DNA of 43,390 nucleotides, taken from the NCBI GenBank assembly GCA_016214845.1, contig JACRMS010000031.1, positions 1 to 43,390 of the forward strand, given 5' to 3'. The stretch comes from Nitrospirota bacterium. Its GTDB lineage: Bacteria > Nitrospirota > Thermodesulfovibrionia > UBA6902. Below the pieces are notes generated by a model. It saw only the letters and a list, made by a program, of their open reading frames with translations. It was not told where the DNA came from and did not search any database. The position numbers were made by a program, and so were the translations under genes. Below, in pieces: positions 1 through 43,390 of the stretch (position 1 is its first letter; the number at the start of each line of letters is the position of its first letter).

Positions 1-174
1 GGTGCATCTGGAGAAAAGAGTGTTGTCTATACCGAGATGATCCCTCTTCTTATCGAGGCTGTCAAGGAACAGCAGAAGACCATTGAAAAGCAGAATAAAG
101 AGATAGAGGAACTGAAAGCAGGCGTTAAGAAAGCCCTGTCACCCAATCTGACGGCAGAACAACGCTGGCAGTAG
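1..174 (+). CDS. C-terminal tail of a tail-fibre / S74 chaperone-like protein (partial)
   Basis: The reading frame is open from the window edge to a TAG at 172-174, so only the last 57 residues are seen. They contain the string VVYTEMIPLLIEAVKEQQK followed by a Lys/Glu/Gln-rich heptad helix. This resembles the helical end of intramolecular-chaperone (peptidase S74, endosialidase-type) domains, which trimerise tail-fibre and adhesin-like proteins and then cleave themselves off. The catalytic Ser/Lys lie outside the window, so activity cannot be judged. A strong hairpin terminator follows. The family call rests on this short motif alone. Confidence 0.55.
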   Translation, partial: GASGEKSVVYTEMIPLLIEAVKEQQKTIEKQNKEIEELKAGVKKALSPNLTAEQRWQ

Positions 175-214
175 GAAAGTTGCAAGGGAGTAAATAACTG
201 TTGTGAATGAGCAA

Positions 215-261
215 ATGGAAGGCCTTTCTTGATTATATAGAAGGGCCTTCCATATTTTTTT
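215..261 (+). terminator. Rho-independent terminator after the S74-like gene
   Basis: A 15-bp stem (215-229 pairing with 239-253, one G-T position) with a 9-nt loop is followed by a run of T (255-261). It lies 41 bp after the upstream stop codon and separates that gene from pheT. The stem is nearly symmetrical, but there is no gene on the other strand to use it. Confidence 0.85.
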
Positions 262-435
262 GCAGCATCAAATTTCCCATAGCCTTCTTGCAAAATCTGT
301 CATATTCGGATAGTATTTTATACATTCGCAATTAAAAATAATTGATATGAAAATTAGTTTACAAAATCTCCTCTTACCCCTGAAGGGTAAATAAATATCC
401 CAGGGAGAAAGAGAGATTTTTGCAGGAGATATTAA

Positions 436-2490
436 TTGAAGGCATCATATAAATGGCTTAAGGAATTTGTTGATTTTAAATTATCACCTGATGAACTGGC
501 CCATGCCCTTACAATGTCCGGGTTTGAAGTTGAGGGCATGGAGGAGATCGAGGGCGATGCCATTCTTGATATCAACGTCACTCCTAACAGGCCTGACTGT
601 CTCAGTATCACCGGCATTGCGCGCGAGATATCCGCGATCTTAGAAATTCCTTTAAATATAAAATCTGTTGAGATCCGGGAGCAGGAGGGCAGGGGGCCTG
701 AAGTTGAGATCAAAGATCCTCACCTTTGTCAGAGATACGCATCAAGATTAATTCACGGTGTGAAGATCGCACCTTCACCTGAATGGCTTACAAAGCGTCT
801 TGAGTCTCATGGGGTTAAAGTAATCTGTAATGTTGTGGACATTACAAACTATGTTCTTATGGAAATGGGGCAGCCCCTTCACGCGTTTGATCTTGATAAA
901 TTAGCAGGTGGGAAAATAGTCGTCAAGACAGCGGGCACTGAGAAAAGTTTCCGGACTCTCGATAGCGAAGATAGGAATTTAAAGGAAGATATGCTTTTGA
1001 TATGGGACGCTGAAAAGCCGGTTGCTTTAGCCGGGATCATGGGCGGATTGAATACCGAGGTGTCTTCCGAAACAGTTAATGTACTTCTTGAAAGCGCCCA
1101 TTTTGATCCTGCGTCAATAAGACCTACTGCCAAGGGTGCTAATCTCACAACCGAATCCTCTTACAGGTTTGCCAGGGGAGTGGATATAAACAATATTACA
1201 AAAGCCCTTGACAGGGCTGTAAAGATGATCGCTGAAATTGCGGGAGGACGAGTTTCACAATTGACTGATGTTTATCCTGAACCATATGTTCCCAGGCAGG
1301 TTCCGGTAAACTTTAAAAAGATAAATTCCCTGCTTGGAATTCAAATTGATGAAACGATTATCCAAAACATCTTAAACAATATCGGTCTTGGCATTAAAAG
1401 AGAAGGGGATGTTCTTCTCGTTACTCCTCCAAGTTTCAGGCAGGACATTCAGAGAGATGTTGATATCGTAGAAGAGATAGCGCGATTGTACGGATACGAC
1501 AAAATTCCTGTAACGCTGCCGAGTATCAAAATGCGTCCCGCCCCTGTGAACAAGAGGCAGGACCTCATCAGGACCATAAAAAATTCCATGTCCAAATCAG
1601 GATTGTCTGAGGTGATCAATTACAGCTTTCTTAATCCGGACACTCTCGATAAACTGAATATTCCATTTGGGGATAAAAGAAGAAATTTGATATTAGTAAA
1701 AAACCCGCTAAAAAAAGAAGAGGCGGCGATGAGGACCACACTTTTGCCTTCGCTGCTGAATAACGTGAGACTGAACCTGAACCGGGGTGAAAAAGCTCTA
1801 CGCTTTTTTGAAGTGTCAAAGGTCTTCCTTCCCTCAGACAATAAGCTGCCGGATGAAGTCATTCAGTTAGCTGCTATATACAACAAAGACATGTCCGCAT
1901 CTTTATACGGAAACAAACATGACGGGTTTTATGATTTAAAAGGCGCTCTTGAAAACCTACTTCGGGATATAAATATAACAGGCTACCGTTTTGAACAGGG
2001 CTTAACACCAGTTGAGCCATATCTGCATCCTGGAAAATCTTGTTCCATATCGATAGGCAGTGAAACCATGGGCTCTCTTGGCACAATCCATCCACGTGTC
2101 CTTGAGTCATTCGACATTAAAGGCAATTTAATCATGTTTGAAATTTATAACGTTGAGAAGTTACTGGAATATATTTCATACAAAACAACGTTTATATCAT
2201 TGCCCAAATTTCCATATGTTGAGAGAGATGTTGCCATAATCGTCTCAAAGGACATAACCGCTGAGCAGGCACAAGAAGAAATATTGAATGTGGATTCGGA
2301 CCTCATTGAGTCTGTTACTCTATTCGATATATACACGGGCAAGCCGATTCCCGATGATAAAAAGAGCCTCGCTTTTTCCATCCGCTACAGGATGGCTGAC
2401 AAAACCCTCACAGACGAGGAAGTTGATTCACTGCATTCAGTTATTGTAGAGAGACTTAAAAACATCCTTAACGCAGAGATGCGCAGCTAA
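436..2490 (+). CDS. pheT: Phenylalanyl-tRNA synthetase beta subunit, short form without B2 domain
   Basis: Beta subunit of the (alpha-beta)2 enzyme that charges tRNA-Phe in the cytoplasm. It begins at a TTG with AGGAG at 424-428, seven bases upstream. The N-terminal B1 start (MKASYKWLKEFVDF), the conserved VTPNRPDCLS segment, the B3/B4 region (VVDITNYVLMEMGQPLHAFD), the B5 and catalytic-like core and the C-terminal anticodon-binding B8 domain (from about 595, FPYVERDVAIIV) are all present. Length is 684 residues against about 790-800 for the usual bacterial protein. The difference is almost entirely the roughly 110-residue OB-fold/EMAP-like B2 domain, which normally sits between MEEIEG and DAILDINVTPN; here these strings adjoin. 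pheS, its usual upstream neighbour, is not here. The frame is intact, so this looks like a real short form rather than decay. Confidence 0.93.
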   Translation: MKASYKWLKEFVDFKLSPDELAHALTMSGFEVEGMEEIEGDAILDINVTPNRPDCLSITGIAREISAILEIPLNIKSVEIREQEGRGPEVEIKDPHLCQRYASRLIHGVKIAPSPEWLTKRLESHGVKVICNVVDITNYVLMEMGQPLHAFDLDKLAGGKIVVKTAGTEKSFRTLDSEDRNLKEDMLLIWDAEKPVALAGIMGGLNTEVSSETVNVLLESAHFDPASIRPTAKGANLTTESSYRFARGVDINNITKALDRAVKMIAEIAGGRVSQLTDVYPEPYVPRQVPVNFKKINSLLGIQIDETIIQNILNNIGLGIKREGDVLLVTPPSFRQDIQRDVDIVEEIARLYGYDKIPVTLPSIKMRPAPVNKRQDLIRTIKNSMSKSGLSEVINYSFLNPDTLDKLNIPFGDKRRNLILVKNPLKKEEAAMRTTLLPSLLNNVRLNLNRGEKALRFFEVSKVFLPSDNKLPDEVIQLAAIYNKDMSASLYGNKHDGFYDLKGALENLLRDINITGYRFEQGLTPVEPYLHPGKSCSISIGSETMGSLGTIHPRVLESFDIKGNLIMFEIYNVEKLLEYISYKTTFISLPKFPYVERDVAIIVSKDITAEQAQEEILNVDSDLIESVTLFDIYTGKPIPDDKKSLAFSIRYRMADKTLTDEEVDSLHSVIVERLKNILNAEMRS

Positions 2491-2538
2491 AATTACTTCT
2501 TCCTTGCATCTTCCATTCAGAATCTTGTATCGTTTTGT

Positions 2539-3753
2539 ATGGATATCACAAAAAAAATCCTGTCTGACCCTGTTAATAAATGGATATTCAGTAATTTTAA
2601 AAAAGATATCTATCTTGTTGGTGGATACATACGCGATCTATTACTCGGTTACAAGTCTAAAGATAAGGATTTTGTTTTAAAAGGCAACGTAGAAAATATC
2701 GCAAAGAAAACTGCAAAGAACTTTACTGGCACCTTTATTGTTCTGAAAAGGAATCAGACCTATCGAGTAGCTTTAAAAAATAGTAGTTTCATAGACTTCT
2801 CGTATTTTTCCAATAGTATTCTTGAGGACTTATCCAAGCGTGATTTTACGATAAATGCAATAGCATGGTCGCCTGAATCAGGAATTATTGCGCCATTTGG
2901 GAGCATCAAAGATATTGAAAATAAATTAATCAGGATGATCAATCCCAAAAATCTCGAAGATGATCCGCTGAGGATTCTCAGAGCTTACAGGCTTGCAGCG
3001 CAATTGAGTTTTACAATAGATAAAAACACAAGGAAGTTTCTCAAAGAATATTCTCCACTAATTACTAAGGCCGCTCCCGAAAGGATTACTGAGGAAATAA
3101 TAAAACTTTTAAACAGTGGCATTTCTCATTATGCGCTTAGATTGTGTATTAAAGATAAAGTTCTAATTAATATCTTTAAGTTAAGCCAACACATCTTAAC
3201 AACTAATATAAATTTCATAGATAACTTTAACGTTCATCTGGACAGGATGCATAAGGAAAAAAAACTATATCGCTTTCTCGATACTGAAATTAGCCAGGGC
3301 TTAAAATCAGCCGGACTTATTCGGATTGCCTTGCTTCTGCTCAAAGAAAATAGTGGAGATCTACAAGAAATTACTCAGAGACTAAGATTGAGCAACTTAA
3401 TAAAAAAGAAACTGAAGGGCATTTATGAAAGTAATCAATACTGTGGGGGAAGCCCTACAGATAAAAAGTTATTCAATATATTTGACATAGCAAATGACAG
3501 CGTTTACGAGATAGCTATCATATTAGCTATCCGCAATAAGAAAAAAATGTTACCTCTACTTGAAAGGGCACGTTATTTTATGAAAATAAAAACTCAACCT
3601 CTTATAAGAGGAAATGAAATACTAGGACTTATGAATATCGAATCCGGGCCAATCGTAGGAGAAATTCAGCAGAAGATACGAGAAAGACAGTTCCTTAACT
3701 TTATAAGAACAAAGGCAGATGCAAAGAAATGGATAGCATCTAACTTTACATAA
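2539..3753 (+). CDS. Class II tRNA nucleotidyltransferase (CCA-adding type)
   Basis: A 404-residue member of the class II tRNA nucleotidyltransferase / poly(A) polymerase head-domain family, which builds or repairs the 3' CCA of tRNA. Visible motifs are LVGGYIRDLLLG (27-37), the metal-binding DKD (42-44), RDFTINA (101-107) and the template-forming DDPLRILRAYRLAA (141-154). There is no HD domain. Sequence alone does not separate CCA-, CC- or A-adding enzymes. The ATG at 2539 has no good ribosome binding site and lies 48 bp after pheT, so it may be read from the pheT transcript. The last three codons and stop lie inside the left dif-like att site (3743-3770), so prophage integration preserved this gene's end. 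The gene is AT-rich compared with the nuo region. Confidence 0.9.
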   Translation: MDITKKILSDPVNKWIFSNFKKDIYLVGGYIRDLLLGYKSKDKDFVLKGNVENIAKKTAKNFTGTFIVLKRNQTYRVALKNSSFIDFSYFSNSILEDLSKRDFTINAIAWSPESGIIAPFGSIKDIENKLIRMINPKNLEDDPLRILRAYRLAAQLSFTIDKNTRKFLKEYSPLITKAAPERITEEIIKLLNSGISHYALRLCIKDKVLINIFKLSQHILTTNINFIDNFNVHLDRMHKEKKLYRFLDTEISQGLKSAGLIRIALLLLKENSGDLQEITQRLRLSNLIKKKLKGIYESNQYCGGSPTDKKLFNIFDIANDSVYEIAIILAIRNKKKMLPLLERARYFMKIKTQPLIRGNEILGLMNIESGPIVGEIQQKIRERQFLNFIRTKADAKKWIASNFT

Positions 3754-3770
3754 TATATCTTGTCAAGCAA
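3743..3770. other. Left attachment site (attL), dif-like XerC/XerD site
   Basis: The 28-bp site consists of an 11-bp arm (3743-3753, ending in TTTACATAA), a 6-bp centre TATATC (3754-3759) and a second arm (3760-3770). The core TTTACATAATATATCTT is identical in the right copy at 10749-10776. On the other strand it reads TTATGTAAA, the XerD half-site of bacterial dif sites. The second arm, which lies inside the prophage, matches dif poorly, as expected of a phage attP arm. The TAA at 3751-3753 is the stop codon of the nucleotidyltransferase gene. Confidence 0.85.
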
Positions 3771-4053
3771 AATCTTCACCTCCACAACAAATATTTTCCC
3801 CGAGATAAAATATTTCAGCGCCAAAATATCTTAAACGCGAAGGTGTCTGTGTCTGATACCGCGCCTTTCAGGAGCTAAAAAATCCCGCCAGACTTGATTG
3901 CATCTTTAATTGACCCCTGAAGCAAACATAAATCTATATCTTCTTTTTCCGTCTGTCATGATTTTTTTACCTGGACGACACAGACAGAAAATTTGTCACA
4001 GTTCAATTTTTACTTACCTTAGTGAAAGTAAAAATTTGAAAGGAGATTTAAAG
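3771..4053. other. Noncoding left end of the prophage with inverted repeats
   Basis: No convincing gene lies in these 283 bases. They hold a 10-bp perfect inverted repeat (TGTCTGTGTC at 3844-3853 and its complement at 3977-3986). A hairpin of 14 pairs with one bulged base (4002-4015 pairing with 4026-4040) sits directly before the ribosome binding site of the first small gene. This may be a leader that controls the zinc-ribbon genes, or part of a phage intergenic signal region; neither is proven. Confidence 0.45.
4002..4040 (+). promoter_or_regulatory. Leader hairpin upstream of the zinc-ribbon gene cassette
   Basis: TTCAATTTTTACTT at 4002-4015 pairs with 4026-4040, with one extra T and a 10-base loop. 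The AGGAG ribosome binding site begins two bases after the stem and the ATG is at 4054. The AT-rich stem is not followed by a T-run, so it is not a standard terminator. A translational operator or mRNA-stabilising 5' hairpin is possible. Confidence 0.4.
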
Positions 4054-4152
4054 ATGAAAAAATGTGTGATTTGCGGAAAGCCTCACAACAACGAAGGCCA
4101 GCTTTGCACCGACTGTCTACTTGGACCAGTCAGAAAGGAGTTCTACAGATGA
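4054..4152 (+). CDS. 32-residue zinc-ribbon microprotein (prophage)
   Basis: A tiny protein with two CxxC pairs (CVIC and CTDC) 15 residues apart, the spacing of a treble-clef or zinc-ribbon knuckle, and a basic tail (GPVRKEFYR). The ATG at 4054 has AGGAG eight bases upstream (4041-4045). Its TGA overlaps the ATG of the next gene by four bases, so the two are translationally coupled. Function unknown; a nucleic-acid or protein-binding accessory of the phage is inference only. Confidence 0.65.
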   Translation: MKKCVICGKPHNNEGQLCTDCLLGPVRKEFYR

Positions 4153-4337
4153 TAATCTTTAAAGTCAAACGTTACCAAAAATCTTTAATACAGTGCGACG
4201 CTTGCAAAGAGATATTAAAAGTAAGAAGTAAATATGTATACGTTTCTTTCAAACCATACCGCTACGAAGTTCACAAAAGAGTATGCCTAAAATGCCTACC
4301 AACTTACCTTAAAACTAAAGAGGAGGTGGACAGATGA
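4149..4337 (+). CDS. 62-residue zinc-ribbon protein (prophage)
   Basis: The second member of a coupled trio; its ATG overlaps the preceding stop by four bases and its own TGA overlaps the next ATG. It has CDAC near residue 16 and CLKC near residue 46, separated by a basic, aromatic-rich beta-like stretch (KVRSKYVYVSFKPYRYEVHK). It is clearly related in layout to the next gene (CDIC...CVKC), suggesting duplication. The pattern suggests a single bound zinc. No family is recognised. Confidence 0.7.
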   Translation: MIIFKVKRYQKSLIQCDACKEILKVRSKYVYVSFKPYRYEVHKRVCLKCLPTYLKTKEEVDR

Positions 4338-4504
4338 GAACCTTCACGATCAGAACAATTATACCTGAACGTAACTGTGACATTTGCGATCGCATATTAA
4401 AGCTCATGGACAGATACACGATTATACAAGTTCAACCATTTGTATATAAGCGTGTATGCGTAAAATGCCTTGAAGATTTCTTGAAGGTATACGGTAAACC
4501 TTAA
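4334..4504 (+). CDS. 56-residue zinc-ribbon protein, paralogue of the preceding gene (prophage)
   Basis: ATG at 4334 overlaps the preceding stop by four bases, with AGGAGG at 4321-4326. Residues carry CDIC (15-18) and CVKC (42-45). The spacing and the central pattern (YTIIQVQPFVYKRVCVKC) parallel the preceding 62-residue protein. The TAA at 4502-4504 overlaps the end of the convergent DUF2726 gene by four bases, so the two transcription units collide here. Function unknown. Confidence 0.65.
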   Translation: MRTFTIRTIIPERNCDICDRILKLMDRYTIIQVQPFVYKRVCVKCLEDFLKVYGKP

Positions 4505-5007
4505 CAGGGTTTGCCGTTCAAGTACGGTTCAATTTTTTCTCTCACAGCACCCAAATTATAACCAGACTTTACCTGAAAGCGAACAAGAGGGATTCCAACT
4601 GTCTTAAACACCCGGTCTTTTATTTCATCGCTTCTTTTTCTGTCTTCTCTATCATGGCTTGAATCATCAAGCTCGATAGCAAGAATAGGGGACACAGAAC
4701 TTTTATCACAGACCAAAAAATCTAAATGCTTTGCACTGATTCTATTAAAATAAAAATAATCCCAACTTACAGTTTTGACAATATCCTTTATTCCTACCTT
4801 GCAAAAAACTTCAACATTCTTATCTTTCAAAACAATATTCAACACACCATAAAAAGACCTCTCTGAATTCGTCAAAATAGAATCTCTTTTTACATAGGGG
4901 AATTTTGATTTATCATCAAGACGCTTCTTAAAATTAGCAGCATAATAAAGCAGAGCAACAATGAAGAACACCAACACGACAGAAATCCACAAAACCAAAT
5001 TCAGCAC
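4501..5007 (-). CDS. Membrane-anchored DUF2726 (restriction-endonuclease-fold) protein
   Basis: 168 residues from a GTG start with GGAGGGG just upstream. An N-terminal membrane segment (about 3-25) precedes a DUF2726 domain. Visible are TNSERSFYGVL (47-57), the central KHLDFLVCDKSS, the acidic ILAIELDDSSHDREDRKRSD and GIPLVRFQVKSGYN. This family is thought to have a PD-(D/E)xK nuclease-like fold, and the LDF plus ELDD residues fit such an active site. It is the last gene of the leftward phage block, 56 bp after rep. It could process DNA or act in superinfection exclusion or host takeover; none of this is shown. Confidence 0.75.
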   Translation of the reverse strand: MLNLVLWISVVLVFFIVALLYYAANFKKRLDDKSKFPYVKRDSILTNSERSFYGVLNIVLKDKNVEVFCKVGIKDIVKTVSWDYFYFNRISAKHLDFLVCDKSSVSPILAIELDDSSHDREDRKRSDEIKDRVFKTVGIPLVRFQVKSGYNLGAVREKIEPYLNGKPC

Positions 5008-5063
5008 AACCCCTCCAAATATTTTAGACCTAAATTGTATATCGGAAGGAAAACAAAAATACT

Positions 5064-5801
5064 TTAGAAAGCATCACCAGAATACCTTGTAACAACTTCC
5101 CAACGCTTAGGCTTTCGATAAATATAAATCCGACCTCGTTTATATTTGTCGTCTTCATACAAAAAAGCATTTCCACGATACCAGTAAAAGTCATCTAATT
5201 CAGCCCCCATATTCGCAAAAGAGATGATAGCATCACACAAAAGGTTAAACCCCTGCCTAAGATATGCCTTTATCTGTGATGAGCCTATACGACGCACTTT
5301 ATCGTAACCATCACCAAGAGACTTTGTTATATATTTCATCAAATAAGACATTGACGGTTTACGAACTGGTCGGATATCAACGTTTCCATACTTCCAGTAT
5401 CTTTGTATACGAAGAACATCTTCTTTCCCAAACTCAATATCAATAGGAAACCCAATGATCACATGCCAATGAAGAACCGCCTCACCTGTACTTTCAAGAC
5501 GCTTTTCTTGTATTTCAGCAGTCCAGATATAAACTATCTTTCCATAGTAACAACGCATATTACTAAAAAAAAGATTAAGAAATTTAGGTTGATAATTTTC
5601 TTTTGCTTGAGTAAGAGTAATATGCTTTAAAAAATACGGCTCAATTCTGACTTTATTTAAAAAACCTTGAGCAAGTCTTTTTTGATTGCCGGCAGTAATG
5701 TCAAGAATGACTTCTTCACCTGTTTCTTTGTGACGCAGATGAACATAATCACCCTTTGTACTACTCTCATAAGTATCATATTTATATCCATTTATATCCA
5801 A
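5064..5801 (-). CDS. Rolling-circle replication initiator (HUH endonuclease), inovirus Rep
   Basis: 245 residues starting at a TTG with GAGGG five bases upstream. It carries the three rolling-circle motifs: a motif I-like KHITLT (59-64), the HUH metal motif HWH in AVLHWHVIIGFP (111-113), and the catalytic tyrosine region YLMKYITK (153-160; Tyr153 or Tyr157). Such proteins nick the plus-strand origin of filamentous phages and small plasmids, stay joined through the tyrosine, and reseal after each round. A 46-nt hairpin lies just upstream (5865-5910), a plausible origin or packaging region. The proteins of this prophage are its only phage context; no integrase gene is present, in line with Xer-mediated integration. 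Confidence 0.85.
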   Translation of the reverse strand: MDINGYKYDTYESSTKGDYVHLRHKETGEEVILDITAGNQKRLAQGFLNKVRIEPYFLKHITLTQAKENYQPKFLNLFFSNMRCYYGKIVYIWTAEIQEKRLESTGEAVLHWHVIIGFPIDIEFGKEDVLRIQRYWKYGNVDIRPVRKPSMSYLMKYITKSLGDGYDKVRRIGSSQIKAYLRQGFNLLCDAIISFANMGAELDDFYWYRGNAFLYEDDKYKRGRIYIYRKPKRWEVVTRYSGDAF

Positions 5802-5840
5802 TCTTGCCCTCTACTTTCTTTAACTAACTTTGACTTGATA

Positions 5841-5851
5841 TACATAATATA
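5841..5851. other. Third dif-like half-site before rep
   Basis: TACATAATATA here repeats 11 bases of the core found in both att sites. It lies 40 bp before the rep start. It may be coincidence in AT-rich DNA, a -10-like element for rep, or a spare Xer arm. There is no matching second arm. Confidence 0.25.
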
Positions 5852-5864
5852 CTAAATCCCCAGG

Positions 5865-5910
5865 GGAGCACGGTTTCCGAATCCTATCGGATTTTCGGAA
5901 CCCGTGCTCC
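5865..5910. other. Long GC-rich hairpin, candidate phage origin or packaging signal
   Basis: GGAGCACGG at 5865-5873 pairs with 5902-5910. TTCCGAA (5875-5881) pairs with 5894-5900, and a short inner TCC/GGA stem closes a small loop. It stands out in very AT-rich DNA between rep and the morphogenesis genes. That is where inoviruses keep replication-origin and packaging hairpins. On the + strand it is followed by TTTCCTGTTTTT and could also end transcription in that direction, but no + strand gene leads into it. Confidence 0.6.
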
Positions 5911-6045
5911 TTTCCTGTTTTTATCCTTTCTATGCCTTTTAGCATTCTTTTTAGTAACCTTACTTTTAGACACCACAGACTGAAAAGAAAATAAGCTTAA
6001 TTGTTCCATATTCATGAACCTAACAACGCCTTTTAATTTTCCCAT
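5884..6045 (-). CDS. Possible 53-residue very basic protein (prophage)
   Basis: An open frame with ATG at 6045 and TAG at 5886-5884. The product has a short hydrophobic-aromatic middle (MEQLSLFSFQSVV) and a strongly basic tail (KVTKKNAKRHRKDKNRK). The frame runs into the long hairpin, so the tail end is partly encoded by a structured DNA signal. The ribosome binding site is poor (AGGA only two bases from the ATG), with a later in-frame ATG possible. A DNA-binding role would fit the charge but is not shown. It may be non-coding. Confidence 0.35.
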   Translation of the reverse strand: MGKLKGVVRFMNMEQLSLFSFQSVVSKSKVTKKNAKRHRKDKNRKGARVPKIR

Positions 6046-6088
6046 GTCCTACCATTGCCCCTTTCCTTAAAATCGATTACACGCAATC

Positions 6089-6175
6089 CTACGCATCCAC
6101 TTTTTCGCTGAATCGACCTAAAAACGTCATGATCATCACAAGCAACAGAATAATCAAAAATAAAATCAAACACAT
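6089..6175 (-). CDS. 28-residue single-span membrane protein, candidate minor coat protein
   Basis: ATG at 6175 overlaps the end of the preceding zinc-ribbon gene by ten bases. The product is almost one transmembrane helix (LILFLIILLLVMIMTFLG) followed by a short polar end (RFSEKVDA). Minor coat proteins pVII and pIX of filamentous phages are similar in size and layout. No clear ribosome binding site is visible, so expression would depend on coupling to the gene before it. Confidence 0.4.
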   Translation of the reverse strand: MCLILFLIILLLVMIMTFLGRFSEKVDA

Positions 6176-6342
6176 TTAAACCACCTTTTCCTATTCAACA
6201 TTAACTGAGTATCAACCTTCTTAATCCAATCAGCGTTATCTTTAAAAGGCCCCTTACAAAAATATCGTCTCTGATGTTCTGTCAACAAACATTCATAGAC
6301 ACGATGACACTTATTACATTTGCACTCATAAACATTCGGCAT
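6166..6342 (-). CDS. 58-residue Cys-rich zinc-ribbon protein (prophage)
   Basis: ATG at 6342 shares one base with the TAA of the Zot gene, and GGGGGGAT lies just upstream, so translation is coupled to Zot. Cysteines form a CKC..C cluster (7, 9, 12), then Cys18, Cys29 and Cys57; ECKCNKCHRVYECLL resembles a zinc ribbon. This is the fourth small Cys-rich protein in this phage and the only one on the morphogenesis strand. Function unknown. Confidence 0.6.
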   Translation of the reverse strand: MPNVYECKCNKCHRVYECLLTEHQRRYFCKGPFKDNADWIKKVDTQLMLNRKRWFKCV

Positions 6343-7196
6343 TAATCCCCCCTTTTACATAGACCAAAATCAAAGTCTTTATTTTGCGGCCCATACTCTT
6401 TGATAAAGTTTCCGTACTTCAAACGAAACTCATAATGCAAACACCGGGAGCACAAGCCTGATTGCTTTTGACCAGACCAGAGGACAGGCGTATTATTATT
6501 GATCTCTGAAACGAGCTGCTTTGTATCATAGAATTGTCCTATTTCAGCAGAGTAACGAACAAGACCAGCACCAATAAAAACTGTCTTACTATCTGATGAC
6601 TCAAACCCCTTATTAGCCCAGCGCTTAGTCAGTAGACCTGCATTAATAGGGAATACAGGAATACCCATCGGACGGAAGTGTTTAAGATTCTTGAATTCAA
6701 AACCAACATCCGCAAGCTCTCTCATTTGTCGATCTACAGCCCCCCTTAGTTGTGAGGTCATGAGGATATCAAAGCCGAGCTTTCGAGACATAGAGAAAAA
6801 CTGTATATTGCTTTGTGTTGTGGTTTTCCACATCCGAGCATTTAAATCCAAGTGTATTTCATCCCACACAAAGAGGCGCGAAGACTCAGGAGCAGTACCA
6901 AGCTCAAAGCAAATTTTTATTGCTTCTGACAAGTCCGGTATATAGTGATACCGAGCAGAGGCATTGACAGCAACCCACAAACGATAGTCATACATTGTAT
7001 TGAAAGGCAGAATAAAAAAGCGCAGGAAAGAAAGAGCACCACGTGTTTTAAACTTTGCAAAAAGATGATCCCAACAATCCACAAACCTGATATTAGTATA
7101 GATATGCTTATCAGTATACAGAAGGGTATCAATTATTTTGTTCACACAGTAAAGAGTTTTCCCGGAGCCAAGACGGCCGGCTACATGATAGACCAT
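6342..7196 (-). CDS. Zot/pI-like phage assembly ATPase
   Basis: 284 residues with Walker A GRLGSGKT (7-14) and Walker B-like LFVWDEIH (about 109-116), the signature of the zonular occludens toxin / gene I family. In inoviruses this inner-membrane ATPase drives extrusion of the ssDNA virion through the envelope. Here I see no convincing C-terminal membrane span after the ATPase, so it may be anchored by a partner. A short Cys-bearing segment (CSRCLHYEF) occurs near 248. The ATG is one base after the preceding stop. This gene, with the HUH Rep and the coat protein, identifies the prophage as an inovirus. Confidence 0.88.
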   Translation of the reverse strand: MVYHVAGRLGSGKTLYCVNKIIDTLLYTDKHIYTNIRFVDCWDHLFAKFKTRGALSFLRFFILPFNTMYDYRLWVAVNASARYHYIPDLSEAIKICFELGTAPESSRLFVWDEIHLDLNARMWKTTTQSNIQFFSMSRKLGFDILMTSQLRGAVDRQMRELADVGFEFKNLKHFRPMGIPVFPINAGLLTKRWANKGFESSDSKTVFIGAGLVRYSAEIGQFYDTKQLVSEINNNTPVLWSGQKQSGLCSRCLHYEFRLKYGNFIKEYGPQNKDFDFGLCKRGD

Positions 7197-7197
7197 T

Positions 7198-8370
7198 TTA
7201 TAGCAACCTCCGTATAAGAGAATTTACAATCATGAATATAACGAACACCAAAATCAAAACACGAAACCACGCCATGTCAGGGAAAGTAAGAACGACCGGG
7301 CCGACATAGGGAAAATTTATCTCTGATGACGCTTGCTGAAACCCAGAGATATCAAAAAAACTATAAGCCGCAGACAAAAGAGAAAAAGGAGCACGAGACA
7401 CAAGATCAGAGATAAACAAATCATAAGACGTAGAATCAAACGAGGCATCAGAGCAAGCACCCTCACTATAACAAAGATTAACTATTTCAGACTTATTTAA
7501 AGTAGCCGCACCATCACCACATTCAGAGTCAACATTAAGACTAAAACTCCAGAAATAATATCCGGGAGTAAGCCTATACATTGTATTGACATAAAACCTG
7601 TCATGGCCCCACTGATAAGGAATTATTTCTTTTCCAACACATTCTGAATCATCACATTTATAAATCATAAGATTATATCCAGGCTTGTAAAAAACAGCAT
7701 CGAAAGCAACATAAAGGGCAGGTGTAAATTCTTCTTGAGCATAAGCAACAGACACAAAGGGATTAATATTATAAGTAGGAAGAATATCAGGCTCGCATTG
7801 CATATAAGTATAAGGCTCATATTCAGAACCTATAATCGAAGGGCAGGGCGCACAATCACAAGAGTTTTCATCCCAATGATAATTACCTTCATCACATACA
7901 GGACAATTCAGAGGCCAAGACAAACCAGAACTATTTGTTAACACCATTAAAAAACGAGCCTGAACATAGTTAGTATAAATCCACTCAGTACAAACCAAAG
8001 CCCCGCCAATATATTCCTGATTACCACAGTGACGAAATTCAGTAGCATAACCAATAATATCCCCTGTAGGGCAGTATTCCCACCAATCATTAGCACGGTA
8101 AAAAGTTTCACAAGGAGGCGAAGAAACCAAACTTGCATCTTGACAAGTATAAGGCCCAGGACTACCAACAGTTTCTCTTGTAGTAAACCCAGTATTCCAA
8201 TAATAATAAAGATGATCAACTTCAGTTATTGAAGGAAAATGACTCGATAGCCAAGAGAGAACAGCACCCTGATAATCCCAAGAATCACCTTCACAATGAA
8301 CCAAAGCAAATGAAGAGGAAGGAAACAAAAAGAGGAGAACAAAAAATATTATCTGATAACTTTTAGCCAT
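7198..8370 (-). CDS. pIII-like phage adsorption/tip protein
   Basis: About 390 residues from the ATG at 8370, chosen because it begins a clean signal peptide (MAKSYQIIFFVLLFLFPSSSFA); an upstream TTG at 8394 is possible. The exported part is rich in Cys and aromatic residues (for example CPVCDEGNYHWDENSCDCAPC near 165). It ends with a single membrane anchor and a basic tip (VLILVFVIFMIVNSLIRRLL). That is the layout of filamentous-phage pIII adsorption proteins, which bind the host pilus and release the virion. The receptor-binding part resembles nothing I recognise, as is usual for this fast-changing protein. The gene lies directly before Zot. Confidence 0.7.
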   Translation of the reverse strand: MAKSYQIIFFVLLFLFPSSSFALVHCEGDSWDYQGAVLSWLSSHFPSITEVDHLYYYWNTGFTTRETVGSPGPYTCQDASLVSSPPCETFYRANDWWEYCPTGDIIGYATEFRHCGNQEYIGGALVCTEWIYTNYVQARFLMVLTNSSGLSWPLNCPVCDEGNYHWDENSCDCAPCPSIIGSEYEPYTYMQCEPDILPTYNINPFVSVAYAQEEFTPALYVAFDAVFYKPGYNLMIYKCDDSECVGKEIIPYQWGHDRFYVNTMYRLTPGYYFWSFSLNVDSECGDGAATLNKSEIVNLCYSEGACSDASFDSTSYDLFISDLVSRAPFSLLSAAYSFFDISGFQQASSEINFPYVGPVVLTFPDMAWFRVLILVFVIFMIVNSLIRRLL

Positions 8371-8735
8371 CGAAGGACTATCCTTCCAAACCAAAAAGTA
8401 AGATAAAAAGAAATCAGATATCCCATGAGAGTTGCGATTTCAACGATAGGAAGGAAGTACGCCGCATATTGAAAAAACTCATACTGCGACAAAGAAGGTA
8501 TATTGACCGTATACACAGGAAGGACACTAACAAGACCTAACGCCATAGCTAAAAAGAAATCAACAAGCATTTGAATGAAGCCCATAAAAATTGTATAGAA
8601 CCAACAAATAATCGGTTGTAAATAAGTCTCAATGAGACTGGCAAACCACAACCAGACATCATCAATAGTATCAGTGAGGGAACAAGATTGAAGTAAGAAA
8701 ACAAATGGGACATACAAAAATACTTTCTTTCTCAT
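8349..8735 (-). CDS. pVI-like multi-span phage membrane protein, possible lipoprotein
   Basis: 128 residues from ATG 8735, which overlaps the preceding stop by four bases. The N-terminus MRKKVFLYVPFVFLLQSC looks like a lipoprotein signal with Cys18 as acceptor. It is followed by three hydrophobic stretches and a basic end (FGRIVLRWLKVIR). In inoviruses the gene between pIII and Zot usually encodes pVI, a minor coat protein of about this size, so that role is likely from position. The 3' end overlaps the 5' end of the pIII-like gene. Confidence 0.6.
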   Translation of the reverse strand: MRKKVFLYVPFVFLLQSCSLTDTIDDVWLWFASLIETYLQPIICWFYTIFMGFIQMLVDFFLAMALGLVSVLPVYTVNIPSLSQYEFFQYAAYFLPIVEIATLMGYLISFYLTFWFGRIVLRWLKVIR

Positions 8736-9088
8736 AGCACATACTCCAAAAGATGCCGAACAATCTGCAAACACACAAGAGCCAACAACACCCATCGAAA
8801 CGAGATCATAAAGGCATCAACAACAGGATTATCCATAAAAGCAAGAGGAACATAAGTTGACCCAAAAAAAGTAAAGGTAAAATCAGTTGGAGACTTTTGA
8901 GAGACACCCTGAATATCTACAAAAATATCAACAGCCGCCATAAGTAGAGAAAGAGGAAAATATTGAGTAGCAGAATCCTTCCAAGCATTAAAAGAAGTAT
9001 CATCAAACGTGACAAGTGAAGAATCACACTCGGCATATGACACGGACGAAATAAGAACCAAAAAAATTACTATTAAAACTGCTTTCAT
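8732..9088 (-). CDS. Secreted single-span phage minor structural protein
   Basis: 118 residues with a signal peptide (MKAVLIVIFLVLISSVSYA, cut before ECDSS), a polar exported middle and a C-terminal membrane helix (WVLLALVCLQIVRHLL). The ATG at 9088 has AAAGGA about nine bases upstream. It follows the major coat gene and precedes the pVI-like gene in a tightly packed, coupled block. A second tip protein or an adsorption partner of the pIII-like protein is plausible; no named family is recognised. Confidence 0.6.
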   Translation of the reverse strand: MKAVLIVIFLVLISSVSYAECDSSLVTFDDTSFNAWKDSATQYFPLSLLMAAVDIFVDIQGVSQKSPTDFTFTFFGSTYVPLAFMDNPVVDAFMISFRWVLLALVCLQIVRHLLEYVL

Positions 9089-9161
9089 AAAATATTTCCT
9101 TTCTGTGAATTTTTAGAATCTTGAACAGGTTGGCCAGACCCATCCAAGTTAAGTCCACTGC

Positions 9162-9362
9162 TTACCTTGCAATTCTACGGACAACCTTAAACGCAAGCGG
9201 AACGCCCACGATAAGGCCAACCAGCGTAACAAACGCAGGGATAGCAGTGTTAATCTCTGAGGTTATCGCGTCAGCTACGCCAGCGTAATCAACAACAGCA
9301 AAAGCCATTGAAGACATGGCAAGCATGGCAACGAGAACCAAACCAAGACTTAACTTTTTCAT
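9162..9362 (-). CDS. Inovirus major coat protein precursor (pVIII-like)
   Basis: 66 residues from ATG 9362, with a strong GGGGGTG ribosome binding site five bases upstream. A signal peptide (MKKLSLGLVLVAMLAMSSMAFA) leaves a mature protein of 44 residues. The mature part has a short acidic amphipathic start (VVDYAGVADAITSEI), a membrane span (FVTLVGLIVGVPLAFKVV) and a basic DNA-facing end (RRIAR). This size and charge pattern is diagnostic of filamentous-phage major coats, thousands of which sheath the ssDNA. Longer in-frame starts reach to 9506, but they give a Leu/Phe-rich frame that belongs to another gene. Confidence 0.88.
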   Translation of the reverse strand: MKKLSLGLVLVAMLAMSSMAFAVVDYAGVADAITSEINTAIPAFVTLVGLIVGVPLAFKVVRRIAR

Positions 9363-9396
9363 TTTGACACCCCCTTTCATTTTGAATTTCTTCCAG

Positions 9397-9498
9397 CTAA
9401 GCCAGAAGATTTTTGATAATACGTATGACAAAATAAAAAGCAAGCATAGGAGCAACAACTTTAACAAAAACCTGAAAACCTTCAACCACAATATCCAC
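9397..9498 (-). CDS. 33-residue membrane protein, candidate pVII/pIX-type minor coat
   Basis: GTG at 9498 follows the previous stop by four bases, with GAGGTG five bases before it. The product is a 33-residue single-span protein beginning MDIVVEGF and ending FVIRIIKNLLA, very like the 32-33-residue minor coat proteins that cap filamentous virions. Its place directly before the major coat gene agrees with pVII/pIX order in Ff phages. The alternative overlapping frame gives an implausible Leu/Trp-rich peptide. Confidence 0.65.
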   Translation of the reverse strand: MDIVVEGFQVFVKVVAPMLAFYFVIRIIKNLLA

Positions 9499-9502
9499 AG
9501 CT

Positions 9503-10069
9503 TCACCTCACCGCCAAAAGAAATAAACCAAGGAACACAAAACCAAAAAAAATACCTAAAGCTAACTTACTATCATTCTGAGTAGTTACAGCCATAGAGC
9601 AATCATAAAAAGAAGGAAACAGAAGCTCAACTGAAGAAACACCCCTGACAATAATGCGGCCAAGTTCATCAGATGTACCCCTATAAAAAAACCTCATATC
9701 AGAAGCTACAGGCATTGTCTGATTGCTACCATCACGGCCATTAAAATTTATCTCCCCGGAAGATAATGTAGAAGCTTCAAAACCGCAGTTATATTCAACT
9801 CCATTTCTCAACCCTGTAACAGTAAAAATATAAACCCAAGCACTACCGGGGCTTAAAGGCGCGTAACTTTGATTATCATAAAGAACAACAGAACCCGTAC
9901 CCTCTGCATAACAAAAAGACACAGAAACAAAAAGAGCAAAAAGAACGCCGAGGATTTGAACAAACAAATCCTTGACGTTCTTTTCCGGGGAGAGGGTAGT
10001 GACGCTTAAACAAGCCCCAAGCATACGTTTAGCACTACCTCGCAACATTGTGAATATCCTGTTCTTCAT
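9503..10069 (-). CDS. Secreted, membrane-anchored phage protein of unknown role
   Basis: 188 residues. A basic N-terminal region of about 33 residues precedes a signal-like segment (VKDLFVQILGVLFALFVSVSFCYA). A beta-rich exported domain of about 110 residues follows, then a C-terminal membrane span (ALGIFFGFVFLGLFLLAVR). The ATG directly follows the stop of the ssDNA-binding candidate. An internal start nearer the signal segment (Met8 or Met16) is possible. It sits among virion genes, so a structural or host-contact role is likely, but no family is recognised. Confidence 0.6.
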   Translation of the reverse strand: MKNRIFTMLRGSAKRMLGACLSVTTLSPEKNVKDLFVQILGVLFALFVSVSFCYAEGTGSVVLYDNQSYAPLSPGSAWVYIFTVTGLRNGVEYNCGFEASTLSSGEINFNGRDGSNQTMPVASDMRFFYRGTSDELGRIIVRGVSSVELLFPSFYDCSMAVTTQNDSKLALGIFFGFVFLGLFLLAVR

Positions 10070-10270
10070 TTAAACCTCAAAAGCCATCTTTACAAGAGCA
10101 CTGCATTTGAATTTCTTCACTTCACCAGGCCTTTGACCCGGTTGTTTTGCAAAAACCATGATGACATCTTTCCCGGACTTATCAGGCCTCGAAACCAGAA
10201 GATTAACCCAATTTTTACCCTTTTGACTTATTCCTGCACTAATTACCTCACCTTCTACATCAAAGACCAT
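10070..10270 (-). CDS. Putative phage ssDNA-binding protein (gene V-like)
   Basis: A 66-residue, beta-rich, basic protein (GEVISAGISQKGKNWVNLLV, then two further strand-like stretches) with the size and charge of a small OB-fold ssDNA-binding protein. Filamentous phages need one to coat single-stranded genomes before assembly, and the gene usually lies just before the coat genes, as here. ATG at 10270 has GGAGG nine bases upstream. The assignment is by position and composition, not by a recognised motif. Confidence 0.5.
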   Translation of the reverse strand: MVFDVEGEVISAGISQKGKNWVNLLVSRPDKSGKDVIMVFAKQPGQRPGEVKKFKCSALVKMAFEV

Positions 10271-10291
10271 TCTTCAGTACCTCCATTTAAA

Positions 10292-10717
10292 TTAATTTTT
10301 ATTAACTAAGGGTGAACAGGACACCACATCTTTGTAAGAACCTCGAATCTCATAACCACGCTTTTCAAGAACTTTGATAACCTCTTGAATTTCAAGGTCA
10401 TCATTGCGTTTTTTGACCTTAAAACCATAAAACTGAAGAAATTCAATAAGAGCACCATCATTGTATTTATCTTCAACGCTAAGCTTAAACTGAGACACTT
10501 CAATAGGGTAGCGTTTATCAAGAAGCCTTAAAATGCAACCAACACGCTTGGAGGAAAAGCCGATATCTTCTAACAATTCACGGAAGGTTTGACGGGTAAA
10601 GGTTACATCAATGTCTTCATCCTTATGGATAAGACGGAACCTTGATTTAAGATTGCAGAGCTGTTCGTCTAACTTGATAATTAAGAAAGCCATTCCCGAT
10701 AAGAACCTTTCGGACAA
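10292..10717 (-). CDS. Hypothetical phage protein, first gene of the leftward operon
   Basis: 141 residues from a TTG at 10717, or 133 from the ATG at 10693; neither start has a good ribosome binding site. The sequence is mixed helical (FTRQTFRELLEDIGFSSKRV, then DGALIEFLQFYGFKVKKRND), with two segments suggestive of small DNA-binding helical units. As the gene nearest the right att site and the head of the phage block it could be a regulator. No family is recognised. Confidence 0.6.
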   Translation of the reverse strand: MSERFLSGMAFLIIKLDEQLCNLKSRFRLIHKDEDIDVTFTRQTFRELLEDIGFSSKRVGCILRLLDKRYPIEVSQFKLSVEDKYNDGALIEFLQFYGFKVKKRNDDLEIQEVIKVLEKRGYEIRGSYKDVVSCSPLVNKN

Positions 10718-10748
10718 ATCTTAAAAGACTTAAGTTAGAGACAGTATA

Positions 10749-10776
10749 AGTTTACATAATATATCTTATCGGACAT
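10749..10776. other. Right attachment site (attR), dif-like XerC/XerD site
   Basis: A 28-bp site with arm 10749-10759 (AGTTTACATAA), centre TATATC (10760-10765) and arm 10766-10776 (TTATCGGACAT). It shares the 17-bp core with the left copy. Read on the other strand it closely resembles known dif sites such as that of Bacillus subtilis over the XerD arm and centre. The outer arm, on the chromosomal side, also looks dif-like (TTATCGGA), unlike the corresponding arm of the left copy. So the chromosome's own dif probably consists of the left arm 3743-3753 plus this outer arm. Confidence 0.85.
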
Positions 10777-10929
10777 TGGAGATGTCAAACTTTTGTTGAG
10801 AAGATGTGAAAACCCTTCGCGACCCTCCTTTTGAAATGGCTTTTAGAACAGGGTTTCCGGTGATTGCATAATTATTAGGCACATTAAAAATGATTAAAAA
10901 ACAGGAGGTTGGTTTAATTTCAGTGTTTT

Positions 10930-12207
10930 TTATAGGGGTTCTGATAATAATCCGGAATCAGTCAAGGAAATGACTTTTACTTTTAGTCTATGCCCCCTCG
11001 CAAGGTTATCAGCTTTTATGAAGACTTTCATATAATTACTTGATATTCCTTTATAGATACCATGAGTTTCAGTTTTATTCTCAACTATTACATCCAATAT
11101 ATTCTCTAACTTATTATTTATATATGCATTCTTCTTTTTGGTTGATATATCCAATAAAATATTTACCCTTCTGTGTTTTATGTGAGGATCAACTTGAGAA
11201 GCTAATAATGAAGCGCTTGTGTCAGGTCGCCTTGAATAAGGAAATACATGTAAATAACTGAGTGATAAATGCTCGATAAATTTTACAGTGTCATTAAAAT
11301 CCATTTCACTTTCTCCGGGGAAACCAACTATAACATCTGTTCCAATTGAAATATACGGGCAAGCTGATATAATTTTGTCGATAATATTTTTGAAGAATGT
11401 AGTGGAATAACTTCGATTCATTTCCTTAAGTATCTTGTCAGATCCGCTTTGAAGAGGAATATGCAGGTGAGCACAGACTGATCCGTCCTTTATGAATGTC
11501 AAGAACTCTTCTTTGAATTCGTGTGGTTCAATGGAGCTCAACCTGAAACGAATATGGGGATAAGATGTTATCAACATTTGCACAATGCTTAGCAAAGAAC
11601 ATTTAGGCTGGATATCTAACCCATAAGAACCAATATGAATTCCTGTTAACACAATTTCATTGTAACCGTCATTACTTAATTTGCCTGCAGACACTAAAAC
11701 ATCCTCAGGACTTAGACTGCGGCTTTTTCCTCTTGCCAATGGCACTGAACAATATGAGCAGCGGTTATTGCAGCCATCCTGTATCTTAAGGAATGCCCTT
11801 GACTTGGTTGAATAGTATGGCTGAGGCGATAATAACGTATTTGGCGAATCAATAGCTATTGATGGTTTGTTGTTTGTTTGCAATTTCTCAATATAATTTA
11901 AAATTTGCCCCTTTGCAGAATTTCCAGTAATTAACCCAATTCCATCTAATCCCGATAACTCATCAGGTCTTAATTGCGCATAACACCCCGTGGCAATTAC
12001 CTTAGCCCCGGATCTTGCAGCTTTTCTTATAAGTTGTCTTGACTGATAGTCACTCTTTGCCGTTACCGTGCAAGTGTTCACAATGCATATATCCGGATTG
12101 TCAGCATAGGCTACAATTTCATAGTTGTTATTTCGAAGCATTCCCTCCATTGAAGCGCTTTCCGACTGGTTAACTTTACATCCCAATGTAGCAATGGCTA
12201 TTCTCAT
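10930..12207 (-). CDS. mtaB: tRNA t6A37 methylthiotransferase MtaB
   Basis: A radical-SAM enzyme that adds a methylthio group to N6-threonylcarbamoyladenosine at position 37 of ANN-decoding tRNAs. From the ATG at 12207 (chosen because MtaB proteins begin close to MRIAIATLGCKVNQ) it has 425 residues. The N-terminal cluster cysteines are Cys10, Cys46 and Cys75; the radical-SAM CNNRCSYC is at 146-153, and a C-terminal TRAM-like region is present. An upstream in-frame ATG at 12231 is inside miaB. The gene begins one base after the miaB stop, so the two are probably co-transcribed. It is the chromosomal gene next to the right att site. Confidence 0.9.
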   Translation of the reverse strand: MRIAIATLGCKVNQSESASMEGMLRNNNYEIVAYADNPDICIVNTCTVTAKSDYQSRQLIRKAARSGAKVIATGCYAQLRPDELSGLDGIGLITGNSAKGQILNYIEKLQTNNKPSIAIDSPNTLLSPQPYYSTKSRAFLKIQDGCNNRCSYCSVPLARGKSRSLSPEDVLVSAGKLSNDGYNEIVLTGIHIGSYGLDIQPKCSLLSIVQMLITSYPHIRFRLSSIEPHEFKEEFLTFIKDGSVCAHLHIPLQSGSDKILKEMNRSYSTTFFKNIIDKIISACPYISIGTDVIVGFPGESEMDFNDTVKFIEHLSLSYLHVFPYSRRPDTSASLLASQVDPHIKHRRVNILLDISTKKKNAYINNKLENILDVIVENKTETHGIYKGISSNYMKVFIKADNLARGHRLKVKVISLTDSGLLSEPL

Positions 12208-12208
12208 T

Positions 12209-13513
12209 TTAATGCAAAGATTTTTCTCCATACAATGAGTGCTGCTTAGCTTTCAGGATTTTAATTTTTACAATTTTGCCTATCTCCTGGATATCACCCT
12301 GAAAGTTCACTATCTTGTTGGAGCTTGTCCGTCCAGTTAGTTTGTCGTTATTTGTTTCACTTGAACCTTCAATCAAAACTTCAAGTATTTGTCCTTCAAG
12401 TCTTTTATTTATATTAAAAGTTATTGCCTCTTGTAAATCCAGAACCTCGGAAAGTCTTTTTGACTTTTTCATTTCATCAATATGAGCTGGGAGATTGATG
12501 GCCGCGGTGCCGGGCCTTTTTGAATATTTAAATGCGAAGACCCCATCGAATTCAATTTCCTTCAATGCATTCATCGTACATCGAAAATCCTCTTCGCCTT
12601 CACCAGGGAACCCGACGATAATATCAGTTGTAAGCGCAATATCATTCAAGCCCTTTCTCAACATAGTGATCTTCTCTCTGTATTGTTCGTAAGTGTATCC
12701 TCTGTTCATCTGCGATAAAACCTTATCAGACCCGGACTGGACTGGTAAATGAAGGTGATTGCATATCTTCGGCAGGCTGCTCATTGTCTCAACGAGTTTT
12801 TCCGAGAGGTCCCTCGGATGAGAGGTCACAAATCTGATCCGCTGTATTCCATCGATTTCATGAATCGACCTTAGGAGATCTGCGAAGTCTGTGGCTTCCG
12901 GCAAGTTCTTGCCGTATGAATTTACATTTTGCCCAAGAAGGGTAATTTCCTTAAAGCCATCGTTTGAAAGAGCTAATACTTCATTGTAGATATCCTTGGC
13001 GGGCCTGCTTCTCTCCCTGCCTCTTGTATACGGCACTACACAATACGCGCAAAAATTATCACAGCCGTACATTATGGATACCCACGCCCTAACCTGCCCT
13101 TCCCTTTTCATTGGAAAATTTTTGAAATGGTATTCAGGATTATGTTCTAATGCTGAGCCGTTTGTATTTCCATCTATCAATGCTTGCAGGTTGTCAATGT
13201 TGTCGGGCCCGAATACAAGATCAACATACGGGAATCTCTTAAACAGGGACCTTCCTTCCTGCTGTGCAATACATCCTGCAACCACGATTTTCAGATCGGG
13301 ATTATTTTTCTTTATCATCGCAAGCCTGCCTAATTCACTGTAAAATTTATGTTCCGCCTTTTCCCTGATGCTGCATGTATTTAAAACGATCACATCTGCT
13401 TCTTCAATAGAATTAGTATTCCCGTAACCTGATTCCGACAAAGTGCCTGCGATCTTCTCAGAATCATGGACATTCATCTGACAACCGAAAGTATGGATGT
13501 GATATTTCTTCAT
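12209..13513 (-). CDS. miaB: tRNA i6A37 methylthiotransferase MiaB
   Basis: A radical-SAM enzyme converting i6A37 to ms2i6A37 in tRNAs that read codons starting with U. It has 434 residues, the usual length. The auxiliary cluster ligands are Cys11, Cys47 and Cys81; the radical-SAM CDNFCAYC is at 151-158; conserved RGRERSRP follows; and a C-terminal TRAM domain occupies about the last 65 residues (from LEGQILEVLIEG). The start is the ATG at 13513. It heads a two-gene unit with mtaB, so two related position-37 modifications are made from one transcript. Confidence 0.95.
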   Translation of the reverse strand: MKKYHIHTFGCQMNVHDSEKIAGTLSESGYGNTNSIEEADVIVLNTCSIREKAEHKFYSELGRLAMIKKNNPDLKIVVAGCIAQQEGRSLFKRFPYVDLVFGPDNIDNLQALIDGNTNGSALEHNPEYHFKNFPMKREGQVRAWVSIMYGCDNFCAYCVVPYTRGRERSRPAKDIYNEVLALSNDGFKEITLLGQNVNSYGKNLPEATDFADLLRSIHEIDGIQRIRFVTSHPRDLSEKLVETMSSLPKICNHLHLPVQSGSDKVLSQMNRGYTYEQYREKITMLRKGLNDIALTTDIIVGFPGEGEEDFRCTMNALKEIEFDGVFAFKYSKRPGTAAINLPAHIDEMKKSKRLSEVLDLQEAITFNINKRLEGQILEVLIEGSSETNNDKLTGRTSSNKIVNFQGDIQEIGKIVKIKILKAKQHSLYGEKSLH

Positions 13514-13693
13514 ATATTCAAAAAATTACAATTAAAGACTTATATTATTTCTTTCAATCAGATTGCCGCAGGATGTTTTATCAATCTGAATCAATTATTT
13601 TAATGAATTAGCGTTTACAAAATAAAGTAGCGGGTTATTCTTTCTTCTCACTTTACAGTTCTTCTCGAATTTCACTGAAGGAATTCCAGGATG

Positions 13694-15127
13694 TTAAACA
13701 AAACTCGAAAGCATTATCTGTATCAGATTGATCAGGGGCGCGGGATAAACGCCGATCCAGATCAGAAGCAGCGCAAGAAAGGTCATGACAATATTTCCCG
13801 TCAATGCTACTGGCGACTCCAGCGGCCTGGTTTTTTCTCCTGCCGGGTGTGAATACAAAGCGATGAGGACCCTTAGATAATAATACAGGCCGATGGCGCT
13901 GTTTATCACAAGGACAACCAATAGCGCCCACAACGATGAATTAACGCCTGCGGTAACGATATAAAACTTGCCAAGAAAACCGGCAGTCAGCGGAACGCCC
14001 GCGAGAGACAAAAGCATGGCTGTGAAAACTCCTGCCAGCCAGGGGCGTTTCCATGCCATGCCATGATAATCTTCCAGAGCGTCCGCGTCTTTCTCCTTGC
14101 CTGACAAGACAGTAATAATTCCAAATGCGCCGAGTGTGGTAATAAAATATGCGACAAGATAAAAACTTACCGCGGTAATTGCAAGTGCGCCGGAAGCGAG
14201 AAATGCCACAAGGAGATAGCCCATATGCGCTATCGATGAATATGCGAGAATGCGTTTTATATTGGTTTGCTGCAATGCAAGCAGGTTGCCCACGAACATT
14301 GAGGCTACTGCTATGATGGCGAAGATGGAAAAAAGGGCTGTATGGCCGCGGAAATCTATTAACGTAAAATATCGAAGGAGAAGGGCAAACACCGCGCCCT
14401 TTGACACAGTAGCAATAAACGCGGTAACCGGCGCGGGAGCGCCTTCATAAACATCAGACGTCCACATGTGAAAGGGGACTACCGCAAGCTTAAAACCTAC
14501 CCCGGCTATTATCAGTGTCAGTCCGGAAAAGAGCAGAAGGTTTTTCCCCTCACCAAATTTTTCTGCGATCTGAGCGAATTCCATAGCGCCGAGCTGTGCA
14601 TAAACAAGGGCCATTCCCATGAGCAGAAACGCTGATGAAGCCCCGGCAAGCACAAGGTATTTTATTCCTGCCTCATTGCCGCGTTCACTTGCGCGAAGAT
14701 AAGCAATAAGGGCATAGAGGGAAACGCTGAGTATCTCAAGGCCGAGGAAGAAGGACGCGAAATGGCTGCTCGCGACAAGCACCGCTGAACCGAGCAATGC
14801 CATAAGCAGGAGAAGGTAATATTCTTCGAGATTGCCTTTATGTCCCTTGAGATAATCAAATGATAAGAGCGAAACAACAAAACCTGCGGCGAGAATAAGC
14901 CCGATGTAAAAAAGCGCATAGCCGTCAATGATCATGAGCGCTGTCACCTTGCGTGGAATCAATGAAGCCGCAAGCGGGACAGTTATTAGCGAGACAGCAA
15001 GACCTGAAAGCGTCAATACAAGTGTCAATAAATGATTGCGAAAAAAAGCGATTGTCATCATGACAATAACCGCGGTCAGAGAAATTATAATGAGAGGAAA
15101 GATCACCAAAAGGTCAGAGAGATCCAT
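13694..15127 (-). CDS. nuoN: NADH-quinone oxidoreductase subunit N
   Basis: An antiporter-like membrane subunit of complex I and the last gene of the operon. 477 residues from the ATG at 15127, picked because AAGGAGG lies six bases before it; an upstream in-frame ATG would translate that ribosome binding site. It has 13-14 hydrophobic helices, with the family pattern KYLVLAGASSAFLLMGMALVY and the channel-lining VGFKLAVVPFHMWTSDVYEG. It overlaps the nuoM stop by 14 bases. Confidence 0.95.
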   Translation of the reverse strand: MDLSDLLVIFPLIIISLTAVIVMMTIAFFRNHLLTLVLTLSGLAVSLITVPLAASLIPRKVTALMIIDGYALFYIGLILAAGFVVSLLSFDYLKGHKGNLEEYYLLLLMALLGSAVLVASSHFASFFLGLEILSVSLYALIAYLRASERGNEAGIKYLVLAGASSAFLLMGMALVYAQLGAMEFAQIAEKFGEGKNLLLFSGLTLIIAGVGFKLAVVPFHMWTSDVYEGAPAPVTAFIATVSKGAVFALLLRYFTLIDFRGHTALFSIFAIIAVASMFVGNLLALQQTNIKRILAYSSIAHMGYLLVAFLASGALAITAVSFYLVAYFITTLGAFGIITVLSGKEKDADALEDYHGMAWKRPWLAGVFTAMLLSLAGVPLTAGFLGKFYIVTAGVNSSLWALLVVLVINSAIGLYYYLRVLIALYSHPAGEKTRPLESPVALTGNIVMTFLALLLIWIGVYPAPLINLIQIMLSSFV

Positions 15128-16691
15128 CGACTGCCTCCTTTGCATTTTTCATCTTTTTCTCAACTTCAAAACCTCTTATCTTCGTAACTTCTATTTTATT
15201 GTCTCTCAATCTCTGCTCACTTTGCGCATTCAGCAGGTGATGAAATGCGTCACGGCTTTTTTCAAACACAGGCTGCGGATAGAGTCCCAGCCACACAAGC
15301 GGAAAGATCATTACCGACATTAACAGCATTTCACGGATGGAGAAATCGTGTATCTTCAATTTCTCCCTTTGCTCACCATGAAAGGCGCGTTGTATAATCC
15401 ACAGAGCGTAGACTGTTGCGATGATGATCCCTGTTGTCGCCAATACCGTCATTACCGCGCTCTTTTGATACGAGCCAAGCAGAACGAGAAATTCGCCGAC
15501 AAAATTCCCGAGGCCCGGAAGTCCCAGTGACGCAAGGGCGAAAAACAACGCCACTGCGCCCATGCGCGGGGCTACTGTCCATAACCCGCCCATGCGTTCC
15601 ATGTCGCGGGTATGTATGCGCTCCTGCAAAGCCCCGGCGATCATGAAGAGAGCGCCGGTTGCGATGCCGTGGCAGATCATCTGCATAAGCGCGCCCTGCA
15701 AGGCGAGCTCATTCCAGGCAAAGATGCCGAGAAGGACAAACCCCATGTGGCTGACGCTCGTATATGCGACAAGACGTTTGAGATCGGTCTGTGAAAAAGC
15801 GAGGACAGCGCCGTAGAGAATGCCGATGAAGCCAAGTGTTATTGCAGCGGGTGCAAAATCAAAGGCGGCTTGCGGAAATAACGGCACAACGAAGCGGATA
15901 AGCCCATACGCCCCGGTCTTCAAAAGAAGTCCCGCAAGTATGACGCTCCCGGCAGTCGGCGCCTCGGTATGAGCATCAGGCAGCCATGTGTGAAAAGGCA
16001 CGGCAGGCAGCTTCACCGCAAAGGCGATGAAAAACCCCAGCATCAGCCACGCTGCTTCACTGCTTGTCAATGAAGTCCCCAGCAGGTCCATGTAATTGAA
16101 TGTATAAACCCCGGTATTGTGCCCGTGGATAAAGTACAGGCCGATAATTGATATCAGCATGAGCAGGCCGCTGAGCTGGGTGAACAGGAAAAATTTAAAT
16201 GACGCGTAACGCCGGTTTTCATGTCCCCACAATGCGATCAAAAAGTACATTGGCACAAGCATCAATTCCCAGAAGAAGTAAAAGAGGAAGAGGTCAAGCG
16301 CAGTAAATACCCCGATGATCCCGGCCAATATCCAGAGGAGATTGAGATGAAAGAACCCTACTCTCTCCTTGATCTCAGTCCATGAAATCCCAACCGACAT
16401 GATGCCTAAAAATAAGGTAAGCATGATGAGCGGGAGGCTCAGACCGTCCAGCGCGAGATGGAACCTGACGCCTAATTGCGGTATCCATTCCTTGTTCATT
16501 TCAACAAGCCACATGGTTTTCATAGGAACAGTCCGGGAAGGTAACTGCATCCATAAAAGCAGCACGAGTGCGAAGACAAAGATCAGGCTGATGAGCGATA
16601 TAACGCGTGGCCATACAGGATTGAAGCGTTCCGAATACCATGCGGCAAGACCGCTGATTAAAAGAATTATGATCAACCAGCCGAGTATCAT
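15114..16691 (-). CDS. nuoM: NADH-quinone oxidoreductase subunit M
   Basis: A proton-pumping antiporter-like subunit of complex I. 525 residues from ATG 16691, which overlaps the nuoL stop by four bases; longer frames reach 16808, but their extra residues are antiparallel coding noise from nuoL. Typical segments are AVKLPAVPFHTWLPDAHTEA with the conserved Lys, and SHMGFVLLGIFAW. The C-terminus has a hydrophilic tail rich in Lys and Glu. Confidence 0.95.
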   Translation of the reverse strand: MILGWLIIILLISGLAAWYSERFNPVWPRVISLISLIFVFALVLLLWMQLPSRTVPMKTMWLVEMNKEWIPQLGVRFHLALDGLSLPLIMLTLFLGIMSVGISWTEIKERVGFFHLNLLWILAGIIGVFTALDLFLFYFFWELMLVPMYFLIALWGHENRRYASFKFFLFTQLSGLLMLISIIGLYFIHGHNTGVYTFNYMDLLGTSLTSSEAAWLMLGFFIAFAVKLPAVPFHTWLPDAHTEAPTAGSVILAGLLLKTGAYGLIRFVVPLFPQAAFDFAPAAITLGFIGILYGAVLAFSQTDLKRLVAYTSVSHMGFVLLGIFAWNELALQGALMQMICHGIATGALFMIAGALQERIHTRDMERMGGLWTVAPRMGAVALFFALASLGLPGLGNFVGEFLVLLGSYQKSAVMTVLATTGIIIATVYALWIIQRAFHGEQREKLKIHDFSIREMLLMSVMIFPLVWLGLYPQPVFEKSRDAFHHLLNAQSEQRLRDNKIEVTKIRGFEVEKKMKNAKEAVDGSL

Positions 16692-18568
16692 AAAAACATC
16701 ACCATCGCAAGAGTTATCATTACCCCGATAACAATTCCCATTGCATACAGCCGTACTTTTCCTGTTTGAGTTAAAACGAGAGAGCGGTGCAGTCCACGGC
16801 TGACCCACGCGATCCCGAGGTAAAAGAGGTCAATGAAATCGTCTTTGTTAATTCGCGCCATCCAGACAAAAGGACGCACGAACAATGTGTCGTATATCCG
16901 GTCGAAGCCCCAGCCTGATAACAAGAAGCGATGCAATAGAGCCGCCGCAGGTTTCAGCATCAGGCTATTAACGTATCGCGGATTTCGCATGAAAAACAGA
17001 TACGCCAGATATATTCCCGCCAATGAGACCACGGATGAAATAATAAGCAGGAGCGTTCCAGCGCCTGCTCCTTCGCGTGTCCCGCTCATTTCAGGCAATG
17101 CGGTTTGAATGAAATTTGAAAAGACCGGCACGTTCGGCAATTCGACAAAACCACCGGTCACGGACAAAAAGGCCAATATAACGAGAGGGATTGTCATACG
17201 TTTACCCGGAGATTTGCTTATCTGCTGCTTTGCTTCCCCGAAAAAAGTGATAAACACCATGCGGAAAGAATATACAGATGTAAGCAGCGCGCCTGACAGT
17301 CCTGCTGCCCACAGCCAGGTGTTCCCAATGTTTGATGACCATGTTTGAGAGAGTATCATGTCTTTGCTGTAAAAACCCGCGGTGATCAGCGGAAGGGCGG
17401 ACAAAGAAGACGCGCCGACAAGAAAGGTCCAGAAAGTAAGCGGCAGTTGTTTGCGAAGCCCTCCCATTTTAAACATGTCGTGTTCATGATGAAGTGAATG
17501 GATGATAACGCCTGCGCCGAGAAAGAGGAGGGCCTTGAAAAAAGCGTGGGTCATAAAGTGAAAGATCGCTGCTGACCACGCGCCGACACCGAGCGCGAGG
17601 AACATGTAGCCTATCTGGCTTATGGTTGAGTACGCGAGTACGCGCTTGATGTCTCTTTGTACTAACGCGCTGAAACCCGATATCAATAATGTTGCCGCGC
17701 CAATCACTGCGACAGAGGTTTGCACCACGGGGGCCAAAGTAAAAAGCGTGTTGGTGCGCGCGATGAGATAGACTCCAGCCGTTACCATTGTGGCGGCGTG
17801 AATGAGTGCGCTTACGGGAGTGGGACCAGCCATTGCATCCGGCAGCCAGGTTTGCAGCGGCAGCTGCGCTGATTTCCCAAGCGCGCCGCCAAGCAGAAGC
17901 GTTGCTGCCATAATAGCGATTCCTGAACCGGCAGCCCACTGCTGTCCCGCACGGTGCATTAGCTCCTGTATCTGTAACGTGCCGAGATTAGTGAAAAGCA
18001 AAAAGAGCCCGACAGTCATCGCTGTATCGCCGATGCGCGTGACCACAAAAGCCTTTCGCGCGGCAAAACCGTTTGCAGGGTCTTTGTACCAGAAGCCGAT
18101 GAGGAGATAACTGCACAGCCCTACCCCTTCCCATCCAAGATAAAGCAGCAGGAGATTGTCCGCAAGCACGAGCGTCAGCATGGAGCCGACAAAGAGATTC
18201 ATATACGCAAAGAACCGCGCGTATCCTTCCTTGTCGATCATGAACTCCGAGGAATAAAGATGGATCAGGAAGGCGACAAAAGAAATTACGAGCACCATGA
18301 CCAACGAAAGCGCATCAAGGTAAAGGGCGATCTCCGGTTTAAACCCCGCGACATCCATCCATGTCCAGAGTGTCTGCGTAAAAGAATGGTCTTGCGGCGG
18401 AGCGCTGATAAAACTGATGCCTATAAGAATTGTGACGAGAGCGGAAAGCCCCACAGAGCCAACGCCGATCATTGCCGCTGTATTTCGCGATAGCCTGCCG
18501 CCTGCCAATGCCAGGACAATAAATCCGGCAAAAGGCAAAGCAGGGACCAGCCACAAAAGCTCAAACAT
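16688..18568 (-). CDS. nuoL: NADH-quinone oxidoreductase subunit L
   Basis: The largest membrane subunit of complex I (626 residues), which carries the long lateral helix along the membrane arm. The diagnostic region YLGWEGVGLCSYLLIGFWY and the quinone/antiporter core SAQLPLQTWLPDAMAGPTPV are present. ATG at 18568 has AAGGA five bases upstream and follows the nuoK stop by one base. Confidence 0.96.
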   Translation of the reverse strand: MFELLWLVPALPFAGFIVLALAGGRLSRNTAAMIGVGSVGLSALVTILIGISFISAPPQDHSFTQTLWTWMDVAGFKPEIALYLDALSLVMVLVISFVAFLIHLYSSEFMIDKEGYARFFAYMNLFVGSMLTLVLADNLLLLYLGWEGVGLCSYLLIGFWYKDPANGFAARKAFVVTRIGDTAMTVGLFLLFTNLGTLQIQELMHRAGQQWAAGSGIAIMAATLLLGGALGKSAQLPLQTWLPDAMAGPTPVSALIHAATMVTAGVYLIARTNTLFTLAPVVQTSVAVIGAATLLISGFSALVQRDIKRVLAYSTISQIGYMFLALGVGAWSAAIFHFMTHAFFKALLFLGAGVIIHSLHHEHDMFKMGGLRKQLPLTFWTFLVGASSLSALPLITAGFYSKDMILSQTWSSNIGNTWLWAAGLSGALLTSVYSFRMVFITFFGEAKQQISKSPGKRMTIPLVILAFLSVTGGFVELPNVPVFSNFIQTALPEMSGTREGAGAGTLLLIISSVVSLAGIYLAYLFFMRNPRYVNSLMLKPAAALLHRFLLSGWGFDRIYDTLFVRPFVWMARINKDDFIDLFYLGIAWVSRGLHRSLVLTQTGKVRLYAMGIVIGVMITLAMVMFL

Positions 18569-18569
18569 A

Positions 18570-18881
18570 CTATCCTTTCATCTGACTTGCTTCATCAGTG
18601 TCGAGTGTTTTATGCGAATGATAAAACTGAAGCGCGAGCGCAAGGCCCACCGCAACCTCAGCTCCGGCCATCGCAAGTATAAAGATAAACATCACCTGTC
18701 CGTCAGGCTGAGCCCATCGCGCACCCGCTATTACAAAGGCAAGACCCGCGGCATTGAGCATGATCTCTATGGACAGCAGAATGAAAATAATATTCCTGCG
18801 CACAAGAACACCTGTCAGTCCGATTAAAAAAAGGACGACAGACAAAATAAGGCCGTGCTCCATCACCATCGCAGGCATCAT
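18570..18881 (-). CDS. nuoK: NADH-quinone oxidoreductase subunit K
   Basis: A 103-residue, three-helix membrane subunit of complex I. The proton-channel glutamates are in the expected segments ([18 protein letters not shown] and [15 protein letters not shown]). ATG at 18881 overlaps the nuoJ stop by four bases; a second ATG follows directly. Confidence 0.95.
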
Positions 18882-19396
18882 AATTCTCTCCCTGCTTTTT
18901 CTTCCGGCATATACCGCCTTCCAAGATGATACGCGCCCACAAGCCCGGCAAGAAGCAGCATTGACGCAAGCTCAACGCCAAGAAGATATTTGCCGAGGAG
19001 ACTGATCGCAACCTGTTTTGGCGCGATGGCGCTGACCTCTGATATTTCCTTCGGGCCTTGAGTGAGCAGATAAATGAATTCGGCAAATAAAATTGCTATC
19101 AGGACCGCGGGCCCGGTCCATATCTCAGGGCTGATAAGCTGTCTCTCCTTTTTTACAGTTTGCGGCCCCATGTTCAGCATCATAATGACGAATACAAAAA
19201 GCACCATGATGGCCCCTGCATAAATAATCAATTCCAGCACGGCGGCAAACGGAGCCCCGAGGATAAAGAAGATCACCGCTACCGACATCAGGGACACGAT
19301 CAGATACAGAAGCGCGTGCACCGCGTTGCTTTTCACGATCACCATAATGGTTGCTATTACGGCCACTGCCGCGGATATGTAAAAAACTGTATTCAT
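18878..19396 (-). CDS. nuoJ: NADH-quinone oxidoreductase subunit J
   Basis: A five-helix membrane subunit of complex I (172 residues). The conserved [20 protein letters not shown] segment, which bears the pi-bulge helix, is present. ATG at 19396 has GAGG eight bases upstream, overlapping the nuoI stop codon region. Confidence 0.95.
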
Positions 19397-19406
19397 AATA
19401 AATACC

Positions 19407-19922
19407 TCACGGCATGATGTCCCTTACATCAACTGGCGGCGTTTCATTTTCGGCCTCGCCTTTGTCCTTGCCTTCAATTGATGACCCGGCCACCCGGTAA
19501 AAATTATAATCATGATATTTCCCCGGCCCGTTTATCAGGAGGTCTTCTTTTTCATAGACAAGTTCCTGCCTCTTGTATTCACCCATTTCAAAATCAGGTG
19601 TAAGCTGTATCGCGTATGTCGGACATGCCTCCTCGCAAAACCCGCAGAAGATGCACCTTGAAAAATTAATGCGGAAAAATTCAGGATAGCGCCTGCCGTG
19701 TCCGTCTTCAGTTGCCTGAAGGGAAATACAATCAACAGGACACGCGGCCGCGCAGAGATAGCACGCCACGCAGCGTTCTTTTCCGTCCGGGTCGCGCGAC
19801 AAAATTATGCGCCCCCTCCATCTCGGCGGCACATAAGGCTTTTCTTCAGGATACTGGACCGTCTCTCTCCGCCTGAACATGTGCAGGAACACCAGCCACA
19901 TTGATCTCAATAAACTGAACAT
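19407..19922 (-). CDS. nuoI: NADH-quinone oxidoreductase subunit I (2x 4Fe-4S)
   Basis: The peripheral-arm ferredoxin-like subunit holding clusters N6a and N6b. 171 residues from ATG 19922, which has AGAGGAG five bases upstream; a start at 19943 would include that site. The cluster motifs are [15 protein letters not shown] and [17 protein letters not shown] small open frame lies between it and nuoH and overlaps its start by 16 bases. Confidence 0.95.
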
Positions 19923-20152
19923 TGCTTCTCCTCTGATGCCCATAGGTTGAAGGGCGGATGCTGAATAAATACAATGACGACACCTTTAAAAAATAGAACA
20001 AGAACATGCCGAACATACGTTTGAATATTTTGCAAAAGCGGTTTCTCTTGCAAAATATTTATTGGTATCTCAACTTCCTGTCGATTCAGAGTGTTTATGA
20101 AGTATTCGCCCTTCAAAGATTTATCATTTTGGTACAGACAGATATCTATCAT
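19907..20152 (-). CDS. 81-residue protein of unknown function between nuoH and nuoI
   Basis: ATG at 20152 begins two bases after the nuoH stop, with AGGA about nine bases upstream; the frame ends 16 bases inside nuoI. It has a polar N-terminal half ([20 protein letters not shown]), a hydrophobic stretch ([17 protein letters not shown]) that could span the membrane, and a short polar end. No known complex I subunit is like this. A perfect 12-bp hairpin lies inside it (20024-20059), so the region may instead be an inserted repeat with a chance frame. Confidence 0.45.
20024..20059. repeat. Perfect 12-bp hairpin between nuoH and nuoI
   Basis: AATATTTTGCAA at 20024-20035 pairs perfectly with 20048-20059 across a 12-base loop. 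It lies in the only sizeable gap of the downstream half of the nuo operon. There is no T-run, so it is more likely an mRNA-processing structure or an inserted palindrome than a terminator. Confidence 0.6.
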
Positions 20153-20154
20153 TT

Positions 20155-21114
20155 TTAATTTCCTGTTGCAAGCAAAATAGCCGCTGTCACCATCAGGTTC
20201 GCCAATGAAAGCGGCAGCATCACTTTCCATCCGAACGCCATCAACTGGTCATAACGGGGACGAGGAAGCGAAGCCCTGAGCAGGATGAACCCGCATATAA
20301 AAATAAAGGTCTTTATGAAAAACCAGACAGCAGGCGGAAGCACCGGCCCGAGCCAGCCTCCAAAAAACAGCGTTGCGATAAGCGCGGATATCAGGGTGAT
20401 GCCCAGATATTCCCCGACAAAGAACAGGCCGAACTTGATCCCGGAGTATTCGGCATGGTAACCCGCGACCAATTCGCTTTCAGCCTCAGGCAGATCAAAG
20501 GGCAGCCTGTGTGTTTCCGCAACACCGGAGATGATGAATATTATCAATCCCAAAAACTGCGGGATGCAGAACCACCACCTTTTTTGCGCCTCGACAATGT
20601 CAACGAGATTGAATGAACCGGAAAGCATCACGACGCCCATGAGCGACAGTCCCATGAATATTTCATAGCTCAGCATCTGTGCTGCCGACCTTAAGCCGCC
20701 AAGCAGGGAATACTTGCCTCCTGACGACCAACCGGCAAGCGCGATACTGTATACTCCGAGGGAAGACATTGCGAGGAAGAACAGGAGTCCAATATTTAAA
20801 TTCACCACTTCAAATCCCGGCGCAAGCGGCACGATCGCAAAAGACATCAGCACGCTGACCATTATTATCACCGGGGCAAATACAAAAACCGGCTTGTCCG
20901 AAAATGGAGGAATCCAGTCTTCCTTGGCGAATATCTTTATCATGTCCGCAAGCACCTGAAGAAGTCCGAACGGGCCAACACGGTTTGGGCCATACCTGTC
21001 CTGCCAGAGGGCCAGCAGCCTGCGCTCAACCCAGATGAGTCCTCCTGCGATTGTAAGAAAGACAAATAGAACGACCGCAATGATTACGAGATGTCCGGCG
21101 ATTTCATTCATCAT
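20155..21114 (-). CDS. nuoH: NADH-quinone oxidoreductase subunit H
   Basis: The membrane subunit that forms the quinone chamber of complex I together with NuoB and NuoCD; 319 residues. Family segments are [40 protein letters not shown] and [13 protein letters not shown]. Two ATG codons in a row (21114, 21111) have AGAGAT upstream. A palindromic repeat separates it from nuoG. Confidence 0.96.
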
Positions 21115-21135
21115 TTATCTCTATTTTCGCATCTG

Positions 21136-21192
21136 TCATCCCGAACTTGTTTCGGGATCTCAGGATAAGATGCTGAAACAAGTTCAGCATGA
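21136..21192. repeat. GTCAT...ATGAC palindromic repeat between nuoG and nuoH
   Basis: Two hairpins lie back to back: ATCCCGAA (21138-21145) with 21151-21158, and ATGCTGAA (21170-21177) with 21183-21190. Their loops (cttgt and acaag) are complementary, so the whole 57 bases also folds as one large inverted repeat bounded by GTCAT and ATGAC. Two shorter tandem copies of AGCATGACACTTTTG follow to about 21215. Palindromes of this style are dispersed intergenic repeats in many bacterial genomes. Confidence 0.75.
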
Positions 21193-21261
21193 CACTTTTG
21201 GGACTTAGCATGACACTTTTGCGTTCAGCATGAAAAACATTTAAATAAAGTGCTCCTTGCG

Positions 21262-23970
21262 TCATTTCAATTTCCCCCATGCGGGAAGTTCAATTCCGTG
21301 CAGTCCCGGCAGTCCGTAAGGCAGTCCGGCGATCCCGCGCGGCAAATAAGGCATGGCCTTAACTGAAAGATCATATTTCCTGTTCAGTAAATTCAGCTCT
21401 ATTGTTTCTCCTTCTTTTTTCCCGATACTCCTCAGGTCTTCGGGGTTCAATCCCAGATACAGCTTTGGGACAAGTTCTAATATCCCGCCTGAAATGGCGC
21501 TTAATTCCTCTGAGCCGAATATATGATACAGAGGAACAATGAGCCATTCACCGTGATGAAGAATAAATGCCCCCGGCAGATCGTAGAAATAATCAGGTCT
21601 TCCACTTTGCAATTGCGGCTCTATCAGACGCTTCCCCGGATCACCGCCCCGCAGCGGCCCTGCTATCTCTTCCTGAAATTTATTAACTGACTGCACAGAA
21701 TTCCAGCCCGGAGACCAGAATCTTGAAATGAGCGAAGACTGCGGCTGCCCTTCATGTCCTTCCATTGAAAAAGAAAGCGGAGAATCCGGATCATCAGGGA
21801 GTTCAGGCTCATGCACATTTACATTAGCGAGGATGGCTGTCCTTCCGCTGTAGCGGTGCGGCTGCCTCGGGATCTTCATTCCGTGAACTCTGTATGAAGA
21901 AGGCGGGGTGAGCTCACGCACAGAATTGAAAACCGGTAATGCATCGATCATTGCATTTGTAACATCGTCAAAGCCTTGCCATTTTTCAGCGAAGGTTTCA
22001 CCGGATGAGATCATAACCTCTCTCAGCCAGCGCCAGCTCGCTTGAATATCAGAGCCGGGTTTAAGCACCTGGTAAAAACGCTGTGCCCGTCCCTCATTGT
22101 TTACAATAGTCCCTGTTGATTCGGCGAATGTGCAAGCAGGAAAAATCAGGTCAGCCATTGCAGTTGTCTTTGTGAATGTGTGATCAATTGCTATAATATG
22201 CTTCACCTTTTTAAAGAAGCTATCGAGCAGTTCAGCGTCAAAGCGACGGTAAAGGTCATTCTCAAGGACAATAACCGCATCCGCATCCCCTGCCCTGACA
22301 GCGCTGAATGCCTCATTTATTTTTTTGGCATCCATAAGTCCCAATCCCATGCTGTTACAATCAGGAACGGTATAACAAAGCTGCGCGTTGATATCTTTTT
22401 CACATAAGGCCCATGCGATATTAGCCGCGGCATGAATGACTGTTTCGCTGACGCATCCTATGCCGGAAACAATTACCGGCCTCTTTGCCTCACTTAACGC
22501 GCGCGCTATGCTTTTAACCAGCAAAAGTGTGTCAGTATTCAATTCCGTTACCTGGGGCAATGCGGGATCTAATTCATGCGCAACCGCAAATCCCAGTCTT
22601 GCAAGATCATCAGGCGCGGCGCGGTATGTTTGTTCAGCGATATCGTCAATTCCGGTACTGCAGGGTGTTGCGATGAAGAGCGGGCTTCTTTCATTCTGAG
22701 CGGCATTTCTGACGGCATCGTTATGCCATTCGGGTATCCTCAGCTTTTTCGCGATATCAAGCGATCTTTGCTTCACTGCCTGCCTGAGTGAAAGCGCCAG
22801 CATTGGAGCGGTGTTTAAAACATCTTCACCGAGGACCAACACCGCATCCGCATTCCTCACATCGTGCAATGACGGAGCGCGGGCCGGTCCTTTTCGCAAT
22901 ATGCTGATGATTGTTGAAACAAGGCCATGCTCTTTGCCGGACATGCCTGAATAAAAATTTTCAGGGCCGATGAGCGAACGAAGCGCGAAATTCGCCTCAA
23001 GCGACGCGCGCGGCGAGCCTATTCCGATGACATTTGCGCCGAAATGGATGGCGTCAGTCATATGTTTAAGCGCGTTCTCTTTTGAAGCCGGAACAGCGTC
23101 ACTTTTTTTTCCGGGCCTGATAAAGATCTGTTTAATGCGTTTATCGCTGTTGACGAATTCATAACCGAACCTTCCCCTGTCGCAAAGGAAATAACCGTTG
23201 ACCTCACTGTTATAACGGTTTAATATGCGCCTCAGTTTGCCATAGCGTTCTCCGGGTATGGTGTTGCATCCAAGTCCGCAATGAACGCATACGGACGGCG
23301 CGCTCTGCAGGTCCCATTTGCGGGTGTAATGCTTCTTTAAAGTTTTGTCAGTGAACACGCCAGTCGGGCAGACCTCCACAAGGTTGCCGCTGAATTGGTT
23401 TTCAAGCACACCTCCCTTATGTCGTCCGAAATAAACGTGGTCATGACACGCGAATACATTGAAGTCCCGGCCTCCGGCGTAGTCGCGGTAAAAACGGACA
23501 CAGCGGTAACACTGGATGCACCTGTTCATTTCATGATTAACAAGCGGGCCGAGATACTGGTTGCGGTGCGTCCGTTTTTTAAACCGGTATCTCCTGTACA
23601 CATGGCCCGCCATCACGGTCATGTCCTGCAGATGACATTCACCGCCTTCATCACAGACAGGGCAGTCATGGGGATGGTTTATCATCAGCCATTCAATGAT
23701 GCTTGCCCTGAATTTCCTTGCGTCAGGATCATCAATTGAAATACGGGCGCCGTCAGTTGCGGGAGTCATGCATGACATGACGATCCTGCCGCGCGTGTCG
23801 TTCTCGTCCTTGAACTGTTTCACAGCGCACTGGCGGCAGGCCCCTACCGAATGCATCGCTGGATGCCAGCAGAAGTAGGGAATATTAAATCCCAGCGAAA
23901 GACATGCATTGAGCAGATTCTGCCCGTCCTTCACTTCGTAAGGTTTGTTGTCAATGTAAATGGTCGCCAT
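21262..23970 (-). CDS. nuoG: NADH-quinone oxidoreductase subunit G (large Fe-S subunit)
   Basis: A 902-residue peripheral-arm subunit of complex I. The N-terminal 2Fe-2S ligands are Cys34, Cys45, Cys48 and Cys67; the His99/Cys103/Cys106/Cys112 cluster is in HDCPVCDEGGECHLQD; a two-cluster ferredoxin region (CIQCYRCVRF) follows. The extra N7-type motif CVHCGLGC, with its fourth Cys in YFLCDRGRFGYEFVN, matches the long Escherichia coli type. A molybdopterin-oxidoreductase-like fold makes up the rest. The ribosome binding site is weak. An octad-word hairpin lies between it and nuoF. Confidence 0.96.
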   Translation of the reverse strand: MATIYIDNKPYEVKDGQNLLNACLSLGFNIPYFCWHPAMHSVGACRQCAVKQFKDENDTRGRIVMSCMTPATDGARISIDDPDARKFRASIIEWLMINHPHDCPVCDEGGECHLQDMTVMAGHVYRRYRFKKRTHRNQYLGPLVNHEMNRCIQCYRCVRFYRDYAGGRDFNVFACHDHVYFGRHKGGVLENQFSGNLVEVCPTGVFTDKTLKKHYTRKWDLQSAPSVCVHCGLGCNTIPGERYGKLRRILNRYNSEVNGYFLCDRGRFGYEFVNSDKRIKQIFIRPGKKSDAVPASKENALKHMTDAIHFGANVIGIGSPRASLEANFALRSLIGPENFYSGMSGKEHGLVSTIISILRKGPARAPSLHDVRNADAVLVLGEDVLNTAPMLALSLRQAVKQRSLDIAKKLRIPEWHNDAVRNAAQNERSPLFIATPCSTGIDDIAEQTYRAAPDDLARLGFAVAHELDPALPQVTELNTDTLLLVKSIARALSEAKRPVIVSGIGCVSETVIHAAANIAWALCEKDINAQLCYTVPDCNSMGLGLMDAKKINEAFSAVRAGDADAVIVLENDLYRRFDAELLDSFFKKVKHIIAIDHTFTKTTAMADLIFPACTFAESTGTIVNNEGRAQRFYQVLKPGSDIQASWRWLREVMISSGETFAEKWQGFDDVTNAMIDALPVFNSVRELTPPSSYRVHGMKIPRQPHRYSGRTAILANVNVHEPELPDDPDSPLSFSMEGHEGQPQSSLISRFWSPGWNSVQSVNKFQEEIAGPLRGGDPGKRLIEPQLQSGRPDYFYDLPGAFILHHGEWLIVPLYHIFGSEELSAISGGILELVPKLYLGLNPEDLRSIGKKEGETIELNLLNRKYDLSVKAMPYLPRGIAGLPYGLPGLHGIELPAWGKLK

Positions 23971-23990
23971 AGTTTTAGCTCATTTATAAA

Positions 23991-24067
23991 GTTCAAAAGA
24001 GCAAAAGTGCAAAAGAGCAGAAGTAGAGGTTCTGTCCGGCAACTTTTGCACTATTGCACTTTTGTTC
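23991..24067. repeat. Period-8 word repeat hairpin between nuoF and nuoG
   Basis: The left arm is four consecutive octamers: GTTCAAAA (23991-23998), GAGCAAAA, GTGCAAAA and GAGCAGAA (to 24022). The right arm, on the other strand, reads GAACAAAA, GTGCAATA and GTGCAAAA (24067 down to 24044). The arms face each other across about 20 bases, giving a long imperfect hairpin of degenerate 8-bp words. It starts at the nuoF stop codon. The same word family recurs at 30061-30092. Confidence 0.75.
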
Positions 24068-25344
24068 TATCTGTACGAACACCTCTTCTCTCTGATATGT
24101 CTCTCAAAATCTTCTCTGAAAAACTTCAGCGCGCTTTGAAGCGGCTCGACCGCGCCTGGCGCAAAGGCGCAAAAGGTATTTCCGGGGCCGAGCAGTCGGC
24201 AATGATGCTCAAGCAGTTCAATGTCTCCGGTTTCCCCATGTCCATTCTCAATCGCCTCAAGGACCTTTTTTATCCACGGTATCCCTTCCCTGCATGGTGT
24301 GCACCAGCCGCAGGATTCGCGCGCGAAGAACTTTTCCAGATTGTGGACCATGCCCACCGGACATGTCTTATCGTCAAGGATGATCATGGTGCCTGTGCCG
24401 AGACGGCTTCCCGCTTTTTGCACTGAGTCGAAATCCATTTTCACATCGAGATGTTCTTTAACAAGGAAATCCGTGGACGCGCCGCCCGGTATCACACCGC
24501 GAAAGGAATGTCCTTCTTGCATCCCGCCGGCGTGTTCTTCGATCAGTTCGCGTATCGTTACTCCCATTGGCAATTCCCACACGCCGGGTTTTTTCACACG
24601 ACCGCTCACGCCATATAATTTTGTTCCACAGTCATTTGACAGGCTCAATCCTTTGAACCAGTCCGCGCCGTTCTTTATGATGTGCGGGATGTTGCAGACC
24701 GTCTCAACACTGTTTACAACCGCGGGCCTGCCCCATAACCCGCTGACCTGCGGGAAAGGAGGCTTTGAACGCGGCACAGGACGCCTGCCTTCCATGGCAT
24801 TTAAAAGAGCGGTCTCTTCACCGCATATGTAGCGGCCCGCGCTGACATGGAGATCAAGCTCAAGGCTGTAACCGGAGCCGAGGATGTTTTTGCCTAAATA
24901 TTTTTTTTCATAAGCCTCGGCGATCGCGCGCCTCAGACGTTTCCCGGCAAGCTTGTAAGCCCATCTTAGAAAAATATACGCGATATCTGCCTGAATAGCG
25001 TAAGCGCAAATGATCGCGCCTTCGAGCATCTGATGAGGATCGCCTTCAAGTAGAAAACGGTCTTTAAAAGCGCCGGGCTCCATCTCGTCCGCGTTAACAA
25101 GAAAATATTTCGGACGCGGCGCATCATCGCCCATTGGGACAAAGCCCCATTTCGCCCCGGTGGGAAATCCCGCCCCGCCCCTTCCGCGCAGGTTGGAAGC
25201 CTTAATTTCTTCCTGGACCTGTTGGGGCGACATTTTAAGCGCCTTGCGCAACGCCTCATAGCCTCCCCTTTTTTCATACTCATCAATGGCAAGAGGTCCT
25301 CCGCCGGGCTGGATGTTCTTTGTCAGCGGCCTTTCAGGATTCAT
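24067..25344 (-). CDS. nuoF: NADH-quinone oxidoreductase subunit F
   Basis: The NADH- and FMN-binding subunit of complex I, where electrons enter; 425 residues. FMN/NADH-site glycine-rich strings LRGRGGAGFPTGAKW and AGRYICGEETALLNAMEG, and the N3 cluster segment ESCGWCTPCREG with a later Cys, are present. ATG 25344 overlaps the nuoE stop by four bases. The TAG at 24067-24069 abuts a period-8 repeat hairpin. Confidence 0.97.
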   Translation of the reverse strand: MNPERPLTKNIQPGGGPLAIDEYEKRGGYEALRKALKMSPQQVQEEIKASNLRGRGGAGFPTGAKWGFVPMGDDAPRPKYFLVNADEMEPGAFKDRFLLEGDPHQMLEGAIICAYAIQADIAYIFLRWAYKLAGKRLRRAIAEAYEKKYLGKNILGSGYSLELDLHVSAGRYICGEETALLNAMEGRRPVPRSKPPFPQVSGLWGRPAVVNSVETVCNIPHIIKNGADWFKGLSLSNDCGTKLYGVSGRVKKPGVWELPMGVTIRELIEEHAGGMQEGHSFRGVIPGGASTDFLVKEHLDVKMDFDSVQKAGSRLGTGTMIILDDKTCPVGMVHNLEKFFARESCGWCTPCREGIPWIKKVLEAIENGHGETGDIELLEHHCRLLGPGNTFCAFAPGAVEPLQSALKFFREDFERHIREKRCSYR

Positions 25345-25802
25345 TTATATCTCTCCAGTATCTCATCGATCTTCCCAGCCGTCAAATCTCCATAAAGCTC
25401 ATCATCGATCATCATCGCCGGCGCGCGGTCGCACGCGCCGAGGCATGATACCGGCAGGAGCGTGAACTGGCCGTCAGGCGTGGTTTCGCCCTCATTAATT
25501 CCGAGGCTGACCTTTAGATGTTCAAGCACAGGTCCATGTCCCGTTACCCAGCAGCTTACGCCGTCGCAAATGCGGATGACGTGTTTGCCGACCGGTTTCA
25601 GGAATATCTGGTTGTAAAATGTGGCAACGCCGTCCAGTTCGTCAGTCGTCATCTCAAGGAATTCAGAGATGTCCTTTATCTCATCGGACACCCAGCCCCT
25701 GTGACGCTGCACGATCTTCAATGCCTCAACACAAGCAGCCTGCTTGTGCGAATGCCTCTTTAATTCATTCTGAATTTCTTTTCTCTCTTCCTCAGTCAAC
25801 AC
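25341..25802 (-). CDS. nuoE: NADH-quinone oxidoreductase subunit E
   Basis: A thioredoxin-like 2Fe-2S (N1a) subunit, 153 residues. The four ligands appear in ICDGVSCWV and PVSCLGACDRAP. It starts at GTG 25802 (TTG follows), with AAAGGA seven bases upstream. It works with NuoF and NuoG as the NADH dehydrogenase module. Confidence 0.95.
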   Translation of the reverse strand: MLTEEERKEIQNELKRHSHKQAACVEALKIVQRHRGWVSDEIKDISEFLEMTTDELDGVATFYNQIFLKPVGKHVIRICDGVSCWVTGHGPVLEHLKVSLGINEGETTPDGQFTLLPVSCLGACDRAPAMMIDDELYGDLTAGKIDEILERYK

Positions 25803-25829
25803 AATTTTATCCTTTGAATTTTTTTAGCT

Positions 25830-25860
25830 GTCATTCCGGCAGTCTTTTAGCGGGTATGAC
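25830..25860. repeat. GTCAT...ATGAC hairpin between nuoCD and nuoE
   Basis: GTCATTCCGGC (25830-25840) faces 25850-25860 with nine of eleven pairs across a nine-base loop. It has the same GTCAT/ATGAC ends as the palindrome at 21136-21192, so both probably belong to one dispersed repeat family. Confidence 0.6.
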
Positions 25861-25887
25861 GTAAACTTTCATCTTTATTCCTTGTCT

Positions 25888-25915
25888 TAACTCCTAACTA
25901 CCGACTACTAACTAC
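25888..25915. repeat. Period-7 word repeat (TAACTAC type)
   Basis: Four consecutive heptamers: TAACTCC, TAACTAC, CGACTAC, TAACTAC, with a fifth degenerate copy after them. It lies in the 263-bp nuoCD-nuoE gap. Only one arm is visible here, unlike the two-armed versions at 28509 and 36741. Confidence 0.7.
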
Positions 25916-25940
25916 TATCTTATATTTCTATACTCGTTGC

Positions 25941-27677
25941 TCACCTGTCCACGTCCGCCAGCACAAAATCTATGCTCCCGAGGATCGCCAGTAAATCCGA
26001 AACCATCATTCCCCTGCTTATCAAAGGCACCATCTGCATATGTGCAAAGGACGGTGTGCGTATGCGCGTGCGGTACGACATTGTATTGCCGTCGCTGATG
26101 AGATAGTAGCCGTTGCTTCCCTTGGAATTTTCAATGGCGTAAAATGATTCGCCTGCTGGAATGACCGGCCCCCAGCTTACATTAAGAAAGTGCGTTATAA
26201 GCGTTTCGATGTCATGCATGGTGCGCTCCTTACGCGGCGGGGTCGTTAGCGGGTGGTCGGATTTGTATTTACCGGAAGGCATGTTGTTTATGCACTGTTC
26301 GATGATGCGGAGGCTCTGCCTCATCTCCTGTACCCGGACGAAGCAGCGGTCGTAACAATCGCCGTTTGACGCTGTCGGTATTTCAAACTCGAACTGGTCA
26401 TAACCTGAATAGGGACGCTTCTTTCTCCAGTCCCATTCCATGCCGCAGGCGCGAAGCCCCGGGCCTGTGACGCCCCAGTCAATTGCCTCTTCAAGAGTGT
26501 ATTTTCCAACGTCCTTTGTGCGTCCTTTCAGGATGCTGTTTTGCAATACGATCTTGTCGTACTCGTTCAAACGCTCCGGGAAATAATTTATAAAATCCTG
26601 CACGAGCCTGTCCCATCCCTTCGGTAAATCCTGCGCAACGCCCCCGATGCGGAACCAGCCCGGATGCATCCTGCCTCCGCAGATCGCCATTACAATGTCG
26701 AAGACGCGCTCCCTGTCGTTGAATGTATAAAACACCGGAGACATGGCGCCGATGTCCTGGGCAAAGGTTCCGTAGAATACCAGGTGGCTTGAAATGCGGA
26801 AGAACTCCGACATCATGACACGAATCACTTTCGCCCTGTCAGGAACATCTATTCCCGCCAGCCTTTCAACTGCCAGAATATAAGGGAGATTGTTCAGCAC
26901 GCCGCTGAGATAATCGATGCGGTCTGTATATGGGATGAAAGTATGCCATGACTGGCGTTCTCCCATTTTCTCAGCTCCCCTGTGGTGAAATCCTATATCG
27001 ACAACCGAATTGACAATGTCCTCTCCGTCAAGTTCGAGGATGACCCGGAGAAGCCCGTGTGTGCCGGGATGATGCGGACCGAGATTGAGAAACATATAAT
27101 CGGTGTCTTCTCCCCTGCGTTTCATTCCCCAGTCTTCGGGCCGGAATTGCAGGGCCTTCTGTTCTTTTATCTCTTTCGCCTCAGGAAGCCTGAACGGCTC
27201 CATGTCTGTCGCCCTCGCCGGATGGTCCTTCCTAAGGGGATGTCCTTCCCATGTGACCGGCAGTAATATCCTTCTCATGTGCGGATGACCATCAACCTTA
27301 ATGCCGAACATGTCCCACATCTCGCGCTCGTACCAGTTGGCTGAAGGCCAGATGCCTGTGATGGAATTTATCGCTGGATATTCGCCTTTGAGCGCCACTT
27401 TGATACGGACGTCCTCATTGCGTTCAAATGACAGCAGATGATACACGACGGTAAAATCACTGTCCGGCTGTCCACTCCTGTTCTTGCGCACGCGCTCATC
27501 AACGGCCGTAAGATCGTAGAGCATCCGGAAAGGTTTCTCAGCCTCGTTCTTGAGATAAAGCAGCACATCTCCTACCCTGTCTTTACTGACCCAGAGCGTA
27601 GGGATGTTGTCAGAGGTACCCTGAGTTGAAATAAAACCTTCGCCGAACCTTTCCTGAAGTTCGCTATAAATATTCAT
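25941..27677 (-). CDS. nuoCD: NADH-quinone oxidoreductase fused subunits C and D
   Basis: Fusion of the 30- and 49-kDa peripheral-arm subunits; 578 residues from ATG 27677, which has GGAG six bases upstream. Residues up to about 170 are NuoC (ends near [18 protein letters not shown]); from about 185 is NuoD ([20 protein letters not shown], ending [12 protein letters not shown]), which lines the quinone site. The fusion matches the E. coli-type operon. A 161-bp repeat element lies between it and nuoB. Confidence 0.96.
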
Positions 27678-27701
27678 GGCAAACTCCGTTCCAATTATTG
27701 C

Positions 27702-27862
27702 AGGCATGGAAGGCTGTGGAAGAATTTCTATACGACACCTCTTGAAAAAGGCCAGGGGCATGGAGCAAAGAGCATAGGGTCAAGAGAACAACTTGAATAG
27801 CATTAAACATAAATTTAAATATCATGTCGATTATAGAAATTCTGGAACAGGCTTCCATGCCT
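27702..27862. mobile_element. 161-bp MITE-like element with 31-bp imperfect inverted ends
   Basis: AGGCATGGAAG...AGAATTTCTATA at 27702-27732 is matched by the reverse complement at 27832-27862 in 27 of 31 positions; after a 2-base offset the match runs on for CGACA. The AT-rich inside (about 100 bp) has no credible gene. The right end starts immediately after the nuoB stop codon. No clear target duplication is seen. It may be a small non-autonomous transposable element or a long RNA hairpin that separates nuoB and nuoCD messages. Confidence 0.65.
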
Positions 27863-28489
27863 TCAGACTTCATCTGGAGGGCGCAGTATCGTGGCGCGCT
27901 GCCGTTCCGCCCGTTTGAGATCACGCATCGAGGGCATGTCCGCCTTTTCAACCTTCTGAGGACCAACGGTCCAGCTCAAAGGCCGTCTCTCTTTCCCGAC
28001 TGAATCACGCAGAAGCAGCAATCCTTCCATGAAGGCGTCAGGCCTTGGAGGGCATCCCGGCACATAGACATCAACGGGCAGGAATTTATCCACGCCCTGA
28101 ACAACGCTGTATATGTCATACATGCCTCCGGAATTCGCGCATGAGCCCATTGAGATGACCCAGCGCGGCTCCATCATCTGCTCATACAATTGTTTAATGA
28201 CAGGCGCAACCTTGACGAATACCGTTCCGGCAATGACCATGAGGTCCGCTTCACGCGGAGTGCCGCGGATGACCTCGGAGCCGAAACGCGCGACATCGTA
28301 CCTGCTGGTGAGGCTCGTGGCCATCTCTACAAAACAGCATGAAAGACCGAAGTGAAAAGGCCAGATGGAATTCTTGCGTCCCCACGCGATAAGGTCATGA
28401 AGGTTCGTCAACAAAACGCTCCGTGAGACAACTTCCTCAACTGGAAGACTTTCCGACGATAGATCCGCTTTCTGCAATGACCAGTTCAT
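27863..28489 (-). CDS. nuoB: NADH-quinone oxidoreductase subunit B
   Basis: The subunit carrying the terminal cluster N2, which reduces quinone; 208 residues. The adjacent cysteines in [10 protein letters not shown], the third in [19 protein letters not shown] and the fourth in [14 protein letters not shown] are all present. ATG 28489 has GGAG about six bases upstream. The C-terminal 40 residues form a charged extension beyond the core family. Confidence 0.96.
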
Positions 28490-28508
28490 ATTATCTCCAA
28501 TTACATAT

Positions 28509-28605
28509 AAGTAAGAAGTTGGAAGTAAGAAGTTGGAAGTAAAATGAAAAGCATGTTCTCTTTAAGATACTTTTCACTTCTTACCTCTCACTTCTTACTT
28601 CTCTG
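28509..28605. repeat. Period-7 word repeat hairpin between nuoA and nuoB (AAGTAAG type)
   Basis: The left arm has five heptamers, AAGTAAG, AAGTTGG, AAGTAAG, AAGTTGG, AAGTAAA (28509-28543). The right arm, about 28568-28605, reads on the other strand as AAGTAAG, AAGTGAG, AGGTAAG, AAGTGAA. The arms can pair into a long imperfect hairpin. The right arm extends into the 3' end of nuoA and encodes its last residues. Confidence 0.75.
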
Positions 28606-28997
28606 CACGTGTCTGTTTTTTTGCAGCCCCATTCAAGCGCGCCAAGCTTCCAGAGATATATAAGCGCAGATGTCAGGACGCCTACAAAGATAAGCATTTC
28701 AATGTATCCGGTCCAGCCGAGTTCGCGTACCGTGACTGCCCACGAGAAAATAAAGACGGCCTCAATATCAAAGATGACGAAGAACATCGCTACGAGATAA
28801 AACTTGACATCAAAGCGCATGCGCGCACTTCCCGTTGAGGAGATACCAGATTCATAAGGAACTCCTGTAGCGCGCTCCTTATGACGCTGGCCAAGGAAGT
28901 AAGATACAAAAAGCATGAAAAAAGGAATTGCGAGTGCCGCCGTGAAATATACTGCCAGCGGCCAGAGAGTGTCCGTATGTGCTGCCGAAGAATCCAA
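28581..28997 (-). CDS. nuoA: NADH-quinone oxidoreductase subunit A
   Basis: A three-helix membrane subunit and first gene of the operon; 138 residues from a TTG at 28997 with AGGAG about ten bases upstream. Conserved PYESGI, RFDVKFYLVAMFFVIFDIEA (quinone-site loop and helix) and the third helix are present. The C-terminal REVRSER is encoded by a period-7 repeat, so this tail is probably repeat-derived. A promoter lies at 29022-29049. Confidence 0.94.
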   Translation of the reverse strand: MDSSAAHTDTLWPLAVYFTAALAIPFFMLFVSYFLGQRHKERATGVPYESGISSTGSARMRFDVKFYLVAMFFVIFDIEAVFIFSWAVTVRELGWTGYIEMLIFVGVLTSALIYLWKLGALEWGCKKTDTCREVRSER

Positions 28998-29021
28998 ATT
29001 GAAATTTCTCCTCTTAGTAAA

Positions 29022-29049
29022 AAGATATCATACGGTATTACATTGTCAA
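29022..29049 (-). promoter_or_regulatory. Candidate sigma-70 promoter of the nuo operon
   Basis: On the - strand TTGACA (29049-29044) and TATCTT (29027-29022) are separated by 16 bases. The element lies 25 bases before the nuoA start with no other gene between. The -35 box is perfect and the -10 matches four of six. Confidence 0.6.
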
Positions 29050-29111
29050 GAACAGTTCTGCTTTTTTCTTCAGAAGATTAAGCCTTAAAAGCAATTCTTA
29101 TTTATCTGTGT

Positions 29112-30044
29112 TTATCTGTGAAATCTGCGGCTGATCCTCTTTTTTCTTTTTACTACCGCGTGGCCGCCGAATTCATTTCTCAGGGCCGCGAGGAGTTTTA
29201 CGGAAAAGGAAGCGCTCTGTCTTGACGAGAACCTGTTGAACAGCGAAAGCGCTGTGATGGGCGCGGGCACTGACGTATCAATGGCCTGCTGCACTGTCCA
29301 CCTTCCCTCGCCTGAATCTTCCACGTATCCTTCAATTCCGGAAAGGTCCTTGTCTTTCCTGAAGGCGTCCTCTGCGAGTTCAAGAAGCCACGAGCGCACA
29401 ACACTGCCCCGGTTCCAGAGATGAGCTACGTCAGCCGGATTCAGGTCCTTTCCGTATGAGGAGGAATGTAAAATCTCAAACCCCTCGCCGTAGGCAGCCA
29501 TCAAACCGTATTCGATCCCGTTATGCACCATCTTCACAAAATGTCCGGCTCCCGCTGTCCCGCAGTAAAGATATCCGTCCTTCAGCGCGAGTGTTTTCAG
29601 GACGGGCTCAATTTTCTTATACACTTTTTTGTCGCCGCCTGCCATGAGACAGTAGCCTTCCTTCAATCCCCAGACCCCGCCGCTGACGCCGATGTCCAGG
29701 TAATTTATACCTGATGCTTGAAGCTGCCGCTCATGACGGATATCGTCTTTATAGAAACTGTTCCCCCCGTCAATGATCGTGTCACCTTTTTGCAGGATGT
29801 TTTGCAGTTGATCAATGGTCTCATCAACGGCTTTTCCAGCGGGAATCATCAGCCACACCACCCTCGGAGGTTTCAAAAGTTTGGCAAGATCATCAAGAGA
29901 GTAAGCGGTGGCTGCTTTGTATTTCTTGATCTCTTTCAGCTTCTCTTTTGATCTGTCATAGGCAACTATCGAGTGCCCGCCCTGTATCAAACGCCTCGAC
30001 ATATTCATCCCCATTTTGCCCATGCCGACCATGCCTATCTTCAT
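29112..30044 (-). CDS. gnd: 6-phosphogluconate dehydrogenase, decarboxylating (short GndA type)
   Basis: Oxidises 6-phosphogluconate to ribulose 5-phosphate and CO2 in the oxidative pentose phosphate pathway. 310 residues from ATG 30044 (GGAGG five bases upstream), the short form often NAD-linked, rather than about 470. The Rossmann motif is GMVGMGKMG. Substrate and catalytic segments DGGNSFYKDD, SGGVWGLKEGYCLM and GAGHFVKMVHNGIEYG hold the catalytic Lys and substrate His/Asn. The C-terminal helical domain ends in a basic tail. It lies apart from zwf and tkt, with the cytochrome b complex and the large kinase-like gene between. Confidence 0.93.
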   Translation of the reverse strand: MKIGMVGMGKMGMNMSRRLIQGGHSIVAYDRSKEKLKEIKKYKAATAYSLDDLAKLLKPPRVVWLMIPAGKAVDETIDQLQNILQKGDTIIDGGNSFYKDDIRHERQLQASGINYLDIGVSGGVWGLKEGYCLMAGGDKKVYKKIEPVLKTLALKDGYLYCGTAGAGHFVKMVHNGIEYGLMAAYGEGFEILHSSSYGKDLNPADVAHLWNRGSVVRSWLLELAEDAFRKDKDLSGIEGYVEDSGEGRWTVQQAIDTSVPAPITALSLFNRFSSRQSASFSVKLLAALRNEFGGHAVVKRKKRISRRFHR

Positions 30045-30060
30045 ACTATCCTCCATTAAA

Positions 30061-30105
30061 GTTCAAAAGCACAAAAGAGCAGAAGTGCGGAAGCACCCTG
30101 CTTCC
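30061..30105. repeat. Period-8 word repeat and small hairpin upstream of gnd
   Basis: Four octamers in a row, GTTCAAAA, GCACAAAA, GAGCAGAA, GTGCGGAA (30061-30092), belong to the same word family as 23991-24067. The last copy leads into a 6-bp hairpin (30089-30094 with 30100-30105). It fills the gap between the cytochrome b gene and gnd. Confidence 0.65.
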
Positions 30106-30109
30106 AGCT

Positions 30110-31738
30110 TCAGGATATATTTTTCCTGATCCTTAATCCACCCTGGACAAGAAGAATAATAACATAGATAACCAGTACCACAATGAAAAAATTTGCGGGT
30201 TCCATGCCGGGGTCGATCAATTGCGCGCGGTCAACGCCGTTCAGTTTTAATACATAAGCCTCAATGTTTGAGATCTGCTCCTGCGTAAGCGAATTGGTGT
30301 CTCCAAATGCAGGCATACTGAAAGCGGGCTTAGGGCCTTCCGGCACAGAGCCGTGCTGGATAAATTTGTCGATGGTTATGGTGAAGGTCTGGAGGTCCGG
30401 GGCGAATATTTCCCTGTCGATAGGATTAAGCGGCGGCACTGTGCCGTCCTCTGATCCGAGATTTGGAGTGCCGCCTTTTCCGTCAGCGCCGTGGCATGAC
30501 ATGCATTGCTGCTTGAATAATTCAGCGCCGTTTTCAGCGCCTCCGATTATGAACGCCGCGCGTCCCGGCATTTTTCCGGCAGCGGCTTCAGTCTCTGAAG
30601 TTTTTTCTGCCGGAGATTGTGATGATGAAGCATCGGGAGGCGCGGTCTCTGGCTTTACAGGCAATGAACTTAAAACGCCGGGGGGCAACTGGGCGAATCC
30701 AGTACTCAGATAACCCTTTACGGTAAACGTCAGGAGGAACCCGACATACAGCACGAGACAGGCCATTGCTATCGGGCGTTTAAACGGATTTCTTTCCGGC
30801 CCCCTGTCAATAAAGGGCAGCAGTATCAGCAGGGCGATCAATACATTTGGAACACCCACAGTGCCGACCGGTTCAAGCGGGCCTTCGAAATATTTAAGAC
30901 TCTCGTAGAGGAACAGAAAATTCCATTCCGGCTTCGGCAGATACGTGGTATTCAAAGGGTCTGCGGCCCCGGTAAAGGGCGGCGGCGCAAATACGCACAA
31001 GGCAATGAGAATAAAAACCACCAGAGATGCCGTCACAGCATCCTTGTATGCCTGGTCTGGCCAGAACAGGCCGGTGACCTTTCTCTTCTTTTCGTCCCAC
31101 GGGCCCGCTATCCCGGAGGTGCGGAATGATATAATGTGCGCAGCTATCAGCAAAACGATTACTGAGGGAAGAAGCCAGATATGTATCGCGAAAAAACGCG
31201 AGATGGACAATTGTCCCATAGCTTCACCGCCTCTTAAAAGTATCTTCATTAGATCGCCCAGCACAGGGACCGTGCTTGTAACGCCGGAGGAAACTTCTCC
31301 GCCCCAGTAACCTTTCTGGTCCCAGATCAGGGTCCCGCCTGTTAAAGTCATGGCCATTGTGGTGAGGACAAGCCCCACACCTAAAAGCCAGGTAAGCTGT
31401 GTCTTGTAAGCGGCCCATATGTAAACCCTTATCATGTGCGTAACGACAAGCACAACCATAGCGTTCGCGCCCCAGTAATGCAGGTTGTGTACCAGCCAGC
31501 CGAACGGCACCCGCGTCCGCAAATAACTGACGCTGTCGTACGCGTGGTCCGCGGCGGGCACATAATAAAAAAGCTGCACGATGCCTGAGATCACCTGTAT
31601 CGTAAAGACAGTAATGATCGCGGAGCCAAGGGTGTAAGCGAATTTCGCCCCTCCGGGAAGCTCTTCATCAAGCAGTAAATGCCCGATCTTTTCGATAGGC
31701 CATTTCCCCTTTAACCAGTCCCACGCGAGCTTTATCAT
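30110..31738 (-). CDS. Cytochrome b - cytochrome c fusion subunit of a quinol-oxidising bc-type complex
   Basis: 542 residues. The N-terminal 350 form a complete cytochrome b with eight or so helices; haem ligands His87/His101 and His186/His201 have the 14/15 spacing of cytochrome b6. The Qo loop reads PEWN (271-274 region) instead of the usual PEWY. A Pro/Ser/Ala-rich linker (about 360-395) joins a c-type cytochrome domain with CMSCH (412-416) and a likely Met ligand in FSMPAF. A last membrane helix near the C-terminus anchors it. With the Rieske protein just upstream it makes a two-gene quinol:cytochrome c-type complex in which the c1 role is carried by the fused domain. Confidence 0.9.
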   Translation of the reverse strand: MIKLAWDWLKGKWPIEKIGHLLLDEELPGGAKFAYTLGSAIITVFTIQVISGIVQLFYYVPAADHAYDSVSYLRTRVPFGWLVHNLHYWGANAMVVLVVTHMIRVYIWAAYKTQLTWLLGVGLVLTTMAMTLTGGTLIWDQKGYWGGEVSSGVTSTVPVLGDLMKILLRGGEAMGQLSISRFFAIHIWLLPSVIVLLIAAHIISFRTSGIAGPWDEKKRKVTGLFWPDQAYKDAVTASLVVFILIALCVFAPPPFTGAADPLNTTYLPKPEWNFLFLYESLKYFEGPLEPVGTVGVPNVLIALLILLPFIDRGPERNPFKRPIAMACLVLYVGFLLTFTVKGYLSTGFAQLPPGVLSSLPVKPETAPPDASSSQSPAEKTSETEAAAGKMPGRAAFIIGGAENGAELFKQQCMSCHGADGKGGTPNLGSEDGTVPPLNPIDREIFAPDLQTFTITIDKFIQHGSVPEGPKPAFSMPAFGDTNSLTQEQISNIEAYVLKLNGVDRAQLIDPGMEPANFFIVVLVIYVIILLVQGGLRIRKNIS

Positions 31739-31746
31739 GTGTCCTT

Positions 31747-32283
31747 TTATACCCTCACCTTTTGAGTTGTCCCGACCTTAAACTGTTCCCACTGAACATA
31801 CACCGCCCCATTTTCAACTTTATGACCGAGCGTGTCCAGTGGCCGGGGGGCCGGACCCGCGATAATACTGCCGTCAATGGAGAACGCGCTCGCATGGCAG
31901 GGGCAGGCGAAGACCCCTGCTTCGTCTTTCCACGTGTAATGACACCCGAGATGCGTGCAAATCGGCGAGAAGACCGTAACTTTGTTCTGTGAATGTTTTA
32001 TTATCCACACCGACCTTACGCTTTGCCCGATTATATAGGCGTCTTCGGTGCGAGTAAGAAAATTTATGTTCCGGGGTATTCCCACAGGCAATGAATTTAT
32101 CTCAGCGACCCTGACCCAGTCTGATCTTTGCGGGGGCGCGGCGCGGATCACCGTTCTCAGGAAAGGGACGCCGATCACAAGTGCGTTTACCGCGTAAAGG
32201 ACGCCGATCAGCCACTTTAGAAATGAGCGGCGCGAAGTTTCCGTTTGTTCCGTTATTTCAGCTTGAGGCGCGGCATGTTTCAT
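31747..32283 (-). CDS. Rieske 2Fe-2S protein of the bc-type complex
   Basis: 178 residues; the high-potential iron-sulfur subunit that takes one electron from quinol at the Qo site. A twin-arginine-like signal anchor (SRRSFLKWLIGVLYAVNALV) precedes the cluster motifs CTHLGCH and CPCHASAF. The usual Gly after the second CPCH is Ala here, and the GPAPRPLDTL loop is intact. ATG 32283 is divergent from the large + strand gene; its stop lies eight bases before the cytochrome b start, so the pair is one operon. Confidence 0.93.
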   Translation of the reverse strand: MKHAAPQAEITEQTETSRRSFLKWLIGVLYAVNALVIGVPFLRTVIRAAPPQRSDWVRVAEINSLPVGIPRNINFLTRTEDAYIIGQSVRSVWIIKHSQNKVTVFSPICTHLGCHYTWKDEAGVFACPCHASAFSIDGSIIAGPAPRPLDTLGHKVENGAVYVQWEQFKVGTTQKVRV

Positions 32284-32290
32284 TTAAAAA

Positions 32291-32318
32291 ATCCTATCAC
32301 TTATTTTTTCAAAGTCAA
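32291..32318 (-). promoter_or_regulatory. Candidate promoter of the Rieske-cytochrome b operon
   Basis: On the - strand TTGACT (32318-32313) and TAGGAT (32296-32291) are 16 bases apart. The -10 box ends only seven bases before the ATG and contains the sole AGGA that could be a ribosome binding site. If the promoter is real the message would be nearly leaderless. Confidence 0.45.
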
Positions 32319-32335
32319 GCAAACCTCGTTGAAAG

Positions 32336-32365
32336 TTGACGCGTTCTGTGATAAATAAATATTAG
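32336..32365 (+). promoter_or_regulatory. Candidate promoter of the 1452-residue kinase-like gene
   Basis: TTGACG (32336-32341) is followed after 17-18 bases by an AT-rich -10 (ATATTA/TATTAG). It lies just upstream of the ATG at 32378 in the 94-bp divergent spacer. No good ribosome binding site is visible. Confidence 0.45.
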
Positions 32366-32377
32366 AACAAATACAAA

Positions 32378-35300
32378 ATGCCCGACCCTATCAACATATG
32401 CAGCCTCGATTATCTCACAGGGACCCTCGCCACAGCTTATAAAGGCCTCATTACCTCGCTTGTAGTCAAAGATTTTTGCATAACAGAGGAAAACAACTCG
32501 GCCGTCGTGAAAGGCGCCATACTGTCTATGCCGGCGGGTGAATACCATGCATCTCTTATGCACGAAGGCGCGGAGCTCGCAAGGGAAAAGGTCCGCGACG
32601 GATATTTTGAGTTGAGAACGGACAGCGCGACCGTAAGGGAAGTGAAGAACCTTCAGATCGACATCATTCAGAGAGGCAGGCATATCGGGACTTTCCTGCT
32701 TAAGAGCGATAAAAAAGGAGATTTCTTTGTCCCCGCTGTTGATCTCTCACGAGAGCTTTCGGGCGTCAACTTTAAAAGTCTCACCTCGTTCCTGCAGGAA
32801 AACACCGGGCTGTTAAGAAATGCCGAGGGCCTTGTTTCAAAAATACTTTCATCTAAAAAAGACTGGACCAGGTTGTCCGAAGACATAAACAGTTTTTCAA
32901 AAGACATCTTCTGGACAAGCAAAGACGCCCATGCCGCGTGGTTCCGCGTATTGGTCAGGTATGCGATTAAGGCGTGCGAAAACACAGGCGCCGCTGCGTC
33001 TTATAAGCCGGTGTCGAATTTACTTTCGTTAATTGAGCTGCCGCTTGAAAATGGACCCGGCCTTCAGAGATTGCGCAGCCTTACGGATATATGGCTGGAT
33101 GAGTTGAAAGGGAAATCACTGTCCCTCTCCTGTCAGTTCAGGCAGACGGTGAGGATTATAAAGGCCATACACGAAAAGTTCCCTGACGCTGAAATCGGCC
33201 CTGTGCTAAGGTCAATTATAAACTCGGTAAAGGACAGGCTATCGGAGACCCCGGTCATCAGCAATGAAATGTTTAATGCGATGAAAGGTCTTTTGACCGG
33301 AGACGATCTCCATCTTCTATTTAAGTATGGGACCAGCAACAGTGAAAATATACTTCGTGAATTATCAGTCTCTGAGGAGATGCTGGAGAAAAAAAACCAT
33401 GCCGGGGTCCTCGATAAATTGGGAAGCCTCGAACTTTCACTTCTTAATGATACTGTCATGGTTGACGAATTGTTCAGCGTTATTGAGCCTCGTCTTAATG
33501 AGCAATCCTCGGAAAAACTGTCCGGTGTTATATCTGAATTATTCCCTTTCCTGAAACGGTTGTCCGCAGACGCACACAATAAGGCCCTAAAAAACATTGC
33601 CGGACTTTTAAAGAAATTGATCGGTCTGAATATGACGGAGCTGTGTGAAACCCTGATGGCGCGTATTGAAACCTTCCCCGCGTCAAGGGAAGATATTTTC
33701 CTTGACCCTGAAGTCGCCCGGTCCATGCTCAGCGCCGGAGGCGGCAGGCTTTTGAAAATGTACAAAGATATTCTCAAAAAGACGGTGATACCCTCTTCCC
33801 GCGTCACCGGATTTTCAACCGATACATGGACTGAGATGGTGGACCCGCAGCACCTGTTGCGGCTGTCGAAATTCTTACGCATTATAAGCCTTGACAGCGG
33901 CCGTTTCCGGGACGTGCTTGTGCATGTCATCTGCAACCTGCATATCAGCGGCGTGTTCATACCTGACGATAAGCTCTTTCAGCGGGAGGTCTCGACGTAT
34001 ATGAACGCGGACGGCTTTATGAATAATTTCCTTCTCAACTATATGCTTCTGAAAAAACTGCCGGTCTATTTTAACGAAGTCGGAGCTACAGGGAGGATAA
34101 GGGATTACACGACTGAAATAGATTCCTGGGGCAATGACCAGGTCCTCTACTTTTTAAGAAAACAGGTCCATGCAAATGCAAGCAATTACAATATCAGGCT
34201 TGTTGAGGGTATCATCAGCGCCTGGGTCTACGATGACCCGGAACTCATGAAGGGGTCTGTGCCGGAGGACGTAATTCAAAGACTGGACAGGCGTCTCTCA
34301 GCAGAGTACTCCTCCGCAATAAGGCCCCTGTTTGAATCTTCCGGCATACTCGACAAAGAAGGCCTGCATTTTGACAGGCTTTTTTTAATTGATGAAGATG
34401 ACCTTCGATCAAAATTAAATACCAAGAACATCCGCGATGAAATACATTTAAAGATCTTCCTGCTTTGCAAGATCTACCGGGAGCTCTGTAAAAAATATTC
34501 TTCAGCCTCCACGCATATTGAAATCCCTGATGTTAACCGCGCGTTATCTGAAGATATAGAAAAGATGGAAGGTCTGATGGAGATAATCGGGGCGGTGGAG
34601 AAGACACTGCCCGTGGAATCACTGTTTTTCAAAAGGCATATCGCGTTCGGCATCCCCTCGGTAATGGGGTCTTTTCACGAGGCGAAGTTTGACGCGTTCA
34701 GCGGGCTCTTGCGGATTGAAGAGAGGCTGAGGACCATAATTGAAGGAATTATCACTGACGCGGACAGGGGAAAAGAAAGCCTGTCTTCGGATAAAGCAAT
34801 TGAGCGGGTCCGCTGTCTTGAATATGCTGAACGTATTTTCAGGCTGCACGGCCTGAGCAATTTCCAGGTAGACGAACTTGTTACCATCTTAAAGACAAAC
34901 AAAATGCGTGTATCACAGGTGATCGATTCGCTCAGGATGTGGCAGAAGGAACTTGCATGGATGGTAGACTCTTTGCACCGGACCTTTCACGGGCCTCTCC
35001 TCGGGATACTGAAGATATTACCTGAAAGCGATCTGCCCGAATATCTTAAAGTGTTAACAGAGAATAAAGATGATTTCGCGGACAAGGCAGCGGACATAAT
35101 TTTCAGGGACATCATGAGCAGCATAACAGGATTCCTTGAGCTCGACAGGCTCCTTGACAGCCTGCTGACGTCGCTGAATTTAATGCTCCAATCAGGCAGC
35201 GATCCGGTCTTATCGTTTTCTGAGGGTGAGGTCCTATCAGCGGATTTCTATGTAGTCAGCGGACTGAGTGAAGCGGACGCAATGAGACTCGCTCCGGCCA

Positions 35301-36736
35301 TAGGCGGGAAAATGAAGAACCTCGTTTATCTTTATCACAAGGGAATCCCTGTCCCCCCTGCCGTTGTCTTCCCGGCGGCATGGACGCAAAATTGTCTGGA
35401 ACAAACAGAGGACGCGGACTTTGAATCAACATTGAGGCTGGCGGTAAAGGAGATCGAATCCCGGTCGTGCCTGACATTCGGGGGCGATAAAACTCCGCTG
35501 TTTTTGTCCGTAAGGAGCGGCTCATATATTTCAATGCCGGGAATACTGTCATCAATCCTGTACTGCGGGATGAACAGAAAGACTGTGGAAGCGTTCATCA
35601 TGGAAAGGGGAAACGCGCTTCTTGCCTGGGATTCTTACAGGAGGTCCATCGAGGATTTCGCAACTGTTGTTTACCGCATCGAGATGAAATTCTTTGACGA
35701 CATAACAGCCGGATTCATGAGATCAAGGGGCGGCCCATCCGGGCCGGATGCATCCGATATGGAAAAGTTATGCGCCATTTATTCTGCCGAACTGGCAAAG
35801 GTTGGAATTAAAATTCCCGATGACGTGTATGAGCAATTGAAGCAATCGGTAAAGGCAATTTACGCTTCCTGGTACTCTGAACGCTCCGTGCAGTTCAGGA
35901 AGGTGATGAACGTTTCAGACTACTGGGGAACTTCAGTGGCGCTTATGCAGATGGTCTACGGCAATGAGGCCGGGGCCGGGGCCTCGGTGTTTTTTACCCG
36001 AAACCCCTTTTCGCTTGAGAAGGGAATTCATGGAGACACAAGGGAGGCAGCAACAGGCAGCGATATTGTTTATGGAAAATTCACAAACCGGCCGCTTGCA
36101 AAAGGACAGGCGATGGAAGGCATCCGGAGTCTCGAAGAAATTGATAACGCGCTTTTCATGCAGCACAATGAGCTTGCAGAAAAAATCGAAGAAGCAATGG
36201 GCGGGCTACCCCAGGAGGTGGAAGTCACTTACACAAAAAATCCTGACGGCAGGAGGGTGCTCCATGTGCTTCAGACAAGACGCATGGAAACCCACAGGGG
36301 CTTCACAAAGACGTTCCATGATGTTTGCGATATGGGATCGAAAATAATCGGCAGGGGCGCTGGTGTGCACGGCGGCGCCTTAAGCGGTTTCGCGGTTTTT
36401 TCGGTCCAGCCGGGATCTATAGAAAGACTGAAGAAAGAGCTTAACCTTCCGGCTATACTTTTAAGAGAAATGGCCAGCACTGACGATGTTTCCCTTATGC
36501 CTTATATCGATGGGATCATCACTGCTGCCGGAGGGGTCGCATCACACGCCTCTGTTCTTGCCCAGAAATTCGGGCTCACCGCAGTTGTCGGCTGTTCCAT
36601 TATGGAATTTATAACAAACGAGAGTGGAGAGACTTATGCCGTGCTCGGAGACAATACCGTAAAAGAAGGCACGCATATAAGCCTTGACGGCTCTACCGGA
36701 CTTGTCTATTCCGGCCTGTGCCTGCCGGTTTTATAA
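32378..36736 (+). CDS. 1452-residue protein with C-terminal PPDK-like ATP-grasp and phosphohistidine domains, no PEP barrel
   Basis: The C-terminal third resembles pyruvate phosphate dikinase. It has GGKMKNLVYL...GIPVPPAVVF (about 977-1000), LFLSVRSGSYISMPGI (about 1041), VFFTRNPFSLEKG (about 1203), the metal-binding EVEVTY...LHVLQTRR (about 1285-1300), and a swivelling domain with catalytic His1390 in AAGGVASHASVLAQKFG. The family's C-terminal PEP/pyruvate TIM barrel is missing: the protein ends about 60 residues after the histidine. Residues 1-125 look beta-rich; 125-960 are mostly helical, without a domain I recognise. It probably uses ATP to phosphorylate its own histidine, but the phosphate acceptor is unknown. 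It lies between bc-complex genes and zwf/tkt and is the only large + strand gene on this side. Confidence 0.85.
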   Translation: MPDPINICSLDYLTGTLATAYKGLITSLVVKDFCITEENNSAVVKGAILSMPAGEYHASLMHEGAELAREKVRDGYFELRTDSATVREVKNLQIDIIQRGRHIGTFLLKSDKKGDFFVPAVDLSRELSGVNFKSLTSFLQENTGLLRNAEGLVSKILSSKKDWTRLSEDINSFSKDIFWTSKDAHAAWFRVLVRYAIKACENTGAAASYKPVSNLLSLIELPLENGPGLQRLRSLTDIWLDELKGKSLSLSCQFRQTVRIIKAIHEKFPDAEIGPVLRSIINSVKDRLSETPVISNEMFNAMKGLLTGDDLHLLFKYGTSNSENILRELSVSEEMLEKKNHAGVLDKLGSLELSLLNDTVMVDELFSVIEPRLNEQSSEKLSGVISELFPFLKRLSADAHNKALKNIAGLLKKLIGLNMTELCETLMARIETFPASREDIFLDPEVARSMLSAGGGRLLKMYKDILKKTVIPSSRVTGFSTDTWTEMVDPQHLLRLSKFLRIISLDSGRFRDVLVHVICNLHISGVFIPDDKLFQREVSTYMNADGFMNNFLLNYMLLKKLPVYFNEVGATGRIRDYTTEIDSWGNDQVLYFLRKQVHANASNYNIRLVEGIISAWVYDDPELMKGSVPEDVIQRLDRRLSAEYSSAIRPLFESSGILDKEGLHFDRLFLIDEDDLRSKLNTKNIRDEIHLKIFLLCKIYRELCKKYSSASTHIEIPDVNRALSEDIEKMEGLMEIIGAVEKTLPVESLFFKRHIAFGIPSVMGSFHEAKFDAFSGLLRIEERLRTIIEGIITDADRGKESLSSDKAIERVRCLEYAERIFRLHGLSNFQVDELVTILKTNKMRVSQVIDSLRMWQKELAWMVDSLHRTFHGPLLGILKILPESDLPEYLKVLTENKDDFADKAADIIFRDIMSSITGFLELDRLLDSLLTSLNLMLQSGSDPVLSFSEGEVLSADFYVVSGLSEADAMRLAPAIGGKMKNLVYLYHKGIPVPPAVVFPAAWTQNCLEQTEDADFESTLRLAVKEIESRSCLTFGGDKTPLFLSVRSGSYISMPGILSSILYCGMNRKTVEAFIMERGNALLAWDSYRRSIEDFATVVYRIEMKFFDDITAGFMRSRGGPSGPDASDMEKLCAIYSAELAKVGIKIPDDVYEQLKQSVKAIYASWYSERSVQFRKVMNVSDYWGTSVALMQMVYGNEAGAGASVFFTRNPFSLEKGIHGDTREAATGSDIVYGKFTNRPLAKGQAMEGIRSLEEIDNALFMQHNELAEKIEEAMGGLPQEVEVTYTKNPDGRRVLHVLQTRRMETHRGFTKTFHDVCDMGSKIIGRGAGVHGGALSGFAVFSVQPGSIERLKKELNLPAILLREMASTDDVSLMPYIDGIITAAGGVASHASVLAQKFGLTAVVGCSIMEFITNESGETYAVLGDNTVKEGTHISLDGSTGLVYSGLCLPVL

Positions 36737-36740
36737 AAAC

Positions 36741-36846
36741 CGTGATGCGTAATCCGTAATGCGTTATGGGTAAAAAGTTATGGGTAATGCGTTATGCGTC
36801 ATGAGTTGTTTTTCCACCCATCACGCTTTACGCATCACGCATTACG
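36741..36846. repeat. Period-7 word repeat hairpin (CGTAATG type), nine plus four copies
   Basis: Nine consecutive heptamers of the form (C/G/A)GTNATG or close run from 36741 to 36803 (CGTGATG, CGTAATC, CGTAATG, CGTTATG, GGTAAAA, AGTTATG, GGTAATG, CGTTATG, CGTCATG). Four more, inverted, fill 36819-36846. The two arms can form a long imperfect hairpin. It sits between the convergent ends of the kinase-like gene and zwf, where it could end transcription of both. Confidence 0.8.
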
Positions 36847-36852
36847 GTTTAT

Positions 36853-38400
36853 TTATTCCGTAATCCATTGGCGGCCATCCTGTTCGATCAGGTCCACGGC
36901 TTCCGGAGGGCCCCAGGTGCCTGCCTCATAATTCGGGAAATTTGCCGCGGGAAGGCTTTCCCATATTTCAAGGATCGGGTCGACAACTCTCCACATCTCT
37001 TCAATGCCGTCTTCCCTGACGAAGAGCGTAAGGTCCCCTTTTATGCAATCGGTGAGCAGTAATTCATACGGCGGGGTGAAGTTTGTCTTAAACGTCTCAC
37101 GGTAATTGAAGACCATATTCACTGGATAGAGCTGGTTATGCGAATACGGATATTTCACTCCAAGGCGCAGCGATATCTTTTCATCAGGCTGAATGGTCAG
37201 GACAAGGATATTCGGGTCAAGCGCGTCGCAGTCGCGTCCCAAAAGCCTCAGCGGCAGGCGCTTGAACTGGATGCATATTTCAGTTACGCGTTTCGGCAGG
37301 CGTTTCCCGGTGCGCACATAAAACGGGACCCTGCCCCAGCGGAGGTTGTCGATATAGAATTTCCCAGCAAAAAATGTCGGCATGTTCGAGTCCGCGGACA
37401 CATGGTTTTCCTGCCTGTACGGGAGGACGTCTTCCCCCTGTATCTTTCCCTGTCCGTACTGTCCTCTTACGAAAGAGACGTCTATATAATTGCTGTCCAT
37501 CTCCCGGATGGAACGCAGCACTTTGACCTTTTCGTCGCGGATGAAATCCGCCCTGAACCCTATGGGAAGCTCCATAGCCACAAGGCCCATGAGCTGCATA
37601 ATATGGTTTTGGACGATGTCCCTGATCACACCTGATTGCTCGTAGAATGCGCCCCTGTGCGCAATGCCGATGTCTTCAGCAACTGTTATCTGGACATTGT
37701 CTATATAACGGTGGTTCCAGCACTGCTCGAATATGGCGTTGGAGGAACGGAAAAAAAGTATGTTCTGGACCGTCTCTTTCCCGAGGTAATGGTCGATGCG
37801 GTAAATCCGGTCTTCGTTAAAAGCCGTGGTCAGTACCCTGTTGAGTTCCGAGGCCGACCTCCTGTCGCGGCCAAAAGGTTTTTCAACAATGACCTTTGTG
37901 TTGAAATCTTTGTTCAGGCCGTGCTGATTCAGTTTGCCGACAACGAGCGGACTGATCCGGGGAGGCACCGCGAGATAGTAAATGACGTCTTTTGTCCCGC
38001 CAGATGAGGGTATTGTGATGTGCCTGATCTTATCAGCGACATTCGTGTAGATGTCATCGGCTTCGAACCTGCCGCTCAGGTAAAAAAGATGTCCGCTGAA
38101 TTCATCCCATTTTTTTTCATCCGGGGGCCCGCCTGTAAATGTCTGAAACGCCGCTTTCATCACGGCCCGGTACTGTACGTCGGTCATTTCCTGCATGTCC
38201 AGGCCGATCACCGAAAAAGGCTTTTTGAGTTCTTCCCTGCAGAAAAGATAAAAGATCGAGGGCAGGAGTTTCCTTCTGCTTAGATCGCCCGCACCGCCGA
38301 ATATCACCATGGTGAACGGTTCGGGCCTTAACTCCTCGACAGGGATGTCACAAGTCTGTAAGAACTTGCTGAATATGATCTCTTCGTTCTTTGCGGTCAT
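36853..38400 (-). CDS. zwf: Glucose-6-phosphate 1-dehydrogenase
   Basis: First enzyme of the oxidative pentose phosphate pathway, making NAD(P)H and 6-phosphogluconolactone; 515 residues. The dinucleotide motif GGAGDLSRRKL and the active-site RIDHYLGKETVQN (catalytic His) are present, as are the conserved VIVEKPFGRD and VPFYVRTGKRL. ATG 38400 lies five bases after the tkt stop and has no clear ribosome binding site, so it probably depends on coupling to tkt. No 6-phosphogluconolactonase gene is seen in the window. Confidence 0.96.
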   Translation of the reverse strand: MTAKNEEIIFSKFLQTCDIPVEELRPEPFTMVIFGGAGDLSRRKLLPSIFYLFCREELKKPFSVIGLDMQEMTDVQYRAVMKAAFQTFTGGPPDEKKWDEFSGHLFYLSGRFEADDIYTNVADKIRHITIPSSGGTKDVIYYLAVPPRISPLVVGKLNQHGLNKDFNTKVIVEKPFGRDRRSASELNRVLTTAFNEDRIYRIDHYLGKETVQNILFFRSSNAIFEQCWNHRYIDNVQITVAEDIGIAHRGAFYEQSGVIRDIVQNHIMQLMGLVAMELPIGFRADFIRDEKVKVLRSIREMDSNYIDVSFVRGQYGQGKIQGEDVLPYRQENHVSADSNMPTFFAGKFYIDNLRWGRVPFYVRTGKRLPKRVTEICIQFKRLPLRLLGRDCDALDPNILVLTIQPDEKISLRLGVKYPYSHNQLYPVNMVFNYRETFKTNFTPPYELLLTDCIKGDLTLFVREDGIEEMWRVVDPILEIWESLPAANFPNYEAGTWGPPEAVDLIEQDGRQWITE

Positions 38401-38405
38401 GGGAA

Positions 38406-40238
38406 CTAAAGCAGTGCCTTTACTTTTTTAACAATAGCATTCTTCGATATGTTTTCGTAGTCGAGAAGTTCAGCGGGCTTTCCGCTCTTCGGGACCTTTT
38501 CTACGGCAAGAGAGTGTACCGGTATGTCAAAATCAGCAAGCGCGGTCCTGACAGCTTCACCCATTCCGCCCTCGATATGATGGTCCTCTACGGTAATTAT
38601 CGCACTGGTGATTCTTCCGGCTTTCTTGAGGGTTTTTACGTCAATGGGCTTGATGCTGTAAAGGTCGATCACCCGTATAAAAATATTGTCATTCTGTAAT
38701 TCCTCATACGCGGCAAGCGCCTCGTGCAGTGTTATGCCTGCTGCTGCTACGGTGATCACATCATTGTCCGACTGCTTTAATACCTTGCTTCCGCCGATAG
38801 GGAATTCCTCATCAGGGTTATAGATAACAGGTGTGTCTTTCCTCGTGGTGCGGATATAGACCATCCCTTCACGCGCGGCCGCCTCTTCAACGAGCTTATC
38901 AGTGGATACCGCGTCTGAGGGATAGAGCACGACACTGTTTATGATAGAGCGGAACATGGCGATGTCCTCAAGCCCCATCTGAGAGGGGCCGTCCTCGCCG
39001 ATGGACACCCCCGCGTGTGAACCGCAGAATTTTATATTAGCGCCGGAATACTGGCACATCCTTATCTGGTCATAGGCCCTGCTGAAAAACGCGGCGAAGG
39101 TTGAGACAAAGGGGAGCTTTCCGACCCGCTGAAGCCCGAGCGCTGCGCCGACCATATTCTGTTCAGCTATATACATTTCAAAGTATCTTTCTGGATATGC
39201 GTCCCTGAAAATTTCTGAATAAGTGGAATTGCTCACCTCGCCGTCCAGCACGACCATGTCCGGGAATTGCGGGAATATCCGTTTTAACGCCAAGCCGTAT
39301 GCCTTCCTTGTGGCAACCGCCTTGCCTGTGTCATAAGACGGCTTTTCAGCTTTTTGAGACGGGCGCTTTTCAACTGTCCTGTTTTCCGGTTTCGGGACAT
39401 CACCGCGTATAGCTTTATCCACCCCGGCGAATTCCTTCATAGCCTCCGCGAATCTTTCCTTGTCGAGCGGCTTGCCGTGCCAGCCGTTCTGGTCTTCAAC
39501 GCTCAAAACACCCTTGCCCTTTATCGTCTTTGCGATGATCATTACCGGCTTGTCTTTGACCTCGATGGCCCTTTCATACGCGTTTGTAATTTCATCCATA
39601 TTGTGTCCGTCGATCAGGATGGTCTCCCATCCGAAGGCGGACACCCTCTTTTCATAAACGGAAAGGTCGTGCCCGTACATTGTCTCGCCGCGCTGGCCGA
39701 GGCGGTTTACGTCCAGGATGCCGACAAGATTATCGAGCTTGTAAAAAGACGCTATCTCCAGCGCTTCCCATTGCGAGCCTTCGGCCATCTCGCTGTCGCC
39801 GATCAAAACATAAGACCTGCACGGAAGCCTGTCAACATATTTCGCACCCAGCGCCAGTCCAACTCCAATGGAAAGCCCCTGCCCCAGAGAGCCTGTGGCA
39901 GCCTCGGCATATGGAAATGATGCGGTGGGATGGCCTTCAAGCGGGCTTCCGAATTTCCGGTAAGTGAGCAGTTCCTGTTCCGTTAATTTCCCCGCTGCCG
40001 TCCACAGAGAATATAGAAGCGGGGTCGCGTGACCTTTTGAAAAGATCATCCGGTCGTTGTAAGGGGACAAAGGATTTTCGGCGTCATATCTGAAAGTCCC
40101 GCCGAACATCAGCCCGGTCATAAGGTCGGTTGCAGAAAGAGCCGAGGTTGGATGACCGGACCCGGCTTCATTTGTGGATATGAGAATATAATAACGTATC
40201 AGCTTTGCGAGCTTGTCGAGGTCGTTCCTGGCAGACAT
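38406..40238 (-). CDS. tkt: Transketolase
   Basis: A thiamine-diphosphate enzyme moving two-carbon units in the non-oxidative pentose phosphate pathway; 610 residues, the short single-chain form rather than the 660-residue E. coli type. ThDP motif GDSEMAEGSQWEALEIASFYKLDN, early GSGHPTSALSATDLM, and the pyrimidine-domain AEQNMVGAALGLQ with HAGVSIGEDGPSQMGLEDIA are present. The middle (about 280-310) is a Lys/Pro linker. ATG 40238 has AAGGAG five bases upstream and a promoter at 40330-40357. Confidence 0.95.
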   Translation of the reverse strand: MSARNDLDKLAKLIRYYILISTNEAGSGHPTSALSATDLMTGLMFGGTFRYDAENPLSPYNDRMIFSKGHATPLLYSLWTAAGKLTEQELLTYRKFGSPLEGHPTASFPYAEAATGSLGQGLSIGVGLALGAKYVDRLPCRSYVLIGDSEMAEGSQWEALEIASFYKLDNLVGILDVNRLGQRGETMYGHDLSVYEKRVSAFGWETILIDGHNMDEITNAYERAIEVKDKPVMIIAKTIKGKGVLSVEDQNGWHGKPLDKERFAEAMKEFAGVDKAIRGDVPKPENRTVEKRPSQKAEKPSYDTGKAVATRKAYGLALKRIFPQFPDMVVLDGEVSNSTYSEIFRDAYPERYFEMYIAEQNMVGAALGLQRVGKLPFVSTFAAFFSRAYDQIRMCQYSGANIKFCGSHAGVSIGEDGPSQMGLEDIAMFRSIINSVVLYPSDAVSTDKLVEEAAAREGMVYIRTTRKDTPVIYNPDEEFPIGGSKVLKQSDNDVITVAAAGITLHEALAAYEELQNDNIFIRVIDLYSIKPIDVKTLKKAGRITSAIITVEDHHIEGGMGEAVRTALADFDIPVHSLAVEKVPKSGKPAELLDYENISKNAIVKKVKALL

Positions 40239-40329
40239 TTTCTCTCCTTAAAAAATCATTTCTTCTGTAAAGGTCTTTTGTAAAAAGGAACCGCGATACC
40301 TTCTTATAATACTGATGAAATCTAATTAA

Positions 40330-40357
40330 ATCTTAGCAGAGTATTCAGTGTTGTCAA
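40330..40357 (-). promoter_or_regulatory. Candidate sigma-70 promoter of the tkt-zwf operon
   Basis: On the - strand TTGACA (40357-40352) and TAAGAT (40335-40330) are separated by 16 bases, about 90 bases before the tkt start. The -35 box is perfect and the -10 matches four of six. Confidence 0.6.
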
Positions 40358-40393
40358 GTTTTCAGCGGTCAGGCTTATTGTTCATGAAAGCGG

Positions 40394-40425
40394 AAATAAA
40401 AAACCGGCTGATAAGGTCAGCCGGT
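40394..40425 (-). terminator. Rho-independent terminator after the cytochrome b / barrel / cytochrome c operon
   Basis: ACCGGCTGA (40403-40411) pairs perfectly with 40417-40425 across a five-base loop. Read on the - strand it is followed by TTTTTTATTT. It lies 31 bases after the stop of the cytochrome b gene and ends that operon before the tkt promoter. Confidence 0.85.
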
Positions 40426-40456
40426 CATGAGATATTGTAAAACAGGCGAAGTCGTG

Positions 40457-41278
40457 TTAAGCCGATACCTCGGTTTCTTCATTGTAACTCTCCTGGACTA
40501 CCTCGGCAGGCTGCAGGACCCCTCCCATGTCAGTGTTTGCAAGCTGATAATCTTCAATGTCCTGATGTGTGGCCCTGATATAATAAGTGACAGCTTCTTC
40601 CTCGTGTTCAAAGTTTTCCCGGTACCAGCGGGTATAGTGATGTTTGGCCCACTGACGGTCGACAAAGCCCGAGATCATGCCTGAAAGCCCCACGCGAGTG
40701 TCAGGGTTGAGTGTTGCCATAAAGATGTGCCCGGACAAAAGCGGAGTGGCGATCAGCGCCATGCCGAAATGAATGAGCCATGCCAGTAATGCGCCGTTCG
40801 TGAACCATATGAATATACCTGTCAGGATGTAAAGGGGATATGTCGACATGAGCGTCATAAAATTTATCTTCTCGGCCGCGTTGAATTTTCCCTGCTCGGG
40901 CAGATGGATCTTCTTGCTGACCGCGGCAAGTCCCATAAGACCAAGCCATTTAATATCTTCAAAGGTCCATAACCATGCCTGCTTGATGTTGTTCAGGTAG
41001 ACCCTGTAATCACCCCGGCTTTTCAATATGGACAACATGGGAAGGGTGATCAGACAGATGCCTGATATGCGGTGGACCCATGAGAAGACAGCGCGGTATG
41101 GACGAAGGGGATCAGGGTTATAAATGAACACCAGTATAAGGGCGGTTGAATAACATACCATGAATGGGACCGCTATCGCCCAGTGAACGGTCCTCTCGGA
41201 TTTCCTGAAACGCAATATCTTTGCGGGCGAAGTCTTTTTATTATTTTCCGGGTCTTTTATTCTTTCATGTACACTCAT
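40457..41278 (-). CDS. Formate-dehydrogenase-gamma-like cytochrome b (membrane quinone-reactive subunit)
   Basis: A 273-residue diheme cytochrome b of the FdnI/FdoI and Ni/Fe-hydrogenase cytochrome b family. About four membrane spans are seen, with RFRKSERTVHWAIAVPFM (first haem His), VHRISGICLITLP, FNAAEKINFMTLMSTYPLYI and SGHIFMATLNPDTRVGLSGM. WAKHHYTRWYRE near 210 is the usual cytoplasmic end; a further acidic tail of about 45 residues follows. No formate dehydrogenase catalytic subunit is nearby. Lying downstream of a multiheme cytochrome and a porin-like barrel, it could instead pass quinol electrons to that cytochrome. The ribosome binding site AAGGAGG is strong. Confidence 0.85.
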   Translation of the reverse strand: MSVHERIKDPENNKKTSPAKILRFRKSERTVHWAIAVPFMVCYSTALILVFIYNPDPLRPYRAVFSWVHRISGICLITLPMLSILKSRGDYRVYLNNIKQAWLWTFEDIKWLGLMGLAAVSKKIHLPEQGKFNAAEKINFMTLMSTYPLYILTGIFIWFTNGALLAWLIHFGMALIATPLLSGHIFMATLNPDTRVGLSGMISGFVDRQWAKHHYTRWYRENFEHEEEAVTYYIRATHQDIEDYQLANTDMGGVLQPAEVVQESYNEETEVSA

Positions 41279-41354
41279 TGTTACCTCCTTGTTTTGTATC
41301 CTTATAATCCTTTATGTTCTTCGTTTATTATTAATCGGCCCATTTCGCTCATTT

Positions 41355-42683
41355 TTAAAACCTGTATCCCGCCTGGGTAAACAGCGAAGTATTGTGATAA
41401 TCGTCTCCTTCATAACGCTCGGCAAACATTGAGAGAAAATAATTCTTGTTGATCTGCCAGTAAACAGAAGAGCCGTATGTGAGCGTGCCTGCTGTAAAGC
41501 CATTCTCGACTTCAAGCTTCTCCCTCTCCTTGCTCGCGTATACGGACACGTCGACTTTATTAAGGAAGTTGCGGGAAACCTCGACATTGAATTCATCGTT
41601 TTTCGAGGTAAAGTTATCTATGTGGGTATACCTGCCTGATAAGTCAAAACCGAAAAGGCCGTGCTTTGTGAAACCGCCAGTGTATCTAACGGCATGATCA
41701 TGATCAATGCTTCTGGTCTGATAAGCCGCTGATGCATATACATTGACCCCCTTTGGAAGCCTGTAATCCACCCTGCCCCCTGCCCTTGACTGGGAACTGG
41801 TATCCAGAAAATAGTTGTCCCTGTAATCAAAGTTGTTAAAGAACTTCTTTGAGGACTCAAAGTATTTGATGGCCTTGTAATAATCATAGAAGACCTGAAC
41901 ACGGAGGTCCCTTGTAATTGCATAGGACACATTCCCGGCAGCGTTCTCAAGCTCGAATTTATTTGTCACCTGGTTTCTGCTGACTGACGAGAGACCGTCC
42001 AATCTTACCTTGTCGCTTAAGGCAGCATTCAATCTCGCGGAGCAGTACTGCCTGTCAACTTCACCCTTGTACATAAGATTTTCGCAGCCGTAATATAACT
42101 GATATTTTTCCTGGTCTGCATATCCGTAAGCTCCGAAGGACTTGAATTTGCCGTCAATGGAATTGTCGTAGAGGTCAGGAGCAAGACCGCCGAAGATGCC
42201 GAACCCTACGCCCTTACTTATCTCATACTTTAAATTCAGGCCGTCAACATATGTGTTGAAAAGCTGATATATATATTGCCTGCCGATAATGACATTGAAA
42301 TTCTGCTGGAACTTGTAGCCAAGCCATAATTCATTTAGTCTCTTATTGAGAATATTGTCTCCGCCGGTTATTTTTTTCCTCAGCTCCCCATCAAGGTTAA
42401 AATAGAAACCCGGCTTTTCATCCTCATGTTTAAATAACCTGAGCTTTGATGACACGACTTGAAGATCGTTATTGCTGCTGTCTTTGGAATAAAAGTTGCT
42501 GACATAAAACCTGCCTTTAACGTTGCTCGCATGGATCATCAGAGGTACAGGTATTAACAGGATCAGCAAAAAGAGGACCTTCTTCAGCCGGGGAGAAGCG
42601 CTCCTTCTTATCCTCTTGCTCCAGTGGTGACGTGAAAGCCTCATTTCGGATCTTGTTTCTGCCTGTTTGTTTTCACTTTCCAT
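41355..42683 (-). CDS. Outer-membrane beta-barrel protein (porin-like)
   Basis: 442 residues from ATG 42683 (GAGG five bases upstream); ATG 42701 is also possible. A long basic N-region precedes the signal core (VLFLLILLIPVPLMIHA). The rest is a chain of alternating-pattern beta strands rich in Tyr, Phe and Gly with polar turns (RQYIYQLFNTYVDGLNLKYE, GVNVYASAAYQTRS), ending in Phe (TQAGYRF) as BAM substrates do. Frames reaching further upstream are noise opposite the cytochrome gene. It is smaller than MtrB-type conduit barrels. Neighbours suggest it houses or assists the multiheme cytochrome. Confidence 0.75.
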   Translation of the reverse strand: MESENKQAETRSEMRLSRHHWSKRIRRSASPRLKKVLFLLILLIPVPLMIHASNVKGRFYVSNFYSKDSSNNDLQVVSSKLRLFKHEDEKPGFYFNLDGELRKKITGGDNILNKRLNELWLGYKFQQNFNVIIGRQYIYQLFNTYVDGLNLKYEISKGVGFGIFGGLAPDLYDNSIDGKFKSFGAYGYADQEKYQLYYGCENLMYKGEVDRQYCSARLNAALSDKVRLDGLSSVSRNQVTNKFELENAAGNVSYAITRDLRVQVFYDYYKAIKYFESSKKFFNNFDYRDNYFLDTSSQSRAGGRVDYRLPKGVNVYASAAYQTRSIDHDHAVRYTGGFTKHGLFGFDLSGRYTHIDNFTSKNDEFNVEVSRNFLNKVDVSVYASKEREKLEVENGFTAGTLTYGSSVYWQINKNYFLSMFAERYEGDDYHNTSLFTQAGYRF

Positions 42684-42708
42684 TCTAACCTCTATATTCA
42701 TAGTCTTA

Positions 42709-43390
42709 TTAGTTACAGCCGTTCTTGCTCTTCGGGTTGTCCCAGTTATTTCCGTTATGGCACAGGGTGCAGGTATGAGAGCATGTTGTATGTTCTTCTC
42801 TGTAGTCACTCGCGTGACAAGCGTAGCAGTCAGTCTCAATAACCCCTGCATACTGTCCCGGATATCCGCTCTGGTGACATGAGTTGCAGGAGAGAGTGCC
42901 ATGCCTGTATAAGAACTGAAAGCTCTGATGAACATGCGCACCTGCCCATGAAGATGTTGTATGACATGATGTGCAGGTATGAGGATAACCCGCTGATACA
43001 TGGCTTGGCGCTGACTGAAAGTCGCTTGCGTGACAGGCGTAACAATTGTCGCTTGTTATACCGGCTATTGAACCGGGGTATCCAGTCGTATGGCACGTTG
43101 TACATGCAGTTGTGGCATGTATGCCTGAAAGCACGAATGTCTTGTGAGTGTACTTCGCAGGCGACCATGTTGTGTTTGTATGACAGTCCGCGCAGGTCTT
43201 GCTGAAGTTATTTGTAACATGCGAAGGAGATGTGACACTCTCGAATTTAGTAGTTGCAACTCCGGCAGTCGAATGACAGTTGTAACAGGCGCTGTCCGTT
43301 GTACCGGCAGGTATGGTCTTACCGGTGATATGGCATTCCGAACAGGTTGTCTTTATCGCGGAATGCGCCCCGCTGAATGAGAACGTGGGA
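42709..43390 (-). CDS. Multiheme c-type cytochrome (partial, at least nine haems)
   Basis: The frame is open to the window edge, so the start and signal peptide are missing. The visible 226 residues carry nine CxxCH haem sites: CSECH, CYNCH, CADCH, CTTCH, CYACH, CTSCH, CNSCH, CYACH, CTLCH. They fall in a repeating pattern of about 45-50 residues with two haems each: a CxxCH before a GYPG-type turn, then CYACH, then H...C..CH and Trp. Extra His residues between repeats could serve as distal ligands. It is the first visible gene of an operon with the barrel (stop to start 25 bases) and cytochrome b. Confidence 0.9.
   Translation of the reverse strand, partial: PTFSFSGAHSAIKTTCSECHITGKTIPAGTTDSACYNCHSTAGVATTKFESVTSPSHVTNNFSKTCADCHTNTTWSPAKYTHKTFVLSGIHATTACTTCHTTGYPGSIAGITSDNCYACHASDFQSAPSHVSAGYPHTCTSCHTTSSWAGAHVHQSFQFLYRHGTLSCNSCHQSGYPGQYAGVIETDCYACHASDYREEHTTCSHTCTLCHNGNNWDNPKSKNGCN

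Follow-up and report, generated by a model that had tools for sequence, protein, structure and literature searches.

Small-molecule dikinases with differing acceptor domains are already known. The swivel mechanism has been described for PPDK (PMC5371819), and several PPDK relatives lack the barrel and act on other targets (PMC4844700, PMC12167813, PMC13400623). In rifampin phosphotransferase (RPH), the ATP-grasp domain and the swivel histidine feed a different acceptor domain, the domains being ordered as ATP-grasp, RIF-binding domain, and swivel (PMC4844700). The two-component phenolic kinases HpeHI, CreHI, and PpsAB are split in two proteins, harbor an RPH-like acceptor domain (HpeH), and use phenolic substrates (PMC12167813). 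Finally, VadK (Rv1127c) from M. tuberculosis is derived from PPDK and has no pyruvate domain; it autophosphorylates and interacts with neighbouring-pathway enzymes (PMC13400623). No description of the domain architecture presented below was found in the literature.

The window analyzed here, a stretch of 43,390 nucleotides from a Nitrospirota bacterium, encodes a barrel-less PPDK-type dikinase of 1452 aa at 32378..36736 on the forward strand, an open reading frame identical in position and length to that of the original prediction. In Pfam searches, this protein matches PPDK_N over residues 1012-1238 (1.2e-17) and the PEP-utilizers swivel domain over residues 1358-1441 (1.1e-14). No Pfam match to the PEP-utilizers_C barrel (PF02896) was found in it, in agreement with the earlier claim that the PEP/pyruvate barrel is gone, and the C-terminus directly follows the swivel domain. 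The best NCBIfam match is the PPDK model TIGR01828, with 252 bits against an equivalog cut-off of 843 that is not reached, followed by NF004531, a 534-position PPDK model spanning the ATP-grasp and His domains. PDB matches are solely to PPDKs and their relatives, over residues 960-1448. Together with the alignment, these searches delimit a PPDK-type ATP-grasp domain at residues 970-1310 (35285..36307, forward strand), which passes straight into the swivel (phosphohistidine) domain at residues 1320-1449 (36335..36724, forward strand), so that the order is ATP-grasp, then His. As 20 full-length homologues share 36-53% identity with the window protein, the architecture is far beyond chance. The gene product probably represents a previously undescribed family of active ATP-dependent dikinases, in which the acceptor half of PPDK would have been swapped for a large helical domain. 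Such barrel-less proteins are likely misannotated as PPDK or PEP synthase.

The ATP/His half was compared by aligning the window protein with 20 other proteins of its subfamily, named A, 17 proteins of a second subfamily, named B, and 15 canonical PPDKs of the same phylum. Residues K978, R1046, R1088, R1089, E1282, Q1299, and H1390 are invariant across all of them, and position E1280 is occupied by E or D. We take these residues to be the ATP-site and phosphohistidine residues of the C. symbiosum PPDK, mapped through the PDB alignment and what is known of PPDK. His1390 (codon 36545..36547, forward strand), the predicted phosphohistidine, aligns with the catalytic His of PPDK. It lies in a GGVASH motif where the family consensus is GGATSH, the Thr two residues ahead of the catalytic His being replaced by Ala in the window protein and 4 other A proteins. 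The ATP-grasp and phosphohistidine domains are thus intact, as first proposed, and far from being lost in homologues, their catalytic residues are conserved in both subfamilies. On these grounds, the window protein is predicted to have dikinase activity.

Relatives of the N-terminal part are found in 66 of 396 Nitrospirota genomes. A profile of the core shared by both subfamilies retrieves the same 66 genomes, with full-length frames of about 1360-1520 aa; the shorter frames mostly sit on fragmented contigs. Subfamily A, to which the window protein belongs, comprises proteins of ~1460 aa, and subfamily B proteins of ~1390 aa that are ~30% identical to the window protein over residues 400-1447. 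When a tree is built from the ATP-grasp/swivel half, the sequences fall into three clades, A, B, and the PPDKs, all fully or almost fully supported. The two subfamilies occur together in four genomes (G353, G371, G380, and G396). A contig scan with single-sequence patterns yielded one relative only, in the Nitrospiraceae bacterium Ngb-4 genome, and no relatives were found in viral contigs or plasmids. PADLOC gave no match to anti-phage defence.

A number of differences from the described systems can be noted. The family shares with PPDK the ATP-grasp and swivel domains, the catalytic residues, and the His, and PPDK is its best sequence match, but it lacks the barrel, carries ~970 extra N-terminal residues, and falls in clades distinct from that of the phylum's own PPDKs. 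With RPH it shares the logic by which an ATP-grasp domain and a swivel His supply an unrelated acceptor domain with phosphate. By contrast, the acceptor core stands first in the chain, no domain of the RIF-binding type separates ATP-grasp from swivel, and the match of the window protein to the RPH model is confined to the His motif, scoring 21 bits where the cut-off is 999. The likeness to RPH and to water dikinases that the original prediction had drawn stands as a mechanistic analogy, but does not extend to domain order or to the acceptor domain. HpeHI, CreHI, and PpsAB are two-protein systems, whereas the present family is a single chain that appears to share with them PPDK/PPS-related ATP-grasp and swivel domains and a non-pyruvate acceptor.

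Of the ~970 N-terminal residues, said from the start to be unrecognized, two regions are conserved, and neither residues 1-200 nor residues 430-962 had a match in Pfam or PDB, profile searches included. The first (32378..32977, forward strand) is very conserved, with the signature ICSLDYLxGTLATAYKG and 27 invariant columns in 21 sequences; its first ~120 residues are found in subfamily A only and are missing from B. The second, of ~530 aa (33665..35263, forward strand), is common to A and B, has 28 invariant columns in 38 sequences, and is the proposed acceptor core. A profile of the N-terminal core did not match the RPH structure in the PDB, and the core profile found no standalone copy lacking the dikinase half in the 396 Nitrospirota genomes. 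Among the 28 invariant core columns, 18 are D, E, K, R, or H (binomial p 1.7e-4 against composition) and 11 are basic (p 1.2e-3). They are concentrated in two motifs defined from the alignment: P-(V/A)YFNE(V/I)GAxGxxRDxST...FLRKQxH at residues 562-605 (34061..34192, forward strand), with R575, T579, D582, D587, R594, K595, and H598 invariant, and ExxxxKRHIAxGIPSxxGxYxExKFD at residues 747-772 (34616..34693, forward strand), with E747, K752, R753, H754, S761, E768, and K770 invariant. Such a pattern of invariant charged residues would suit an active site that binds an anionic ligand. AlphaFold models, for which only the window and L021 proteins were used as input, reached a pLDDT of 40 for residues 1-965 and 39 for residues 440-965. 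The low-confidence secondary structure from these two runs would fit a core made up entirely of helices, with a few strands close to the N-terminus. It agrees weakly with the claim that the region is mainly helical, and the same runs show strands at about residues 34-119, where subfamily A probably does contain beta strands.

Each subfamily is associated with a dehydrogenase of sugar-phosphate metabolism. G6PDH is present in 24/24 A genomes tested against 18/45 others (p 2e-7, ignoring shared ancestry), and two zwf copies are found in 15/24 A genomes against 0/45 others (p 2e-9, again ignoring shared ancestry), a few of the counted second copies being divergent or partial. Within the genus of the window, the three A carriers have two zwf genes and the six other genomes have none or one. 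Since these are draft genomes, a gene missing from an assembly may be a gap. In the zwf tree, a 13-member clade with 100/100 support includes the window zwf and is found solely in A genomes, from five families. The zwf copies of this clade often lie among pgl, gnd, tal, tkt, and rpi genes, and only 5/13 are located on the contig of the A gene, within about 25 kb; those of G009, G145, and G380 are away from it, and short contigs carry some of the others.

In the window, zwf (36853..38400, reverse strand; TIGR00871, 559.7 bits) is convergent with the dikinase gene, and the two therefore do not form one operon. It is accompanied by tkt, encoding transketolase (38406..40238, reverse strand; NF004559, 894 bits), and a gnd-like 6-phosphogluconate dehydrogenase gene is found at 29112..30056 (reverse strand; PF03446/PF00393). 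Genes for cytochrome b (30110..31738) and a Rieske protein (31747..32283), identified as open reading frames with Pfam matches, are both on the reverse strand and divergent from the dikinase. No constant neighbour was found across the A loci examined, where the surroundings consist of complex I genes, a cytochrome oxidase operon, or pentose phosphate genes. As a possible companion of A, COX1 proved unspecific: it is over the cut-off in 22/24 A genomes, yet also in most non-carriers. The adjacency to zwf and tkt is not kept, even within the genus. The link to carbohydrate metabolism that had been read from zwf, tkt, and gnd is borne out at the level of the phylum, by G6PDH co-occurrence and the A-only G6PDH clade, but not by the adjacency itself. 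That reading had included neither the two-branch family nor the tie of B to a dedicated GAPDH.

For subfamily B, in 17/17 loci the dikinase gene is directly followed on its strand, after a small gap or an overlap, by a gene for a divergent type-I GAPDH of ~426 aa, hereafter GAPDH2. Among the 69 genomes examined, GAPDH2 is found in 27/27 B genomes, a count that includes G380, whose B remnants were confirmed by the zwf-tree work and the core profile search, and in 0/42 others (Fisher p 2e-19, a value based on 26 carriers and ignoring shared ancestry). The catalytic Cys and His are kept in 17/17 proteins, and GAPDH2 is, judged by these residues, a divergent but intact second GAPDH. An ordinary GAPDH is encoded as well in nearly all of these genomes. 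GAPDH2 is a GAPDH dedicated to subfamily B.

Since A and B are each accompanied by a sugar-phosphate dehydrogenase of their own, the family probably belongs to central sugar metabolism. The reading we favor, with about even confidence, is that of an active dikinase whose swivel would deliver phosphate to the N-terminal core and onto a metabolite, probably of the sugar-phosphate type. In a first step, ATP would bind in the ATP-grasp domain (970-1310) and, as happens in PPDK, a phosphoryl group would pass to His1390; phosphate is the probable co-substrate, and AMP and PPi would be the products. The swivel would then carry the phosphohistidine to the core at residues 430-962, which takes the place of the PEP/pyruvate barrel. 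There, the conserved Arg, Lys, His, Asp, and Glu residues would hold a negatively charged metabolite (a sugar phosphate or sugar-acid phosphate being the likeliest), to be phosphorylated or, in the reverse direction, to yield ATP. An anionic sugar metabolite is suggested by the basic invariant residues and by the sugar-phosphate setting of both branches. Subfamily A would serve cells that have both a special G6PDH and the oxidative pentose phosphate pathway, and B would be made with its dedicated GAPDH. That the protein phosphorylates itself and then a non-pyruvate acceptor, as the original prediction had it, fits the intact ATP/His half and the replaced acceptor domain, with the activity itself deduced from conserved residues. 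Almost all genomes encode canonical PGK and PFK (69/69 and 68/69, respectively), and the family therefore fills no gap at either step. A more specific and distinctly doubtful version posits a new class of sugar-phosphate dikinases, with AMP/PPi-linked phosphoryl transfer beside GAPDH in B or beside the oxidative pentose phosphate pathway in A. B, for instance, might convert 1,3-bisphosphoglycerate to 3-phosphoglycerate and back with ATP + Pi / AMP + PPi, and would then be to phosphoglycerate kinase what PPDK is to pyruvate kinase.

A small-molecule acceptor does not simply explain why a common invariant core is paired with dehydrogenases of different substrates. The main rival, and the strongest, though on balance unlikely, handles this point better: a regulatory histidine dikinase like VadK, autophosphorylated on His1390, whose N-terminal domain would dock on and control G6PDH (in A) or GAPDH2 (in B), so that two branches with the same core track different dehydrogenases. 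VadK offers a precedent, as a PPDK derivative without a barrel whose ATP and His domains are intact and which itself works in central carbon metabolism (PMC13400623), and the rank of NF004531 as second-best NCBIfam match points the same way. However, VadK consists of the ATP and His domains only and has no acceptor domain, whereas the present family adds 970 largely conserved N-terminal residues, including a core whose mostly charged invariant residues resemble a catalytic pocket. Moreover, a surface that docks on one enzyme in A and on another in B should have diverged between the branches, and A is often far from its zwf.

A dikinase directed at a polysaccharide or oligosaccharide at the start of glycogen use, by analogy with plant glucan water dikinase, appears improbable. 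The plant alpha-glucan water dikinase has N-terminal non-PPDK domains, carbohydrate-binding modules, and a His domain ahead of the ATP domain. The present family likewise has non-PPDK N-terminal domains, but its His follows the ATP-grasp, and no carbohydrate-binding module was matched in its N-terminal region or core (Pfam, PDB); a polysaccharide acceptor, as might follow from the polysaccharide metabolism hinted at in the original prediction, is not supported. The sugar-metabolism setting of A and B would suit such an enzyme, as would an alpha-glucan phosphorylase gene close to B in three loci, but this neighbour occurs in only 3/17 B loci, and phosphorylase-family matches, found in 69/69 genomes, do not track the family.

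More improbable still is that the protein is a degenerate PPDK fusion which has lost catalysis and persists in a sensing or structural capacity: the missing barrel and the Thr-to-Ala change before the catalytic Ser-His would fit this, but both A and B conserve the other residues checked for the ATP site and phosphotransfer. Least credible of all, and largely refuted, is a PPDK half completed by a separate barrel protein, for although the ATP half is PPDK-like and A genomes G000 and G332 have no canonical PPDK in their assemblies, no barrel ORF lies near any A or B gene (~40 loci), the PF02896 proteins found in 22/24 A genomes and in every B genome tested are mostly ~900-aa ORFs of PPDK length, and the window's own genome has no PF02896 match, a lack of any kind of barrel protein that may reflect loss or incompleteness.

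Returning to a dikinase with its own metabolite acceptor, what is new here is an acceptor domain for which no relative was detected, an order of domains that none of the relatives compared shows, and the tie of each branch to a dehydrogenase. This tie is a strict genetic one, each branch having its own sugar-phosphate dehydrogenase, and the B-GAPDH gene pair makes the question of the acceptor directly testable. If the acceptor is a protein, the control of central metabolism by dikinases would extend past mycobacteria. If it is a central metabolite, the family would catalyze a novel core sugar reaction in a phylum of environmentally important bacteria.

The 96%-complete assembly of the genome that carries the window (G000) encodes neither PPDK, PEP synthase, PTS EI nor any other protein with a PF02896 barrel, and such a protein is present in 8/8 of the congeners tested. 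A second, divergent PGK-domain protein of about 440 aa, scoring approximately 260 bits versus approximately 530 for canonical PGK, occurs in many of the 69 Nitrospirota genomes, apparently independently of the dikinase.

A provirus-like gene cluster lies at 4501-10717 (-), adjoining pheT and the gene of a CCA-adding enzyme. It encodes a REP_ORF2-G2P replication protein (5064-5798), a Zot-like protein (6342-7193) and small ORFs without a recognised match, and it looks like a filamentous-phage (inovirus-type) provirus. Towards the window end, a 548-aa ORF (41355-43001, -) that adjoins a cytochrome b561-type gene found no match in Pfam and NCBIfam searches.

The convergent dikinase and zwf genes are separated by an imperfect hairpin of 116 nt (36737-36852), which is made up of repeats of about 14 nt, folds with an MFE of -47 kcal/mol (z -6.8), and may either terminate transcription in both directions or represent a small repeat element. 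Cytochrome b/Rieske genes repeatedly adjoin oxidative pentose phosphate genes, both in the window (29112-40238) and at four other Nitrospirota loci (L122, L124, L128 and L131), and complex I genes sometimes join this grouping.
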